Positions 1 through 64,000 of a DNA stretch of 64,000 nt are shown here, one piece after another (positions within the stretch are counted from its first letter, which is position 1; each line of letters begins with the position of its first letter). Made by a program: the position numbers and the translations under genes. The stretch covers positions 3,162,001 to 3,226,000 of the forward strand of contig NZ_CP087168.1 of NCBI RefSeq assembly GCF_024748615.1, in the 5' to 3' direction. The stretch is from Pseudomonas sp. B21-048. Its GTDB lineage: Bacteria; Pseudomonadota; Gammaproteobacteria; Pseudomonadales; Pseudomonadaceae. The notes beneath the pieces are model-generated. The model made no database searches. It was given only the letters and a program-made list of their open reading frames with translations, and was not told the origin of the DNA.

Positions 1-3000
1 ACTGCGCCCAAGTCTTCTGTCGACGATTTGAAATCGACACTGCGCGACGTCTTGAGCCAGGCCACGCCACCGGCCCTGGCCGTTGCCTTGCTGCCATCCA
101 CCGTGCTGGTCGCGCTACCCGCCGCCAATGCCGACGCCACCACACTGGAACGCCTACTGTTGGAGTGGCAAGCGCTTTATCTGGGCAGTGAGCTGTCGGA
201 AGACGCCGTCCAGTTCGCCGACTTCGCCGAATGGCAGTTCGAATACGCCAGCGGCGGCGATAGCGATGCCGGTCGAGCCTTCTGGCAACGCCAACAGGCG
301 CCGGAACTGCTAACGGTACTGCATCCGTTCCAGCGCGCCACGACCTCTGGCGACCGGCAAATGACCCAGGTCGAACAGACCCTGGACGCGGATTTTCAAG
401 ACCGACTCAAAAGCGCCCTCGCCGGCCTTGATACCCCGGCGCAGAATCTGTTCGGCGCGTGCTGGGCGGTACTGCTTAGGCGCCATCTGGGCCAGCCTCA
501 GGTGATGCTCGGCTGGGAACATCCGGGCCGCAACAGTGCCACGATGACGGCGATGGGCCCCTATGCCAAGCAACTGCCGCTGCTGCTGACATTCGACGAC
601 AGCCAATCCCTGGCCGGCCTGCTCGGTGAGTTTTCCTCGTTGTTGACCGAGGCCGACACCTGGCAAGAAGCGTGGCCCGCTCAATCGGTGGAAACGCCGT
701 TCGGCTTTCGCTTGCGCAAACCGGCGCCCTCGGCCTGGACGGTACAGGCACTGGAAGGCGAAGAATGCCCGCATTCACTGCTGCTGGACGTCACCGAACA
801 CGCGCAAGGGTTTGATTTTCGCCTGCACTTCGACGCCTCGGCGCTGGACATCGACGCTGCCCGTTTGTTGCTCGATCAGTACCTGACCCTGTGCGTGCAG
901 GCCAGCGCTGCCAGTTCGCAACCGTTGAGCGATGCCAACGGTATCAGTCGTGCTCATCAGGCTTGGCTGGCGGCCTTGAACTCGACCGCCACGCAGCTGG
1001 CGGCCCCGACGTTGTTGCACCATCTGTTCGAGCAACAGGTCGACGCACAACCTGACACCATCGCCGTTACCCACGGTGATGTTCACCTGAGTTATCAAAC
1101 GCTGGAGCGCCAGGCCAACCAGGTGGCGCACCGACTGCGTCAGGCGGGCCTGACGGCCGGGCAGCCGGTGGGGTTGTTCATCGAGCGTTGCAGTGAAGCC
1201 CTTGTCGGCATCCTGGGCATCCTCAAAGCAGGCGGCGCTTATTTGCCATTGGACCCAACGTACCCCGCCGAACGCCTGAGCGACATGCTCGAGCAGACCG
1301 CGGCCCCCCTGCTGCTGAGCCTGACGCGCCTGCAAACACGCTTGCCCAAAGGCAATTACGAAACGCTATGGCTCGACCAGCCAAGTGACGACAGCGCCTT
1401 CGATCAGCGTCCCGAGCCCATCAGTGATGCCGACACCCTGGCCTACCTGATTTTCACCTCGGGCTCCACCGGGCGCCCGAAAGGGGTCATGGTGACGCAT
1501 CGCAATGCCGTGCATTCGACCTCGGCGCGCCAGCTGGCCTATGAAGAGCCTCTGGAATCGTTCCTGCTGGTGTCCGGGCTGGCATTCGACAGTTCGGTGG
1601 CCGGTCTTTTCTGGACCCTCGGCCGTGGCGGTCGACTGTGCCTGCCCCAGGACGATCAGGTGCAGGATGCCTTGGCCTTGGGCCGTTTGATCGCGACTCA
1701 GCGCATCAGCCACACCTTGATGTTGCCGTCGCTTTACGCCCAGGTACTGGAGCAGGCCGCCGACCAATTGGGCAGCCTGCGCTGCGCCATCGTCGCCGGC
1801 GAAGCCTGTCCGGCCGCCCTCGCCCGACATCATCGCGAGCTATGCGAGCACGCCCAGCTGTACAACGAGTACGGCCCGACAGAAGGCACCGTCTGGTGCA
1901 GTTACTACCGCGCCCGGGGCGATGAGCACGGTGTGCTGCCGATCGGCAAGGCCATCGCCAATATGCAGGTGTTCGTACTCGACGAGCAGCGGCGCCCGGT
2001 GGCGGCCGGCGTGGCGGGTGAAATCTACCTCAGTGGCGCAGGCATTACTCAAGGCTACCTGGGACGACCTGACCTGACCGCCGAACGCTTCTTGAGCAAC
2101 CCGCTCGTTCCCCAAGGCAGCCGTTGGTATCGCAGCGGCGATATCGGCAGGGTCAACCCCCATGGCGACATCGAGTTCCTCGGGCGTGTCGACGACCAGG
2201 TGAAAATTCGCGGTTTCCGGATTGAACTGGGGGAAATCGAAGCCCGCCTGCTGAGCCATCCAGCGATCCGGGAAGCCGTCGTCATCGCCCGTCCGAATGA
2301 AGTCGGCGATACCGAGCTGGTCGCTTATCTGGTGGCGCGCGAGGTGTGCCCCGGCGCCATCGCGTTGCGCGAACACCTGGGCACGCAATTGCCGGACTAC
2401 ATGCTGCCAAACGCCTATGTGATGCTGTCGGCATTTCCCTTGACCCCTAATGGCAAACTGGACCGCAAGGCATTACCGGCGCCCGCCCGCGAGCGCCAGC
2501 TTACCTACCGGGCGCCACGCAACGAACGCGAGCAATTGCTGGCCGCGCTGTGGACGCAAGTGCTGGGGGTCGAGCGTGTCGGCCTGGACGATAACTTTTT
2601 CGAACTGGGCGGCCACTCCCTGACCGCGACCCGACTGGTGTCGCGACTGCGCAGCAGCCTGGGGCTGGAAGTGCCGGTACGTGCCCTGTTCCAGCATCCG
2701 ACGCTGGGCGAGTTCATTGACCAGGCGCTGCCAAAGGCCGATGCCTCGACGTTGCCGCCCATCACGGCCCAACACCGCCAGCCTTCAACGGCGATGTCGT
2801 ACGCCCAGGAACGGCTCTGGCTGTTCGATCGCCTGCACCCGGGAAGTACCACTTACAACGTGCCCGAATCGGTGCGCCTGCACGGCGACCTGGACGTGTT
2901 GGCGCTGGAGCGCAGTTTTGCACTACTGCTGCAACGCCATGAGGCCCTGCGCACCACCTTCACACTGGAAAGCAATCAACCGGTGCAGCGCATCAGCGCA

Positions 3001-4374
3001 GCGCAGGGCTTCACGCTGCCATTGATTGACCTGAGTCATCTGGACGAAAGTGCTCGGCATCAACACCTGCACACCGAACTCCGGGCCCAGGCCGCCCACC
3101 CGTTCGATCTGGCGCAGGGGCCTTTGATCCGCGCAGGCCTGGTTCGGCTGTCTGCCCAGGAGCATGTACTGTGGCTGACCTTGCACCACATCGTCTTCGA
3201 TGGCTGGTCGATGCGTGTGTTCACCCGTGAATTGACCCAGCTCTACGCCGCATTGAGCAAAGGGCAGCCTTCGCCCTTGACCGGGCAAACCTTGCAGTAC
3301 GCGGACTTCGCCCAATGGCAACGCCGTGAACTCAATCACGACGTGCTCAAGCCGCAACTGGATTTCTGGCTGCAACACCTGGGCGCCGACCGAACGCTCT
3401 TGCAACTGCCTTGCATGTTGCCGCGTCCGGCGCTGCCCAGTCATCGGGGTACTGAATACACCTTCGAACTGGGCCTGGAAATCACCCAAGCGCTGCACGC
3501 CTACAGCCGGGAACAGGGCGCGACCCTGTTCATGACGCTGCTGGCCGTGTTCAACGTGCTGCTGGCCGGCCATAGCGCGCAGCAGGCCATACGGATCGGC
3601 ATTCCTATCGCCAATCGCCATCGTCAGGAGCTGGAGGGCTTGATCGGTTTCTTCGTCAATACCCTGGCCTTGCGCACGGACCTGTCGGGCAACCCGGGAT
3701 TCGACAACGTACTCAAACAGGTCCGGGACAACCTGCTGACGGCGCACGCCAATCAGGACCTGCCGTTCGAACAGCTGCTGCAAGCACTGCCCAGCGCGCA
3801 ACAACACGGTGCGCCGTTGGTCCAGGTGATGTTCGATCTGCATCGCGAGCGCATTCTCACCTCCTCCGAGTTTGGCGATTTGAGGATCGAGCCGGTCAAG
3901 GAAGACAACGGCAAGCGCAGCACCCTGTTTGACCTGATGCTGGACATCAGCGAGCGTGAGCAAGGGCTGATCGCGACGTTCACCTACAGCACCGATCTGT
4001 TCGAACACGACAGCATCGTGGCGTTGAGCGAAGATTTCCGCGCCTTGCTCGATACTGTCCTGGGCCAAACATCGCCGTCCTTCGAAACGCTGTTGCAACA
4101 GCTCAAACCGATGAACCGGCCACAGGTCGAGCCTCTGGCGGACGCCCGAACGCAGGTTTTCGACGCCTTGCAGGAGGTGCTTGAACACACCGATCTGAAT
4201 GAGCAGGCGAACTTCTTCGAAGTCGGCGGCAGCTCACTCAAGGCGGTACTGTTGTGCGCTCGGCTACAGGCACTGTGGGGCACGAAAATCCCCGCTCACC
4301 TGGTGTTCCTGAACCCGATACTGGCTGATCTGGCCAATGTCTTGAGCCGTTACGCCAAAGCGCTGGCTGGCTGA
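1..4374 (+). CDS. Non-ribosomal peptide synthetase, 5'-partial: (C-like interface)-A-T-C-T
   Basis: The reading frame is open from base 1, so the true start lies left of the window. Visible order by codon from base 1: a condensation-like domain (about 1-310), adenylation domain (about 320-830; YLIFTSGSTGRPKG, YNEYGPTEGT, YRSGD, NGKLDRKAL), carrier domain (GGHSL, Ser about 873), LCL-type condensation domain (HHIVFDG about 1062) and a second carrier domain (GGSSL, Ser about 1412). The first C-like domain has AANADATT where HHxxxDG should be, as expected of an inactive interface domain. I read the A-domain code as roughly D-S-A-M-I-A-E-V-W-K, resembling histidine codes. There is no thioesterase and no A domain in the last C-T unit. 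With the exporter and receptor opposite, a siderophore NRPS is likely. NRPS identity is certain; substrate and product are inferred. Confidence 0.93.
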   Translation, partial: TAPKSSVDDLKSTLRDVLSQATPPALAVALLPSTVLVALPAANADATTLERLLLEWQALYLGSELSEDAVQFADFAEWQFEYASGGDSDAGRAFWQRQQAPELLTVLHPFQRATTSGDRQMTQVEQTLDADFQDRLKSALAGLDTPAQNLFGACWAVLLRRHLGQPQVMLGWEHPGRNSATMTAMGPYAKQLPLLLTFDDSQSLAGLLGEFSSLLTEADTWQEAWPAQSVETPFGFRLRKPAPSAWTVQALEGEECPHSLLLDVTEHAQGFDFRLHFDASALDIDAARLLLDQYLTLCVQASAASSQPLSDANGISRAHQAWLAALNSTATQLAAPTLLHHLFEQQVDAQPDTIAVTHGDVHLSYQTLERQANQVAHRLRQAGLTAGQPVGLFIERCSEALVGILGILKAGGAYLPLDPTYPAERLSDMLEQTAAPLLLSLTRLQTRLPKGNYETLWLDQPSDDSAFDQRPEPISDADTLAYLIFTSGSTGRPKGVMVTHRNAVHSTSARQLAYEEPLESFLLVSGLAFDSSVAGLFWTLGRGGRLCLPQDDQVQDALALGRLIATQRISHTLMLPSLYAQVLEQAADQLGSLRCAIVAGEACPAALARHHRELCEHAQLYNEYGPTEGTVWCSYYRARGDEHGVLPIGKAIANMQVFVLDEQRRPVAAGVAGEIYLSGAGITQGYLGRPDLTAERFLSNPLVPQGSRWYRSGDIGRVNPHGDIEFLGRVDDQVKIRGFRIELGEIEARLLSHPAIREAVVIARPNEVGDTELVAYLVAREVCPGAIALREHLGTQLPDYMLPNAYVMLSAFPLTPNGKLDRKALPAPARERQLTYRAPRNEREQLLAALWTQVLGVERVGLDDNFFELGGHSLTATRLVSRLRSSLGLEVPVRALFQHPTLGEFIDQALPKADASTLPPITAQHRQPSTAMSYAQERLWLFDRLHPGSTTYNVPESVRLHGDLDVLALERSFALLLQRHEALRTTFTLESNQPVQRISAAQGFTLPLIDLSHLDESARHQHLHTELRAQAAHPFDLAQGPLIRAGLVRLSAQEHVLWLTLHHIVFDGWSMRVFTRELTQLYAALSKGQPSPLTGQTLQYADFAQWQRRELNHDVLKPQLDFWLQHLGADRTLLQLPCMLPRPALPSHRGTEYTFELGLEITQALHAYSREQGATLFMTLLAVFNVLLAGHSAQQAIRIGIPIANRHRQELEGLIGFFVNTLALRTDLSGNPGFDNVLKQVRDNLLTAHANQDLPFEQLLQALPSAQQHGAPLVQVMFDLHRERILTSSEFGDLRIEPVKEDNGKRSTLFDLMLDISEREQGLIATFTYSTDLFEHDSIVALSEDFRALLDTVLGQTSPSFETLLQQLKPMNRPQVEPLADARTQVFDALQEVLEHTDLNEQANFFEVGGSSLKAVLLCARLQALWGTKIPAHLVFLNPILADLANVLSRYAKALAG

Positions 4375-4378
4375 ATAA

Positions 4379-4406
4379 CAGGCCCCGGGGAATGCCCCGG
4401 GGCCTG
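4379..4406. terminator. Bidirectional hairpin terminator between convergent genes
   Basis: A perfect 12-bp inverted repeat (arm CAGGCCCCGGGG) with a 4-nt loop starts 5 bases after the NRPS stop and lies 18 bases below the stop of the minus-strand DUF3325 gene. It lacks a strong T run on either side, so it may be a weak terminator or a collision/3'-end hairpin shared by both transcripts. Confidence 0.7.
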
Positions 4407-4423
4407 CCAACGTGCGCAAGGCC

Positions 4424-4735
4424 TCACGCCCTGAACAAGCGCCCCAACCCGCGTAGCCACCAATCACGCCAACACAGCAGCAGCGTCACTACCATGGCGC
4501 AAGGCACCAGCGCCAGACACCAGAAGACTGTGCCCATGGCGACACCCAGAACGGCCTGGCTCAACACCCACCCCAGGGTCAACGCCAACAGTGCGGCCCA
4601 GCGCAACGCTCGGGGTCCGGGGAATGGTTCACCCGCCATGACCTTGCGCCAATGAACGATCTGACTCAGCGCTAGCGTGCTGAGCCCCACACTCTGCAAG
4701 ATCAACACCATCAGGCTCGACAATCCATCAGCCAT
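4424..4735 (-). CDS. DUF3325-like small membrane protein of iron-uptake operons
   Basis: A 103-residue protein with about three hydrophobic segments (residues 8-24, 44-66, 68-88) and basic ends. Its length and pattern fit the DUF3325 family, which in Pseudomonas usually follows a DUF3649-PepSY pair beside TonB-dependent receptors. The start overlaps the end of the PepSY gene by 8 bases, so translation is probably coupled. It is the last gene of the minus-strand siderophore operon. The molecular role is unknown; a part in inner-membrane handling of the ferric siderophore is inferred from context only. Confidence 0.72.
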   Translation of the reverse strand: MADGLSSLMVLILQSVGLSTLALSQIVHWRKVMAGEPFPGPRALRWAALLALTLGWVLSQAVLGVAMGTVFWCLALVPCAMVVTLLLCWRDWWLRGLGRLFRA

Positions 4736-6275
4736 TCTTCACCTCACCGAGCGCAACCACTACGCCAGTGCGACTGCGCAAACGCCAGCCAATGCTTGCC
4801 GCAAGCAGCGCAACCGCTAATAGCGCCAGGTCCACCCCCGCCACTGCCGTGAAGCCTTGCTTGATGGCTTGCCATGGATGATCGCCGGTGCTCCAGGCAT
4901 TGGAGATCACCGCCAGCACTGCCAACACACTGATCGCCAGACAGTGCATAGCCCACGGCGCGCGCCGTTGCGGCGAGCGCCAGACAGCCAGCGCGGCATG
5001 CGCGGTCGCCAACAGCCAGGCCACGTAGAACACCTGAATTTCCCAATCGGCACGGGCACTCAATTCGACCGGCAGCCAGCGATTGGCGACCAGCATGGCC
5101 AAGGTGGCCAGCGGCATCCCGGTGATCAGTGCGCTGGTAAACAGCGTCATCGACGCCACGCCCCACTGCCCATTGGCGCTTTGCAGGCGGCGCTTTTCCA
5201 GCCAGTACAGCAGACCGCTGCCCAGCATCACGCAACCACTCAAACCGGCGAGAAAATACAAGGCGCGCAACCATGGTTGCTGAAAGTGTGTGACATGCAA
5301 ACCCGCCAGAAACCTGAACGTCCCGGCAGCGGCAGGCAATCGAGATTCGTGCAGCAGGTTGGCGCTGACACCGTCGAAATACAGGGTTTGCTCATCCTTG
5401 CTTAGACGGTCACCGGCAGCGCGGCTGATCTCAACGTAGGCATTGGCGTCCCCCGGGTGCCAGACCCTGACGAACGTGGGCTCGCCGTTACCCCAGTGCA
5501 ATCGGGCTTGCGCCATCATCTGATCGAGCGACGCCAGGAGCCCCGGTGTGCCTGAAGCCTCCCGGCGATACGCCGCGCTGGCTTCGGCACCGAACTGATC
5601 GGCCTGCTGCGAATACACCGCCAGGACGCTGGCAGGCAAATACAGAGGGAACAGAATCAGCAAGCCGGTCAGCATGATGACGAAATGAAAAGGCAGGGCG
5701 AAAACCCCCGTGAGGTTGTGCAGGTCCAGCAGCCGTCTTGGCGATTTGTCGACGCGCAAGGTAAACAGATCCTGGAACAGTCGGGCATGGATGCAAACAC
5801 CGACAATCAACGCCATCAACCCCAACATGGCCGCCAGACCGAGCAAGCGGGCACCGGCGCTCCAGGTGGTTATGTTCAAGGTGTAATGCAATCGATAGAA
5901 AAAATCACCGCCGCGACTGCCGGCTTCAGGCAAGACCTGATCACCCGTCGGAGCGAGAAATCGACTGTAGCCATCGCCCTCAAGGGTCCAGGCTTGAAAA
6001 CGCAACAGCGGTCGACGCGCATCGGGCAATTCGACGTACCACTGCATGAGCGGTTTGCCCTCGCTCAAGCTCGCGACATGAGGCACCACGCGCCGGTCCA
6101 GGGAGATCGGCACATCGACAGGGGCCAGACGGGTTTGCGGCAGCATCCAGCTGTCCAGCTCACGGTCATACACCGCCAGGCTGCCCATGAAAAAAGCGAT
6201 CAGTAACAGCCCGGAAAAACCGACCCCAATGAACCGGTGCAGCCACAGCATGGACTGACGAACACTGTCGAACAT
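4728..6275 (-). CDS. PepSY-associated TM helix protein (PiuB-like, iron uptake)
   Basis: A 515-residue polytopic inner-membrane protein. An N-terminal helix after WLHRFIGVGF (residues 12-32), a periplasmic stretch (about 35-140), helices near 145-165 and 190-215, a second periplasmic stretch and a cluster of C-terminal helices (about 330-500) match the PepSY_TM/PiuB family. Members are iron-regulated and sit beside TonB-dependent siderophore receptors; several are proposed to act in periplasmic ferric-siderophore reduction. Its ATG shares one base with the DUF3649 stop (TGATG) and its end overlaps DUF3325, so the three genes form one translationally coupled unit. Family is confident, precise role unproven. 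Confidence 0.88.
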   Translation of the reverse strand: MFDSVRQSMLWLHRFIGVGFSGLLLIAFFMGSLAVYDRELDSWMLPQTRLAPVDVPISLDRRVVPHVASLSEGKPLMQWYVELPDARRPLLRFQAWTLEGDGYSRFLAPTGDQVLPEAGSRGGDFFYRLHYTLNITTWSAGARLLGLAAMLGLMALIVGVCIHARLFQDLFTLRVDKSPRRLLDLHNLTGVFALPFHFVIMLTGLLILFPLYLPASVLAVYSQQADQFGAEASAAYRREASGTPGLLASLDQMMAQARLHWGNGEPTFVRVWHPGDANAYVEISRAAGDRLSKDEQTLYFDGVSANLLHESRLPAAAGTFRFLAGLHVTHFQQPWLRALYFLAGLSGCVMLGSGLLYWLEKRRLQSANGQWGVASMTLFTSALITGMPLATLAMLVANRWLPVELSARADWEIQVFYVAWLLATAHAALAVWRSPQRRAPWAMHCLAISVLAVLAVISNAWSTGDHPWQAIKQGFTAVAGVDLALLAVALLAASIGWRLRSRTGVVVALGEVKNG

Positions 6276-6586
6276 CAGAATCCTCCCGCCAGATAGTGAG
6301 CCGTCCCGAGCAACAGCATCGACGCGCCAGCCACCAGCACGCCATTGCGCCTTGCGCGTCGGGCACAGAATAACCAGAGCACCAATAACGGGTAGATCAC
6401 AAAACCCGCCATCGTGCTGACCAACACCGCTTCACTTCGCTGCAGCCCAAGCTGCAACAGACTCAGCCCCGACAGGGTGGTCAGTGCCCAGATGAACAGA
6501 TAGCCGATCAACAACACCAGCACCAGCCACCCCGCTCGCTGTCGATCCAGCGGCTTTTTGTTGTGTTTTACAGATCGATGCCTCAC
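6275..6586 (-). CDS. DUF3649 membrane protein of iron-uptake operons
   Basis: A 103-residue basic-headed protein with three predicted membrane segments (about 20-42, 52-75, 84-100). The pattern of a Gly-Tyr in the first helix and FVIYPLLVLWLF in the second is typical of DUF3649 proteins, which form a conserved trio with PepSY and DUF3325 proteins next to siderophore receptors. It is the first gene of the trio and is separated from the receptor by an 86-base gap that holds a terminator, so it depends on read-through or its own promoter. Biochemical function is not known. Confidence 0.8.
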   Translation of the reverse strand: MRHRSVKHNKKPLDRQRAGWLVLVLLIGYLFIWALTTLSGLSLLQLGLQRSEAVLVSTMAGFVIYPLLVLWLFCARRARRNGVLVAGASMLLLGTAHYLAGGF

Positions 6587-6625
6587 TCACCCTCCTTGAT
6601 TACTGCAGCTGCCCGATAACGACAA

Positions 6626-6655
6626 AAGCCCGGCATACCGAAATATGCCGGGCTT
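6626..6655 (-). terminator. Rho-independent terminator after the TonB-dependent receptor
   Basis: A 12-bp perfect stem (arm AAGCCCGGCATA) with a 6-nt loop, followed on the minus strand by a short T run. It lies 18 bases past the receptor stop and upstream of DUF3649. It probably ends or attenuates the NRPS-exporter-receptor transcript. Confidence 0.75.
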
Positions 6656-6672
6656 GTTCCAGGCCGTCCCGA

Positions 6673-8901
6673 TCAGAACTTGGCGCGCAATGTCATGGAC
6701 ACAGCCCGAGGATCACCGTAGATGTTCCCGTCCTGGAAGGTGTTGATACGCTGGAAATACTTCTTGTCAGCAAGATTGGTACCGAGCAGGTCAGCCGACA
6801 GGTTCGGCGTGATCTGATAACCGATACCGGCATCGTACAAGGCATAACCACCCTGACGCAGTTTGGTGCCGTTCATGTCGAGCCCGGGCACGTCCAGCTT
6901 GTTGAAGGTTTCGCTGACGACACTGACGCCGCCCTGCACGCTCCATTTTTCCAGCTCGCCTGGCAACTTGTAGAGCGTCCAGACGCGCAACATGTTTTTC
7001 GGCAGGTAAGTCTGCAACTGTTCGTTGGGGCTGTCATAGCGTTTGTAGGTGTGGGTGAAGTTGGCGGTCAGGAACCAGTCCGGCGTCAACTGCCCACTGA
7101 CCTCGGCTTCGAAACCACGGGTTCTGGCCTTGCCGCTGGCGACACTTGCCCGGGAGTTCGGGTCGTTCATATCCGGAACCGCACGGTTCTTTTCTTCGAT
7201 CTGGAACGCCGCCAGCGATGCGTTCAGAGCGCCGTCGAGGAATTCACCCTTGATGCCCAGCTCGTACTGCTCGCCTTCGCGCGGCTTGATGATGCCGTTG
7301 TTGATGTCCAGGTTGCTGATCGGCTGCGGCTGGAACACCTCGGCATAGTTGCCGTACAGCGAGTAGGTGTCATTGAGTTCATAGATCAGGCCATAAAACG
7401 GCGTGAATTTCTGCGAAACGCTATCACTGACCTTTTCCGACGGCGAACCGTCTGTGGGTTGATGCTGGCTGCGGTGCATATCGAGCCAGGTTACCCGCCC
7501 GCCAAGCACCAGTGTCAATGGGTCCGCAAGGCTCAAGCGAACGTTGCCATAGACCGCTTTGGAGCGGGTATTGGCCACGCTGGTCGGCAGTTTGTCCGAA
7601 TCAGGGAACGCGGGATAAGGGAAATCCATCTGCGGATCGTTAAGGTCGACATCACCCAGGAAGTCGGAGTAGTAGCCACCGTTCGAAGCAAACTCGGAGC
7701 GCGAATAGTTGGCGCCTACCAACAGTTTGTGCTCACGACCAAGGAAGTTGAACGGTCCATCGAGGTACAGGTCCGCCTCGTCCTGCTTTTCCCGATAATC
7801 GAACATGATCGAGTTCATCGACACCTGGTTGTCGGCAGGGTCGATCCCTCCGCCATTGCGGGCATACGCCTGGGTCAGGTCGTAGTTGTTGTCGGCGTGA
7901 CGCAAGGCCAGCTTGGTTTTCCAGCCGTCACCCAACTGGTGCTCAACTTCGGTGAACACTGCGGTGCTCCAGAAGTAATCGCGGTTCCAGTCCGCTCCGT
8001 AGAAGTTCTTGCGCGAAACATCCGGCAGCGACATGGCGGCTTCACCGGCGGCATTGGTGTAGCGATAGGCAGGCAGAGAGCGCTGGGCGCCTTGAATATC
8101 GGTGTTCTGGTTGCTTGCACCGAGGGTCCAGACGGTGTCTGGCGTCAGGTCAATGTCGACGACGCCATAGATCTGGTTCGACTCGCGTTTACCCCCACCG
8201 TCGTAGTAAAAACCTTGCTTGCGATCGCTGAGCACGAGGCGCCCACGCACGTTGCCGCTGTCGGTCAGCGGACCAGTGACATCGACCATGCCCCGATAGT
8301 CGTCCCAGGAGCCGGCACTGATTTCAGCCGATACCGCCGCCTCGGCCAACGGGCGTTTGCGCACCAGGTTGATGCTGCCGCCGGGGCCGCCGGCGCCTGT
8401 CAGGCTGCCGGACGGGCCCTTGAGCACTTCGACGCGGTCATACATCGTCAGATCAGGTGAAAGGAAAATCCGGTTGTCCATGGTGGTCGGCGTGCCGTCC
8501 AGCTGCAACGAAGTAATCTCGAAACCACGGGAGTAAAAACTCAAGCGGCTGGCGTCGATACGCTGCACGGTGACACCACCGACCTTGCCCAAGGCATCCT
8601 CGAGGGTATACAGGTTCTGCTTCTGGATACGTTCCTGGCCGATCACGTTGATGGTCTGCGGCACTTCGCGAAGACGCAACGGTACTTTGGTCCCCACCGA
8701 CACGGTGGGCGCTTCGGTCTGCATCCCCACAATCGACTGCTCGGGCAGCGTCATGGTGCTCGTTGTTTCGGCTGGCGCCTGCCTGGCTTCGTTCTCTTGC
8801 GCCCATGCCGACGGCGTGAGCAACATACCCCCGCTCACTATCGGCACCCACAGCAGATTCCCCATCTTGGCCGTTGGTCGACCTTTACCCCGTTGTTGCA
8901 T
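6673..8901 (-). CDS. TonB-dependent siderophore receptor (FhuE-like, no signalling domain)
   Basis: A 742-residue outer-membrane receptor. The chosen ATG has AGGAG eight bases upstream and begins a signal peptide ending near TPSAWAQ; longer in-frame starts give an implausible basic leader. The plug follows (about residues 55-200: LREVPQTINVI, LEDALGKVGGV, GFEITSLQLDG, DRVEVLKGPSG), then a 22-strand-type barrel ending in the terminal Phe of LRAKF. There is no N-terminal STN domain, so it should not signal to a sigma/anti-sigma pair. Its place after the NRPS and exporter genes suggests it takes up the ferric form of the peptide made here. Family is certain, ligand is inferred. Confidence 0.93.
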   Translation of the reverse strand: MQQRGKGRPTAKMGNLLWVPIVSGGMLLTPSAWAQENEARQAPAETTSTMTLPEQSIVGMQTEAPTVSVGTKVPLRLREVPQTINVIGQERIQKQNLYTLEDALGKVGGVTVQRIDASRLSFYSRGFEITSLQLDGTPTTMDNRIFLSPDLTMYDRVEVLKGPSGSLTGAGGPGGSINLVRKRPLAEAAVSAEISAGSWDDYRGMVDVTGPLTDSGNVRGRLVLSDRKQGFYYDGGGKRESNQIYGVVDIDLTPDTVWTLGASNQNTDIQGAQRSLPAYRYTNAAGEAAMSLPDVSRKNFYGADWNRDYFWSTAVFTEVEHQLGDGWKTKLALRHADNNYDLTQAYARNGGGIDPADNQVSMNSIMFDYREKQDEADLYLDGPFNFLGREHKLLVGANYSRSEFASNGGYYSDFLGDVDLNDPQMDFPYPAFPDSDKLPTSVANTRSKAVYGNVRLSLADPLTLVLGGRVTWLDMHRSQHQPTDGSPSEKVSDSVSQKFTPFYGLIYELNDTYSLYGNYAEVFQPQPISNLDINNGIIKPREGEQYELGIKGEFLDGALNASLAAFQIEEKNRAVPDMNDPNSRASVASGKARTRGFEAEVSGQLTPDWFLTANFTHTYKRYDSPNEQLQTYLPKNMLRVWTLYKLPGELEKWSVQGGVSVVSETFNKLDVPGLDMNGTKLRQGGYALYDAGIGYQITPNLSADLLGTNLADKKYFQRINTFQDGNIYGDPRAVSMTLRAKF

Positions 8902-8999
8902 GCCGCTCGCTCCTATGTGTGGCCCCTTCAGGGCCATCATTTTTTTTGATTTGTTGTGGTGCAAAACCACTGCTCGCCAAGAAACAATGCAGAGAAAAC

Positions 9000-10664
9000 T
9001 CAAACAGGAACGCAATGCGCCTGCGCAGAAAGCTGTTCGATATCTACCCCGGCATGATCGAACGGATACAGCTGACCGCCATCGCATTTGAGGATCCGAT
9101 CGGCGATGGAGAAGTAACGATCGTCATGGCTGATCGCGATGATGGTTTTCCCCTGAGCCTTCAGTTCAGGCAGCAACTCTTGATAGAAAAACCCACGGAA
9201 ACCGGGGTCCTGGTCGGCGGCCCACTCATCAAGCAGAAGGATCGGCCGCTCCTCCACCAACGCCACCAGCAGCGCCAGTCGCTTGCGCTGCCCTTGGGAC
9301 AAGCGAGTGGTGGAAAGGCCACCTTGCTCGTCAATCGTGACCTTGCGTTCCATGCGCAAACGCTCAAGCCATGCCTGGGCCAGGTTCATGTCGAAATCGC
9401 CGTTCGGACCGACCAGACGCTCGAACAGGTAGAAGCTGGAGAACACCGTGGAGAAATGTTCGCGGTACCAGTCCCGCAACTCAGGGGTGATTTCCACGCC
9501 TTGCAGACGCAGAGTCCCGGTGCTTGGCTCATACAGCCCGGTCAATAATTTGGCCAGGGTCGACTTGCCGCTGCCATTGCCCCCGACGATAAACAGGATC
9601 TCGCCCTTCGCGACACTCAGGTCCACGGGGCCCAGACGGAATCCGTATTCGTCAGCAGCATGGGGGTAGTCGTAGCCCAGCCCCTGCAGTTCGAGCATTG
9701 GCTGCCGGACATCCGGCTGACCGGTCCGGGTCGAGAACTCGGTACGGTAATCGGCAAAGGCCAGGGTCTCGATCTTGGCCAGCGAAACATTGCCCGCCAC
9801 CAGGGTCGGCAGGCTGCCGATCAGGTCGTTCAGGGGCATGCGCAAAAACATCAGCACCAGAACAAACGCGGCGATGATGGCATTGCTCAGACCCAACCAG
9901 GCCCCGGCAGCGAACAAGCCGCCCGCCAGGGCGAGGATCAGGGTCACCGTCCAGTTCAGGCTCAAGGTCCAGTAACGATCGGCGTGCACTTCATTGCGCC
10001 GTGCATATTCCGCGGCAGGCTGCAGATCCAGTGAATAGAAACGCTCTTTGCGCCGGGCATTGAGTGCCAGTTCGAAGCGCCCCTCGATCGCGCCCTGATA
10101 GGCGGCGTACAAGCGGTCGTCGGTTTCCCGTACGCGCTTCATCAACTGGCGCATCTTGGTAAACCAGCCATGGGCCAACCAGGTTCCCAGGCTCAAGCCG
10201 ACGACGCAGATCAGCAACAGCTGCCAGGACAACCAGGCCATGTACAGGCAACCACCGAGCATCAGGACGGTGTTGTAGAACACGAACGGCAGGCGGTTGA
10301 AGGCCTGCCCGATACTTTCAATGTCCTTGCTCAAGGTCGCATACAGACTGGCTTCGCCGATTTTCTCCAGCTGTTCGATGGAGGTATCCAGCAAGCGCTT
10401 GACCATTTGCAAGCGCAACTCGTAAACCACTCGATGGCCCAGCGCGGTCAACAAGGCCTGAGAACCAAAACCGCAGGCAAACAGCAGCGCCAGCAAGCCA
10501 AGAAACTTCGCGGCCAGCAGCGCGTTCATGACGGCGGTGCCTGAAATAAGGCGATTGATCTCATTGAGCAGTCCAATGCCGGCAGCGGCGCTGACCAGGC
10601 TGGCCAACAGGCCCAGACTCAGCAACGTACGGTGACGCTTGAGCAGAGATAAGAACAGGGTCAT
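9000..10664 (-). CDS. Cyclic peptide export ABC transporter (PvdE/SyrD-like)
   Basis: A 554-residue half-transporter fusing a six-helix membrane domain (about 1-300) to an ATPase domain (about 320-554) with Walker A GGNGSGKST, signature LSQGQRKRL and Walker B LLLDEWAADQDP. The latter spelling is typical of the PvdE/SyrD family, which moves peptide siderophores or lipopeptides across the inner membrane. The ATG used here has GAGGAA six bases upstream; an earlier start would add eight residues. It lies 45 bases after the single-module NRPS and 98 bases before the receptor, in one operon. Export of the locus product or its precursor to the periplasm is likely. Confidence 0.92.
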   Translation of the reverse strand: MTLFLSLLKRHRTLLSLGLLASLVSAAAGIGLLNEINRLISGTAVMNALLAAKFLGLLALLFACGFGSQALLTALGHRVVYELRLQMVKRLLDTSIEQLEKIGEASLYATLSKDIESIGQAFNRLPFVFYNTVLMLGGCLYMAWLSWQLLLICVVGLSLGTWLAHGWFTKMRQLMKRVRETDDRLYAAYQGAIEGRFELALNARRKERFYSLDLQPAAEYARRNEVHADRYWTLSLNWTVTLILALAGGLFAAGAWLGLSNAIIAAFVLVLMFLRMPLNDLIGSLPTLVAGNVSLAKIETLAFADYRTEFSTRTGQPDVRQPMLELQGLGYDYPHAADEYGFRLGPVDLSVAKGEILFIVGGNGSGKSTLAKLLTGLYEPSTGTLRLQGVEITPELRDWYREHFSTVFSSFYLFERLVGPNGDFDMNLAQAWLERLRMERKVTIDEQGGLSTTRLSQGQRKRLALLVALVEERPILLLDEWAADQDPGFRGFFYQELLPELKAQGKTIIAISHDDRYFSIADRILKCDGGQLYPFDHAGVDIEQLSAQAHCVPV

Positions 10665-10709
10665 GCAAATTCCTCGGAGGCTGCACACGCGTGCGGCGGA
10701 TCGAATGGT

Positions 10710-13700
10710 TTATTCGAAGGCCAGCAACAGGTTTTCAATAGCGGTCAGTTCATCAACCTCGGGTGTAGCGCATGTTTGCTCGATCAACGCGGCCATGTCA
10801 CTGAGCACCGGGTAAGCGAACAACTGCGCAAGTGCGATCTCACAACCAAATTGGTGCCTGATCCGTGCCTGAATCCTGACCAGTTGCAGCGATTGCGCGC
10901 CCAACCGGAACAGATCGGCATCGGATGCGATGGGCCAGACCCCGAGCACTTCTTTCCAGATGTCGGCGAGGCTTGTCTGCCACTGCCCTATTGGCGCCTC
11001 GCCCGCCTCCCCGGCACTCCAGAGCGGCTCCGGTAGCGCCTTGCGATCGACCTTGCCGTTGGCATTGAGTGGCATTTTCGTCAACACGACAAACGCCCCC
11101 GGGACCATGTAAGCCGGTAGCCGTTCACGCAGTCGCTGCCCAACGGCAGCGCTGTCCACCTCGGTGATTTCACCGCACAGATACGCCACCAGAACGTCTT
11201 GATTGCCGGGGCCGCGTCGCAACACCACCACCGCCTGAGCCACGCCAGGCAACGCGGACAATGCCGCCTCGATCTCACCTGGCTCGATGCGAAAGCCGCG
11301 CAGCTTGATCTGAAAATCGCTGCGCCCCAGAAACTCCAGGCAACCGTCACGGCGATAACGCGCACGATCACCGGTCCTGTACAGTCGACTGCCTGCCTGG
11401 ACGCCCGGCGCATGAGGCTGTACGAATGGATTGGGAATAAATGACGCGGCGGTCAATTCAGGCCGATCGGCATACCCTCGGGCAACACCGCTGCCGCCGA
11501 TGTATAGATCACCGGCGACGCCAACCGGCTGGGGCTCGAGGAACTCATCCAGCACATACAGGCGATTGTTGGCCAAGGGCTGGCCGATGGGGATGACAGC
11601 ACTGTCCACCTGTTCTACCGCATGCACCGCCGACCACACCGTGGTTTCCGTGGGCCCGTAAACATTCAGCAGCCTGACTTGGCGCGCCAGCAAGCGTTCG
11701 GCCAGTTCTGACCCCAGGGCTTCGCCGCCGCAAAGCACTCGCAGCCCTTTCCAGGCAGGTGAATCGTGGTCGACCAGCATTTGCCAGGTGGCAGGTGTCG
11801 CCTGCATGACGCTGATGGCGTGACGCTCGAGCAAATCGATCAATGCCCGTGGGTCCAGGCTGGCTTCGCGACTGGCCAAGACCACCGTCGCGCCCTGAAT
11901 CAGTGGCAGGAACAGTTCCAGCCCGGCGATATCGAAGCCCAGGGTGGTCACCGCCAGGAGCCGATCGGCGTCGCTCAATTGCACGTGCTCCTGAATGCCC
12001 AGCAGGAAATTGATAAACGCCTGGCGTTCAATGTCGACGCCCTTGGGTCGTCCCGTAGAGCCAGAGGTGTAAAGGGTATAGGCCAATTGACGTGGATGAG
12101 TGGCCAGCGCCAGGTTGGTATCGGGCGGCGCCGGCAAAGCATCGGTCAGCGTTTCCAGGGTGACCACCCGCGCGGCGGAACCGACGACGCCCCGCAGGGC
12201 CTCACGGGTCAGCACCAGGCCTGGTCGGGCTTGCTCGATGATATCGGCATTGCGTGCCGCCGGTTGTCCGGGGTCGATCGGCAGATAGGCGCCGCCGCTT
12301 TTCTGAATGGCAAGCAACGTCACGAGCAAATCAGCTTCGCGATCCAGGCAAACGCCTACCCGCTGATCCCAGACAACACCGGCCGCTCTCAGCCAATGGG
12401 CCAGTCGATTGGCACGGGCGTTGAGCACTGCGTAGCTCAACTGTTGCTCGCCGCTGATCAACGCGCAGCGATCAGGATTTACACTGACCTGTCGCTCGAA
12501 CAAGGCCAGCATGTCCTGATTCGGTAACAGCGCTCGCTCAGTCCGGTTCCAGGTATCCAGCTGCTGCAAGCGCTGAACCTCATCGAGCATCGGCAGATGC
12601 CAGACCGGCACGTCGGGCTGGGTCAACAAGCCGTTAAGCAACTGACGATAACATCCGGCGAGACGCTCGGCGGTGGCCGGCGAGAACAGGTCCAGGTTGT
12701 ATTCCAGCTCGCAATACACACCGTCTGGTCGAACCGCTACATCCAGTGTGAGATCGAACTTGGCGCTGTCTTGTGTTGGCAACACGCGTTCGACCTCAAG
12801 CCCGGGCAGCGCAAGGTTGACCGCTGGCCCCGTACTCAAGTTGAACATCGCCTGGAACACCGGCGTGCGGCTGACGTCACGCTCGATCGCGAGATGCTCA
12901 AGCAGCCACTCAAACGGCAGCTCGGCGTGCTGCAGCGCAGACAGCGACTCACCGCGCAAACGATGGCAAAGCGCACGGCCCGTCAGCTGCGGGTCCAGTT
13001 GAACACGATAGACCAGCGTGTTTACGAAGAATCCCAGCAACTGCTCCAGCTCTTCACGGCTGCGCCCGCCATGGGGAACGCCCACGGCAAATGCCTGTTG
13101 GCCGCTATAGCGCGCCAGCAGCAGTTGCCAGGCCGCCAGGAGAATGACAAAAGGAGTCGATGCGCAGTCGCGGCAGAACGCCTGGATCCGGGCGGACTGT
13201 ACATCGTCCAGGGCGAACCGCAGCCGTTGTCCACGCTGACTTTGCTGCGCGGGGCGCGCAAAATCGGTGGGCAATTCCAACACCGGCACCGACGCGCCAA
13301 GGTAGTTTTTCCAGTACTCAAGATCAGCCTGCATCACGTCAGTGTCCAGGCGACGACGCTGCCAGATCGCATAGTCCACATATTGCACGGGCAATGGGGG
13401 CAAGGTCGGGGCCTCACCTCGGAGGGCTTGGCTGTACGCCGTCGCCAGATCGCGCACGAGAATCGGATTGGACCAGGCGTCAGTCACGATGTGATGCATT
13501 TTCAAGAGCAGAGCATGGCTGAATTCGTCATAGCGAATCAGCTTGACCTCGAGCAGGGGCGCCTGGGAAAGGACAAACGCCGATTGATCCTCCAGCGCCA
13601 ACAACGACGCCAGATGCTCGCGCCGTGAGGCCCGATCGACGCCCGGCACCTCAAGCGCTTGCATGACGAACGCCACTTCCTCCAGCAGCTCTTGCCGTGG

Positions 13701-13985
13701 CTCGCCATCGACTTCGATAAATCGTGTGCGCAATACCCCATGGCGCTTGATCAGCGTCTCGAACGCCAAACGCAATGCCGGGACGTTCAAGGCTCCCGTG
13801 AACAAAAAGGCGCGGGACAGATTGTAAGCCGTGGCATTCGGTTCCAGGCGCTGCAGGAACCAGAGACGCTGCTGAGCGAAAGAAAGGACTTGCGGCCCAC
13901 CACCAGACTGTCTTTGGAGGCTGTCTGGCAGCTGTAATTCGTCATCCTGGAGCAAGGCAAGCAAAGCATCATCAAAGTCTTTCAT
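10710..13985 (-). CDS. Non-ribosomal peptide synthetase, single module C-A-T
   Basis: A 1091-residue protein. The condensation domain (about 30-440) has HHIVTDA at 164-170, an HHxxxDG variant with Ala for Gly. The adenylation domain (about 465-960) shows YTSGSTGRPKG, YGPTETT, YRTGD and NGKVDRKAL. The carrier domain (about 985-1060) has LGAQSL around the phosphopantetheine Ser. Specificity residues read roughly D-I-L-Q-L-G-V-V-W-K, close to codes for glycine. There is no thioesterase or epimerase. I prefer the ATG 36 bases inside the longest frame because AAGGA precedes it and MKDFDDALLALL is a usual NRPS beginning, though the spacing is long. It is the first gene of the minus-strand siderophore operon. 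Family certain; glycine is a prediction. Confidence 0.92.
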   Translation of the reverse strand: MKDFDDALLALLQDDELQLPDSLQRQSGGGPQVLSFAQQRLWFLQRLEPNATAYNLSRAFLFTGALNVPALRLAFETLIKRHGVLRTRFIEVDGEPRQELLEEVAFVMQALEVPGVDRASRREHLASLLALEDQSAFVLSQAPLLEVKLIRYDEFSHALLLKMHHIVTDAWSNPILVRDLATAYSQALRGEAPTLPPLPVQYVDYAIWQRRRLDTDVMQADLEYWKNYLGASVPVLELPTDFARPAQQSQRGQRLRFALDDVQSARIQAFCRDCASTPFVILLAAWQLLLARYSGQQAFAVGVPHGGRSREELEQLLGFFVNTLVYRVQLDPQLTGRALCHRLRGESLSALQHAELPFEWLLEHLAIERDVSRTPVFQAMFNLSTGPAVNLALPGLEVERVLPTQDSAKFDLTLDVAVRPDGVYCELEYNLDLFSPATAERLAGCYRQLLNGLLTQPDVPVWHLPMLDEVQRLQQLDTWNRTERALLPNQDMLALFERQVSVNPDRCALISGEQQLSYAVLNARANRLAHWLRAAGVVWDQRVGVCLDREADLLVTLLAIQKSGGAYLPIDPGQPAARNADIIEQARPGLVLTREALRGVVGSAARVVTLETLTDALPAPPDTNLALATHPRQLAYTLYTSGSTGRPKGVDIERQAFINFLLGIQEHVQLSDADRLLAVTTLGFDIAGLELFLPLIQGATVVLASREASLDPRALIDLLERHAISVMQATPATWQMLVDHDSPAWKGLRVLCGGEALGSELAERLLARQVRLLNVYGPTETTVWSAVHAVEQVDSAVIPIGQPLANNRLYVLDEFLEPQPVGVAGDLYIGGSGVARGYADRPELTAASFIPNPFVQPHAPGVQAGSRLYRTGDRARYRRDGCLEFLGRSDFQIKLRGFRIEPGEIEAALSALPGVAQAVVVLRRGPGNQDVLVAYLCGEITEVDSAAVGQRLRERLPAYMVPGAFVVLTKMPLNANGKVDRKALPEPLWSAGEAGEAPIGQWQTSLADIWKEVLGVWPIASDADLFRLGAQSLQLVRIQARIRHQFGCEIALAQLFAYPVLSDMAALIEQTCATPEVDELTAIENLLLAFE

Positions 13986-14033
13986 CGGCGCTTCAATATC
14001 CTTATACGGTCCGACCGGCACAAAGGGGAATGA

Positions 14034-14067
14034 ATACTAGGTGCCAATGATAATTAATGTCAATTGA
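14034..14067 (-). promoter_or_regulatory. Predicted promoter with overlapping Fur-box-like site
   Basis: On the minus strand TTGACA (14063-14058) is followed after 18 bases by TAGTAT (14039-14034), a good sigma-70 pair about 50 bases before the NRPS start. The AT-rich stretch 14049-14067 matches the 19-bp Fur consensus at about 11 positions by hand count and covers the -35 element. Iron repression of the whole operon would follow. The match is moderate, and I did not test PvdS-type motifs rigorously. Confidence 0.5.
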
Positions 14068-14146
14068 AGCGAAAGGTTTTCATGCTCATTTGCAGCTCAG
14101 ATCACTAAACCCTGCTGACAGATCTTCAGACAAAGCTTGTAAATAG

Positions 14147-14548
14147 GTCCCGCTCAAAATCGGCATCACACTGCATCCCTACTACAGCTTCGTGGCAAAC
14201 ATCGTCGGTGATCGGGCGGAGGTCGTTGCGCTCATCCCGGCGGAGGCGAATCCGCACAACTACCAGCCGCAGCCCGATGACATCACCCGCGCGATGAATA
14301 TCGATGTTCTGGTGGTCAACGGCATCGGACATGATGAATGGGCCTTTCAGATCATCAAGGCCGCCGGCCGCGGGGCGACCCTGCCGATCATCCAGGCCAA
14401 TGCCTCGGTTGCCCTCATTCCCATCGGCGGCGATCAGGGCGGCGCCAAGGTGGTCAATCCGCATACCTTCGTATCCACCACGGCAGCGATACAACAGATC
14501 TTCGAGATCACTCGCCGGTTGGCGCGATCGCGGCCTTCCAGTCGATGA
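14147..14548 (+). pseudogene. Fragment of a ZnuA/TroA-like metal ABC transporter binding protein
   Basis: The frame opens just after an in-frame TAG with KIGITLHPYYSFVANIVG and continues with NPHNYQPQPDDI and VVNPHTFVSTTAA. These are the metal-binding-protein patterns seen in the first half of zinc/manganese/iron periplasmic binding proteins (cluster A-I). The signal peptide and roughly the C-terminal half are missing, and the last dozen residues look like unrelated read-through. No permease or ATPase partner is nearby. I read it as a truncated remnant, not a working gene. The 144 bases between it and antA hold nothing else I recognise. Confidence 0.7.
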
Positions 14549-14692
14549 AGCGACCGAAGACCGCGATCGCAAGGCCACCACCACTCGATCCTCCCAAGAA
14601 ACGGACAGAGATCGCCTCGAATCCGGATAGCTGCACTGCACAGAAAGGCTTTCAATCGGGTTGTGCCTAAAACTACAAAAAGGGTGTACCTG

Positions 14693-16078
14693 ATGAACAG
14701 CACTAGAAGCATTGCGCAGTGGCAAGACTACATTCAGGGCTGCCTGGATTTCCGTCCGGCTGAAGGCATTTACCGCATCGCCCGTGACATGTTCACAGAG
14801 CCGGAACTGTTCGACCTGGAGATGGAACTGATCTTCGAGAAGAACTGGATCTACGCCTGCCACGAGAGTGAAATCGCCAACCCCAATGATTTCCTGACGA
14901 TGCGTGCGGGTCGTCAGCCCATGATCATCACCCGCGATGGCAACAATCAGCTGCACGCGCTAATCAACGCGTGCCAGCATCGTGGCGCGACGCTGACTCG
15001 CGTCAGCAAAGGTAACCAGTCCACCTTCACCTGCCCGTTCCATGCCTGGTGCTACAAAAGTGACGGCCGCCTGGTCAAAGTCAAGGCCCCGGGGGAATAC
15101 CCGGAAGGCTTCGACAAGGCCACTCGCGGCCTGAAGAAAGCCCGGATCGAGAGCTACAAGGGCTTCGTCTTCATTAGTCTGGACGTCAACGGCAGCGACT
15201 CGCTGCAAGACTACCTCGGCGATGCCAAAGTGTTCTTCGACATGATGGTCGCGCAGTCTCCTACCGGCGAGTTGGAGATACTGCCCGGCAAGTCGACCTA
15301 TAGCTACGACGGCAACTGGAAACTGCAGCACGAAAATGGTCTGGACGGTTATCACGTCAGCACCGTGCACTACAACTATGTCTCCACGGTACAGCATCGC
15401 CAGCAAGTCAATGCCGCCAATGGCGGCGGCTCCAGCACACTGGACTACAGCAAACTGGGCGCCGGTGATGCAGAAACCGACGACGGCTGGTTCTCGTTCA
15501 AGAATGGTCACAGCCTCTTGTTCAGCGACATGCCCAACCCGACCGTGCGCGCCGGTTATGCCAGCGTCATGCCGCGCCTGGTGGAGGAATACGGCCAGCA
15601 GCAGGCTGAGTGGATGATGCACCGTCTGCGCAACCTCAACATCTACCCCAGTCTGTTCTTCATGGATCAGATCAGCTCGCAGCTACGTATCGTGCGCCCG
15701 GTAGCCTGGAACAAGACAGAAATCACCAGCCAGTGCATTGGCGTGAAAGGTGAGTCCGATGCGGACCGGGAAAACCGCATTCGCCAGTTCGAAGACTTCT
15801 TCAACGTTTCAGGCATGGGCACTCCCGACGACCTGGTGGAGTTTCGCGAAGCCCAACGCGGATTCCAGGCCCGCCTCGAGCGCTGGAACGAAGTATCGCG
15901 CGGCAGTGAAAAATGGGTCGAAGGCCCCACTCCCAACAGCGAGGCTCTGGGCATCAACCCGGTACTGACCGGCACCGAGTTCACCCATGAGGGGCTCTAC
16001 ATTAATCAGCACGGTTCCTGGCAGCGCTTCCTTCTGCAAGGCCTGGAACAAAAAGCCCTGAAGTTGAAGGAGGTGTGA
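14693..16078 (+). CDS. antA: Anthranilate 1,2-dioxygenase, large (alpha) subunit
   Basis: A 461-residue Rieske oxygenase alpha subunit. The Rieske motif CxH...CxxH appears as CQH (about residue 86) and CPFH (about 107); the mononuclear iron ligands fall in ENGLDGYHVSTVHYN (about 210-225) with a distal Asp in the C-terminal half. The N-terminal pattern AQWQDYIQGCLDFRPAEGIY and the length fit AntA more than BenA. With AntB and AntC it converts anthranilate, O2 and NADH to catechol, CO2 and ammonia. The ATG used lies ten codons inside the longest frame and gives the family's usual beginning. AntB's ribosome site, AAGGAGGTG, overlaps its last codons. No antR-type regulator or catechol genes are in view. 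Confidence 0.9.
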   Translation: MNSTRSIAQWQDYIQGCLDFRPAEGIYRIARDMFTEPELFDLEMELIFEKNWIYACHESEIANPNDFLTMRAGRQPMIITRDGNNQLHALINACQHRGATLTRVSKGNQSTFTCPFHAWCYKSDGRLVKVKAPGEYPEGFDKATRGLKKARIESYKGFVFISLDVNGSDSLQDYLGDAKVFFDMMVAQSPTGELEILPGKSTYSYDGNWKLQHENGLDGYHVSTVHYNYVSTVQHRQQVNAANGGGSSTLDYSKLGAGDAETDDGWFSFKNGHSLLFSDMPNPTVRAGYASVMPRLVEEYGQQQAEWMMHRLRNLNIYPSLFFMDQISSQLRIVRPVAWNKTEITSQCIGVKGESDADRENRIRQFEDFFNVSGMGTPDDLVEFREAQRGFQARLERWNEVSRGSEKWVEGPTPNSEALGINPVLTGTEFTHEGLYINQHGSWQRFLLQGLEQKALKLKEV

Positions 16079-16079
16079 A

Positions 16080-16568
16080 ATGAGCGCACTACAACATTCC
16101 GTCGAGCAGTTCCTTTACCGTAAATCCGAGCTGTGCGATCAGCAGGATTGGGATGCCTACATCGCCCTCTTCGATGAGCAGAGTGAATTCCACCTGCCGC
16201 AATGGGAGTCGGAGCATGTGTACACCACCGACCCCAAGCGCAGCATGTCGCTGATTTACTACTCCAACCGCTCCGGCCTTGAAGACCGGGTGTTTCGCCT
16301 GCGCACCGGTAAGTCGGCGGCCTCAAACCCGATGCCGCGCACCCTGCATCAAATCAGCAACGTGCGAATCAAGGAACTCGATCATGGCTTGCTTGAAGTC
16401 AAGGCAGCCTGGGTCACCCTTTATACCCGACAGGGGTTGTCCGAGCAGTTCTACGGTCATGTGACTTACCACCTTAAAGCCGTCGCAGACAGCTGGAAGA
16501 TCACTCGCAAGCACATCGTGTTGCTCAACGACACCATCAACTCAGTGCTTGATTTCTATCACCTGTGA
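16080..16568 (+). CDS. antB: Anthranilate 1,2-dioxygenase, small (beta) subunit
   Basis: A 162-residue protein of the ring-hydroxylating dioxygenase beta family (SnoaL/NTF2-like fold), with the usual length and LYRKSELCDQQDWDAYIALF near the N-terminus. It packs against AntA to form the alpha/beta oxygenase and has no redox centre of its own. The ATG starts one base after the antA stop with a strong AAGGAGGTG upstream, so expression is coupled. The antC gene follows after 18 bases. Confidence 0.9.
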   Translation: MSALQHSVEQFLYRKSELCDQQDWDAYIALFDEQSEFHLPQWESEHVYTTDPKRSMSLIYYSNRSGLEDRVFRLRTGKSAASNPMPRTLHQISNVRIKELDHGLLEVKAAWVTLYTRQGLSEQFYGHVTYHLKAVADSWKITRKHIVLLNDTINSVLDFYHL

Positions 16569-16586
16569 CCTGCGGAGCACGCTGTC

Positions 16587-17618
16587 ATGAACCATAAAGT
16601 CGCTTTCAGCTTCGCCGACGGCAAGACCTCATTCTTCGAGGTCAAGACAAACGAGTTGTTGCTCGACGCTGCGCTACGCAATGGCGTGAACATCCCGCTG
16701 GACTGTCGCGAAGGTGTCTGCGGCACCTGCCAGGGGCGCTGCGAATCAGGTCAATTCACTCAAGACTACGTCGATGAAGAGGCATTATCCGAACACGATC
16801 TGGCGCAACGCAAGATGCTCTCCTGCCAGACCCGGGTGCAATCGGATGCCTCGTTCTATTTCGACTTCGATTCGAGCTTGTGCAACGCTGGGGCAACCCA
16901 ATTATTGCAAGCGGTGATTACCCGTGTGGAGCAGGTTTCAGCCACTACCGCGATACTTCATATCGACGCTAGCGCCAGCCCGCTGCAACTGGATTTTCTC
17001 CCAGGGCAATACGCACGATTGCATGTACCTGGAACCTGTGAGTGGCGCTCCTACTCTTTCGCCAATCGGCCCAATCCCACTAACCAGCTTCAGTTTCTCA
17101 TCCGGCTCCTGCCTGATGGCGTGATGAGTAATTTCATCCGTGAACATTGCCAACCCGGTCAAATCATCGAGCTCGAGGCCCCTCTGGGTAGTTTTTATCT
17201 ACGCCAAGTGACCAAGCCTCTGGTACTGGTGGCAGGAGGAACCGGCCTGTCGGCTTTCCTCGGGATGCTGGATAACATCGCGGAAAAGGGTGGCTGCGGA
17301 CACCCGATCCAGCTGTTCTATGGTGTCACGCAGGACAATGACCTCTGCGAAACCCAGCGGTTGGCGGGCTATCGCGAACGTATCTCTGATTTCGACTACC
17401 ACCTTATCGTGTCGAAGCCATCAGAGCAGTGGAAAGGGAAAACTGGATGGATTCCTGATCACTTTGATCGGAATGCGTTTGAGGCTGATCCATTCGACAT
17501 TTATCTGTGCGGCCCTCCTCCCATGGTCGAAGCGGTCAAGACCTGGTTCAACGAGCAGCAAATCGAAAGATTCCAGATGTTTTACGAGAAGTTCATCGAG
17601 AGCAATTCAAAGCATTAA
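16587..17618 (+). CDS. antC: Anthranilate 1,2-dioxygenase reductase (2Fe-2S, FAD, NADH)
   Basis: A 343-residue electron-transfer protein. The N-terminal plant-type ferredoxin domain shows CREGVCGTCQGRC (about 41-53) and a distal cluster Cys in MLSCQT (about 83). The FAD-binding part has WRSYSFAN (about 152) and the NADH part GGTGLSAFL (about 215) and CGPPPMV (about 310). It passes electrons from NADH to the AntAB Rieske centre. It is the last gene of antABC and is followed at once by a terminator. BenC is the nearest alternative, but the operon order and AntA identity favour anthranilate. Confidence 0.9.
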   Translation: MNHKVAFSFADGKTSFFEVKTNELLLDAALRNGVNIPLDCREGVCGTCQGRCESGQFTQDYVDEEALSEHDLAQRKMLSCQTRVQSDASFYFDFDSSLCNAGATQLLQAVITRVEQVSATTAILHIDASASPLQLDFLPGQYARLHVPGTCEWRSYSFANRPNPTNQLQFLIRLLPDGVMSNFIREHCQPGQIIELEAPLGSFYLRQVTKPLVLVAGGTGLSAFLGMLDNIAEKGGCGHPIQLFYGVTQDNDLCETQRLAGYRERISDFDYHLIVSKPSEQWKGKTGWIPDHFDRNAFEADPFDIYLCGPPPMVEAVKTWFNEQQIERFQMFYEKFIESNSKH

Positions 17619-17623
17619 GAACC

Positions 17624-17659
17624 CAGGGGAGTATCTGGAATCAACCCGATACTCCCCTG
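17624..17659 (+). terminator. Rho-independent terminator of antABC
   Basis: A 12-bp perfect stem (arm CAGGGGAGTATC) with a 12-nt loop and a following CTCTTTTA begins 6 bases past the antC stop. No gene is seen between it and the amidase stop at 17758. Confidence 0.85.
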
Positions 17660-17757
17660 CTCTTTTATCAACGGTCCGCTCAATTCCCCGCCCCTAAAAA
17701 CTCAGCGATCAAAACGCTCTGGTTCGCTGCTATTTCCATAATCTCGACAGATATCCA

Positions 17758-19185
17758 TCACGCAACCGCGTTATCTGCCAGCTCCCAACCCTCAGGCCGT
17801 AGCGTGTGCCAATCGCTGACCTGTTGATAGGCATGGCCGATGCGCAGAATGAGCGGTTCGGCGAATGCCCGCCCCACAATCTGCATCGAAACCGGCATGC
17901 GCTTTTCATCGAACCCGATGGGCAACGCCACCGAACACAGGTTCAGCAAGTTGGCGAACCGCCCCAACAGGGCCAGTGGCGTGCCATATTCATCGACCTC
18001 ATCCAACGGCACACTGCCGATAGCATTAGTCGGGAAAGCGCAGGCGTCTATGTTCGTCATGGCCTGCTGCATGGCGTGCCGAGCGGCGCGGCGCTGATTG
18101 TGCAACTGGATATACGACGCTGCGTCGATGGCGCGACCACTGAGGACGCGACGTTGAACATGGGGGTCAAAACGCAGATCGTCGCGCTCGAACAAGCTAC
18201 CCAGACTGGCATAACCTTCGGCGCTCATCAGCCCACCCGCGATGCGCATACACTGCTCCAACGACGTGGGTAGCGGTTGCTCGATCAGTTGCATCCCCAA
18301 GGCGGCCAGTTGCTCGAGCCCCAAATCGTAAGCCTTCAGCACCCCGGGAGCGACATGCGCTCGTTCGGCCTGTGGCAACACCCAGATGCGCAAACCGGCT
18401 ACCGACTGATTGAGACCGGCAGCGGCGTTGAATACAGGCGCCTGGGCCGAAACCGGATCCAGCGGGTCCGGGCCCAGCAGTGCATCCAGCATCCACGCGG
18501 CATCTTCAACTGTGTGGGTGATAGGGCCCACCGAATCCAGCGACGGACACAGTTCGATCAAGCCATGGCGACTGATAAGCCCACGCGTGGTTTTCAGCCC
18601 GACCAAGCCGCACATGCCCGCCGGAATTCGCACCGAACCACCGGTGTCGGTGCCCAACGCAGCGCTTGCCAACCCACTGGCCACGGCCACTGCCGAGCCG
18701 CTGCTTGAGCCACCCGGAGCATGATGCACGTTGCGGTCCCACGGGTTCCACGGCGTGCCCATCACCGCGTTGGTGCCCCAGCCACCGAAAGCGAATTCGA
18801 CGGTGTGGGTCTTGCCAAGAATGATTGCTCCGGCACGCTCCAGGCGTTGCACTGCGGTGGCGGTCAACTTCGAAACACGCGGTGCCTGTGCCAATGACCC
18901 ACCTGTGATGGCCTGGCCCTCGATCTCGAACAAATCCTTGATCGCCAGCGGAATGCCATGCAGCGGTCCCAGGCGTATGCCAGCCGCACGTTGACGATCC
19001 GCGGCGATGGCCGCATTGAGAGCTCGCGTGGGATAGGCCTCGACATAGGCATTGAGCTGCTCGTCGAAATGCTCGATGCGCGCCAGTTGCGCACGAACCA
19101 GCGCTTCGCTAGTCAGCGATCCCGCATCCAGCGCCTGCTGCAACTGGGCAATGCTGTGGGAAGTAACTCGATCTATGGTGCTCAT
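17758..19185 (-). CDS. Amidase-signature hydrolase
   Basis: A 475-residue amidase-signature enzyme. The Ser-cisSer-Lys triad is visible as Lys in AIKDLFE (about 81), the cis-Ser in GGSSSGSA (about 156) and the nucleophile in GTDTGGSVRIPAG (about 180). Such enzymes hydrolyse C-N amide bonds and include AtzF, acylamidases and GatA; nothing here fixes the substrate. The ATG is preceded by GAGG; a longer frame adds 29 residues without a ribosome site. It starts 4 bases after the permease gene's end and closes a five-gene uptake operon, so it probably acts on the imported compound. Confidence 0.88.
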   Translation of the reverse strand: MSTIDRVTSHSIAQLQQALDAGSLTSEALVRAQLARIEHFDEQLNAYVEAYPTRALNAAIAADRQRAAGIRLGPLHGIPLAIKDLFEIEGQAITGGSLAQAPRVSKLTATAVQRLERAGAIILGKTHTVEFAFGGWGTNAVMGTPWNPWDRNVHHAPGGSSSGSAVAVASGLASAALGTDTGGSVRIPAGMCGLVGLKTTRGLISRHGLIELCPSLDSVGPITHTVEDAAWMLDALLGPDPLDPVSAQAPVFNAAAGLNQSVAGLRIWVLPQAERAHVAPGVLKAYDLGLEQLAALGMQLIEQPLPTSLEQCMRIAGGLMSAEGYASLGSLFERDDLRFDPHVQRRVLSGRAIDAASYIQLHNQRRAARHAMQQAMTNIDACAFPTNAIGSVPLDEVDEYGTPLALLGRFANLLNLCSVALPIGFDEKRMPVSMQIVGRAFAEPLILRIGHAYQQVSDWHTLRPEGWELADNAVA

Positions 19186-19189
19186 GTAT

Positions 19190-19873
19190 TCAACCTCGCA
19201 GGGTTTTGCGCCCGCGTGAAAAGTGCTTTTCAAGCACACGCGACAGCATTGAAAGAGGGAAAGCGATAACAAAATAGAACAGCCCTACCAACAGAAAGAC
19301 ATGCATGGGCAGGAAGGTTTCCGAAGCGATGGCCCGCGCCGCCAGCATCAGCTCATCGGTAGCGATCAGGGCGCACAATGAGCTGTCCTTGAGGATCGAC
19401 ACATAGGCGTTAAGCAGTGGCGGCAACATGCCGCGAATCGCTTGCGGCAAGATGACTGACGTAAACGCTTTCAACGGTGTCAGTCCGGTGGCGATGGCGG
19501 CCTCGCGCTGGCCGCGATGCAGCGAATCCAGGCTGCCACGCAGGATTTCCGCGACGTAAGCGGCGCCCTGCAAACCCAGGCCAATGACCCCGGCCCAATA
19601 GCCAGACAACGTCAGCCCCAGGCTGGGTAACGCGAAATACAGGGCCAGCAATAGCGCCAAAAGAGGTACGGCGCGCATGCTCTGAATAAAGTACGCGGCC
19701 GACCGTTTCAGGAGGACATTGGGGCTTCTCATCGCCCAGGCCAACAGCGCACCCAATATGGCCGCCAGAGCGAACCCCATCAAGGACAACTCGGCGCTGA
19801 TCCGTGCACCGAGCAACAGGCGAGCGATCCAGTCGCTCCAGTACTCTGGGTATTGCTGAAAAAAACTGATCAT
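19190..19873 (-). CDS. Polar amino acid-type ABC transporter permease (second of pair)
   Basis: A 227-residue HisM/GlnP-type permease with about five helices and the cytoplasmic EAA loop QREAAIATGLTPLKAFTSVI (about 140-160), followed by LPQAIRGMLPPLLN. It pairs with the permease encoded just upstream. Its ATG overlaps that gene's stop by four bases (ATGA). The family imports polar amino acids and opines; the actual ligand is unknown, though the linked amidase suggests an amide-bearing molecule. Confidence 0.9.
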   Translation of the reverse strand: MISFFQQYPEYWSDWIARLLLGARISAELSLMGFALAAILGALLAWAMRSPNVLLKRSAAYFIQSMRAVPLLALLLALYFALPSLGLTLSGYWAGVIGLGLQGAAYVAEILRGSLDSLHRGQREAAIATGLTPLKAFTSVILPQAIRGMLPPLLNAYVSILKDSSLCALIATDELMLAARAIASETFLPMHVFLLVGLFYFVIAFPLSMLSRVLEKHFSRGRKTLRG

Positions 19874-20526
19874 CGCGCGCTCCCAAAATGGCGTTCGAGC
19901 CGAATGAATCCCACACCGATCGGCAAAATCATCGCGGCGTAGATGCACATCACAGCCAAATAGATCAGTGAAGTCTGGAAGGTGGAGGTCACCAGATTGC
20001 GCGCCAGAAACATGATTTCCGGCACGGCGATGGCCGAGGCGATGGACGTGTCCTTGACCAGTTGCGTGACGTAGTTGGCGAACGCCGGCAACGTAACGCG
20101 CAGGGCCTGGGGCAAGAGGATGCAACGCAGAATCTGCATCCGGCTCAGGCCGACAGCCAGCCCGGCTTCATACTGACCGACATGCAGCGACTGCAAGCCG
20201 CTACGGAAAATATCGGCCAACACCGCGCTGCCCACCAGACTCAAGCCAACGATAGCGGCCAGCCACGCGGGCAAATTGATGCCAAGATAGGAAAGACCGA
20301 AATAGATCAGGAACAGATGCGCCAGCGCGGGAACATTGCGCATCCATTCAATGAAACAGCCGATCGCCCCATGCAACACCCGTGACCGACCGAACGTCAG
20401 CAACACCGCCAGGACTATTCCGCCGGCACTCGCCAGCAACAAGGAACACAGCGCGATTTCCAGGGCGGTGAGTGCGCCTTTCAACAACAGAGGCAGTAGC
20501 CCGAGAAAAACCTCGAAGTTCGCCAT
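19870..20526 (-). CDS. Polar amino acid-type ABC transporter permease (first of pair)
   Basis: A 218-residue HisQ/GlnP-type permease with hydrophobic segments across its length and the EAA loop QYEAGLAVGLSRMQILRCIL (about 135-155) followed by LPQALRVTLPAF. The ATG shares one base with the stop of the ATPase gene (TGATG); a TTG one codon earlier is less likely. It forms the membrane channel with the permease downstream, energised by the adjacent ATPase. Confidence 0.9.
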   Translation of the reverse strand: MANFEVFLGLLPLLLKGALTALEIALCSLLLASAGGIVLAVLLTFGRSRVLHGAIGCFIEWMRNVPALAHLFLIYFGLSYLGINLPAWLAAIVGLSLVGSAVLADIFRSGLQSLHVGQYEAGLAVGLSRMQILRCILLPQALRVTLPAFANYVTQLVKDTSIASAIAVPEIMFLARNLVTSTFQTSLIYLAVMCIYAAMILPIGVGFIRLERHFGSAR

Positions 20527-21314
20527 CAAGCGCCCTCCATGGCCATGCGCCCAAGAAAACTACGGGTGCGCTCATGGCTTGGGTTGTCGATTACCTGCGC
20601 CGAAGGCCCTTGCTCGACAATGTGTCCGCCGTCCATGAAGATCACCCGATCCGCCACATCCCGAGCGAATCGCACTTCGTGGGTCACCATGATCATGGTG
20701 CGGCCCTCTTGCGCCAACTCACGAATCACGGCCAGTACTTCACCTACCAGTTCGGGGTCCAGCGCCGAAGTCGGTTCGTCGAACAGAATGACTTTAGGTT
20801 GTTGAGCCAACGCGCGGGCGATAGCGACCCGCTGTTGCTGCCCACCGGACAATTGCTCGGGATAGACTTCGGCCTTGTGCCGCAGATGGACTTTTTCCAG
20901 CATGGCATCCGCCAGCTCATAGGCCTGCTTGCGCGGCATACCCTGTGCCTTGATCGGCCCCAGCGCGACGTTGTCGCGTACGCTCAAATGTGGCCAGAGG
21001 TAGAAGAGCTGGAACACCATCGCGATCTCGCGTCGCTGCGGAGCCATTTCCCGATCACTCATCAGACGTATGCGTTTACCGTCCTTGATCTGCCCGATCA
21101 ACTCGTCGCCCAGCCAGATATCGCCTCGAGTGGGTTTTTCCAGATAGTTGATGCAACGCAGGCAAGTGGACTTTCCCGACCCGCTGGGGCCGATCAACGA
21201 CAGGGTTTCACCGGCTTTCAATTCCAGGTTGATACCCTTGAGTACTTCCAGATCACCATAACTTTTGTGCAGGTCATGCACTCGCAGCAACGCAGGTTCG
21301 GAGGGGGTCGACAT
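20526..21314 (-). CDS. Polar amino acid-type ABC transporter ATPase
   Basis: A 262-residue HisP/GlnQ-type ATPase with Walker A GPSGSGKST (about 40), Q-loop, signature LSGGQQQRVAIARAL (about 155), Walker B VILFDEPTSALDPE and the switch His in MVTHEVRFA. An insertion near RLMSDREMAPQRREIAM (about 87-104) is common in this subgroup. I chose the ATG at MSTPSEP, which has AAGG upstream and matches family length; the longest frame adds 22 residues. It sits 78 bases after the binding-protein gene and is coupled to the permeases. Confidence 0.92.
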   Translation of the reverse strand: MSTPSEPALLRVHDLHKSYGDLEVLKGINLELKAGETLSLIGPSGSGKSTCLRCINYLEKPTRGDIWLGDELIGQIKDGKRIRLMSDREMAPQRREIAMVFQLFYLWPHLSVRDNVALGPIKAQGMPRKQAYELADAMLEKVHLRHKAEVYPEQLSGGQQQRVAIARALAQQPKVILFDEPTSALDPELVGEVLAVIRELAQEGRTMIMVTHEVRFARDVADRVIFMDGGHIVEQGPSAQVIDNPSHERTRSFLGRMAMEGA

Positions 21315-21392
21315 CTTGGTTAACCTTTTTTTTGTTATAGACATGGCGATGAATCGGCACGGGGCATCAGGCCGACTCATCCGCTCAAGTGC

Positions 21393-22265
21393 TTACTTGC
21401 AGCCGGGCAGTTTCCAGTCCGCCGGGCGGTCGACACCCAGCCTCAGGTCCCTGCCTTCCGGCACATACCAGACATCCTGGGTCAGACCGTAGCGGGCACC
21501 GATCTTGCGCATTTCACAGCTTTTCCAGAGAGACTGGATCTGCTCGTTCACGGCCGCCACCAGCTGCGGGTTGGCCCCTTTATTGAAGCCGTACACCACC
21601 TGGCCCAGCCCCGTCAGCAGAGGGAAATTCGGATCGTTGTCGGTGAAAGCGTTGAAGTGCAGGTGCCACTGCTCGTTGCGGAAAATGGCGTATTGCATGA
21701 CCGGAGGATCGCCGATCACTGCATCGATGCGCCCGGCGAGGAGATCGCGCACCGCGGCATCGGATGTGTCGTACAACGCCACTTGTAACCCCTCGATCTT
21801 GCGCATCTCAGGGATGAACGAGAAACCCGTGATAGTGCCGACCTTCTTGCCCTGCAAATCTTTGAGGCTGCTCCAGTTGGTCTTGTCGGTTTGGGTGATG
21901 CCGTTCTTGAAATAGTGAATCGGGTCGCTCACGGTCATGATCTTCGCGCGCTGCTCGGTCCAGCCCATGGTGCCGGCCATGATATCCACGCGTTTGGCCT
22001 GCACCGAGGCGATGGTGCCGGCCCAGTCCATCAACGCAGGTTTAACTTTCAAACCCAGCTTCTCAGAAATTTGTTGAAGGATTTCACCGTCGTAGCCGAC
22101 CATTCGACTGTCTTGATAACCGGTCCCCGGCATATCGCCACTGAACGCAATTGTCAGGCTTCCCGGCTCTACCGTTTCCAGTGCGAATGCCGGTACCGAG
22201 GCCAGCATGGAGACCAGCAGACCCGCATAGATACCGGCAATACGTTGAACGTTGGGCTTCTTCAT
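21393..22265 (-). CDS. Periplasmic substrate-binding protein, family 3 (SBP_bac_3)
   Basis: A 290-residue protein with a signal peptide ending near SVPAFA and an SBP_bac_3 body (about 30-265): GYDGEILQQISEKLGL, DIMAGTMGWTEQRAKIM and LLAGRIDAVIGDPP. Family members bind polar amino acids, opines or related zwitterions. GAGGAG six bases before the ATG fixes the start; a GTG one codon earlier is also possible. It is the first gene of the operon that runs through the ATPase, two permeases and amidase, and faces the AraC-type regulator across 98 bases. Confidence 0.92.
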   Translation of the reverse strand: MKKPNVQRIAGIYAGLLVSMLASVPAFALETVEPGSLTIAFSGDMPGTGYQDSRMVGYDGEILQQISEKLGLKVKPALMDWAGTIASVQAKRVDIMAGTMGWTEQRAKIMTVSDPIHYFKNGITQTDKTNWSSLKDLQGKKVGTITGFSFIPEMRKIEGLQVALYDTSDAAVRDLLAGRIDAVIGDPPVMQYAIFRNEQWHLHFNAFTDNDPNFPLLTGLGQVVYGFNKGANPQLVAAVNEQIQSLWKSCEMRKIGARYGLTQDVWYVPEGRDLRLGVDRPADWKLPGCK

Positions 22266-22363
22266 CACGTGCTCCTCGATTGTTTTTTTATGAACAGCAT
22301 GGTGTTGGGCAGGCGCTCATCGTATGGTGATCGGCGGTGTAACTGGTTGGATGGTTTGCATGA

Positions 22364-23476
22364 ATGATTGAACATTTGCGACATTTCAGAGATGTACTGC
22401 CCAGGGCCTCCAGCGAAAGCCTCGTGGAAGGTCTTGATAAGGGTCAGGCACGACATCCGCCAAGCCGACGCGGCGCCACCGAGTTGTCTATTGGCATTGT
22501 GTTGTGGCCGCGCTTCCCCTTGCTGTCACTGTCAGGGCTGACCGATGCGCTGCGACATGCCGCCGATACGGGTGATCAGAGCCGTCCGATACGCTGCCAA
22601 TGGAAAGTACTGGGTACCCTTGGGCAAAGAGTCATTTCCAGCTGTGGACTGGATGTGCCTATCGACACTGAGCTCACCCATCCTCATCAATTTGATTACA
22701 TCGTGGTGATTGGTGGGCTGCTTGATTCCCTTGAGGCAGCACCAAAGACGTATCCGGCATTTCTGCATCAGGCAGCAGCCGCTAACGTGCCGTTGATCGG
22801 TCTATGCACGGGCAGCTTCGTGCTCGCTCGACATGGCTTGATGGAGGGACGTACCGCTTGCGTACATGCCTACCATTGCGACGACTGGAAACGTCTGTTC
22901 CCCAGATTGCGCTTTGTCAGCAACAGTGACTTCCTCATCGACAAGGATCGGATCACCTGCGCAGGCGGTATCTCGGTGATTGAGTTGGCCATTCATCTAA
23001 TTGGGCTACATTGCGGCCCGGATCGGGCCGGCAAAGTTGTTCATCAGATGACGGTCGCAAAAAGCAGCTCCGGCAGTTTCGTCGACCGGCGAAAGGCACT
23101 TGGCTACGCCAGCGCTTCGAACAGGCGTCTGCACGAAGCCGTGATGCTGATGGAAAAGCACATGACCGAACCTCTGGACATTGACTCAATCGCAAGCCTT
23201 GTCGGTACCAGTAAACGGCAACTTGAGCGGCTGTTTGTCGCCGAAACCAGTAACACTCCAGCCCAATTCTATCGTCAGGTTCGACTCAGGTTTGGCCGAT
23301 GGCTTCTCATCAGCTCGGATCGACAAATAGGCGAAATCGCTTTCGAATGCGGGTTCGCCGATGCCCCTCATTTCATTCGACATTTTCAGAATATGTTTGG
23401 CATGTCTCCCGGAAAACTGCGCAAAGAGTTGAACCGCCACGGTATAAGTCACCCGGAGGCGGTGCCGAATCAGTAA
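22364..23476 (+). CDS. GlxA-type transcriptional regulator (DJ-1/PfpI + AraC HTH)
   Basis: A 370-residue regulator. The N-terminal half (about 40-210) is a DJ-1/PfpI-like glutamine amidotransferase fold with the nucleophile-elbow pattern LIGLCTGSFVLA (about 145), often non-catalytic here. The C-terminal AraC domain (about 260-355) has two helix-turn-helix parts, including IASLVGTSKRQLERLF and IAFECGFADAPHFIRHF. Relatives control arginine, carnitine, glycine betaine and other nitrogen catabolism. It diverges from the transporter-amidase operon, its likely target. Its end overlaps the convergent dehydrogenase gene by seven bases. No clear ribosome site precedes the ATG. Confidence 0.9.
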   Translation: MIEHLRHFRDVLPRASSESLVEGLDKGQARHPPSRRGATELSIGIVLWPRFPLLSLSGLTDALRHAADTGDQSRPIRCQWKVLGTLGQRVISSCGLDVPIDTELTHPHQFDYIVVIGGLLDSLEAAPKTYPAFLHQAAAANVPLIGLCTGSFVLARHGLMEGRTACVHAYHCDDWKRLFPRLRFVSNSDFLIDKDRITCAGGISVIELAIHLIGLHCGPDRAGKVVHQMTVAKSSSGSFVDRRKALGYASASNRRLHEAVMLMEKHMTEPLDIDSIASLVGTSKRQLERLFVAETSNTPAQFYRQVRLRFGRWLLISSDRQIGEIAFECGFADAPHFIRHFQNMFGMSPGKLRKELNRHGISHPEAVPNQ

Positions 23477-24420
23477 CCTGCTTGCGTATTGACGCTTGCC
23501 GGGATCAAACCGCTGCTGCGAAATGCCTGAATGTTGGATGCGACGATGGCTGATGCGGTTTGATGATGGGTCGGTGCGGAACAATGTGGCAGCACCAACA
23601 CCTGTGGGTGCGTCCACTGCCATTGGTCTTGGGGTAAGGGTTCGACGGCAAAGACGTCCAGCACCGCATGGCCAATATGGCCGCTGTCCAGTGCGCTCGA
23701 CAGCGCTGCGTCATCGATGATCGGCCCTCTGGCAAAATTGATCAGGCTCGCGCCCGCCGGTAACCAGCCGAGGGTTTGAGCGTTGAGCAACCCGGTGGTG
23801 TGCTCGGTCAATGGCAGCAGGCAGATCAGGATGTCGGTCGCGGCGAGCATCGATTGCAATTCTGCAGCGCCGGCGAAGCACTCGACATTCGCCAGTGACT
23901 TGCGCTCGCGACTCCAGCCTCTGACCTTGAAGTTCGCTGCATGCAAACGCTGTGCGGCCGCTTCGCCCAGCACGCCCATGCCAAGCAAGCCGACCGTCCG
24001 CTCTTGAGCGCGCACGGCAGGCAGTGGCTGCCAACGTTTCTGCCGTTGCTGACGGATATAGCTGGGCATGTCGCGATGCAGATACAGCGTCCAGGCCAGT
24101 ACGGCTTCGGCCATGGTTTCGGCGAGTTGCGGGTCGATCAGGCGGACGATCCTCAGTTCAGCCTGAGTCTGCTTCAGGTCGGCAACAAGGCGTTCGACGC
24201 CCGCCCAGACGCTGTGTACCCAGCGCAACTGCGGCAACTGCTTCAAGTCCGCGGGGTTGGGATTGGCCACGATGGCCAGGGTGCACGCGGCTTTATCAGC
24301 ATCATTGAGTTGGCTGAACGTGACAATACGTTCGCCAGGCATCGCCTCTTGCAGGGCTGCGATCCATTGTTGCGTCGCCGGATAGTCAGGCGCAGCGAGA
24401 AACGGAATCGGCGGATTCAT
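23470..24420 (-). CDS. D-2-hydroxyacid dehydrogenase (GhrA-like)
   Basis: A 316-residue NAD(P)-dependent oxidoreductase. The Rossmann part shows VGLLGMGVLGEAAAQRL (about 142-158); catalytic residues are Arg in NFARGP (about 234), Glu in VFAVEPLP (about 263) and His in LPHCSAP (about 281). GhrA-type members reduce glyoxylate or hydroxypyruvate, but 2-oxoacids in general are possible. The ATG overlaps the VOC gene's stop by four bases (ATGA). It is the last gene of the nine-gene operon and could reduce a small 2-oxoacid released from the substrate. Confidence 0.88.
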   Translation of the reverse strand: MNPPIPFLAAPDYPATQQWIAALQEAMPGERIVTFSQLNDADKAACTLAIVANPNPADLKQLPQLRWVHSVWAGVERLVADLKQTQAELRIVRLIDPQLAETMAEAVLAWTLYLHRDMPSYIRQQRQKRWQPLPAVRAQERTVGLLGMGVLGEAAAQRLHAANFKVRGWSRERKSLANVECFAGAAELQSMLAATDILICLLPLTEHTTGLLNAQTLGWLPAGASLINFARGPIIDDAALSSALDSGHIGHAVLDVFAVEPLPQDQWQWTHPQVLVLPHCSAPTHHQTASAIVASNIQAFRSSGLIPASVNTQAGY

Positions 24421-24830
24421 ATGGCATACACCTGCTGCAGATCCGCGAAGCCTTTCACTTCAATCGGGTTTCCAGCCGGGTCGAGGAAAAACATCGTCGC
24501 CTGCTCGCCCGGTTGGCCGGCAAAACGAATGCTCGGCGCCATGACAAATGCAAGCCCCGCCTCGACCAGTCGATCAGCCAGCGCCTGCCAGTCGGGCATT
24601 GCGAGAATCACCCCCAGGTGTGGCATCGGTACCCAATGTTCGCCGACGCGTCCGGTGTTGGTCACGGTGAAAGGCTCGCCAAGGTGCAATGAGAGCTGGT
24701 GACCAAAAAAATCAATATCGACCCAGGTCTCGGTACTCCGCCCTTCCTTGCACCCCAACAACGTGCAGTAGAAATGACGCGATTCATCAAGGTCGCGAAC
24801 GTGATAAGCCAGGTGAAAAATTGACTGCAT
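24417..24830 (-). CDS. VOC-family metal-dependent protein (glyoxalase/dioxygenase fold)
   Basis: A 137-residue single-domain protein of the vicinal oxygen chelate superfamily. Candidate metal ligands are His in FHLAYHVRDL (about 6-10), His in the middle (LSLHLGEP) and Glu in GNPIEVKGF (about 125). The superfamily includes glyoxalases, extradiol dioxygenases, epimerases and resistance proteins, so the reaction cannot be named. GGAG seven bases before the ATG supports the start. It lies 29 bases after the amidase and is coupled to the dehydrogenase. Confidence 0.85.
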   Translation of the reverse strand: MQSIFHLAYHVRDLDESRHFYCTLLGCKEGRSTETWVDIDFFGHQLSLHLGEPFTVTNTGRVGEHWVPMPHLGVILAMPDWQALADRLVEAGLAFVMAPSIRFAGQPGEQATMFFLDPAGNPIEVKGFADLQQVYAI

Positions 24831-24859
24831 AATATTCTCCAGAACAACTGAATGTTAGG

Positions 24860-26221
24860 TCACACGCGGTTTTCGACACTTCGTAAAAGTCGTTGCACGG
24901 ACTGAGCCACACTTAGCAACGGCTCATCGCGGCCATGCCGATCGATCAACATCAACCCCACAGGGGCTGTGCCGGGTTCATGGCAAGGGATCGAAACGGA
25001 GCAGCCATCAAGAAAATTGGCGAGCATGGGATTGCGCAGCAATAGCAGGTTGAAGTGTTGGAAATCCCTGTTGTCTGCCACTTGGGAGAAGGTCGGTGCG
25101 ATGATCGGGACCGTGGGGCATATCAACAGATCCACGTCCTGCATGCGCCGCTGCACACGCGTGATCCAGTCCCGGCGAGCGTTACAGGCATCCTCATAGT
25201 CAGCCTGGCGGTACAACGCACCGTGCTCGATACGCGCCCGTACATTGGGGTCGTACTGATCCGCACGGGTGCGCAATATCTCCTGATGCAAGGCATAAGC
25301 TTCATACGCCACAATCGCTCCCCGGCGATTGATCGTGGCCACTTCGGTCAACTCATCAAGCGCCATCTCCCGCAGCTCGGCGCCGGCATCGTGCAAGCGC
25401 TTCAATACTGCCGAATACGTCTGCGCCACGTGCTGATCGAGGCCATCGAGCACCAGGGTCTGGGGCACGCCGAACTTCACGCCACGCAGATTGATTTCAG
25501 CGGGCAGGCGGATGTCTGTTCCTGCAACGATGCTATCGATAATCGCGCAACAGCCCGCGTCAGGCGCCAGTACTCCGACTGAGTCGAGGCTCTTGGACAA
25601 CCCAAACACGCCCCTGCCATTGACCCTCGATGCGCTGGGTTTGAAGCCGCTAATGCCGGTCAAGGCCGCAGGAATCCGGCACGAGCCACCGGTATCGGTA
25701 CCGAGCCCCGCCGCCGCCATCCCGTCAGTGACAGATATCGCCGCCCCCGAAGATGAGCCGCCGGGGATGCGCTTGAGTGCCCGCTCGAAGGGGTTGGCCG
25801 GCGTCCCGTAATGGGGATTGAGGCCAATGCCGGTATAGGCAAACTCGCTCATATTGGTTCGGCCGATGATGATCAAGCCCGCGGCCTTCAGTCGCGCAAC
25901 GACGAAGGCGTCCTCGTGGGCCGGCGGTGCGCTGGATAGCACCCAGGAGCCGGCGGCCGTGACTTGCCCCGCCACGTCGAACAGGTCCTTGACCGAGACC
26001 ACGAGCCCCGCGTAAGGCGACATCTGTTGGCCCTTTTTCCGCCTGGCATCGACCGCATCCGCCCGCATCCGGGCGCCTCTCACATCAATATGCAAAAAGG
26101 TGCGCGCACCTTCACCGTCTGGATCGAGTGCGCGTTCCAGGCAGGTTTCAAGCAGCGCGCGGCTGGTGGTTCGACCGCGCGCCAACTCAATACGCAATGA
26201 CTCCAGCGACATCATGCTCAT
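24860..26221 (-). CDS. Amidase-signature hydrolase (second of the region)
   Basis: A 453-residue amidase-signature enzyme. The catalytic Lys is in SVKDLFD (about 77), the cis-Ser in GGSSSGAA (about 152) and the nucleophilic Ser in GTDTGGSCRIPAA (about 176). It is clearly different in sequence from the amidase at 17758, so it is not a recent duplicate. Several Met codons cluster at the start; the ATG at 26221 has GGAG about ten bases upstream. The 108-base gap before it contains a 7-bp GC-rich hairpin (26261-26280). In the operon it probably opens an amide or carbamoyl intermediate. Confidence 0.87.
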   Translation of the reverse strand: MSMMSLESLRIELARGRTTSRALLETCLERALDPDGEGARTFLHIDVRGARMRADAVDARRKKGQQMSPYAGLVVSVKDLFDVAGQVTAAGSWVLSSAPPAHEDAFVVARLKAAGLIIIGRTNMSEFAYTGIGLNPHYGTPANPFERALKRIPGGSSSGAAISVTDGMAAAGLGTDTGGSCRIPAALTGISGFKPSASRVNGRGVFGLSKSLDSVGVLAPDAGCCAIIDSIVAGTDIRLPAEINLRGVKFGVPQTLVLDGLDQHVAQTYSAVLKRLHDAGAELREMALDELTEVATINRRGAIVAYEAYALHQEILRTRADQYDPNVRARIEHGALYRQADYEDACNARRDWITRVQRRMQDVDLLICPTVPIIAPTFSQVADNRDFQHFNLLLLRNPMLANFLDGCSVSIPCHEPGTAPVGLMLIDRHGRDEPLLSVAQSVQRLLRSVENRV

Positions 26222-26329
26222 GATGGACAAGCTCCAGGATCGATCGGGCGATTAGCCAGGGCCGACCGCTCGGGGTCGGCACCGGCAAGCAGCAGGCGGC
26301 CAATTGACAGACGCCATGGAGCTGCGGCT

Positions 26330-27154
26330 TCACGTACCGATGCGCAGCGGCGCGTTCATTTTGCGTAGCAGAGCCACCACACTCTGCGCGGTGATGCGAC
26401 CGGTCTTGGGGTTGTCCGAGGGGATGTTCTCGATGGTCATGGTCAGGCTCGCCGAATCGGCATCGACCTCGATCAAATGAGTATTGCGGGTCACCGACGG
26501 GTCTGCCCAGATTTCCAGGGTCGTGCGGTCAGGGCCGATCCCCGCCAGCGATAGGGCCACCACCACATTGAGGTTGGCCGGAAACCCGCGAGCGGCCTCG
26601 CGTGCACTGCCCTTGAACACGCGTTTGGGCTTGTCGAGCCCTTCGATGCTGATCAAGTTCTCCAGCAGATAAGGCGCACCCACCAGGCCACGAGGTGGCT
26701 TGCGCGTGATCATTCGTACGGAGTGAATTACGCCCTCCGCCGCTGCGGTCACTGCATCCAGCCCAAGCAAGGCACCGGTGGGCACAAGAATCTGGCCACC
26801 ATGCAGCCGCGCCAGGTCGATCAGGTGCGGGTTTTCCAGCAAGGCGCCGGAGCTGAGTACCACCAGCTTTTTGCCGGCACTCAAAACGGGCAGCGCAATC
26901 TGCGGCAACAGCGCCGCGGGTGCGCATTCAATGACCACATCGCTGACCTGCGCCAATTCATCCAGGTCCAGCAGCGCCGGTGGATTCTTCAGGTTGGCCA
27001 ACACCCCTGCTGCGCGCTCGGGGTTGCGTACGGTGATGCCCACCAGGCGGATTCCGGGGATGCCTGCGTCGAAGGTTCGCGCCAACGAGGCACCGACAGC
27101 GCCCAGGCCGACGATGCCGATGCGCAAATCGGAAGAATATAGGCTAGTGGTCAT
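26330..27154 (-). CDS. Aspartate dehydrogenase-like protein (DUF108/NadX family)
   Basis: A 274-residue protein with an N-terminal NAD(P) fold (GIVGLGAVGASLARTF, about 13-28) and the family's C-terminal domain: VPTGALLGLDAV (about 125), FKGSAREAARGFPANLNV (about 187-204) and NPKTGRITAQSV (about 248). Known members oxidatively deaminate L-aspartate or, in catabolic loci, related amino acids; some feed NAD synthesis. Here the linkage is to amide hydrolases and importers, so a catabolic role on an amino acid or imine is more likely than NAD synthesis. Its ATG overlaps the deacetylase stop by four bases. Confidence 0.85.
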   Translation of the reverse strand: MTTSLYSSDLRIGIVGLGAVGASLARTFDAGIPGIRLVGITVRNPERAAGVLANLKNPPALLDLDELAQVSDVVIECAPAALLPQIALPVLSAGKKLVVLSSGALLENPHLIDLARLHGGQILVPTGALLGLDAVTAAAEGVIHSVRMITRKPPRGLVGAPYLLENLISIEGLDKPKRVFKGSAREAARGFPANLNVVVALSLAGIGPDRTTLEIWADPSVTRNTHLIEVDADSASLTMTIENIPSDNPKTGRITAQSVVALLRKMNAPLRIGT

Positions 27155-28062
27155 GCTGGGGCTCCCTGAGAGCTATCGTTGAAATCCGGCGCAATCTGCT
27201 GCGCATAATGCTTGGCAACTTGCCCGGCGGTGGTGAACCAAACGGCATCGTCCCGGCGCTTGATGTGTTCAAGCAGTTTGCGCAAGGCTTGTAGCCGAAA
27301 CGGCTGACCCATGATGAAGGTGTGCAGGGTCATGCCGTAGACGAGGGACTGCTGGGTGGACTGGACCAGCATTTCATCGAAATTGGCGATCGCCATTTCC
27401 GCGAAGGCCGGTGCGGTTCCGTGGTGCAGAACGACCATGGGCACATCGTTGACTTCATGCGGGTAAGGCAGGCTTAGCAGCTTGCCTTCACGGGTTTTCA
27501 TCCATACCGGCTGGTCATCCATCGGCCAGTCCAGCGTGTATAAATAGCCGGCTTCTTGCAGCAGGTCTTCGGTCACGGCGCTGGGGTTGGCACCGGGGCT
27601 CATCCAGCCGGCGGGCTGTAAGCCGCTGTGTTGCTTGATCGATTCGGTCGCCGAATGGATCAACTGCCGTTCCTGCTCTTCTGACAAACCGTTCTGTATT
27701 TCGGAGTTACTGCGCCCATGGGCAACGATTTCCGCTCCGGCGTCTACCAGTGCCTGTACCAGCTCAGGGCAGTGCTCATAGCATTCAGTGTTGAGCAGCA
27801 CCGTGAGCGGAATGTCCAACTCCTTGCACAGTGCAAGAATGCGCCAGCCGCCGACGCGATTGCCGTACTCGCGCCAAGCCCAGTTGTAGGTGTTCGGTTG
27901 AGAAATACCGGGCGAGTAAGACAGCCCGAGCCCGCCGCTGCCGTAGGAAAAATGCTCGACGCAGAGCGCGACATAAAACGCCAGTCGCTTGCCCTCCGGC
28001 CATTGGAAATCTGCGCGTGACTCTATGCCTGAATAAGCGAAACGATTAGGTCCAGGTAGCAT
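27151..28062 (-). CDS. CE4/PuuE-like polysaccharide deacetylase-family hydrolase
   Basis: A 303-residue cytoplasmic (no signal peptide) NodB-homology protein of the PuuE/allantoinase branch. The pattern FAYSGIESR, YNWAWREYGNRVGGWRIL, EIVAHGRSNSE (about 124) and MSPGANPS (about 154) matches that branch. The classic metal motif TFDD and HxxxH of sugar deacetylases is absent: the equivalent places read VLLNTECYEH and AHGRSN. Such proteins open cyclic ureides or imides, or deformylate, rather than act on polysaccharides. The start chosen has AAGGGGA upstream; the longest frame adds 18 residues. It follows the importer genes by 57 bases. Confidence 0.85.
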   Translation of the reverse strand: MLPGPNRFAYSGIESRADFQWPEGKRLAFYVALCVEHFSYGSGGLGLSYSPGISQPNTYNWAWREYGNRVGGWRILALCKELDIPLTVLLNTECYEHCPELVQALVDAGAEIVAHGRSNSEIQNGLSEEQERQLIHSATESIKQHSGLQPAGWMSPGANPSAVTEDLLQEAGYLYTLDWPMDDQPVWMKTREGKLLSLPYPHEVNDVPMVVLHHGTAPAFAEMAIANFDEMLVQSTQQSLVYGMTLHTFIMGQPFRLQALRKLLEHIKRRDDAVWFTTAGQVAKHYAQQIAPDFNDSSQGAPA

Positions 28063-28119
28063 GAGCAAGTCCCCTTTATGACAGTTCTTGAAGGAGTGGG
28101 AGCAACCGTTGGCCAATGG

Positions 28120-29091
28120 TCACGGGGTGTAACTGGCAGGCGCCATGACCTGGTCCAGGTTGATTGTTGCCACGTCTTGGGGCGAGATTTTCAGGGCGGG
28201 CAGCGACACGACTTTTTCGACGCGTTGCTTGTGCGCTGCCGCAACGGCCAGGCGCAAGGCGGAACGCCCCTGCTCGACCACCTGCTGCACCGAACTGCAC
28301 ACCACCTCGTTGTTGGCCAACAGCTCCCGGGTGGTCGGGCTGAAGTTAGAGGTGGAAACCTTGACTTGCTCCAGACGGCCCGAGGCACGCAGCGCGGCCA
28401 CCGCACCTGCGGCCATGTCTTCGGTGGCCGAGTAGATGCCTTTGAGGTTGGCGAATCGCTGCAACCAGTCTTCGGTGGTATTGAGCGAGGCGTTGCGGTT
28501 GTCTGCCAAGCGCGATTGCGCTACCACGTTGATCCCGGGGAATTTGTCTTTGAGGGTCTGGCGAAAACCCTCGGCGCGCAGGTCCGACCACGCTTGCCCG
28601 GCGGGACCTGCGAGCATTGCCACATCGCCCTGCCCTTGCAGCGCCTCACCGAGGCATTCGGCCTGCATGCGACCCATGTCGTAATGATCGGCGGTGACAA
28701 TGGAGGTCAGGTGCTGGCTGTTGGGCGGCGACGAAATACCGATCACCGCAATCCCCTGGCGCACCGCCTGATCGACCACCGCGCGCACCGCGTCACCATT
28801 GGTTGCGCCGACGACGATGGCTCCGACACGTCGCTGGATCAATGACTGCAACTGGGAGATCTGCTGGGCGACATTGCCATCCCCGCCAGCACTGAGCTTG
28901 ATCAGTTTGACGCCCTCCTTGCTCGCCTCGTCCTGCGCACCATAGGCGCTGGATATCCAGAAAGACTGCGACAGGCTTGGCACGGCATAACCGATCGTCA
29001 ACTCCTCGGCGCCCGCTCCGGCGACGCACGATAGGGTCACGGCAAGCATTGCAAGTGGCGCACGCCAAGGCTGTATGAACGTCTTCATCAT
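28120..29091 (-). CDS. Periplasmic sugar-type binding protein (Peripla_BP_4)
   Basis: A 323-residue protein with a signal peptide ending near AGAGAEE and a ribose-binding-type fold: SFWISSAYGAQDEA, QISQLQSLIQRRVGAIVVG, GRMQAECLGEAL and a hinge near YSATEDMAAGA. TorT- and RbsB-like proteins share it, and ligands outside sugars are common. The first ATG overlaps the permease stop (ATGA). Together with two permeases and a double ATPase it forms a complete importer. Confidence 0.88.
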   Translation of the reverse strand: MMKTFIQPWRAPLAMLAVTLSCVAGAGAEELTIGYAVPSLSQSFWISSAYGAQDEASKEGVKLIKLSAGGDGNVAQQISQLQSLIQRRVGAIVVGATNGDAVRAVVDQAVRQGIAVIGISSPPNSQHLTSIVTADHYDMGRMQAECLGEALQGQGDVAMLAGPAGQAWSDLRAEGFRQTLKDKFPGINVVAQSRLADNRNASLNTTEDWLQRFANLKGIYSATEDMAAGAVAALRASGRLEQVKVSTSNFSPTTRELLANNEVVCSSVQQVVEQGRSALRLAVAAAHKQRVEKVVSLPALKISPQDVATINLDQVMAPASYTP

Positions 29092-30056
29092 GATTCACCG
29101 TATGCGGTAGAGGAGGAAAAAAGCCGCAGGATCAAACGATCCAGGCCGCCAGCAACGAGAATGATCAGGCCCATCACGATCTCCGCAATGAACGGTGACA
29201 CCCCTTCGATATTCAATGCGGTCTCCAGCGCCTGGATCAGCAACACGCCGAAAAACACTGGCCAGACGCTCGCCGTCCCGCCCTGCAATGCGGTGCCGCC
29301 GATCACGGCCGCGGCCACCGACTGCAGCGCCCAACTGACGCCTTCGGTGGGTAAGCCGGTGCCGGTCTTGCAAAAGAGCACGGCGCCGGCCAGGCCCGCC
29401 AATGCGCCACAGGCCAGATAGGCGATGCACGTCACCCGGCGACTGTCGACGCCTACCAGCGACGCGGCCTGCGGGTCGCAGCCGACCATGAAGAGGTGCC
29501 GCCCGAGGGTGAATTTCTTCAGGATCAGCCCGACCAGCAGCATGCAAATCAAGGCCGGGGCCAGCAGTAGCGGGATCCCCGCGACGTTTTGAAAGGCCAG
29601 GTCTGTCAGTGCACTGGCGTCGATGGGCACCACCGGTTGACCGTCATCGGAAATCAGCCGCGCCAGGCCTTGAGCCGCGATCATGCTGCACAGTGTCGCG
29701 ACAATCGGCTGCACCCGAAGGAAGGCAATCAGCAGCCCATTGAGGCCACCGAACAGCAAACCGGTCACCACCGCGAGGGCGATCGAGGGCGTGCCCAGCC
29801 AATCCATGGTCAGTGCCGCGACGGTACTCGAACAGGCCGCGACCGCCCCCACCGAAATATCAAAGCCGCGCACCAGCATCACCAACATCTGCCCCAACGC
29901 CAGCAGCGCGAGGATGGCGGCTTGCGAGCCGATGTTTTGCAGGTTGCCCAGGCTTGCGTAATCGGCAACCAGGGCCCCGGCCATCAATAAAACCAGGAGC
30001 AAAGCACCGGGGGCCACCAGAAAACGTGCCTGGCGGTTGATCGTTGATGCCTTCAT
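29088..30056 (-). CDS. Ribose-type ABC transporter permease (second)
   Basis: A 322-residue RbsC-like permease (BPD_transp_2) with eight to ten membrane helices. Family patterns include LVRGFDISVGA (about 60-70), GLLIAFLRVQPIVATL and VSWALQSVAAAVIGGTALQGG (in two parts, about 235-260). The start overlaps the preceding permease gene by four bases. It is not a close copy of that permease, so the membrane part is probably a heterodimer. Confidence 0.9.
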   Translation of the reverse strand: MKASTINRQARFLVAPGALLLVLLMAGALVADYASLGNLQNIGSQAAILALLALGQMLVMLVRGFDISVGAVAACSSTVAALTMDWLGTPSIALAVVTGLLFGGLNGLLIAFLRVQPIVATLCSMIAAQGLARLISDDGQPVVPIDASALTDLAFQNVAGIPLLLAPALICMLLVGLILKKFTLGRHLFMVGCDPQAASLVGVDSRRVTCIAYLACGALAGLAGAVLFCKTGTGLPTEGVSWALQSVAAAVIGGTALQGGTASVWPVFFGVLLIQALETALNIEGVSPFIAEIVMGLIILVAGGLDRLILRLFSSSTAYGES

Positions 30057-31039
30057 TGAGCGTTGCCCCTGAGCAGATGGATGCAGCGTCGACGAACGTT
30101 GGGCATTTGCGGCAGCACCACCGCGGCACCGATAACCAGCGCCATCAGCAACTGCTGCCAGGCCGAAGTCAGGTTGAGCAGCACCACAGCGTTATTGAGC
30201 ATGGCGATGATCAGCGCCCCGCATACCACCTGCACTGCAGAACCGCGTCCGCCATTCAACGGAATCCCGCCAATGGCACAGACCGCGATGGTGGCGAACG
30301 CCAGGTCGGGATAAAGATTGGGCTGACCGGAGCCAACGCGGCTGGTCAGAATCGCCCCGGCCAGTGCGCAAAACAGCCCGGCGACGATATAGGCCAGCAA
30401 CACCATGCGGCGTGCCGGCAGCCCGGCATTCAGCGCGGCGTTGAAGCTGGTCCCGATCAGGTACCAGCTGCGCCCGACCAGCGTGTACCGCAACAGGCCA
30501 TGCAGGCTCAGTACCGCCAGCAGTGCAAGGATGATCGGCACCGGTATACCCGCGACGTGCCCGCTGCCCAGCCACAAGAAGCCCGGCGAAGGTGCGGCGT
30601 CCAGCGGCATTCCGCCGGACAGCAGCGACGCCAGACCATGCAGCACCAGCAACATGCCCAGGGTCACCAGAAAGGCCGGAAGCTTCAGGTACGCGATCAG
30701 TAAACCGTTGCATAAGCCGACCAGCACCGCGACACAGATACCGCCGGTAAATGCCAGTGCGACACCCAGCTCGGGCGCCAGTATCACGGTCACAACGCTG
30801 AGCAGCGCGACCGCCGAGCCCATTGAGAAATCGATTCCGCCGACGATCAGGATCCCGGTCTGCCCGCAGGCCGCAATCAGCAGAATCGAGCCGACACGCA
30901 ATACGTTCTGCAGGTTGTCCACGGACAGGAATCTCGGCACGAACAATACACACAAGACAAACACCAGCAGCGGCACGGCAATCACACCGATCCGCGAGCC
31001 CAGCGCAATCGCCGGACGCTGTTTGATCAACGTCGTCAT
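30053..31039 (-). CDS. Ribose-type ABC transporter permease (first)
   Basis: A 328-residue RbsC-like permease with GILIVGGIDFSMGSAVAL (about 63-80), LIAYLKLPAFLVTLGML (about 113-130) and FATIAVCAIGGIPLNGGRG (about 240-258). I use the ATG that shares one base with the ATPase stop (TGATG) rather than a GTG two codons earlier. It pairs with the next permease in the same importer. Confidence 0.9.
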   Translation of the reverse strand: MTTLIKQRPAIALGSRIGVIAVPLLVFVLCVLFVPRFLSVDNLQNVLRVGSILLIAACGQTGILIVGGIDFSMGSAVALLSVVTVILAPELGVALAFTGGICVAVLVGLCNGLLIAYLKLPAFLVTLGMLLVLHGLASLLSGGMPLDAAPSPGFLWLGSGHVAGIPVPIILALLAVLSLHGLLRYTLVGRSWYLIGTSFNAALNAGLPARRMVLLAYIVAGLFCALAGAILTSRVGSGQPNLYPDLAFATIAVCAIGGIPLNGGRGSAVQVVCGALIIAMLNNAVVLLNLTSAWQQLLMALVIGAAVVLPQMPNVRRRCIHLLRGNAQ

Positions 31040-32529
31040 CAGCACGCTCCCACCATCATTGAAAGGACTGCATCAGTTTGCGCGTCGGCCATCATCCGGC
31101 CTGCGACCTGATGGGAGGCGACCACCAGCAACTGATGACACAAAGTGTTCACCTCCAGCAGATCGGACGACACCACGATGATCGCAATGCCACGACAGGC
31201 CAGTGCACGAAGCGCTTGATGAATGCTTTCGCGGGCCCCCACATCCACCCCTCGGGTCGGCTCCAACACCACCAGGGCCCGTAGGTTCGGTAGTACCAGG
31301 TTGCGCAAGAACAGCAGCTTTTGTTGATTGCCACCGCTGTAATGCGCCGCGTCCAGATCTAGCCGTGGGGGGTTGAGATTAAATTGAGCGATCAAGGCGT
31401 CGAACGGAGCGGCCTCCTCGCGCAAGCGCAGGACGCCCCAGCTCGAAAAAACACGCAAGACTGATGCCGAGGCGTTTTGCAGCGCGGACAAGCCGAGGAA
31501 CAAACCATCGGCATGTCGATCCGAGGGCACGTAGCCAATACCGGCGCGCATTGCCGACTGGCGATCATTGACTACCTCGGACGTTGCATTGAGCGAGACC
31601 GTCCCGCCGTGGCCGCTGGCCGCACCCGCCAGCACCTCGCCCAGACGCAGGGCGCCAGAACCGGCGACACCGACGATACCGAGCACTTCACCCTGGTGCA
31701 CGCAAAGCGATATCGGTTGCGCCGTGGGGGTCAGCCGGATGTCCTTGGCCTCAAGCACCACCTCACCTCGGGTACTCACGCACAACGCTTGTGGCTCAAA
31801 GGTTTGCCCGAGCATGTGCTGGACGATCTGCGCCGCTGAAATGTCGTCACGGGCAGCGGCATTCACCACCGTCAGACCGTCGCGCAGAATGGTCACGGCG
31901 TCCGCCATGCGCTTGATATCGTCGATCTTGTGCGAGATGTAGAGAATCGCCGTGCCTTTGGCGCACAGCACCTGCAACGCCTGATGCAGGCGATCGGCTT
32001 CCCTGGCGCCCAGGGCGGCGGTCGGTTCGTCGAGAATCAGCACCGAACAGCGCCGGCCCACGCCACGGGCGATTTCCAGCAACTGCCGCTCGCCCAGAGA
32101 CAGCTCATCGACCAGGCTGTCCAGCGATACATCGAGGCCGACCAGGCTCAGCACTTCAGTCGCTTGCTGGCGATCCAGGCAGTTGTTCCGGGCCCACGAA
32201 CGTTGCGCGCTACCCAGGCCAAAGGCACTCAGGTTTTCAAGCACGGTCAATGGGGTGAACAAAGTGGAATGCTGATAAACCGGAACCACGCCCTGTTTCA
32301 ATGCATCACGCACCGAACTGAAGACTACCGGCTGCCCGTCCAGCACCAGTGCCCCGCCATCCGGGCGAATGGCGCCGACCAGGATTTTGACGAATGTCGA
32401 TTTTCCTGCGCCGTTCTCCCCCATCAATGCGTGAATCTGCCCAGCTTTCAGCACCAGGTTCGCATCGCGCAGAGCGCAGGTGGTGCCATAGTGTTTGGAA
32501 ATTCCTGACGCCTGAAAAATGGTTTTCAT
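31039..32529 (-). CDS. Ribose-type ABC transporter ATPase (two ATPase domains)
   Basis: A 496-residue RbsA/MglA-like protein with two nucleotide-binding domains. The first (about 1-235) has Walker A GENGAGKST, signature LSLGERQLLEIARG and Walker B LILDEPTAAL. The second (about 250-496) has a degenerate Walker A (VGVAGSGALRLGE) but keeps YSGGNQQKLLFLRNL and VVLEPTRGVDVG, as is usual. I chose the ATG at MKTIFQASG because the upstream extension looks non-coding. It is the first gene of the nine-gene operon and faces the LysR gene across 163 bases that hold a perfect palindrome. Confidence 0.9.
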   Translation of the reverse strand: MKTIFQASGISKHYGTTCALRDANLVLKAGQIHALMGENGAGKSTFVKILVGAIRPDGGALVLDGQPVVFSSVRDALKQGVVPVYQHSTLFTPLTVLENLSAFGLGSAQRSWARNNCLDRQQATEVLSLVGLDVSLDSLVDELSLGERQLLEIARGVGRRCSVLILDEPTAALGAREADRLHQALQVLCAKGTAILYISHKIDDIKRMADAVTILRDGLTVVNAAARDDISAAQIVQHMLGQTFEPQALCVSTRGEVVLEAKDIRLTPTAQPISLCVHQGEVLGIVGVAGSGALRLGEVLAGAASGHGGTVSLNATSEVVNDRQSAMRAGIGYVPSDRHADGLFLGLSALQNASASVLRVFSSWGVLRLREEAAPFDALIAQFNLNPPRLDLDAAHYSGGNQQKLLFLRNLVLPNLRALVVLEPTRGVDVGARESIHQALRALACRGIAIIVVSSDLLEVNTLCHQLLVVASHQVAGRMMADAQTDAVLSMMVGAC

Positions 32530-32644
32530 TGTAATTAGGCTCTTCCAATTCTGGGTTTGCACGCCCCAGCGGGCATTGGTCGCCGGCTGATGGGGTGATC
32601 GTAGGGCCGACCTGCGCGGCCTGACAAACAACTTGTTGCACCTC

Positions 32645-32669
32645 TATGCATGAGCCAGAATCATGCATA
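32645..32669. promoter_or_regulatory. Perfect 25-bp dyad, candidate LysR operator
   Basis: Arms TATGCATGA and TCATGCATA are exact reverse complements separated by 7 bases. It lies 23 bases before the chosen LysR start and 115 bases from the divergent ATPase start, where a LysR-type regulator normally binds. It contains the T-N11-A pattern. Its position over the earliest possible LysR start codon (32663) also argues for the later start. Confidence 0.6.
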
Positions 32670-32692
32670 AACCTTTCCCAGGTGGTGCCCGC

Positions 32693-33673
32693 ATGTCGCC
32701 TCAGTTGCCCCCGCTTGCTGCGCTCAAAGTGTTCGAAGTCGCCGCCCGTCATTTGTCTTTCACCGACGCCGGCAAGGAACTGTTCATTACCCAAAGCGCC
32801 GTCAGTCGCCAAATCCGCGCCCTTGAATCCTTCCTGGGCTGCAAGCTGTTCGTGCGCATGACCCGGCGCATTGAGCTGACCGATGCCGGCAGCCAATACA
32901 TGCAGAGCATTCAGGCCGCGTTTCAGGCCATCGCCAAAGCCACTACCAAAGTCAGGAACAGCAAGGACCCGCAGATAGTGACGGTCAACGTGCTGCCGAC
33001 GCTCGCCACACTCTGGCTGATGCCACGCCTGGGCAAGTTCACCCAGGCTTATCCAGACATTGAGCTACGCCTGATCACCTCGATCCATCCGGTGGATTTT
33101 CATTCAGGCACCGTCGACGTCGCCCTACGGGTGGGGAGGCTGCCGGGCAAGGTCTATCAGAAGAACCGGCCGCGCATAGAAATGGAGATGGTCGAAGATT
33201 GGGCCGGCGTCAGGGCTGAGCCGTTGTTTGCCGACGTGCTGGTGCCGGTCATTGCCCGTCGCCTACTGTCCCAGGGCGCACCGCTGGAGACGCCCAAGGA
33301 TCTGCTGCATTACCGGCTGATAAATACCTCAAGCCGCAAGCATGCCTGGCCTGACTGGCTTGGGCAGCACAAGCTCAATTACGAAAAGTTCAAGGAGACG
33401 GCGGATTTCGGGCACTTCTTTATTGCGTTGCAGGCGGCACGCGATTGCAAGGGCGTGGCGATCGTGCCACTGGTGCTGCTCCAGCAATGTGATTTTCGCC
33501 ATGAACTGCAGTGCCCTTTCGAGCCAGGGCTTGAGAGTGCCGGGGAGTATTACCTGCTGACCGGCAAAGACGCGGCGGAGGACCGCGCCCTGAGATTGTT
33601 CTGCAAATGGGTACAGAGTGAAGCGGCGCAGATTCGTGACCTGGCGAGAAAGATCATTCATGAAACCAAGTGA
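32693..33673 (+). CDS. LysR-family regulator (GcvA-like)
   Basis: A 326-residue LysR protein. The N-terminal winged helix (about 5-62) shows LAALKVFEVAARHLSFTDAG, LFITQSAVSRQIRALE and LFVR; the effector domain (about 90-300) has the GcvA-like spelling VNVLPTLATLWLMPRL and DIELRLITS. GcvA-like members often control amino acid or amide catabolism. AGG ten bases before this ATG and the palindrome over the earlier one favour this start. Divergent orientation makes the nine-gene operon its probable target, with the downstream exported RidA gene possibly co-regulated. Confidence 0.9.
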   Translation: MSPQLPPLAALKVFEVAARHLSFTDAGKELFITQSAVSRQIRALESFLGCKLFVRMTRRIELTDAGSQYMQSIQAAFQAIAKATTKVRNSKDPQIVTVNVLPTLATLWLMPRLGKFTQAYPDIELRLITSIHPVDFHSGTVDVALRVGRLPGKVYQKNRPRIEMEMVEDWAGVRAEPLFADVLVPVIARRLLSQGAPLETPKDLLHYRLINTSSRKHAWPDWLGQHKLNYEKFKETADFGHFFIALQAARDCKGVAIVPLVLLQQCDFRHELQCPFEPGLESAGEYYLLTGKDAAEDRALRLFCKWVQSEAAQIRDLARKIIHETK

Positions 33674-33824
33674 ACTCCATCACGCATGCCCTCAGCTCAT
33701 GCCTGTGTGCAATCAAATCGTTTGTCAGTGCATGAGCACCTGCCGATGATCGGTTGCTGCGCCGCAATCCCTGATGACAGGACTGCTCGGCGCGGCAATG
33801 CCAAGACATCAAAGGGGAACTCCG

Positions 33825-34340
33825 ATGCGTGTTGCAACCTTCGCTATCGTACTAACTGGAATGCTGACTACCATGACTACCCAAGCCAGTGACACAATTG
33901 TTCGTCACCTGAACCCCGCCAGTGCCAACGAGCCTTGGGCTCGGGAGTTCGCCGAAGCCATCGAGGTCCCTGCCAATGCCAGGCAGATCGTCCTCAGCGG
34001 GGTCGGGCCTCAGCTTGCCGACCCAAGCGCCGCAGCCGGCTCGATCAAGGCCTACGGCGACACCAAGGCGCAAACCCTGAGTGTCATCAAGCAGATCGAG
34101 GCCACACTGAAGCGTCACGGTTACACCCTGGGTGACGTGGTGAGCATGCAAGCGCTTGTCGTCGGCGACCCGGCGTTGAACGGAGAGGCCGACTTCGAGG
34201 GGTTCTCCGAAGTTTACAACCAGTACTTCGGAACGCAGGCCCAGCCTTACGTGCCTGCGCGTACCCGCGCTCAAGTCATACGCCTGGTACCGCCGGGCTG
34301 GTTGGTGGAGATCACGGTTACAGCGATCAAGGCGCAGTAA
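33825..34340 (+). CDS. Exported RidA/YjgF-family protein
   Basis: A 171-residue protein with a signal peptide (about 1-22, ending near TTQASD) followed by a RidA fold. Family elements include QIVLSGVGPQL, GDTKAQTLSVIKQIEATLKR, GYTLGDVVSMQALVVG and PARTRAQVIRLVPPG, where the first Arg of PARTR aligns with the deaminase Arg of RidA. RidA proteins hydrolyse reactive enamines/imines; several subfamilies are periplasmic or of other activity. AAGGGGA upstream of the ATG fixes the start. It follows the LysR gene by 151 bases that hold nothing I recognise. Confidence 0.87.
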   Translation: MRVATFAIVLTGMLTTMTTQASDTIVRHLNPASANEPWAREFAEAIEVPANARQIVLSGVGPQLADPSAAAGSIKAYGDTKAQTLSVIKQIEATLKRHGYTLGDVVSMQALVVGDPALNGEADFEGFSEVYNQYFGTQAQPYVPARTRAQVIRLVPPGWLVEITVTAIKAQ

Positions 34341-34484
34341 CGCCACGCCTGCAATTGAATTTGACCTGACAGTCACGAACGTAAATCCGGTAACTGTCAG
34401 ATCAAGTCTGAGATACCACTCAGCTAACTGATGCTATCGCGATTGCTTGAGAGAGCCGTACCTCCGAATACAGCAATCACTCCA

Positions 34485-37400
34485 TTACTGCCAGTTACTG
34501 GCAATCACCGTGTTCAACGCCTCTTTATAGTTTTGCGGCAACGACGTCTGTCCCGCTGCGGGTGGCGCAAACGCGGCCATGGCGCCAACCAGCTGATCGA
34601 CCTGGCTGTCCAGCAGGACTTTGCCATCGGCGGTTCGGAACTGTTCGATGTGCTGGGCGTTTTGCGAACTTGCCTGGTCTGCGGACGACCATTTGGAAAT
34701 CGTCACCTTGTCTGCCGTGCCGATGACGATGACCTCCAAGTCCAGGCCGCTTTTTCGGAACCACAACTGGTCGACAGAAATCCCCGCGCCGAATTGCAAT
34801 ACATCAGCATTGACCCCGGCGTCTACATCTTCAATGACGTCCTGGCCGCCATTTCGATCAAACAGGTAGAGGTCGTTACCCAACCCGCCGCTCAACCAAT
34901 CATTGCCCATCCCGCCATCCAGACGGTTATTACCTGCATTGCCCGTCAGTTGGTTATTTGTGGCGTTACCGGTGGCATTGATGTTGGCAGTGCCTGTGAG
35001 AATCAGGTTTTCCAGGGCTGGGGACAACGTAAAGGAAACCGAAGCCTTGACGGTATCAACGCCCTCACCTGCCAGTTCCACAATGCGGTCCGCCCCCTCG
35101 TTGACAATGTAGGTGTCGTTACCCTTCCCACCGACCATGACATCGGAGCCGGCACCACCATCCAGGATGTTGGCAAGCGTGTTGCCCACCAGTCGGTTTG
35201 CCAGCGCATTGCCCGTGCCATTCGCCCCTCCTTTCAGCACCAGTTCCTCAACCTCATCCGGCAAGGTGTAGCTGATATAAGACTCCACGCGGTCGTACCC
35301 TCCACCGCTGACCTCTCGGACGATGTCACCTGCATCATCGACGATATAGGTGTCGTCTCCGCTGCGTCCTTCCAGGATCCCTTTCCCACCCCATCCTGCG
35401 AGCGTATTGCCGCCAGCGTTGCCCACCAGCGTCCCGTCGCCATCGCGGGAGATGTAGGTGTCGCTGTAGGCGCGTTCGGCGAAGATGAAACTGTCCGCGC
35501 TCAGCTGATCCGCTGTGACCCCTTTCAGAGTGACGTATGGATTATCTTCCCCCACGGGGCCCAGCCAGACCCGAAGGTATTGCTGTCCGTTTACCATCAG
35601 GTCGCTGAAATTCAGCGCCGCAAACGAGCGTAATGAACTGAACTCTGACAAGTCGATTTTTTCGTTGGGGTTCGAAACTTCGAAGTCTTCGATCAGACCG
35701 CCTACCAGCCCGTCCGTGGAGTAATCGTCGACGATGAATCGATCGCTACCCGCTCCACCGGCTACAGCCGCTCCAGTCAGTACAACCCCCTTCACAGTGA
35801 TTAGTGGCAGTTCGAAGTCCAGTTCACCGGTGTAGTTGTCTCCCCGATCACCTTCGATATACAGCGTGTCGTTTCCGGCGCCACCGTTGAGATAATCCAT
35901 CCCATCGTTGCCCCACAAGACGTCATCACCAGCGCCGCCGTAAACAACATCGTGGCCTGCTCCCCCGAACAGCCTGTCGCCACTGCCAACTGCCGCGTCA
36001 CTCAAGTCGTTCTCGCCCCTGAGGACGTCATTTCCCTCTCCGCCGTAAAGTGTATCGGCGCCCAAAGTGCCCGCCACGCGTTCGCCGGTGGCGTTGGCCC
36101 AATAGATAATTCCGAGGTCGAACTCAGGAAGTACCGTGTCACTGCCACCCAGCACCGGTTGTGGTACGGCGACCAGTTCGCCAGTGAGCTCGCTGTCAAT
36201 CAGCGGCTTCAATGGCGGAGGGTTCGTAGTGGCAATGTGCAGTTCCTTGCCTGCAATGATGCCTCCCGTAGCGGGAACCGAGGGGGTACTGCCGGAACCC
36301 GCACTGCCAAAAATAAAGTTATCAGGTGACAGTTGCGACGCGGTCACACCCTTGAGGGTAATAAACGAAGCGCCTGTTCCCCCCAGCATCACGCGCAGAT
36401 AATGTTGGCCGTTTACGGTCAATTCGCTGAATGCAATATCTGCCATCGAGTGCACGGAATTAATCTGCGAAAGGTCGATTTTTTCGTTGGGATTGGAAAA
36501 CTCAAAATCTTCAATCAGATTACCCAACAGATCGATGGGAACCCCCGAGGCCTTTTCGACGACAAAACGATCATTCCCAGCGCCACCCGCGACGGCAGCC
36601 CCGGTCAGTCGAGCTCCGTCCCAAGTGATGATAGGCGAGGTCCAGCCGCCCAACTCGAAACTGCCCTGGTCGCCTTCCAGATAGATGATGTCATCTCCCG
36701 CGTCACCGCTGATATAGTCCTGGCCCAAGCCTCCGCGCAGTACATCGTTGCCCGCACCGCCGCGAATCACATCATCACCGGCACCGCCTTCGATGAAATC
36801 GTTGGAGCCTTGCGTACCGCCGGTTGTATTGTCGCCAACCAACACATCGGCACCACTGCCGCCACGAATGATATCGGCGCCAGTGCCTCCAAACACTCGC
36901 TGCCCGCCTGAGAGGGCGGAATAGTCTTCGCCCCGGACAGAGTCAGCCAGACGTATTTCACGGCTATTGACGCCGAAGCCATAAGCGCCGTACTTGGTGA
37001 GTTCGGCCAAGCTCATTGCGGTATCCAGGATCAAGAAATCTTCGGCGCTCACTTGCGCTGCGTCGACATTCTTCAGCCGAATAGACTGCACACCAGACAA
37101 GTTGATCACCGCATCCGCGCCTTGTTGAGTGGTATTGATCAGCCCGTGACCGAAGTCAGAGAACCCAGACAGCACCAGTTTATCGGTGCCAACCACGAAA
37201 TCAGTGATGGTCTGGATGGAACCGCTGGCGCGCTCGACCACGAAATAATCGAGGTCGGCGCCGCCTGCCAGGGTATTGTTCCCCTTCCCACCCAAAAGCA
37301 AATCGCGGCCGGCGCCGCCATACAGCGCATCATCGCCACTGCCGCCGACCAACATGTTGCTGGCGTCATTGCCGTGAAGTTCATCGGCAAACTCACCGCC

Positions 37401-40400
37401 GATGGCGTTCTCGATCTGCTCGGGGTTCTGAATGGTCAGGTGCGTGCCGGCGAGAGTCGCTTCACCCTTCGCCAGGTTGATATAGCTTTTCTGACCTACC
37501 GCTGCGGCGTTGATCGTATCTTTGCCACCATTGGTGTCGTTGAGCGTTCCACGGGTGCCAGATACCCCCAGCTGCGCATACTCGTCCGTATAGACATATT
37601 GATCATCGTGCGTGTCGATAGTCCCCCACACATTCATGCTCCAGCTGTTCAGGGTACCGGTCGCCCCGGTTACGCTGTCGATGACTTTCAGCGTCCATTC
37701 ACCCTGAACAGCCTCACCGCGCAACAACGCGGTAGAGAAAACGTAGTCCAGCGTCTTTTTACCGGCAAAATCAGCATCCCCACGATCACTCGCAGCGCTC
37801 CCCGGCGCCTTGCCCGGACGATTCATCAGAATGGATTCGGTACCCGATGGCGAGATCAACTTGAGGATCAAGTCACCCGGATTTTCATGGCTGAGGTTGA
37901 CCTTGACTTCAACGTGTTCGGCCAATATGCCCACGTTGCCCAGCGTCAACGAATGGCTTACCCCGGCTTCCAGCCCATCGGCAATCGCCTGATTGAGCAC
38001 ACCTGAATCTAAAGGCTTGGACAGGCCGAACTCATTGGTCAGCACCTGCTGGGTATGCCAGGTTTCTGCCAGGCGCACGGCAGCGCGGGCGTCGACTTCA
38101 CCATAGCCGTAATCGTGGCTAACGTGCATACCACCGCCGTTCCAATTCTGGCTACCGTTGTCCTGCCAAGAGGTCCCCGCATCCGCCACCTTGCGTGCTG
38201 AAAGCGCCAGGATCTGCTGTACATCGCGGTAGCCCAGCTCAGGGTTGGCTTCGAGCATCAGTGCGACGATGCCCGACACGATCGGTGCGGCAAAGCTGGT
38301 GCCCTGGGACACCCCGGTGTCACTGCCAAACGTGGAGCCGTTATCGTTCTGCACCAGACGTGAGGTTGAAGTTACGTTGGAGCCAGGCGCGCTGACCAGG
38401 ATACTGGCGCCAGGGTTGGAGAACGGCTTGCCCCCCGCCTGCAACGCACCCAGGTCGGTGGTGGCGTTGATTGCGCCCACCACAATACTGCTGCGGGTGT
38501 TGCTGGGATTGGAATAGTTGGTGTTGCCACCCTTTTCCCGATCGTTGCCTCCCGCCGTCACAATGACGGTGCCCAAGCCATCGCGGCCCATACCAATGGC
38601 CTGACGATAGGCTGCGGGCATCTCCCCCAACGTCGCCGGCGTAAACTTCAGATCAAAGTGATGCTCACTGCCCCAGCTGTGGTTCACCACATCATATTCA
38701 CGCATGTGGGACATGTTGCTGAAGTCGTCTTTATTGATCCAGTAACCGGCAACGGTGGCATCGTATGCCACCCCAACGCTGCCCTCGCCGTTGCGCGCGG
38801 CGACCATCACACCGGCGACCAATGTGGCATGCTCGCTGAACTTGCCCTCGCTGCCCTCACCGGCCAGTTGCCCCGGCGTTGCATTGGCCAGCCAGCTCTC
38901 GTCGATATTGTCTTTTAAATCGGCGTGGCGATAGTCGAGCACTTCCTTGGTGGTTCCAAACGGACTGTTGGTCTCGATCTGAGCGATCTTGACACCTCTA
39001 CCGGTGTAGTCCTTCCAGACTGGCAGAATGTTCGCTTGCGAGAGATACCACTGATCGGTAACCAATGGATCACTGGGCAGGTCCGCTGTCCTGAGATACA
39101 CGGCGGCGCGCATAGTCGCGCTTTCGCCCGTGGCCATATCGACAATGTCGCTAGCCTCATAGCCTTTGGCATCCGCCACGGTGTACTTGAAGCCCATGAT
39201 CCCGGTAAACGTGGCATCAGGGGTGAAAAGCACATCGCCGGCCTGGGTGAGACTCGCAGTCCCGCCCACCACATCGAACAGGCCGGTGATATGCAAGGTG
39301 TCCTGTTGCCAGTCTATGTCGTTGCGCAACAGTTGTTCTTGACCGATCAGATGCGCCCGCGAGCGATCAAAACTGGCGCCGGACTTGTTCTGGCTCAGCA
39401 CATCCTTGACCAACAAAGGATTTTCCATGCCCGCACTTGTATCTGTCGGGATCTCCACCAGTTTGAGATTTTTGAAGCTGGCCTTCTCGACGCTCTTCAG
39501 GAAGTCGGTCCCGTCGCGCCCTGTAACGGTATCGCTGATCCAAACGCCATCTGCGGCACGGGTAATCCGATAGTCGGCGAAGTCGCCGGACAGCTCGAGG
39601 ACATCGATCCCATCGCCACCGTCGATCCGATCATCACCGGCACCGCCTATCAGAATGTCGTCACCGACTCCGCCACTCAGGCTGTCATCGTCCTGGCCGC
39701 CATCGATCAGGTCATTACCTGAGCCACCGTCAATACGATCATTGCCGCGATGGCCGCGCAACACATCGTTGCCTGCACCGCCAAACAGAGTGTCATTGCC
39801 GTTTTCGCCCGAGAGTGCATCATTGGCTGAACCGCCGACCAACACGTCATCACCGTCGCCACCGCGCATGTAGACGGTGCTGTTGCCGCCGCCAATAAAT
39901 ACGTCATCGCCACGACCGCCTTGAGCGATTTCTATGCGGGCCTCAGCCAGGTTGAGGCTGACACCTTTTTCGCCAATGACTTGGACGATATCAGTACCAT
40001 CGCCACCATGGATGTTGGCCGCCAGGTCATCACCGTCGATCAGCAGCACATCGTCGCCCGCGCCGCCGTAGAAGGTATCACTGCCCTGGCCGCCGGCCAG
40101 CCAGTTGGTCTGGGCATCGCCTTGCAGCACGTCGCTGCCCGAACCGCCCGTAGCGTTATTGACGCCTTTATGCGCCACATCGATGGTCTCGCCGGTGGTC
40201 AAAGAAGACACATACCCTTTAACGGCCGCCACCTGTCCCGAGCCTTGGGTGGAAACCACCGTCCCCGATCCACTGGCGGTGAACGTGTGCCCATTGGGAT
40301 TGGCCAGGAAGTTGGCCGCGATGGCTTCCTGGGTCAGGCCATTTTGCACAAAAGTGCCGTGGGCCAGCACTTCGTTGCCGTCGCGCAACTCACCACTTTG

Positions 40401-41870
40401 TGCCTGGTTGCCCAGGTTGATCTGGGTGATCCCAAGATCTGCGAGCGATTTAAGTTCGCTCGCTTCGCCGACGTCGATCGCACCGTTGCCATTCAAATCT
40501 TTCCAGCTTTTGCCGTCGTGATTGCCATCGACCCACACCTTCACGCTGGACCAGGCTGCGTCCCGCGCATCGAATACGCCATCGGCATTGCCGTCCAGGC
40601 TGGCCAGTGCGGCAAAACCGTTGGTGAAGCGTTTTTGCCCGGTTTCACCGTTGGTGCCCGCCATACCGCCGAAGTATTCGGACAAGGTCTCGCTGATATT
40701 ATCGATCTTGCCGTTGGCATTGGCATCGACGACCACGATGCCGTCCTCGGGGCTAGCCCAGCCGGTTTCTTCGAGGCTGCCGCCATCGTTATCGGCATCA
40801 AAAAACACCGGCGCGCTCAGGTAATCGGTCAAGCGCACACCGTCGCCGTTCAAGTCCAGCACCAATGGGTCAGTCGGCAAGGTCAAACGCGCACGCGCGT
40901 CGCCGGAGTTCAACAGCGCCGCCAAGGTGCTGCCGTAGGTCAGGCTCTGGCTGGAGTTGCGCAAGCTGAAATCGAACACATCCTTTGCCGTGTTGACGTT
41001 ACCTGGGCGATAACCGTCCGCCAGGATCTGGGTAGCGGCGGCAGTAAAGGTGTTGTTGACCCAGTTGCCCTGATATTGATTGAGGTTGAGCTTGTTGGGA
41101 TCGTAGTTCAGGTTCCAACCGCCGCCACTGGTGACAAGGCCGTTGGCGACTTGCGCGGCGGCGGCGTCATGATCTGTAGCGGTCTTACGTATGATTTCAC
41201 CCGAACTATTGACCTGCAGATTAAAGGCACTCGCACTGGTAGGAACGCCATAGAAAAACTCGTCCATTCGGCTCGTCATCGCGCTTTCAACGGCTGAACG
41301 CGCGGCTGGACTGGAAAAGTTCAATCCGGAAATTTTGGACGGATCGTAGTCATCACCAAACGATGCAACGGTATCATCGATAAACTTCGTGACGTTACTC
41401 AGCGCGTCATACCACGCGTTCAGCGATGGTGATTGACCATACTCCCGATCACGTGACGCTTTAGTGCTTTTACTAAATAAGGCCAGCGCATATAAAAGCC
41501 CGCCCAACGCGACATCATTATCTTTCCCATCGCCGGTAAATTCCAAAACGTATTGCAGGCCACTGATGCCTTTATCTACCGTTTTTTCCTGTACCTGTTT
41601 CAGGCCCGGAACTTTCAACAGCTTGATGGCTTCCAGGATATGAACATTCGTTTGAGTACTGGTACCGTTGTATTTATCAGAGGTTATATAGGCAATTATC
41701 CCCATGGAGCTGGTCATATCGAGCAAGGTGTTGTAACGCGAGACCTTACCCGCAACCCCCGTCGCCTCCAGCGATTTGTTCAGTTGGTCCTTCGCCTTGC
41801 CCAACTCATCCAGCATTTCCGGAAGCGTTTGCGTCGTTTCACTTGCTGCCTGCTGTGCACCTTGTGCCAT
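34485..41870 (-). CDS. Giant RTX protein with internal subtilisin-like and kexin-type P domains
   Basis: 2461 residues, no signal peptide, acidic. Residues 1-330 are unrecognised; 330-520 carry EF-hand-like DLNGDGV, DANANGKID and DGNADGVFD motifs; 575-760 are RTX nonapeptides (GGxGxDxxx). A peptidase S8 domain spans about 945-1270: His1014 in SEHATLVAG, oxyanion Asn1109 in TAGGND and Ser1192 in GTSFAAP. The expected catalytic Asp is Glu966 in IAQIETN. A proprotein-convertase P domain follows (about 1295-1416), then three more RTX stretches (about 1490-1550, 1655-1735, 1935-2005) and 2145-2340 with looser repeats. AGGGAG precedes the ATG. Upstream T1SS genes imply calcium-dependent secretion of a protease or self-processing adhesin/toxin. 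Confidence 0.9.
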   Translation of the reverse strand: MAQGAQQAASETTQTLPEMLDELGKAKDQLNKSLEATGVAGKVSRYNTLLDMTSSMGIIAYITSDKYNGTSTQTNVHILEAIKLLKVPGLKQVQEKTVDKGISGLQYVLEFTGDGKDNDVALGGLLYALALFSKSTKASRDREYGQSPSLNAWYDALSNVTKFIDDTVASFGDDYDPSKISGLNFSSPAARSAVESAMTSRMDEFFYGVPTSASAFNLQVNSSGEIIRKTATDHDAAAAQVANGLVTSGGGWNLNYDPNKLNLNQYQGNWVNNTFTAAATQILADGYRPGNVNTAKDVFDFSLRNSSQSLTYGSTLAALLNSGDARARLTLPTDPLVLDLNGDGVRLTDYLSAPVFFDADNDGGSLEETGWASPEDGIVVVDANANGKIDNISETLSEYFGGMAGTNGETGQKRFTNGFAALASLDGNADGVFDARDAAWSSVKVWVDGNHDGKSWKDLNGNGAIDVGEASELKSLADLGITQINLGNQAQSGELRDGNEVLAHGTFVQNGLTQEAIAANFLANPNGHTFTASGSGTVVSTQGSGQVAAVKGYVSSLTTGETIDVAHKGVNNATGGSGSDVLQGDAQTNWLAGGQGSDTFYGGAGDDVLLIDGDDLAANIHGGDGTDIVQVIGEKGVSLNLAEARIEIAQGGRGDDVFIGGGNSTVYMRGGDGDDVLVGGSANDALSGENGNDTLFGGAGNDVLRGHRGNDRIDGGSGNDLIDGGQDDDSLSGGVGDDILIGGAGDDRIDGGDGIDVLELSGDFADYRITRAADGVWISDTVTGRDGTDFLKSVEKASFKNLKLVEIPTDTSAGMENPLLVKDVLSQNKSGASFDRSRAHLIGQEQLLRNDIDWQQDTLHITGLFDVVGGTASLTQAGDVLFTPDATFTGIMGFKYTVADAKGYEASDIVDMATGESATMRAAVYLRTADLPSDPLVTDQWYLSQANILPVWKDYTGRGVKIAQIETNSPFGTTKEVLDYRHADLKDNIDESWLANATPGQLAGEGSEGKFSEHATLVAGVMVAARNGEGSVGVAYDATVAGYWINKDDFSNMSHMREYDVVNHSWGSEHHFDLKFTPATLGEMPAAYRQAIGMGRDGLGTVIVTAGGNDREKGGNTNYSNPSNTRSSIVVGAINATTDLGALQAGGKPFSNPGASILVSAPGSNVTSTSRLVQNDNGSTFGSDTGVSQGTSFAAPIVSGIVALMLEANPELGYRDVQQILALSARKVADAGTSWQDNGSQNWNGGGMHVSHDYGYGEVDARAAVRLAETWHTQQVLTNEFGLSKPLDSGVLNQAIADGLEAGVSHSLTLGNVGILAEHVEVKVNLSHENPGDLILKLISPSGTESILMNRPGKAPGSAASDRGDADFAGKKTLDYVFSTALLRGEAVQGEWTLKVIDSVTGATGTLNSWSMNVWGTIDTHDDQYVYTDEYAQLGVSGTRGTLNDTNGGKDTINAAAVGQKSYINLAKGEATLAGTHLTIQNPEQIENAIGGEFADELHGNDASNMLVGGSGDDALYGGAGRDLLLGGKGNNTLAGGADLDYFVVERASGSIQTITDFVVGTDKLVLSGFSDFGHGLINTTQQGADAVINLSGVQSIRLKNVDAAQVSAEDFLILDTAMSLAELTKYGAYGFGVNSREIRLADSVRGEDYSALSGGQRVFGGTGADIIRGGSGADVLVGDNTTGGTQGSNDFIEGGAGDDVIRGGAGNDVLRGGLGQDYISGDAGDDIIYLEGDQGSFELGGWTSPIITWDGARLTGAAVAGGAGNDRFVVEKASGVPIDLLGNLIEDFEFSNPNEKIDLSQINSVHSMADIAFSELTVNGQHYLRVMLGGTGASFITLKGVTASQLSPDNFIFGSAGSGSTPSVPATGGIIAGKELHIATTNPPPLKPLIDSELTGELVAVPQPVLGGSDTVLPEFDLGIIYWANATGERVAGTLGADTLYGGEGNDVLRGENDLSDAAVGSGDRLFGGAGHDVVYGGAGDDVLWGNDGMDYLNGGAGNDTLYIEGDRGDNYTGELDFELPLITVKGVVLTGAAVAGGAGSDRFIVDDYSTDGLVGGLIEDFEVSNPNEKIDLSEFSSLRSFAALNFSDLMVNGQQYLRVWLGPVGEDNPYVTLKGVTADQLSADSFIFAERAYSDTYISRDGDGTLVGNAGGNTLAGWGGKGILEGRSGDDTYIVDDAGDIVREVSGGGYDRVESYISYTLPDEVEELVLKGGANGTGNALANRLVGNTLANILDGGAGSDVMVGGKGNDTYIVNEGADRIVELAGEGVDTVKASVSFTLSPALENLILTGTANINATGNATNNQLTGNAGNNRLDGGMGNDWLSGGLGNDLYLFDRNGGQDVIEDVDAGVNADVLQFGAGISVDQLWFRKSGLDLEVIVIGTADKVTISKWSSADQASSQNAQHIEQFRTADGKVLLDSQVDQLVGAMAAFAPPAAGQTSLPQNYKEALNTVIASNWQ
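35478..36725 (-). repeat. Internal duplication in the RTX gene
   Basis: Two segments of about 140 codons, roughly 36309-36725 and 35478-35903, encode similar blocks. Both share LTGAAVAGGAG.DRF, a LIEDFE.SNPNEKIDLS core, VNGQ.YLRV.LG and LKGVTA.QLS.D.FIF. A more distant third relative lies near 37020-37265 (residues about 1536-1616). The blocks follow RTX clusters, suggesting growth by duplication of an RTX-plus-sandwich unit. Confidence 0.75.
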
Positions 41871-41883
41871 TTCAAACTCCCTC

Positions 41884-42564
41884 TTACTTAATGATCGCGT
41901 ACACGCCCGGACGGGATAACAGATACAACCAGGCCGCAGACGTTTTGCCTTGAACGGCCTTGACCAGCAGCGCCATATGCGCCAGATAACCTCTGGCCAC
42001 CGACGGGTGCGCTGCAAAATAACGATGACACTCAGGGGTTCTTAACGAGAAAATCAGCCCGCCTGAAGCTTCAATTTTTTCCAATCGTTGTTTGGCAAAA
42101 CGCTTCGCGTCAGCCATGGGTAACGTAGAGAGATACTGGGTATCCTTGATGACCAGGGACGTCTCATATTTCGCCGGGCACGGCTGCGCTTGCAGAATGT
42201 TGTAACGCGCATATCCCTCGACGATATTCCTCGCGGCCCGCACGTCCGCGGTATTGATCATCAAAAAATTGGCGACCGTCAAACTGGTGGTCAAGCACGC
42301 ATCGTTCATGTCCTGGCACAGGTTCAATGCTCGGACGCGGTCGTACATCTGCTGGTCTGGAGCCAGATGCAGTGACTTTATGTAAAGCGCATCGCCTTCA
42401 GATAAGAAGGTTTCAGAAGCGCTCAGGTTTTCTGCACCGCCGACAAGTTCTACAACCCAACGCACTTTCTGCGACTCGGAAAACAGCCAGAGGCCATAAC
42501 CCGTCAGCACGGCCGCTAGCATGCAGAATGCCATGAGCAAGTATATTTTTTTCGTACGGTGCAC
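41884..42564 (-). CDS. Membrane-anchored protein of unknown function in the T1SS operon
   Basis: I do not recognise this 226-residue protein. It has one N-terminal membrane helix (about 8-28) after a basic head, so most of it is probably periplasmic. Four Cys (in LCQDMNDACLTT, QPCPAK and TPECHRYF) could form two disulfides. The C-terminal part is helical with basic patches. GTG is the likely start, with GGAG just upstream. It lies between the RTX gene (13 bases away) and a small membrane-protein gene, so a helper or immunity role for the RTX protein is possible but unproven. Confidence 0.75.
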   Translation of the reverse strand: MHRTKKIYLLMAFCMLAAVLTGYGLWLFSESQKVRWVVELVGGAENLSASETFLSEGDALYIKSLHLAPDQQMYDRVRALNLCQDMNDACLTTSLTVANFLMINTADVRAARNIVEGYARYNILQAQPCPAKYETSLVIKDTQYLSTLPMADAKRFAKQRLEKIEASGGLIFSLRTPECHRYFAAHPSVARGYLAHMALLVKAVQGKTSAAWLYLLSRPGVYAIIK

Positions 42565-42610
42565 ATCACACTCCAGCGAATAGAAAGTTCAACCACTGAA
42601 TGCCTACCGT

Positions 42611-42997
42611 CTATTCCGATAGCGCATTCCATACCAGCCCGACGATGAGAAAAAAGCCATGAGAGGCGACGGAAACCACGGAGGTCCAAACTGCCGCTTT
42701 TTTAAAGCGGTCGTTATTGGCCAGATAACCGCCTGCCATCAACAGCGCCCCTATCCAACCCAACTGAGAAAACGCAAGAAAGTCGAGCGCCACTACCGAC
42801 CAATGAACCCAGGGCCTGCCGCCATCTACGATGTAGACGACGTAGCAATACAACGTGACGGGGAGGCTGCAGCCCCAGACAAACAGAGGGGCTGCGAAGC
42901 GCTTATTCATCCTGACCAAACACATGAAAAATACGATCCAACACGGAAAAACCACGACATCGTACATGCCGTATAAGAACGCTTTAACACCGTTCAT
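42611..42997 (-). CDS. Small four-helix membrane protein of unknown function in the T1SS operon
   Basis: A 128-residue, strongly hydrophobic protein with four predicted helices (about 8-28, 36-56, 66-88, 102-124), rich in Trp and Tyr. I cannot assign a family. It starts 26 bases after the HlyD gene and ends 46 bases before the next unknown gene. The co-directional packing suggests a dedicated accessory of this secretion system. Confidence 0.72.
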   Translation of the reverse strand: MNGVKAFLYGMYDVVVFPCWIVFFMCLVRMNKRFAAPLFVWGCSLPVTLYCYVVYIVDGGRPWVHWSVVALDFLAFSQLGWIGALLMAGGYLANNDRFKKAAVWTSVVSVASHGFFLIVGLVWNALSE

Positions 42998-43023
42998 AGA
43001 GTTCCCCTTGTAGACCGTCGGCT

Positions 43024-44448
43024 TTACCGCTCACGTAAACTTTCATCGGCGTACTGCTGCAGCGGACTTAGGAAGTAATCGATGACTTTGCGCCGATCTG
43101 TCTTAATCTCTACTGTGACAGCCATCCCTGGAGACAACGACACCCGTTGACCTCGGACCAGAATAAAGTCGGTCAGCAGACGAACCCGGCTGCTGTAGAT
43201 CGGCCCTAACTTCTCGTCTTCAATGGCGTCGTTGGACACGCTGATGACTTTCCCTTCGACCGTTCCATACTTGGTGAACGTAAAGGTTTCCACCTTGACC
43301 GTCACGGCCTGCCCGTCACGTACAAAGCCGACATCCTTGTTCTCCAGCATGGCCTCGACCTCTACGGGCTGATCACTCGGCACCACGACCATTAGCGGTT
43401 GTGCGGCCGTCACCACGCCACCGACGGTATGAATGGCCAATTGCTGAACCGTACCGTCGACGGGTGCCGTCAGGCTCATCAAGTGATCGCGTTGTTCAGC
43501 CTTGCGCAGCTCTTGGGTAAGCGATGCGGCTTTCTGTTCGGATTGCTGCTGTAAGTCGAGCATCGTGCGGCGGGTTTGCGCCAGGATGCTTTGACGGCGC
43601 CGTTCGGCTTCCTTGCGGCTTGCATTGAGTTCAATCACACGTGCTTGTTGCACGGCCATATCACGATTCTGGTCCAGCAGCGCCTGCTGCTTTTCCAGGT
43701 AGGCGTGGCGTGGAACATATTGCTGATCAAGCAGCTCTTTGTAGTCTTCAGCCAGGCGGCGGGTGATCGGAAGTGACTGCTGTAAGGAGCTGACAATGGC
43801 GTTAGCTGACTGAATCTCGGCAGTACGCTGTTCGACTTCGGCGTCCACTTGATCCAGTGAGCTGCGCATTTCCAGGTATTGCCCATTCAGCCAGCGTTGC
43901 GCCGCCAGGATCTGTTGCGGCTCGGCCTCCAGCATGTAGCCCGCCAAGGATCCTGGCTCCTTGCCGCTGCGAATGGCCTCAAGCATGGCACTGGCGCGCG
44001 CGCTATCGACCTGCGCAGCCAATACGTCGCTTTTGAAACGTTTTACATCGGCACCGGATGCGCTGGTATCCAACTCCACCAGAACGTCACCGGCCTTGAC
44101 TGACTGGCCGTCGTAAACACGTATCGCCTTGACCACCGCCACTTCGCTCGGCTGTATGGTCTTGCTCTTGCCGCTAGCGACAACCTTACCTCGCGCCGTC
44201 GCCACGACTTCGATTTCCCCAAGACAGGCCCATACCAGCGCCAAGGCTGCGAAGAACATGATGGCCCACTGAATGTACCGCGGTGCCGGATGGCTGGGCT
44301 GGTCCTGCAAGGCCAATGCCGCCGGCAGGAATTGCACTTCATGTGCCAGGCGCAAAGGCGCATCCAGCTGTTTGCGCTGACGCCAAGCCTGGCGCCAGGC
44401 AAACCGGTAACGTTGCAACAATTCGCGTGCTGCTGAAGGTTCGCTCAT
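43024..44448 (-). CDS. Type I secretion periplasmic adaptor (HlyD family)
   Basis: A 474-residue membrane fusion protein. A short cytoplasmic head is followed by one membrane helix (about 58-80, AIMFFAALALVWACL), a lipoyl half-motif (GKVVASGKSKTIQPSE, about 90-105), a long coiled-coil hairpin (about 150-320) and a beta-barrel end with SPGMAVTVEIKTDRR (about 435-450). It bridges the ABC protein and TolC. The ATG has AGGGG eight bases upstream; a GTG two codons earlier overlaps the ATPase stop. Sits directly after the ATPase gene. Confidence 0.92.
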   Translation of the reverse strand: MSEPSAARELLQRYRFAWRQAWRQRKQLDAPLRLAHEVQFLPAALALQDQPSHPAPRYIQWAIMFFAALALVWACLGEIEVVATARGKVVASGKSKTIQPSEVAVVKAIRVYDGQSVKAGDVLVELDTSASGADVKRFKSDVLAAQVDSARASAMLEAIRSGKEPGSLAGYMLEAEPQQILAAQRWLNGQYLEMRSSLDQVDAEVEQRTAEIQSANAIVSSLQQSLPITRRLAEDYKELLDQQYVPRHAYLEKQQALLDQNRDMAVQQARVIELNASRKEAERRRQSILAQTRRTMLDLQQQSEQKAASLTQELRKAEQRDHLMSLTAPVDGTVQQLAIHTVGGVVTAAQPLMVVVPSDQPVEVEAMLENKDVGFVRDGQAVTVKVETFTFTKYGTVEGKVISVSNDAIEDEKLGPIYSSRVRLLTDFILVRGQRVSLSPGMAVTVEIKTDRRKVIDYFLSPLQQYADESLRER

Positions 44449-44453
44449 GACCA

Positions 44454-46598
44454 CTACCCCTGTTGCAAACGGTGAAGGCGAGAGTAGTGGCCCGCCTGAT
44501 GCGCCAGAAGTTCGCTGTGGGTGCCCTGCTCAACGATCTGCCCACGGTCCATCACCACGATACGATGGGCATCGCGCACGGCGGACAATCGGTGGGCAAT
44601 GATGATGACGGTGCGGCCCTTGCAAATCGTCTGCATGTTCTGCTGGATGATGCGCTCCGACTCATAGTCCAGTGCGCTGGTGGCCTCGTCGAAGATAAGG
44701 ATTCTCGGGTTGCCGATCAGTGCTCTTGCGATCGCCACGCGCTGACGCTGACCGCCGGATAGTGAAGCACCATGCTCCCCAACGACCGTGTCATACCCTT
44801 CGGGCAGCTCCAGGATAAAATCGTGGGCGCCGGCCATTTTTGCGGCCCCCATCACCGTTTCCAGTGGCGCGCCGGGATCGGTCAACGCGATGTTTTCACG
44901 GATACTGCGGTTGAACAGCATGTTGTCCTGAAGGACAACTCCGATCTGCCGACGCAGCGATGACACATCGGCCAGGGCCAAGTCCATGCCGTCCACTAAC
45001 ACACGTCCTCGCTCCGGGACGTAAAGACGCTGTAACAGCCGTGTGAGCGTGCTCTTGCCCGAACCAGACCGCCCCACCACGCCGATGACCTCTCCTGCTC
45101 CGATGACCAAGCTGACACTACGCAATACTTCTGAACCGTCGGGGCGATAACGAAAATGCACTTGGTCAAACTCGACACGCCCCTTGAGGGTCGGCAGCGC
45201 GCTCCGAGTGGCCTGGGACATTTCAGTACGCGTGTTGAGAATGTCGCCAAGTCGCTGGACCGAAACACCAGTCTGTTGGAAATTCGTCCACAACTGGGCC
45301 AAGCGCATGATCGGTTGCGCCACTCGACCCGCCAGCATATTGAATGCAATCAACTGGCCTACAGAGAGTTGACCGTCGATCACCAGCCTGGCGCCTAGCC
45401 AAAGTGTCGCAACGGTGACTAGTTTGCCGATCAGAGACACGCTTTCGTTGGCAATGGTAGACAGGGTTTGCGTCTTGAAACCCGCACTGACATAGGCCGC
45501 CAACTGGTTATCCCATTTACGCGTTATCTGTGGCTCGACGGCCATGGATTTGAGCGTATCGATACCATTGACCGTTTCGACCAGGAACGCCTGATTTTCG
45601 GCCCCCCGTGCAAAACTTTCATTCAGCCGTGCACGCAACACCGGGGTAATCACCAGCGAAACCACGATGTACAGCGGCAGGGACAACAGCACCACCAAGG
45701 TCAGCCAGCCACTGTAGAAAAACATCACCGCGATAAACACCACGGAAAACAGAACATCCAGTACCAGGGTGATGGTATTGCCTGTGAGGAAGCTGCGGAT
45801 ATTTTCAAGTTCGCGGACCCGCGCAACCGAATCCCCCACCCTCCGGGCCTGGAAATACGAAAGCGGCAGCGTCACCAGGTGACGAAACAACTTCGATCCC
45901 AGCTCAACATCAATGCGGCTGGCCGTGTGGGCAAACACATAACTGCGCAGCCCACTCAAGACGGTCTCGAACACCATGATGCCCAACAGGCCGATGGCGA
46001 TCACATCCAGGGTTGTCAGGCCGTGATGAACCAATACTTTGTCCATCACGACCTGAAAGAACAAGGGCGTCAGTAGCGAAAATATCTGCAGGACAAAGGA
46101 CACCAGCAGCACTTCGCCAAGCAACTTGCGGTATTTGACAATGGCGGGAACGAACCACGTGAAATCGAACTTGGACAGATCGGCGGCCAACGATGATTGG
46201 GAGCGCAGCAACACTAATTCGCCGTTCCAGCGTGATTGAAGTTGCCGGGGGTTGATCATTTCCGGGCGCTGTGACTGCGGGTCATGAATCAGGATATTGT
46301 CCTGATCAAGACGGGCAATGATAAAAAAACTGCCATCGTTTGCGCAGGCGATAGCGGGCAATGGGGTTCTATCCAACCGCTCGAAGGGGGTGCGGATCGC
46401 CTTGGCCTTCAAGTCCAGTTGGCGGGCGGCCATCAGTATCTCCGCCTTGCCGAATACTTGCCCTTCTTCGACATACTCGTGGGCAAGCTGCTCCGGAGAA
46501 ACCGCAACGTTATGAAAGCGCGCCAGCATGGCGAGACACGCCAGGCCTGTATCGAGCAAGGCTGTCTGCTTAGCCGGCTCTGTCCCTTGTTCTTGCAT
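44454..46598 (-). CDS. Type I secretion ABC protein (HlyB-like, C39-like domain)
   Basis: A 714-residue exporter. The N-terminal C39-like domain (about 10-130) shows LLDTGLACLAMLARFHN, where the peptidase Cys is Thr, so it binds rather than cleaves substrate, as in HlyB. The six-helix membrane domain spans about 155-450. The ATPase domain has Walker A GRSGSGKST (about 510), signature [15 protein letters not shown] (about 610) and Walker B ILIFDEATSALD. Such CLD-type proteins move RTX proteins with uncleaved C-terminal signals, which fits the RTX gene downstream. It follows the TolC gene by 36 bases. Confidence 0.93.
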   Translation of the reverse strand: MQEQGTEPAKQTALLDTGLACLAMLARFHNVAVSPEQLAHEYVEEGQVFGKAEILMAARQLDLKAKAIRTPFERLDRTPLPAIACANDGSFFIIARLDQDNILIHDPQSQRPEMINPRQLQSRWNGELVLLRSQSSLAADLSKFDFTWFVPAIVKYRKLLGEVLLVSFVLQIFSLLTPLFFQVVMDKVLVHHGLTTLDVIAIGLLGIMVFETVLSGLRSYVFAHTASRIDVELGSKLFRHLVTLPLSYFQARRVGDSVARVRELENIRSFLTGNTITLVLDVLFSVVFIAVMFFYSGWLTLVVLLSLPLYIVVSLVITPVLRARLNESFARGAENQAFLVETVNGIDTLKSMAVEPQITRKWDNQLAAYVSAGFKTQTLSTIANESVSLIGKLVTVATLWLGARLVIDGQLSVGQLIAFNMLAGRVAQPIMRLAQLWTNFQQTGVSVQRLGDILNTRTEMSQATRSALPTLKGRVEFDQVHFRYRPDGSEVLRSVSLVIGAGEVIGVVGRSGSGKSTLTRLLQRLYVPERGRVLVDGMDLALADVSSLRRQIGVVLQDNMLFNRSIRENIALTDPGAPLETVMGAAKMAGAHDFILELPEGYDTVVGEHGASLSGGQRQRVAIARALIGNPRILIFDEATSALDYESERIIQQNMQTICKGRTVIIIAHRLSAVRDAHRIVVMDRGQIVEQGTHSELLAHQAGHYSRLHRLQQG

Positions 46599-46634
46599 AA
46601 ACGCTTCCGTGCAATTGCATCAATTAAGTAGGGC

Positions 46635-48068
46635 TCATTGGGTGACCGTGAATGAACGGTCGGACGTTGAGAGTTGTATCAAGTCGGGAGGAAGGAAGTC
46701 ACGTTGCGGCTCATAGTCGGTTTTCAGGTACTCGGCCAGCCTCAGAAGGTCATCGGCACTCAAGGTGCCTGCGACTTCTTTCAAACGTAGATTATTGAGA
46801 ATGTAGTCATAGCGCGCGTTGTTGTAGTCGCGCACGGCCTTGAACAGCTGACGTTGTGCATTGAGGACATCAACGGTATTACGCGTACCGACATCGGCAC
46901 CGACTTTAGATGCTTTAAGCGAGCGCTGACTCGAGATGATCGTCTGTTTACGCGCCTTTATCTGCTCTATATCTGAGTTGACCGCACGGAAGAAATTACG
47001 CGCATCGAGCACCACCTCTCGACGCTGGCTTTCCCTCAATTCCTCACTTTGGGTCAGTCGGTCATATGCCTCACGTGACTGCGAACTGGTGCGGCCCCCA
47101 CTGAAAATCGGAATAGTCATTTCCAGCGCGACACTGCTTTGGGAGACCTGGCTGCGATAACCATCCAGGCCAAAGTCACTGGGATTGCTGTAGCCAAAAC
47201 TGTCGTTGTCTCCGCGACGGTACGAAGCGACAGCATCTACGGTGGGGGCATGTCCGGCTTTGCGCTGGTTCAGGTTTTGTTCCGCTGCGCGCACGGCATA
47301 GTTGCTCGCCAATAGCATCAGGTTTTGCCCAACCGCCGCGTCGACCCACGATTGGGTGTCATCGGGCACCGGAGCGGAAACTGGCAGTTGATGCTGCATC
47401 CCCTCAATGCTCACGTAGTTGTTATTGGTCAGACGTATCAACTGCTCGAAAGCATCATCTACTTTTCGCTGAGCGAGTTTGCGATTGGCAAAAGCGTTGT
47501 CGTAAGCCGACTCGGCATCCAGAACATCCGTAATACTCGCCAGTCCACCCTTTAGTCGCCCCTGCGCTTGATCAAGCTGCTGCTTGAGCGCGACCTCTTC
47601 AGCGACTGAGGCCGCCTGTTCGTCAGTCGCACGCAATGCTTCAAAATAGGCCTCAGCCGTTTTGAGAATGAGCTCCTGCTCTTTGGCGGATAGCTCCAGC
47701 GCCGCTTGTGCAGTACTAGCCTGAGCCGCTTTCAGCTCAAACCAGAAAGCCGCATTGAACACCGGCTGTTTAAGGTTGGCTTGCACAGTCGTTCCACTGC
47801 GCTCACGCATAAGCTCAGGCTGATCACGATCAAGGCGAGTGGACTCTACTGTTGTGCCCGCACTGATGACGGGTAACAGATTGGCCCGGGCCTGCGGCAC
47901 TATTTCTTGTCGGGCGGCAAAGTCAGCGCGGGCGGCGGCAAGGTCTGAGTCATGCAGGACGGCCTGGCGATAGACGCCCATCAATTCAGCTCGATCCTTC
48001 ATGGGCGCAGCCTGCAGAAACGCAGGGAGCAAGCAGACGAACAGAAAGACGCCTCGGGCACGGCACAT
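46635..48068 (-). CDS. TolC-family outer-membrane protein of the type I secretion system
   Basis: A 477-residue TolC-family channel. A signal peptide (about 1-21, LFVCLLPAFLQAAP) is followed by two OEP halves: the first with YRQAVLHDSDLAAARADF and QARANLLPVISAG, the second from about 255 with GHAPTVDAVASYRRGD, and a late DVLNAQRQLFKAVRDYNNARYDYI. The ATG has AAGGA eight bases upstream; the longest frame adds 60 residues reading through a G homopolymer and is rejected. It is the first gene of the operon TolC-ABC-HlyD-two unknowns-RTX. Confidence 0.92.
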   Translation of the reverse strand: MCRARGVFLFVCLLPAFLQAAPMKDRAELMGVYRQAVLHDSDLAAARADFAARQEIVPQARANLLPVISAGTTVESTRLDRDQPELMRERSGTTVQANLKQPVFNAAFWFELKAAQASTAQAALELSAKEQELILKTAEAYFEALRATDEQAASVAEEVALKQQLDQAQGRLKGGLASITDVLDAESAYDNAFANRKLAQRKVDDAFEQLIRLTNNNYVSIEGMQHQLPVSAPVPDDTQSWVDAAVGQNLMLLASNYAVRAAEQNLNQRKAGHAPTVDAVASYRRGDNDSFGYSNPSDFGLDGYRSQVSQSSVALEMTIPIFSGGRTSSQSREAYDRLTQSEELRESQRREVVLDARNFFRAVNSDIEQIKARKQTIISSQRSLKASKVGADVGTRNTVDVLNAQRQLFKAVRDYNNARYDYILNNLRLKEVAGTLSADDLLRLAEYLKTDYEPQRDFLPPDLIQLSTSDRSFTVTQ

Positions 48069-48118
48069 GAACAAATCCTTTTGATAACACCGGAAGCGGC
48101 TCGACGAAAAAATGGCCG

Positions 48119-48129
48119 CCCCCCCCCCC
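48119..48129 (-). repeat. 11-base G homopolymer upstream of the secretion operon
   Basis: Eleven consecutive C on the plus strand, hence G11 on the coding strand, ending 51 bases before the TolC start. Tracts of this length slip during replication and lie where promoter spacing or 5'-leader structure could change. Sequencing error in the tract length is also possible. Confidence 0.8.
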
Positions 48130-48502
48130 AAAAACCAGGGGCGCACAAAATAGATGGGGTCGTAACTGAATGCAACAAAATCGATACCATCATCTTTCCA
48201 AGACGATTCATCGAGTCGAAGGTTTAGCCGTTTCACATTGGTGCCCACGACGCCTTGCTAAAGGCGCATGTTCGGATGGGAAGCTGACAGGATTCAGAGC
48301 TGCAAATGAGCGTTGGGCGCTTTGATGGATCAAGGAAACCAGAAACCAAAAGCAGTCAGCGGTAAGAGTGTTGGCAACAGCAAAGTGCCCCCGGTACCGT
48401 AGACATCTCAAGCACCGGAAACATGAGGATGTGGGCATCAAGGCCCAGGTGCATTTGCGGGACATTGATCAAGTGTTCATCCACACCTGCTGCGCGATAG
48501 AC

Positions 48503-48839
48503 GGCCTTGAAGGTGCGCCAGGCAAGAAAGACTGCTGCAAAAGAATTCTCGTCAGCAGCCAAGGCGCTGAGGCGATCCTCCCTTCGAGCGGCTCGAGGAC
48601 CAGTCCCCTTTGCGACCAGGGCACGCGCATTGTCGCGAGCAAAACGAGCGTCTTTAAAGCTCTGGATACATTCCCAAGGAGATGCGAGCCGGCTTGCCTA
48701 GCCAAGTGAAACGAAAATGTCAGCTCTTGACACCCGTCGAACTGACAAATAGGTGCAAGCCGTCCATGTCCTTGAGGCTGTAATTTTTTCCGAGGTTTTT
48801 TGCGTGGCGAACAGCCGTATCAGTTAAAGGAATATGCAC
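48503..48839 (-). pseudogene. P4-type tyrosine integrase remnant (N-terminal part)
   Basis: From a GTG at 48839 the minus strand encodes LTDTAVRHAKNLGKNYSLKD, DGLHLFVSSTGVKS, then TGA (48722-48720) where W is expected. It continues HFRFTWLG and RISLGMYPEL, and after a frameshift near 48655, DARFARDNARALVAKG and FAAVFLAWRTFKA. This is the DUF4102/Arm-binding N-terminal part of P4-like integrases found on genomic islands. The catalytic domain is gone. No recognisable gene lies between it and the TolC start region (48140-48500). Confidence 0.8.
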
Positions 48840-48995
48840 ATGCCCTCGTCTCGATCGATTGAGCAGAGATGTACGGGTTCCAGCAATGCATCATCTATCT
48901 AAAAACTGACACGCCCTGGGCCCGGATTTCGATGTCCGTTGTAATGTACAAAAAAGCGTGGCTGGGGGTGGTTTTCAGTAGAAATCGCTGAAACG

Positions 48996-49021
48996 AAAAA
49001 AGGACCCGAAGGTCCTTTTTT
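48996..49021 (-). terminator. Rho-independent terminator (tRNA-Gly transcript)
   Basis: An 11-bp stem (arm AAAAAAGGACC) with CGAA loop and T-rich flank on both strands. On the minus strand it lies about 43 bases downstream of the tRNA-Gly 3' end at 49064, as expected for the terminator of that tRNA gene. Confidence 0.8.
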
Positions 49022-49063
49022 CAATCACTTACAGAATCCAGTGGAACTCTGCAGTGCAATATT

Positions 49064-49084
49064 TGGAGCGGGAAACGAGACTCG
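49064..49084 (-). other. 3' end of tRNA-Gly (GCC type): attachment-site remnant
   Basis: On the minus strand these 21 bases read as the 3' end of tRNA-Gly(GCC), T-arm and acceptor including the encoded CCA (ending TCTCGTTTCCCGCTCCA). The match stops abruptly at 49085; the rest of the tRNA is absent. ICEclc/PAGI-2-type elements use the last 18 bases of tRNA-Gly as att site, and a P4-type integrase remnant lies just downstream. So this is a recombined att site, not a functional tRNA. Confidence 0.8.
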
Positions 49085-49087
49085 CAT

Positions 49088-49222
49088 CTAGCGTCCGACC
49101 CATTGAAATCTTAGGGGTTTCTTTTCTTCCCGAAGCAGGAAAAGACTCAATTTTGGACTTGTTTTTTGGGGGTATCAAGAGCAAAAAAGAAGCAGTTTTA
49201 GGCAACGCTATTGGGTTCTGCT
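49088..49222. repeat. Diverged repeat, copy 1
   Basis: The block beginning TAGCGTCCGACC and continuing TTGAAATCT, GGGTTTCTTTTCTT, AAGACT and AGCAAAAAAGA recurs in the same orientation at 63046. It starts right after the truncated tRNA-Gly end. The two copies align over about 130-140 bases with many mismatches. Origin unknown; an old mobile-element end is likely. Confidence 0.6.
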
Positions 49223-49288
49223 CATATCCAATTGGAGGGCGGCCGCGAAAACTGAGTGCAACACCTCACCCTCCGGTAAGGTGCCGCC

Positions 49289-49556
49289 ATGTCCTATACA
49301 GAACTCAGCGTCGAAGAACGCGCCACGATCCAGGTCGGGCAATATCAAGATCTTAGTCAGCGCGAGATAGCTCGAATGCTTGGCCGAAGCCCCTCTACGA
49401 TCAGCCGCGAGTTGCGTCGCAATCGATCCCTCAATGGGGGTTACGTTGCCCACGTCGCACAGGCTCACACTCGCGAGCGCCGTACAGTTTGCCGCCCCGC
49501 CAGAAAGTTGGTTCTGGGCAATGAACGCTTCGAGCTGGTGCTTCATTTGAAAGAAA
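49289..49556 (+). pseudogene. IS30-family transposase, N-terminal fragment
   Basis: MSYTELSVEERATIQ, REIARMLGRSPSTISRELRR and a following RKLVLGNERFELVLHL match the helix-turn-helix N-terminus of IS30 transposases. Homology stops near 49556; the next 30 codons are antisense to the amidohydrolase fragment. The DDE catalytic domain (about 230 residues) is missing, so it is inactive. No matching right inverted repeat was seen. Confidence 0.82.
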
Positions 49557-50265
49557 TCATATCGATGCACGCTTTCCGACAGGGATCGCCAACTCGCGGT
49601 CAGAAGCGAATCCGAACAACGTTTGGGGCGCGTCTACTAGCAACGACCGCATAAGCTGAGTCGAACACTCCAGCGCTTGAAGCTGCTCGACCACCGTACC
49701 GAAACCAATGCTTTCTTCATGTTGTGTATGGGGCCAGTCACTGCCCCATACTAAACGGCGAAGACCGAAACTCTGCTCCAACAACGGCAGTGCGGCCTGG
49801 GCGAATTCGACGTTCTGCTGATCCGTCTCCGCCAATCGATAGATGCCGGAGACTTTCATCCACATTTGCCCGCTTAGCCCCAGCTCCAACATCTCGGAAA
49901 AGCCTGGTTGATCAACGCCCAAACGCGCATCCGGACGGCCGAAGTGATCAATCACGAGTTTGATGCCGAACGGCATCAGTCGACGAATCAATCCCGGCAC
50001 ATCCTCCACCTGCCGGTGCCGCTCGACATGCCAGTCCAGTTCAGCGATATGGCCGAAGAAGTCTTTCCAGGCCAGCTTTCAGCCTGATAGTCGCCGTAAA
50101 TGTCGGCATGATCGAAACTCGTCACCCCAGGGTAAGCGCTGCGTCAATCAATCCTTGGCGCTCAGAAACCGATAGCGACCAATCACTCAAGCGCCACATG
50201 CCAAATACGATGCGAGAAAGCTCCAGACCCTGTTGCCCAAGAGCCACTCGTGGCGAAACACCCAT
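49557..50265 (-). pseudogene. Chimeric remnant: aldo/keto reductase start joined to amidohydrolase end
   Basis: From an ATG at 50265 with AGGAGAT upstream, about 55 codons encode an aldo/keto reductase start (LELSRIVFGMWRLSDWS). A one-base loss in a G run near 50125-50128 breaks the frame; the next frame continues GVTSFDHADIYGDYQAE. Near 50072-50085 this passes into an amidohydrolase (LigI/L-fuconolactonase-like family) C-terminal part: ELDWHVERHRQVED, KLVIDHFGRPD, MWMKVSGIYRL and LVWGSDWPHTQ. An internal deletion has joined two neighbouring genes. They were probably sugar-lactone genes at the end of the agl-like operon. The IS30 fragment abuts its 3' end. Confidence 0.8.
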
Positions 50266-50317
50266 TGATATCTCCTCTTCGGCGCTAGACATGCTCGTAC
50301 TTATTGACTGGCTGATA

Positions 50318-51145
50318 TCAGCCTTTCACTGCACCTGCGGTCAACCCTGAAACAATGCGCCGCTGGAAGAACAGCACCAACAATACAATGGGGATCGTCA
50401 CAATGACCGAGGCCGCCATAATGTTGCCCCAGGGCAGTTCGTGAGCGCTGCCACCGGTGATCAGAGCAATGGCTACCGGCACTGTGCGTTGTTCATTGGT
50501 CAAGGTGAACGTCAGGGCAAAGAGGAACTCATTCCACGCCGCCACAAAAGCCAATAACCCGGTCGTCACCAGAACCGGCCACATGAGCGGCATCAACACA
50601 CGGGTGATGATCGTCCATGGCTTGGCTCCGTCCATGATTGCCGCCTCTTCCAACTCCTTGGGAAGGCCCCTGATAAAAGTCGTCAGGACCCATACCGTAA
50701 AAGGAAGCGTGAAAATCAGGTACGAAAGCGTCAGGCCAAGCAAGTTATTGTAGAGACCCAGTAAACGGATCAGCTCGAACATGCCCGACAGCACCGCGAC
50801 CTGTGGAAACATGGACACCCCCAAGATGATCACGAGGATCGTGTTGCGTCCACGAAAGCGTATTCGACCCAACGCGTAAGCGGCCGTTACGCTCAGCAAC
50901 AACGACACGGCCACCACTGAGAACGCGACCAGTAGTGAGTTCAGGATATTGGCCGCAAACCGCTGTTCACGGAACACTGCAACATAGTTTTCCCAGTGCC
51001 AGAATTTAGGAAAGTAGTCGACATTGAACATCTGAGACGCCGGTTTGAGCGACGAGATGATCGCGTAGTAAAACGGAAAGACAGAAATGAAAACAATCAT
51101 CGCCACCAGTAGGTAAAAGGCGCAGGTCCCGAGCACTTTTTTCAT
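50318..51145 (-). CDS. Alpha-glucoside-type ABC transporter permease (MalG/AglG-like)
   Basis: A 275-residue permease with six helices and the EAA loop KELEEAAIMDGAKPWTIITR (about 180-200) followed by VLMPLMWPVL. It is the MalG-like inner-membrane half and pairs with the MalF-like permease encoded 11 bases upstream. The gene order binding protein-permease-permease, with an alpha-glucosidase and ATPase nearby, resembles the aglEFGAK locus of rhizobia. Substrate is probably sucrose, trehalose or maltose-like sugars. Confidence 0.9.
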   Translation of the reverse strand: MKKVLGTCAFYLLVAMIVFISVFPFYYAIISSLKPASQMFNVDYFPKFWHWENYVAVFREQRFAANILNSLLVAFSVVAVSLLLSVTAAYALGRIRFRGRNTILVIILGVSMFPQVAVLSGMFELIRLLGLYNNLLGLTLSYLIFTLPFTVWVLTTFIRGLPKELEEAAIMDGAKPWTIITRVLMPLMWPVLVTTGLLAFVAAWNEFLFALTFTLTNEQRTVPVAIALITGGSAHELPWGNIMAASVIVTIPIVLLVLFFQRRIVSGLTAGAVKG

Positions 51146-51156
51146 TGCAGATCCCC

Positions 51157-52143
51157 TTATTGCTCTTCGTCGAAGCGAACGCGACCGGCCACGATGTATA
51201 GAACGATGCAGAAGGCCACGACCAGAAACAGTAGCGTGGACGCAGCAGAACCGTAGCCGACTTCCTGGAAGTCCAGGAGCTGTTGGCGTGCATAGATCGA
51301 CATGGACATTGTCTCTTTACTGTTGGAGGTCAGCACATAAATGAGATCGAACACGCGCAAGGCATCAAGCGCGCGGAAAAGCACGGCGACCATGATGGCT
51401 GGCCGAACCAACGGCAACGTGACTTTGAAAAACACCCGCACCGGGTGGATGCCATCAATCTTCGCTGCCTCGTAACAATCGGAAGGAAGCATCTGCAGGC
51501 CGGCCAAAATCAGCAACGCCATGAATGGGGTGGTCTTCCAGACGTCTACTATCACAACGGCAATCATCGAGAGGTCCGGATCCGCCGTCCACGCTTGCGG
51601 ATGACTGATGATTCCCAGCGCCATCAATGCGTGATTCAGAATCCCGAACTGATCATTCAGCATCCAACCCCACATTTTCGCCGAGACAATGGTAGGGATA
51701 GCCCAGGGAATGAGAACGGCCGCACGCACCAATGCTCGCCCTGGAAAATTGGCATTAAGTACCAAGGCAACGATCGTCCCGAAAACGACTTCCAGGCTGA
51801 CGGATACAACCGCAAAGTACGCGGTGTTCCATACTGCATGCCACCAATCAGGATCCGTCAGCAAGCCCGACCAGCGCCCATCGTCAATAGTCAGATAATT
51901 GCCAAAACCAACAAACCGTGCACTGCTCAAATCCGCGAGGTTGGCATCGGTGAAGCCAAACCAGATAGTGCGTGCGAGCGGCCAGCCAGCGATGAGTACC
52001 AGAACTATCAGCATCGGGGCTAGAAACAACCACGCTGAGCGCACACGGTCACGCGTTAAAGAGCTATTACGAGGTCCTGAGTTGCCTGGTTTCCCGGAGG
52101 GAAAAGCATCAGCGGCAGATGCTTTAGCAGTAGTATTTACCAT
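51157..52143 (-). CDS. Alpha-glucoside-type ABC transporter permease (MalF/AglF-like)
   Basis: A 328-residue permease: a hydrophilic head (about 1-35), first helix (about 37-60, WLFLAPMLIVLVLIAGWPL), then five more helices with the EAA loop SDCYEAAKIDGIHPVRVFF (about 225-245). It overlaps the binding-protein gene's end by seven bases. It forms the channel together with the MalG-like protein. Confidence 0.9.
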   Translation of the reverse strand: MVNTTAKASAADAFPSGKPGNSGPRNSSLTRDRVRSAWLFLAPMLIVLVLIAGWPLARTIWFGFTDANLADLSSARFVGFGNYLTIDDGRWSGLLTDPDWWHAVWNTAYFAVVSVSLEVVFGTIVALVLNANFPGRALVRAAVLIPWAIPTIVSAKMWGWMLNDQFGILNHALMALGIISHPQAWTADPDLSMIAVVIVDVWKTTPFMALLILAGLQMLPSDCYEAAKIDGIHPVRVFFKVTLPLVRPAIMVAVLFRALDALRVFDLIYVLTSNSKETMSMSIYARQQLLDFQEVGYGSAASTLLFLVVAFCIVLYIVAGRVRFDEEQ

Positions 52144-53411
52144 TTTCCACCTCGACCCATTCTGTACAGTTTGCTGTCCAGATCCTTCAAACTCGTCGCG
52201 GCGTCAGTACGGCCGGAAATAACGGAATAAACGGCATTGGAGAACTCGGCGCTCACCTGACTGTATCGGCCCCCGGTGATCGCCGAAGGTCGCAATACGG
52301 CATTGGTCAATGTGTCGTGAAGGACATCAACGACCGGCCCCACAGCCGAGCGAACACTTTCGTCGCTGTAAAGGGCGGTAATCGTTGGGGAGTAACCTCC
52401 TGCGATGACACGTCGCTTCTGCTCCGCCGCGCTGGTGAGGTACATCACCAGATCCGCCGCCGCGTCGGGATTTTTCGAGTATTTGGAAACAGCTAACTGC
52501 CAGCCGCCGAGGACTGGTGTATGCCGCCCCTCTTCGCCTCCCTTGGGGAGTACCGCTATACCGACCTTTTCCTTGACAGGACTACCGGCATTGTTGGCCA
52601 GCGCCAGTGCGTAAGGCCAGTTACGCATGAACACCGCATCGCCGGACTGGAATACCCCGCGGGCCTCCTCCTCGCTGTAGTTCAGAACGCCTTGCGGGCT
52701 GATGCTGCCCACCCAGCTCTTGGCGAGCGTCAGAGCGGCGACCGCCTCGGGACTGTCAATCGTCACCTTGCCGGTGGCATCGACGATCGCGCCACCGTTG
52801 TAGCTCGACACCCACTCAAGAGCATTGCACATAAGCCCTTCGTAATTGCGGCCCTGCCAGACAAACCCCCATAACTTGTCTTGGCCGGCAGTGCGCTCGG
52901 CATCCTGAATCATCTTTGCCGTGGCGCTCAACTCTTCCCAGGTTTCGGGGACCTTGGCCTTGTACTTTTCCAGTAGATCCGTGCGGTAATACAGCACCCC
53001 TGAGTCGGCATACCAAGGCATTGCGACCAGCCGATTGCCGACTGTGTCGTTTTGGATAAGGGAAGCAAAGTGCTGGTCTGTCACGCCACCAGCCTTTTCC
53101 TTCAGGTCAACCAGGTGTTGCCCCAGGATACCCGGCCAGACGGTATCGATCTGCAATACATCGATATCCGATGAACCAGCGCTCAGTAATTGTTGATACA
53201 GCGCCAATCGGCCCGCGTCTGGTGAAGACACCACATTGACCTGGTTGCCACTTTGTTTTGCCCAGGCCTCGGCACTCTGGGTACACATTTCCAGGTCTTT
53301 GCCAGTCGCGCTGCAGGAAATGCTAATAGTCGCTGCGCTGCAGACACCTGCCTGCAGTAACGAACCCAAGAGTAGGCCCAATCCGGATGTGGTGAAGTTA
53401 CGAATATTCAT
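52137..53411 (-). CDS. Alpha-glucoside-type binding protein (SBP_bac_1, AglE/ThuE-like)
   Basis: A 424-residue extracellular binding protein with a signal peptide ending near GVCSAA. The body shows DIDVLQIDTVWPGILGQHL (about 82-100), MPWYADSGVLYYRTDLLEKY (about 130-150) and FMRNWPYALALA (about 268). These are typical of cluster B proteins that bind trehalose, sucrose or maltose. It is separated from the ATPase gene by 96 bases and overlaps the MalF-like gene, so the three importer subunits are coupled. Confidence 0.9.
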   Translation of the reverse strand: MNIRNFTTSGLGLLLGSLLQAGVCSAATISISCSATGKDLEMCTQSAEAWAKQSGNQVNVVSSPDAGRLALYQQLLSAGSSDIDVLQIDTVWPGILGQHLVDLKEKAGGVTDQHFASLIQNDTVGNRLVAMPWYADSGVLYYRTDLLEKYKAKVPETWEELSATAKMIQDAERTAGQDKLWGFVWQGRNYEGLMCNALEWVSSYNGGAIVDATGKVTIDSPEAVAALTLAKSWVGSISPQGVLNYSEEEARGVFQSGDAVFMRNWPYALALANNAGSPVKEKVGIAVLPKGGEEGRHTPVLGGWQLAVSKYSKNPDAAADLVMYLTSAAEQKRRVIAGGYSPTITALYSDESVRSAVGPVVDVLHDTLTNAVLRPSAITGGRYSQVSAEFSNAVYSVISGRTDAATSLKDLDSKLYRMGRGGKW

Positions 53412-53507
53412 ATTGTCTCCAGCCTTGCTGACGCACGGGCCACACGTGGATAGCGTTGCGCCCTGCGAAATTATTATTGTTGTGTTCTGACCTTCGGTGA
53501 CCGCATC

Positions 53508-54689
53508 CTAGTGGAGCGCGCCTCCGGATAATTGGCCTGCACCAGATGAATTGCCGGGCACCACCAGAACAGGGTTACTCTCGACGGGCGTGACCTCAGT
53601 TGGCCTGCCCCTCGGGTAGGCCCTTTGGTCTGCGGCAAACAAATGACTACTGTGTTTCGGCACACCGAGCGTCAACGTATCGCCCAGTCGGACGAGCGTC
53701 GTCACAGGCAAACGAACAGTCAGCAGGCCTTCACGGGTCCCCGGTACGTCCAGGTAGGCATAGGTCTCGTCCCCGAGTTGCTCCACTACTTCCACCTTGC
53801 CGCTGAAGCCCTGTTCAGAGATGACCAAGTGTTCGGGGCGGATACCAAGGATCACCTCGTCACCTGGCTTGGCGCTGACCGCCTCTACTGCCACCGCCAC
53901 CTGCGTACCGCCAGGCAGAGCGACAATGGCTTCCTGGCGATCAATGCGAACAACCTTGCAATCGATGAAATTCATCCTGGGTGAACCAATGAATCCGGCG
54001 ACGAATAGATTTTTCGGATAGTTGTACAGCTCCAGCGGTGCTCCAATCTGCTCCACATTGCCTTTATTGAGCACCACGATCTTATCCGCCAGGGTCATGG
54101 CTTCAACCTGATCGTGAGTCACGTACACCATGGTTGCCTTGAGGTCTTTATGCAGCTTGGCGATCTCGATCCGCATTTGTACGCGCAATGAGGCATCAAG
54201 GTTGGAGAGTGGCTCATCAAACAGGAACACACCGGGTTTCCTGACAATCGCCCTGCCAATGGCGACCCGTTGCCGCTGGCCACCTGAAAGCTGTTTGGGC
54301 TTGCGATCGAGCAGATGATCGAGCTGCAGAATACTCGCCGCTCGCAAGACACGCGCCCTGATGTCCTTGCTGTCCTTGCCGGCCAGTTTCAACCCGAAGG
54401 CCATGTTGTCGTACACGCTCATGTGCGGGTACAACGCGTAAGACTGAAATACCATTGCCACACCCCGCTTGGCCGGTGGCACGGTGTTAGCGAGCACGTC
54501 GCCAATCAATAGTTCGCCGGCGGTGATGTCCTCCAGCCCCGCAATCATGCGCAACAATGTCGATTTTCCGCACCCGGAAGGACCTACGAAGACACAGAAC
54601 TCACCGTCCTCGATATCCAGATCCACATTGTTGATAATCTGGTGGGTATCGTATGACTTACCTACGTTACGTAACTGAACTCGTGACAT
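53508..54689 (-). CDS. Sugar ABC transporter ATPase (MalK/UgpC/AglK-like)
   Basis: A 393-residue ATPase with Walker [10 protein letters not shown] (about 37), signature [15 protein letters not shown] (about 135), Walker [13 protein letters not shown] and the switch His in [13 protein letters not shown]-terminal OB/TOBE regulatory domain follows (about 240-355). The last 35 residues, after HLFAADQ, are a Pro/Gly/Ser-rich tail not usual in the family. GGAGG five bases before the ATG fixes the start. It energises the importer encoded downstream. Confidence 0.92.
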
Positions 54690-55123
54690 TTTTCCTCCAG
54701 AGCATCCACGCGAACAACTTGAGCGGACCGCATCGCGCCAAGCGCACAATTAATGGTTGGACACTTGCTCGATTCGCGGGCAGCGGCCAGTGGAAAGCTT
54801 TATCTTTCGGGACGAGATAGCCAGAAGGCCGAATGGGTACAGAAAATCGCGGTAGTAAACGAGCGCTGTGGTCGTGATGTGATTGGCAGTGCAAGCGTCG
54901 CTCCCGAATGAAGGGGCAATGTTGAGCTCACGATGGCCAGCGGTACTGATCATAAATATCTCCAACTTTCTTCTTGTTCTTATCGTTGCGCTCAGGCATT
55001 TGCAGTACCGCCCAGAGCGCCTTGAGTAAACTATAGAAACTGCGCGCCCAGACACCCATTCGTGAATACCGATGGACGCACGGTTGATACTCCCCCGCCC
55101 TACCGGGCGGGGTATCAATCACC
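54690..55123 (-). other. 434-base gap in the alpha-glucoside operon with a GC-rich hairpin
   Basis: No supported gene. A hairpin at 55084-55118 (8-bp GC stem CCCCGCCC/GGGCGGGG with a 4-nt loop, extended by 6 bp beyond a 3-nt bulge) begins 6 bases past the alpha-glucosidase stop. It has no T run, so it is an mRNA-stabilising element or weak terminator. The rest carries stops on the operon strand and may once have held a gene. The ATPase-importer genes could have their own promoter here, but I see no operator copy. Confidence 0.6.
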
Positions 55124-56770
55124 TCACGTCAACCACGCCGCCGCATTGGCCGGTAAAACGCCCGGTTGATCGATCGGCACGCTGGAAATCAGCACATGAC
55201 CGTCAGGAAGTGCGGTGGTCAGATCGGTGAAATTGATTACGATGCGGATCGGACCATTTTCAAACAGCAGTACACCTTGTGCCGAAGGCAACCAGGTCAA
55301 CCTACCGTTACCTAATGCATAGTCATGACGCAGCTTCAGCAATTGACGATAGAGCTCTAGCGTTGATTGCGGATCCCCCTGCTGCACATCTGCGCTGTAC
55401 CGGGAAAATGAGTCCGGCTGAGGCAACCAGGAATCCCCGGCTACGCTGAACCCACAGGACGCTTCCCCCGAAACCCAAGGGATCGGCACACGGCAACCGT
55501 CGCGACCAATTAGCACCCCGTCGGTACGGAAAAAGCTTGGGTCCTGTCGGTGAGCGGCATCAAGGGTTGTATGCTCAGGCAAACCCAGCTCCTCACCCTG
55601 ATAGATGTAAGCCGAGCCTGGCAATGCATGCGTCAAGAGCGCCGCAGCACGAGCCCGGCGTAACCCCAGCGCTTCATCTGGCTGCTCTCTCGATGCATCA
55701 ATACCGTTAGGGCGCAAACCCGGCTCGCTCAGGCCGTAGCGTGATGTATGCCTGACGGTGTCGTGGTTGGACATCACCCAGGTCGTCGGCGCGCCCACCT
55801 CGGCTGCTGCAGCCAGGGAGGTATCGATGACATATCTCAATGCCGTGGCATCCCAGCGAGCCAGCAGATAATCAAAGTTGAAGGCCTGGTGCATTTCATC
55901 ATTGCGTACATAGCGCGCCAGTCGAGATTGCGGCTGTACCCAGGCTTCGGCAACCAGCATGCGATCGCCAGGGAACTCCTTTAGCACCTTGTTCCAACTG
56001 CGATAGATCTCGTGGACACCTTCCTGGTCCCACATCGGCCCAAAGTTGATGCCGCTATCTTCCGAGATTTTTCCATCCCAATCGGGTAGACCAGGCTCTT
56101 TCACCAAGGCATGTGCCACATCGACACGGAAGCCATCGACGCCACGCTTCAACCAAAAGCGCAAGATGCCTTCAAACTCCGCCCGGACCTCGGGGTTTTC
56201 CCAATTAAGATCCGGTTGGCTGCTATCAAACAGGTGCAGATACCACTGTGTTTCCCCGGGGATGCGCGACCACGCATTTCCGCCGAAAATGCTTTTCCAC
56301 TCGTTCGGCGGTAACTCGCCGCTCTCGCCTTTGCCCTCACGGAAGTGGTAGAAATTACGCTCGCCCCCCCCCGCTGGCGCCTTGAGAGCCGACCGAAACC
56401 ATTTATGGGCGCTAGACGTGTGATTGGGGACCAGATCGATGATGACCTTGATCCCTTTATCGTGTGCCTGCTCCAGCATCCGATCGAAATCACCCAACGT
56501 GCCAAACAGTGGATCTACATCGCAGTAATCCGCCACATCATAACCCCCATCCATCTGGGGAGAGCGATAGAAGGGAGAGAGCCAAATAGCATCTATCCCC
56601 AATGAAGAAAGATAGGGAAGTTTCGAGGAAATCCCAACAATATCACCTATGCCGTCACCGTTTGAGTCGGCGAAAGAGCGCGGATAGATTTGATAGATGA
56701 CAGCACTGCGCCACCACTCTGCCCCCGTACTGCATTCCGCCACGAACGGATGTTTAATCTGAGCCGACAT
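55124..56770 (-). CDS. Alpha-glucosidase, GH13 (AglA-like)
   Basis: A 548-residue cytoplasmic GH13 enzyme. The four conserved regions are visible: DLVPNHTS (about 107-114), GFRVDVAH with the nucleophile Asp (about 212), VAEAW with the acid/base Glu (about 270) and MSNHDT (about 333). The start WWRSAVIYQIYPRSFADSNG is typical of the oligo-1,6-glucosidase/AglA/trehalose hydrolase group. It should split imported sucrose, maltose, trehalose or isomaltose. GGAG seven bases upstream supports the ATG. It lies 55 bases after the MFS gene. Confidence 0.92.
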   Translation of the reverse strand: MSAQIKHPFVAECSTGAEWWRSAVIYQIYPRSFADSNGDGIGDIVGISSKLPYLSSLGIDAIWLSPFYRSPQMDGGYDVADYCDVDPLFGTLGDFDRMLEQAHDKGIKVIIDLVPNHTSSAHKWFRSALKAPAGGGERNFYHFREGKGESGELPPNEWKSIFGGNAWSRIPGETQWYLHLFDSSQPDLNWENPEVRAEFEGILRFWLKRGVDGFRVDVAHALVKEPGLPDWDGKISEDSGINFGPMWDQEGVHEIYRSWNKVLKEFPGDRMLVAEAWVQPQSRLARYVRNDEMHQAFNFDYLLARWDATALRYVIDTSLAAAAEVGAPTTWVMSNHDTVRHTSRYGLSEPGLRPNGIDASREQPDEALGLRRARAAALLTHALPGSAYIYQGEELGLPEHTTLDAAHRQDPSFFRTDGVLIGRDGCRVPIPWVSGEASCGFSVAGDSWLPQPDSFSRYSADVQQGDPQSTLELYRQLLKLRHDYALGNGRLTWLPSAQGVLLFENGPIRIVINFTDLTTALPDGHVLISSVPIDQPGVLPANAAAWLT

Positions 56771-56825
56771 TTGAAACTCCACTTGTTTGAACATGTAAGA
56801 TGATAACTTTGAGAAAACAATTGCC

Positions 56826-58130
56826 TTAACGGGCGCCTCGAACAAATAACACGGCAAATGAGCCTACGATGGCGAAGATCGCTGCGGCCATGAACAGCGC
56901 GTCATAGTTCTGTTGCGCTACAGAGTTAATCGCCAAAAACAATGGGCCAAAGATCGGTGCCGCCGTCTGCGGAACCGCATTGGCGATGTTGATTATTCCC
57001 AAATTCTTTGCCGCGTCGGTCTGACTACCGGGAAGGATATCCACGACCAGAGCCTGATCGACAGCCAAGTGAGCACCCAAACCAATAGACGAAACGATAA
57101 TGCCCGCCATCAGGCCGTTAAAACCCCCAATCAAAGGAATCAACAAGACGCCGAGTGCATAAACGACACCCGAGATAACAATGAACGGTTTGCGTCGTTG
57201 CATACGGTCAGACAGCCGGCCGCAGCCCCAAGAAGCCACAATCACCATCAATGTCATTCCAAGGGTGGTAAGCAGCATTTTTTCGCTGATTTCAGCCGGC
57301 TCATAACCCAGGCCATCCCTAAGGTAATAAACCTGATAGGTCATCAGCGTCGCAGTGCCGAGATAGACCATGAAGCGACTGAACCAGGCCCATGCAAAAT
57401 CAGGATGACGCATCGGGTTAAGCCAGAAAGCAGAACCCACCGTCGCCAGGCTCAGCGGGCGTTTTGGCGCCTGGTCGGTCGGTTCGTCGTCATAGAAGGC
57501 GATAAATACCAGCATGGTGAACAAGGCAAACAAACACGGGTAGACAAACATGTCAGGCCCCTGAGTTCCTGTCAGTGCCACGATCGTGCTTCCAGCAAAG
57601 ACTGCCACATTGGCGGACATGCCATAAAAAGCTGATATTTGTGCGCGCTGCGAAACCGGGACCCGGTCCGGGACAATTGCCACCAACGCTGCAATGGACG
57701 CATTACTAAATAACTGAGTCAGGCACCATGCCACTGCGATAACGGAAATACTGGTACTCGCTCCTATCACTACTGAGCACGCTACGGCGCCTAGGACCCC
57801 TCCGATGAGCAGCGGACGACGACGACCAAAACGCGAGCGCAGACGGTCCGATAACATACCTGCAACTGGGTTAGCTAATGTTGCGAACAGTGCACCCAGC
57901 CCCAGAATCCAGCCGAGTGTGGCGTTTTTGTTGGCAGGTACAAGTTCACTCACTCTGATCGCCAGCGACATGGTGACCGGCGTCATAAGACCGGTAAATA
58001 AACCAAGGGTCAACAACATATAACGAAAAACAAAACCCTTACTTAGAGTATCTACGCGGGAGCGTTCACCCAGAGAAGTCACCTTAATTTCAGGTAACAC
58101 GTAGCCGTGTCTTAATACTTTGTCAGTCAT
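56826..58130 (-). CDS. MFS sugar transporter (sucrose/GPH-like)
   Basis: A 434-residue, 12-helix major facilitator protein. The loop between helices 2 and 3 reads GMLSDRLRSRFGRRRPLLIGG (split around 90-110) and is repeated in the second half as CGRLSDRMQRRKPFIV, a hallmark of MFS symporters. GRRRP is typical of sucrose/alpha-glucoside:H+ symporters. It provides a second uptake route beside the ABC importer. It lies 77 bases after the porin gene. The sugar is inferred from the neighbours. Confidence 0.87.
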   Translation of the reverse strand: MTDKVLRHGYVLPEIKVTSLGERSRVDTLSKGFVFRYMLLTLGLFTGLMTPVTMSLAIRVSELVPANKNATLGWILGLGALFATLANPVAGMLSDRLRSRFGRRRPLLIGGVLGAVACSVVIGASTSISVIAVAWCLTQLFSNASIAALVAIVPDRVPVSQRAQISAFYGMSANVAVFAGSTIVALTGTQGPDMFVYPCLFALFTMLVFIAFYDDEPTDQAPKRPLSLATVGSAFWLNPMRHPDFAWAWFSRFMVYLGTATLMTYQVYYLRDGLGYEPAEISEKMLLTTLGMTLMVIVASWGCGRLSDRMQRRKPFIVISGVVYALGVLLIPLIGGFNGLMAGIIVSSIGLGAHLAVDQALVVDILPGSQTDAAKNLGIINIANAVPQTAAPIFGPLFLAINSVAQQNYDALFMAAAIFAIVGSFAVLFVRGAR

Positions 58131-58207
58131 GAACTTTTCTCTAGTAAACGCTAGCGCGTTGGTCTCTTGTTTTTATAAACGTTTGCCTTACTCAGGAAAC
58201 GCCCGTG

Positions 58208-59650
<1,443 letters not shown>

Positions 59651-59665
59651 TCACATACTTGAATC

Positions 59666-59720
59666 CAAAGCGCTTTTAATCATTACCAAAGCGCTTCTAA
59701 TTTATTCCAAAGCGCTTTGG
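59666..59720. promoter_or_regulatory. Three LacI-type operators at 21-bp spacing
   Basis: Palindromes with core AAAGCGCTTT lie at 59666-59677, 59687-59698 (one mismatch) and 59707-59720 (perfect CCAAAGCGCTTTGG). Their centres are exactly 21 bases apart, two helical turns, so bound repressors face the same side. They precede the porin operon and, on the other side, the divergent LacI-family gene. The adjoining AT-rich sequence probably contains the porin promoter. Confidence 0.85.
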
Positions 59721-59910
59721 AGAAAAGACTATAGCAGCTCAAAAAAAGACGCAAGCGGGATTTTTGGCGGCTTGGCCAGTGGCTACATGAAGGGCGGCGT
59801 ACGCCGAGGCAAAGGCGCTATGCCGTCACACGTGCAAGCAGGAGATCAGTGCGACTCCGCATCGAGTGACACGGATACGCCCTGTTGGCCGACGCCACTG
59901 TCGCGATGAG

Positions 59911-59924
59911 TCAAAGCGCTTTGA
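59911..59924. promoter_or_regulatory. Fourth LacI-type operator near the regulator gene
   Basis: Perfect palindrome TCAAAGCGCTTTGA, the same core as the three-operator cluster 204 bases away and 96 bases before the LacI start. It suggests autoregulation and DNA looping. Nothing else is recognised in 59721-60020. Confidence 0.8.
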
Positions 59925-60020
59925 TGATCAGCATGGGAAATGTAGTATTGGTAAAAATACTCACTTCATGCGCCTGATGCAGCCGCACAGCGCTCTTGCC
60001 CATTCAGGCGATCATCGTCG

Positions 60021-61034
60021 ATGAATCTAAAAGAACTTGCCCACAAGCTTGGGTTGTCCCAGACCACGGTCAGTCGCGCACTCAATGGCTACACGGATGT
60101 CAGCGAAAAGACCCGTGAACGAATCACCGCCGCCGCTGCAGCCGCGGGTTACCGACCCAATCCCGTGGCACGTCGTCTGGCTACCGGGCGCGCGGATGCC
60201 ATCGGCATTGTCTATCCGCTCATGGTCCATGACCTTGGCGACCCCTATTTCGTACAAGTTGTCGCGGGTATGACTGAAACGCTGGGTAAATCGGATATGG
60301 ATCTGATGCTCGCTTCAGCGTCCGGCTCTGATGAAATCCGCACCTACCAGCGCATGATCGAAGGGCGACGCATCGACGGTATGGTCGTGGCGCGAACACA
60401 CTTGCATGACGCCCGATTGTCCTATCTTGCCAAAAAAGGTGTTCCTTTCGTGGCCTATGGCCGCAGTATTCTGCCCGATCCATACGCCTGGCTCGACTTC
60501 GACACAGCGGCAGGCCTGCGCATGGCAGTAGAACGACTGGTCAGCCTCAAACACCAACGTATAGCCTTGTTGAGCGGCCCGCGGGAGCTGTATTTTGTGT
60601 CGCAGGCCCGCGAGGGATACGTCAAGGCGATGGCCGATGCGAAACTACCGGTCGAAGCGCAGTACATGGTGGAGAGTACCCTGGATCGCACTGGGGGCTA
60701 TGAGGCCATGAGTCGCCTTCTCTTATGCGATCCTCGACCAACCGCAGTCATTGTGGATAATCCTCCCTGCGGGGCGGGAGCCATGCGCGCGCTCGTCGAG
60801 GCGGGTGTCGAACTAGGCAGTGAAATGTCGGTCATTGTTCATGACGGCCTCCCTCCGGACGCACTCATGGGGTATGAGATAACCGCCTTGCAATCCGCCG
60901 AGCCACTCGCCGTCGGCAAAAAAATCATAGAGCTTATGCTCGCGCTGCTCGATGGCGAATCACCCGAGAACCTCCAGGTGCTGTGGCAGCCCACCTTGAA
61001 AATAGGTAATTCCGATGGCCTCTGCCCCGGCTAA
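60021..61034 (+). CDS. LacI-family repressor of the alpha-glucoside operon
   Basis: A 337-residue LacI protein: helix-turn-helix and hinge (about 1-58: LKELAHKLGLSQTTVSRALN, VARRLATGRA) and a periplasmic-binding-protein-like core (about 60-330: DLGDPYFVQVVAGM, RRIDGMVVART, HQRIALLSGPRE). It is divergent from the porin-MFS-glucosidase-importer operon and four palindromic LacI-type operators lie between. AglR/SucR-like sugar-responsive repression is the simple reading. The pgi fragment converges on it, with two bases between the two stops. Confidence 0.92.
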   Translation: MNLKELAHKLGLSQTTVSRALNGYTDVSEKTRERITAAAAAAGYRPNPVARRLATGRADAIGIVYPLMVHDLGDPYFVQVVAGMTETLGKSDMDLMLASASGSDEIRTYQRMIEGRRIDGMVVARTHLHDARLSYLAKKGVPFVAYGRSILPDPYAWLDFDTAAGLRMAVERLVSLKHQRIALLSGPRELYFVSQAREGYVKAMADAKLPVEAQYMVESTLDRTGGYEAMSRLLLCDPRPTAVIVDNPPCGAGAMRALVEAGVELGSEMSVIVHDGLPPDALMGYEITALQSAEPLAVGKKIIELMLALLDGESPENLQVLWQPTLKIGNSDGLCPG

Positions 61035-61036
61035 GG

Positions 61037-61329
61037 TCAGCCTCTATGCCGACCGCGGAAAAAGCCAATCAGCCCTTGGGTCGAGCCGTCTTCCGCCCGC
61101 ACCTCCTCCTGCCCCACAATTCGCGAGTACACACCTTTACCCAGCTCTTTGCCCAACTCCACCCCCACTGATCGAACGCATTGATGCCCCAGAGCACGCT
61201 CTGCACATAGACCTTGTGTTCGTACATCGCGATCAGTGCGCCTAGCCGCTTGGGATCGATGCGCTCAAGAACTAAGGTATTGCTTGGTCGATTTCCGGGG
61301 ATAACCTTATGCGGCGCAAGCCGTTTCAC
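61037..61329 (-). pseudogene. pgi: Glucose-6-phosphate isomerase, C-terminal fragment
   Basis: [35 protein letters not shown] and [10 protein letters not shown] are the C-terminal signature of Pgi. A one-base loss in the G run right after FDQWG shifts the frame; the other frame continues [15 protein letters not shown] and [12 protein letters not shown] before TGA at 61039-61037. About four fifths of the enzyme is missing. It may have been part of the sugar locus or its former neighbour. Confidence 0.82.
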
Positions 61330-61502
61330 CTCGCAAGGAATTTCCGCGGTGCGGCGCTGAACAGCCGCACTCCGAGGTGCACCTCCAGCTTAGCGACACT
61401 CTTGGCCCCGCAGCTGGTATCGCTCAAGCATCGTGCGGCCTCGGCGAAGCTGCCGACCCCGGCGCTACGCACAACGCATTCGATACTTCTGAAGGTTTCC
61501 AT
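61326..61502 (-). pseudogene. LysR-family regulator, N-terminal fragment
   Basis: METFRSIECVVRSAGVGSFA, EAARCLSD and [15 protein letters not shown] form the first helix-turn-helix of a LysR protein, with one residue lost in the recognition region. The frame ends after about 58 residues, where the pgi fragment begins. A deletion has joined the two. Confidence 0.75.
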
Positions 61503-61874
61503 AGGTGTCACTATAAACTTTGGGTTTACCCAGCCTATTGCAATTAGTGCCTACCTTCCCTTCGGTGGTCATTAGAACATAAAACGACATCATTAGTTTC
61601 TGTAACGGAATCCGAACCAGGCTACCCGTAAGCGTCCAGCAAATACGCCTTGCGAAATTAAACTCATCCATGCGGAAAACAATGAACAGGGGTGGGTTGT
61701 GTTTAAAATTCACGTCGCTACGACGTGGGGGGGGAAACGTCCTTGTTTATGAGGCGACGGTATTGATACTGCGCAGGGGCGGTCAGGGTGGGTCTGTAAC
61801 TGGAAGCGTTGGCCAGCATTGATACTCCTGTGGCCCTCTTTTGGCCAGAAGCGCACGGATGGTAGCGCCAGCTA
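61503..61874. other. 372-base stretch without a supported gene
   Basis: On the minus strand an ATG at 61819 with AGGAG upstream opens about 30 codons (MLANASSYRPTLTAP) before a stop after a G8 tract (61726-61733). This may be the start of a gene cut by deletion; I do not recognise it. Otherwise nothing is seen. Confidence 0.4.
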
Positions 61875-63045
61875 GTGTGCTGTTCTCGAAATAATTTTTC
61901 TGCGGTCTTAGCTACACTTTCTCTGTCATTCAGCGCTCGGGGGAACGCAAGTGAACGCCCAAGAGATCGTCCTCAGCCCAGAAGAACAAGCCGAACTGAG
62001 CCGCCGAGTACGCTCGGCCATCATCAGTCAGCGCGACGGCCGTCGCGCCCGGCTGATCCTGCTGGCAGCCCAAGGTTGTTCGCGGATAGAGATCGCTCGC
62101 TTGACCGGCTTCTCACTCCCCACAATCACCTGTTGGTGCCAGCGTTTTCAAACGCTGAGATTGGACGGTTTGCTCGACAAGCCGGGTCGTGGGCGCAAAA
62201 CGTCCTTGCCGGCTGACGCCGTGTGCCGTGTCCTTGAGCAGGTCACTCAGCCGCGAATAGGTGAGCCTCGATGGAGCTGCCGGAGCATGGCACGAGTCGC
62301 CGGGATCTCGTCCACCAGCGTGCACAGACTCTGGGCCGCCAATGACCTGAAACCGTACCTGACACGCACCTTCAAACTGTCCAATGATCCGCATTTTGAA
62401 GAGAAGTTTTGGGATGTTATCGGGCTGTATCTCGACCCGCCAGACAAGGCGTTGGTGCTCTGCTGCGATGAGAAAAGCCAGGTTCAAGCCTTGGAGCGCA
62501 CGCAACCTGGTTTGCCTCTGGGGATCGGACATATCCGTACGCAATCGCATGACTATATCCGTCACGGCACGGTCACCTTGTTCACTGCACTGGATTATCT
62601 TCAAGGACGCTTGATCAGCTGCATCGAGCGACAACACCAGCATCAGGAGTGGCTGGAGTTTCTCAAAAAGATCAATCGCGAAACGCCCAAGCATCTTCAG
62701 TTGCATCTGATCGTGGACAATTACGCCACCCACAAACACCCGAAAGTGAAGGCTTGGCTTGAGAAGCACAAGCGCTTCCACATGCATTTCACCCCGACCT
62801 CCAGCTCGTGGACGAACATGGTTGAGCGCTTCTTTCGTGACATCACGGTGTACTTACGCGAGGGCAGTTTCAGTCCGGTTCGCGAATTGGAGAGTTCGAT
62901 TACCACGTTCCTGGCATTGCGAAATGCGCAGCCAACCCGCTATGTGTGGAATGCGAAGGGAGAGGATACCTTGAACAAGATACAGCGAGCCCGTGAGGTA
63001 ATGGCCTCACAGGCTCGCGGGTAAGTTATTTTCAAAACAGCACAC
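61875..63045 (+). mobile_element. IS630-family insertion sequence, complete
   Basis: Terminal inverted repeats (left GTGTGCTGTTCTCGAAATAA, right ending TTTTCAAAACAGCACAC) bound a 1171-bp element. TA dinucleotides at 61873-61874 and 63046-63047 are the target duplication of IS630/Tc1-type transposition. One full transposase gene lies inside. The insertion sits exactly at the left edge of repeat copy 2. Confidence 0.88.
61951..63024 (+). CDS. IS630-family transposase
   Basis: A 357-residue transposase: helix-turn-helix part (about 10-75, ARLILLAAQGCSRIEIARLT), a Trp/Arg-rich linker, and a DDE domain with Asp in VLCCDEKSQVQ (about 174), Asp in LHLIVDNYATHK (about 256) and Glu in NMVERFFRD (about 291). 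The start is GTG with GGGGGA upstream. The frame is intact, so the element may be active. Confidence 0.92.
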   Translation: MNAQEIVLSPEEQAELSRRVRSAIISQRDGRRARLILLAAQGCSRIEIARLTGFSLPTITCWCQRFQTLRLDGLLDKPGRGRKTSLPADAVCRVLEQVTQPRIGEPRWSCRSMARVAGISSTSVHRLWAANDLKPYLTRTFKLSNDPHFEEKFWDVIGLYLDPPDKALVLCCDEKSQVQALERTQPGLPLGIGHIRTQSHDYIRHGTVTLFTALDYLQGRLISCIERQHQHQEWLEFLKKINRETPKHLQLHLIVDNYATHKHPKVKAWLEKHKRFHMHFTPTSSSWTNMVERFFRDITVYLREGSFSPVRELESSITTFLALRNAQPTRYVWNAKGEDTLNKIQRAREVMASQARG

Positions 63046-63185
63046 TAGCGTCCGACCGTTTGAAATCTAAAGGGTTTCTTTTCTTGCCTAAACAATAGAA
63101 GACTTAATTTTTGACTTATTATCGGATCGTTGCAACAGCAAAAAAGACCAAACTCCAAGACAAGCTATTAGATTCTGCGCTGAGC
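63046..63185. repeat. Diverged repeat, copy 2
   Basis: Begins TAGCGTCCGACC at the IS630 target TA and continues TTGAAATCTA, GGGTTTCTTTTCTTGCC, AGAAGACTTAATTTTT and AGCAAAAAAGACC, paralleling 49088-49222 in the same direction. Nothing else is recognised between 63186 and 63311. Confidence 0.6.
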
Positions 63186-63311
63186 CCGCTGAAAACTGTT
63201 ATCAACCTGATGGGATCAGGAGTGCAGGTATGCTCGAAAAATGCCCGTATCGTCGACCACTCCTCATCATCTCAGGAGAGCCACAACTGACTGTTGGCGC
63301 ATCGAGCTGCT

Positions 63312-63392
63312 TGTGATGCCGGGTAATTTCTTCTCAGTCGCCAGATTGACCGCTTGGGTTTTGCATTCTTCGGAGTAACACAGGTTACTCAT
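63312..63392 (-). pseudogene. IS3-family orfA transposase remnant
   Basis: After GGAGGTGTC the minus strand reads MSNLCYSEECKTQAVNLATE and KKLP, close to the common IS3 orfA start MSNPRYPEEFKTQAV. Homology ends after about 25 codons. No orfB or terminal repeats are seen. Confidence 0.65.
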
Positions 63393-63509
63393 GACACCTC
63401 CTGATTGGCCTCAGTTTAAAGTAAAGAGATATCTACAAAACTTGGGGCGATTCAGTTTGTCCCACAGACGCTTACAAACAAATCAATTTACGGCTGTCCT
63501 CTTGCCATC

Positions 63510-64000
63510 TTACGATTGGTCGTTCGATGACGAAGATCTGATCCAGTCACTAATAAAGTGCAAGGTGCCGGGAGCATATGATCGGCGCCCGAGAGCCACG
63601 AATAAATACTCCTTCCATATCGGCCATTGCGATACCAACTGATAATTAAACAGCCCTGCTCTCAACAGGCCGTGAGTGGCATCGGGGATAACGATAACTT
63701 GCCTGTCCCTGACGCCAGAAAATAGCTCCTTGTAGACTTTCGAGTCTTCGGCTGCATTGACATTCAAATCCATAGCCCCCCAAATCGCCAGAACCGGCCC
63801 CTTCATGGTTTTCAATGATGGAGTCACGTCTTCGTTGTAATTTTTCAGAACGAAGTTGAAATGGGTGCGGTCCATATCTGGAAAAGTATCAGAGGTGTAT
63901 TTTTCATTTGGATTGCCGAAAATCTTGTCATTCTTTTCGTATTCCTCCCGTACGATTACGTTGATTTCATCTTGAGTACGCCCCTCAGCCGCCAGTCGCA
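63510..64000 (-). CDS. Alpha/beta-hydrolase-type protein, C-terminal part (5' end outside window)
   Basis: The frame is open to base 64000 upstream of the first internal ATG (63875) with coherent sequence (REEYEKNDKIFGNPNEKY), so the gene continues right. The visible 163 residues hold the strand-and-acid segment GPVLAIWGAMDLNV and the catalytic His region VIVIPDATHGLL of alpha/beta hydrolases. The nucleophile lies outside. Lower GC than the neighbours hints at separate origin. Substrate unknown. Confidence 0.75.
   Translation of the reverse strand, partial: RLAAEGRTQDEINVIVREEYEKNDKIFGNPNEKYTSDTFPDMDRTHFNFVLKNYNEDVTPSLKTMKGPVLAIWGAMDLNVNAAEDSKVYKELFSGVRDRQVIVIPDATHGLLRAGLFNYQLVSQWPIWKEYLFVALGRRSYAPGTLHFISDWIRSSSSNDQS

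Follow-up and report, generated by a model that had tools for sequence, protein, structure and literature searches.

The window analysed here is a stretch of 64,000 nucleotides from Pseudomonas sp. B21-048. Its open reading frames bear out the nine-gene operon claimed in a preliminary description: on the minus strand, from 32529 down to 23470, lie genes for the ATPase of an ABC importer, two permeases, a binding protein, a PuuE-like NodB protein, an aspartate dehydrogenase (AspDH)-like protein, an amidase, a VOC protein and a 2-hydroxyacid dehydrogenase (Table 1). With the start codons that we chose, the overlapping joints described there recur as 4-nt overlaps at four of the eight joints and a 1-nt overlap at another, the remaining three being gaps of 57, 108 and 29 nt, and the family assignments agree with Pfam and NCBIfam. 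The lysR and ridA genes lie beside the operon on the plus strand. Scans for sigma-70 promoters and terminators gave results at or below chance level.

Table 1. Features of the module (positions in the window).
Feature	Position	Strand	Basis and remarks
Module common to other Pseudomonas	23464..34351		blastn; 93-97% DNA identity; L041 copy without ridA
2-Hydroxyacid dehydrogenase, R231/E260/H279	23470..24420	-	PF02826; best NCBIfam match GhrA, below cut-off
VOC-superfamily protein	24417..24830	-	PF00903; seen only in Pseudomonas version, 3/80 loci
Amidase-signature hydrolase, K78-S157-S180	24860..26221	-	PF01425 E 6e-77; NF005460 595 bits, cut-off 447
Aspartate-dehydrogenase-like protein, H226	26330..27154	-	NF009825 426.3 bits, cut-off 253
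NodB-fold (PuuE-like) putative ring hydrolase	27151..28062	-	PF01522; E36, H115, N119, D206, H247
Periplasmic binding protein	28120..29091	-	Peripla_BP_4, PF13407 E 4.7e-54
Importer permease 2	29088..30056	-	PF02653; 4-nt overlap; synteny
Importer permease 1	30053..31039	-	PF02653; 1-nt overlap with ATPase gene; synteny
ABC importer ATPase, first operon gene	31039..32529	-	ORF and start choice; two ABC_tran domains (PF00005 twice)
Second operator element ACAAGTTGTTTGT	32624..32636	-	overlaps -35-like TTGTCA of operon promoter
Operator ATGCATGA-N7-TCATGCAT, T-N11-A type	32646..32668		0 mismatches; conserved in relatives
LysR-type regulator, divergent from operon	32693..33673	+	PF00126, PF03466
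Decayed operator upstream of ridA	33682..33704	+	3 mismatches
Second operator element TCAAATCGTTTGT upstream of ridA	33713..33725	+	composite pattern match
RidA-family protein, R146	33825..34340	+	PF01042 E 1.6e-14; signal-peptide-like N-terminus

By blastn, three other Pseudomonas carry blocks matching positions 23470-34351, 23464-34351 and 23449-33752, and their DNA flanking the block, where available, had no match to the window there. The nine operon genes, lysR and ridA (eleven genes) are a compact, self-contained and movable module. Because the shared block stops before them, glxA, the amino-acid importer and the second amidase fall outside the unit, and antABC was ruled out as a member on the same ground; the earlier start at 22265, which would include glxA and reach as far as the amino-acid importer, and the tie of GlxA, this importer and the second amidase to the operon were accordingly given up. 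We found no convincing terminal repeats that would mark the module ends as those of a mobile element. Base composition proved uninformative as a sign of transfer, the G+C content of the block (60.8%) lying within the range of eight other pieces of the same genome (57-62%).

The divergent promoter region carries a composite operator in which the palindrome ATGCATGA-N7-TCATGCAT is followed, about 16 nt on, by TTTGT. As the palindrome overlaps an upstream alternative start of lysR (32663), the start was taken at 32693. A T-N11-A palindrome by the divergent promoter, with a second element near the -35, is the arrangement of a LysR-type regulon; the promoter-like match itself (32627-32598) is at chance level. 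In the 5.7 Mb of the genome the composite pattern occurs at only two places, before the operon and before ridA, and the homologues of the latter site have one mismatch in L040 and two in L039. The palindrome alone is not specific (with up to three mismatches, 17 places in the genome versus 3 for the reversed control). Across 1,476,246 bases of 80 loci there are 29 operator sites with at most one mismatch, placed before the importer ATPase (23), before ridA (5), before an ALDH-TPP pair (1) and nowhere else, and at 28 of them TTTG[TC] follows 15-17 nt on, towards the target. Relatives among the alpha- and betaproteobacteria have the operator ahead of the operon as well, and one operator is common to most proteobacterial versions seen, although it was not found at the operon in L066, L067 and L085. 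The strict composite pattern matched five of the ten genomes scanned (out of 25), the others departing from it in the letters of the operator or in the second element. The control by LysR that had been proposed thus receives strong support from the conserved composite operator, and we predict that LysR binds this operator and that a pathway ligand induces the operon.

The importer, previously called ribose-type, deserves that name by family and loses it at the pocket. Of the 27 core loci outside Pseudomonas, 25 have an ATPase homologue at 44-51%, and L082 and L088 have one at 33-35%. In an alignment of 31 binding proteins (the window and 30 loci) many pocket positions are invariant in every row and mostly unlike those of ribose binders: at the ribose-contact positions, relative to 2ioy, S-S stands in place of D-R and S-N in place of F-D, with further changes besides, whereas F44 and Q269 are retained; S120, S121, S248 and N249 do not vary in any of the 31 rows. 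With most of these positions altered, ribose was set aside as the substrate. In two actinobacterial versions (L077, L089) an NCS1-family permease is present, with no such ABC importer in the stretch examined; carriers of hydantoin, allantoin and uracil belong to this family. The L077 protein scores too low for the NCS1 cut-off of NCBIfam, and no solved structure matched it.

In Pfam the hydrolase matches PF01522 (Polysacc_deac_1) alone, not the amidohydrolase domain of the hydantoinases in the amidohydrolase superfamily. Its model (mean pLDDT 79.5) is nearest to the PuuE allantoinase 3cl6 (TM 0.78), and with the Pseudomonas PuuE structures (PDB 3cl6, 1z7a) it shares the NodB fold, the Glu/His/Asn-Asp/His positions (E36, H115, D206 and H247 in the motif alignment) and the want of a metal motif, a signature that is invariant across 18 rows, window included. 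Alignment and model together thus give a NodB fold with a Glu/His active site of the metal-less type, the absence of metal being predicted; in place of the metal residues described for HpPgdA, D12/D14 and H86/H90 (D-x-D / H-x3-H), the hydrolase has E36 and H115-x3-N119. It differs from PuuE in sequence (~26-33% identity), in scoring 125.2 bits on the allantoinase profile TIGR03212 against a cut-off of 424.6, and in a genomic context unlike purine breakdown. Allantoin was set aside as the substrate on account of this score and of a separate PuuE-like gene at 3774451 of the genome.

Like the L-aspartate dehydrogenases TM1643 and that of A. fulgidus, the AspDH-like protein has the domain pair, passes NF009825 and carries H226, which we take to be the catalytic histidine; at least 93% of the 43 rows (the window and 42 loci) have this residue, which is also the commonest in five outside rows. 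The protein matches the counterparts that adjoin the hydrolase in other taxa at 50-69%; among 118 further genomes of the genus, 7 have copies, which it matches at 33-34%. Its activity on L-aspartate is putative. The amidase has the Lys-Ser-Ser residues K78, S157 and S180, presumably the amidase-signature triad. The hydroxyacid dehydrogenase scores 205 bits against the GhrA cut-off of 403. Its pairing with VOC as a tail was encountered in Pseudomonas alone (the window and 3 of 80 loci), a dehydrogenase at 46% occurring without VOC in L088, and in other lineages RraA, with or without an SDR, or a TPP enzyme and an aldehyde dehydrogenase (ALDH) replace the pair. The RraA-family protein, absent from the window, resembles oxaloacetate decarboxylase/4-carboxy-4-hydroxy-2-oxoadipate aldolase by PF03737 and by model, but not by its LigK score (69 bits; cut-off 304.5), and a phylum survey with it gave a match in 1 of 398 genomes. 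As for the exported RidA said to follow LysR, the gene is there and its N-terminus, compared by eye, is signal-peptide-like, as in several lineages, but ridA does more than follow lysR, being preceded by its own decayed operator.

A synteny survey, suggested earlier, showed the gene set to be modular: 30 of the 80 best-matching loci share a core of importer, NodB-fold hydrolase, AspDH-like enzyme and, usually, amidase. The module ranges over Pseudomonas, Azospirillum, Bosea, Ancylobacter and Pandoraea, and some actinobacteria have it without LysR and its operator. AspDH directly follows the hydrolase in 28 of the 30 core loci. The amidase is present in 23 and missing from five Bosea-type loci, L050 (cut by the contig end) and L088; L050, L052 and L056 have none of the exit enzymes, and L078, L080 and L083 have nitrile hydratase near the hydrolase. 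Gene distances are correlated (r 0.77-0.94 over 29 loci, inflated by shared ancestry). In the tree the rows from Pseudomonas, four in number, cluster together next to rows from actinobacteria, but this join is not strongly supported (94/83), too little to name a donor for the Pseudomonas copy. The claim that no described pathway has exactly this set stands in so far as no publication on it was found in the open-access literature searched, and needs amending in that the core is widespread and modular.

On balance we favour, with somewhat better than even confidence, a self-contained module that breaks down a small compound with a nitrogen ring, most probably one of hydantoin or imide type giving rise to an amino-dicarboxylic acid; the amide or cyclic-nitrogen catabolic unit proposed earlier is thus upheld as the likeliest reading. 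With inducer present, LysR would activate the operon and ridA through the conserved composite operator; the importer would take up the compound, the hydrolase, judging by fold and active-site signature, would open the ring at a C-N bond, the amidase would remove the remaining amide or carbamoyl nitrogen, and the AspDH-like enzyme would oxidise the amino-dicarboxylate to the imino acid and thence the 2-oxo acid. In Pseudomonas the hydroxyacid dehydrogenase may dispose of the latter, and in other lineages RraA-family enzymes (usually with an SDR) or the TPP enzyme and ALDH; the exchange of these genes is plain from synteny, their chemistry a proposal. RidA would hydrolyse a reactive imine or enamine and, in this genome, probably works extracytoplasmically. 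Were the amino acid plain aspartate, neither it nor oxaloacetate would call for an SDR, RraA, TPP/ALDH or hydroxyacid dehydrogenase of its own, which makes some other amino acid more probable.

This ring-compound reading draws on the core synteny, the operator placement and the two-only composite sites, on the NCS1 permease of two actinobacterial versions, and on the residues that the hydrolase shares with PuuE and lacks from HpPgdA. Bacterial hydantoinase/carbamoylase systems likewise open a ring and then remove the carbamoyl group, although known hydantoinases belong to amidohydrolase or ATP-dependent (5-oxoprolinase-like) families and the hydrolase to Polysacc_deac_1. Against it count that no gene fixes the substrate, the missing amidases and exit enzymes, the operator's absence at three operons, the weak L077 assignment, nitrile hydratase, which falls outside the scheme, and a signal-peptide-like RidA, which fits poorly simply after a cytoplasmic AspDH.

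A precedent for the favoured reading, and a possible though unlikely alternative to it, comes from nicotinate breakdown in Aspergillus nidulans, where, in the parts of the published account considered here, a NodB-fold imidase (HxnM) and then an amidase-signature amidase (HxnN) act in a route ending in 2-hydroxyglutarate. By analogy, a substituted succinimide or glutarimide would become a half-amide and, through the amidase, a diacid, the hydroxyacid dehydrogenase handling a 2-hydroxy or 2-oxo diacid; L118, with the hydrolase adjoining an amidase and no AspDH in the stretch examined, would suit this. Yet the hydrolase is closer to PuuE by sequence and model and differs from HxnM in metal-motif type, as judged from HpPgdA, the solved relative of HxnM; AspDH would have no role unless the imide bore an amino group; and the hxn gene roles given in those parts include no AspDH, ABC importer or LysR.

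We also consider, tentatively, an undescribed cross-phylum hydantoin-type route with a metal-free NodB-fold hydantoinase distinct from PuuE, a modular 2-oxo-acid exit and possibly the missing carboxymethylhydantoinase and ureidosuccinase genes. Narrower and more doubtful is a special case of the favoured reading, with 5-(carboxymethyl)hydantoin or dihydroorotate as substrate, opened to N-carbamoyl-aspartate, relieved of its carbamoyl group by the amidase and converted by AspDH to iminosuccinate/oxaloacetate. Hydrolase, amidase and AspDH fit in this order, PuuE opens a hydantoin-type ring, AspDH has its family score and H226, and the second-best solved relative of the amidase is biuret hydrolase; but VOC, hydroxyacid dehydrogenase, SDR, RraA and TPP/ALDH would be superfluous, and the titles and abstract openings of the open-access literature searched revealed no bacterial catabolic gene set. 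To our knowledge carboxymethylhydantoinase (EC 3.5.2.4) and ureidosuccinase (EC 3.5.1.7) have no sequenced genes, which this special case, if true, would supply.

Ring opening is not the sole possible reaction, since NodB-fold enzymes are mostly deacetylases and the relative ArnD is a deformylase. A hydrolase acting as linear amidase or deformylase, in a module degrading an N-acylated amino-dicarboxylate or a sugar-like amide, would also accord with the binding protein's solved relatives, most of them named as sugar binders; the invariant PuuE-like signature, the altered ribose contacts and the NCS1 permeases make it quite improbable. A chance adjacency of genes serving separate pathways, suggested by the mixed enzyme families and the lack of a described joint pathway in our search, is hardly credible given an order and operator conserved across Alpha-, Beta- and Gammaproteobacteria and a single block with differing flanks in Pseudomonas.

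Solving the module once would annotate an enzyme set now called allantoinase, chitooligosaccharide deacetylase or sugar importer, and with the operator one could test across whole genomes which genes belong to the regulon and would have a reporter at hand for screening substrates. The module could also show that the metal-free active site of PuuE type serves a second purpose. Another PuuE-like subfamily is represented by a Pseudomonas gene (L010) whose neighbours, viewed by eye over 3.8 kb, are of other kinds.

The operon's anatomy (nine genes of the families listed in the table) proved largely right in the preliminary description on gene calls and domain matches, while its extent proved wrong, as the description had placed a GlxA regulator, an amino-acid importer and a second amidase with the operon. 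In blastn comparisons with three other Pseudomonas loci carrying relatives of the PuuE-like hydrolase (L039, L040 and L041), the window gave one long match to each, 23470-34351 at 95.6%, 23464-34351 at 97.0% and 23449-33752 at 93.4%, the last without ridA; the single further match was of 99 bp (48986-49084), in L040. Beyond this block the window flanks had no match in the DNA compared, either on the dehydrogenase side (~6.3 kb of each locus) or on the ridA side (0.4, 3.7 and 4.3 kb, respectively). Because the match at 93-97% ends there and the flanks of the three Pseudomonas differ, the segment from the hydroxyacid dehydrogenase gene to ridA is a single transferable module. The block shared by the three stops before the GlxA regulator, the amino-acid importer and the second amidase, which, like antABC, are local neighbours only. 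The operon's hydrolase is 98% identical to one from Pseudomonas typographi. Some match to it at E 1e-30 occurs in 187 of 298 genomes of the genus; besides the window's own gene, all among the matches listed are 30-35% identical and are therefore taken as other PuuE-like proteins.

Coordinates and domain content of the features (window positions unless a locus or genome is named)
Feature	Position	Strand	Details
Nine-gene operon	32529 to 23470	-	eight joints: 4-nt overlap (four), 1-nt overlap (one), gaps of 57, 108 and 29 nt
Importer genes of operon		-	ABC_tran (twice), two BPD_transp_2 permeases, Peripla_BP_4 binding protein
Enzyme genes of operon		-	Polysacc_deac_1 (PuuE-like), Asp_DH_C, Amidase, Glyoxalase/VOC, 2-Hacid_dh_C
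PuuE-like hydrolase	27151-28062	-	NodB fold
lysR	32693-33673	+	LysR; opposite strand to operon
ridA	33825-34340	+	Ribonuc_L-PSP; opposite strand to operon
Palindrome in lysR-atp1 gap	32646-32668
Second PuuE-like gene, own genome	3774451-3775131
Nitrile hydratase alpha subunit, L080	7393-8229
Nitrile hydratase alpha subunit, L083	4392-5204
Nitrile hydratase alpha subunit, L078	14009-14623
antABC-like genes	14663-17618	+
Amidase with amino-acid ABC importer	17758-22265
AraC-type regulator	22364-23476		DJ-1/PfpI domain
Protease and exporter genes	34485-48248	-
NRPS-like and receptor genes	1-14021
Sugar importer and glucosidase genes	50318-61034
Transposase ORF	61951-63024	+	DDE_3 and helix-turn-helix domains

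To place the module among its relatives, an 18-row alignment was used as query pattern on species genomes; at least 590 of the matches (590 of 598) were relatives, and the best 80 loci of these were fetched and their gene content read from a tblastn table. The AspDH-like gene lay no more than 10 kb from the hydrolase in 43 of these 80 and directly downstream in 36, and the importer ATPase was present in 30, every one of which had AspDH (30/30). In this set of 30 core loci, the binding protein adjoins the hydrolase in 27, and the amidase is found in 23, RraA in 20 (with an SDR alongside in 18), RidA in nine, a TPP enzyme with an ALDH in four, a hydroxyacid dehydrogenase in four and VOC in three. 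LysR occurs in 29 (≥40% in 27, 37.6% in L066 and L067), L085 having none. Of the 80 best loci, 37 lack AspDH; contig edges cut some of the 37, and 18 bear Rhodococcus, Rhodococcoides or Williamsia in their titles. The hydrolase family thus has roles outside this setting as well.

Control by LysR, claimed in the preliminary description, is supported by an operator conserved before the importer ATPase gene (atp1), ridA and an ALDH-TPP pair. The lysR-atp1 gap contains ATGCATGAGCCAGAATCATGCAT, and the motif ATGCATGA-N7-TCATGCAT is found again in this gap in most relatives. The 80 loci (1,476,246 bases), several of them near relatives and some the source of the motif itself, hold 29 sites at ≤1 mismatch, of which 23 precede the importer ATPase, five precede ridA (L040, L042, L045, L046 and L047), one precedes the ALDH-TPP pair (L069) and none lies at any other position. 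A second element, TTTG[TC], begins 15-17 nt past the palindrome on the target-gene side in 28 of the 29 sites (ATTGT in L056), and its aligned region approximates ACAAATCGTTTGT, a short inverted repeat in itself. Palindrome and second element together have the bipartite layout typical of sites for LysR-type activators, and we regard them as a putative operator.

The more independent share of this evidence comes from the ridA and ALDH sites and from the genome-wide specificity. When 25 whole genomes (the strain's own and those of 24 core loci) were scanned, 21 carried the motif at ≤1 mismatch (24 sites, with the same letters as those in the loci), and a reversed-pattern control gave 0 sites. 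The genomes of L065, L073, L076 and L082 were without such a site and had versions with 2-3 mismatches at the expected places; no site was found at the operon in L066, L067 or L085. Within the strain's own genome, a single contig of 5.71 Mb, the composite CATG-N9-CATG-N15-21-TTTGTC occurs in exactly two places, one ahead of the operon and one ahead of ridA. With 3 mismatches, the window's ridA palindrome is decayed, and the palindrome alone is common at that level (17 places in this genome against 3 for the reversed control; two such matches in 11 of 100 shuffled copies of the window). The case for the ridA site therefore rests on its position, the better palindrome copies in L039 and L040, and the second half, intact in the window.

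Among PDB relatives of the hydrolase, PuuE allantoinase (2e-30) is followed at a distance by HpPgdA (3e-15), and the AlphaFold model (mean pLDDT 79.5) best matches 3cl6 (TM 0.78). E36 aligns with a PuuE glutamate, H115, N205-D206 and H247 are common to both, and the hydrolase lacks the metal residues described for HpPgdA (D12, D14, H86 and H90). An identity as allantoinase is not accepted by NCBIfam (125 bits against a cut-off of 424.6), and a second PuuE-like gene exists in the genome, separate from the operon's since the two are 33% identical. These PuuE-like residues, the failed cut-off and the separate gene therefore led us to the label PuuE-type putative ring hydrolase. The HxnM/HxnN pair of Aspergillus nidulans (PMC9304392) shows that action of a NodB-fold imidase and then of an amidase-signature enzyme is a real pathway logic. 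There the closest structural relative of HxnM is given as the metal-binding HpPgdA, whereas the operon's hydrolase is without the HpPgdA metal residues.

By domain make-up, the importer belongs to the ribose/CUT2 kind. When its binding protein was aligned to 2ioy, the nearest solved relative, most ribose-contact positions (those of E. coli RbsB) were changed, F44 and Q269 being kept, and W45, G95, S120, S121, W168, S248 and N249 were among many surrounding positions that did not vary in any of the 31 rows (30 loci plus the window). Changed contacts amid invariant surroundings thus make a common ligand other than ribose probable for all 31. The actinobacterial L077 and L089, in which no such ABC importer was found over the stretch examined, carry an NCS1-family permease directly after RraA (above the Pfam and below the NCBIfam cut-off; no solved structure matched that of L077). 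This suggests a nucleobase- or hydantoin-like ring as the candidate substrate.

The AspDH-like protein lies above the NF009825 cut-off of NCBIfam, with H226 and its neighbours kept, and the K78-S157-S180 set is present in the amidase, which exceeds the NF005460 cut-off. Candidate consumers of the 2-oxo acid differ by lineage among the core loci: VOC and hydroxyacid dehydrogenase in Pseudomonas, the latter also in L088, RraA (PF03737) in 20 loci, mostly with SDR, and a TPP enzyme (acetolactate-synthase-like) with an ALDH (closest to succinate-semialdehyde dehydrogenase models, below their cut-offs) in L066, L067, L069 and L082, the last additionally with RraA and SDR. None was found in L052, L056 or L050, a locus cut by a contig end. 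Because plain oxaloacetate would need no such exit enzymes, the amino acid handled at the AspDH step is probably substituted or different from aspartate.

RidA has a signal-peptide-like start, read by eye, in the window and in five of the 11 loci compared (L039, L040, two Bosea and a Cupriavidus); the Azospirillum, Mesorhizobium and Poseidonocella proteins have none. The occurrence of such a RidA in the module across several genera (the window, L044, L053 and L076) hints that an imine or enamine step may be periplasmic.

Several features do not fit the proposed scheme, among them VOC, to which it assigns no step, the Bosea loci, in which no recognisable amidase was found within the stretch examined, and nitrile hydratase genes. 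The closely related actinobacterial bins L080 and L083 have these last genes immediately upstream of the hydrolase. In the betaproteobacterial bin L078, which carries 5-oxoprolinase-like genes as well, they are ~3 kb downstream of it. The nitrile hydratase may provide a second way into the pathway.

Taken together, the results support and sharpen the preliminary description's reading of a cyclic-nitrogen or amide catabolic operon under LysR. No description of the gene set was found among the titles and abstracts listed from an open-access library, which leaves out most subscription papers and all preprints.

Elsewhere in the window, the antABC-like genes (AntA at 948.7 bits against the NCBIfam anthranilate 1,2-dioxygenase cut-off of 671.9) are adjoined by the amidase with its amino-acid importer and lie near the AraC-type regulator, and may form a separate amide-to-anthranilate unit. 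The protease and exporter genes resemble a locus for a type I secreted protease: they encode a C39-type ABC exporter, HlyD, an outer-membrane efflux component and a 2510-aa protein that combines RTX repeats with a subtilase domain and a P-domain. NRPS-like and ABC exporter genes (by reading) with a TonB-dependent receptor are probably a siderophore locus, and sugar ABC importer, alpha-glucosidase-like, MFS, porin and LacI genes (by reading) probably an alpha-glucoside locus. The transposase ORF near the end of the window is IS630-like.
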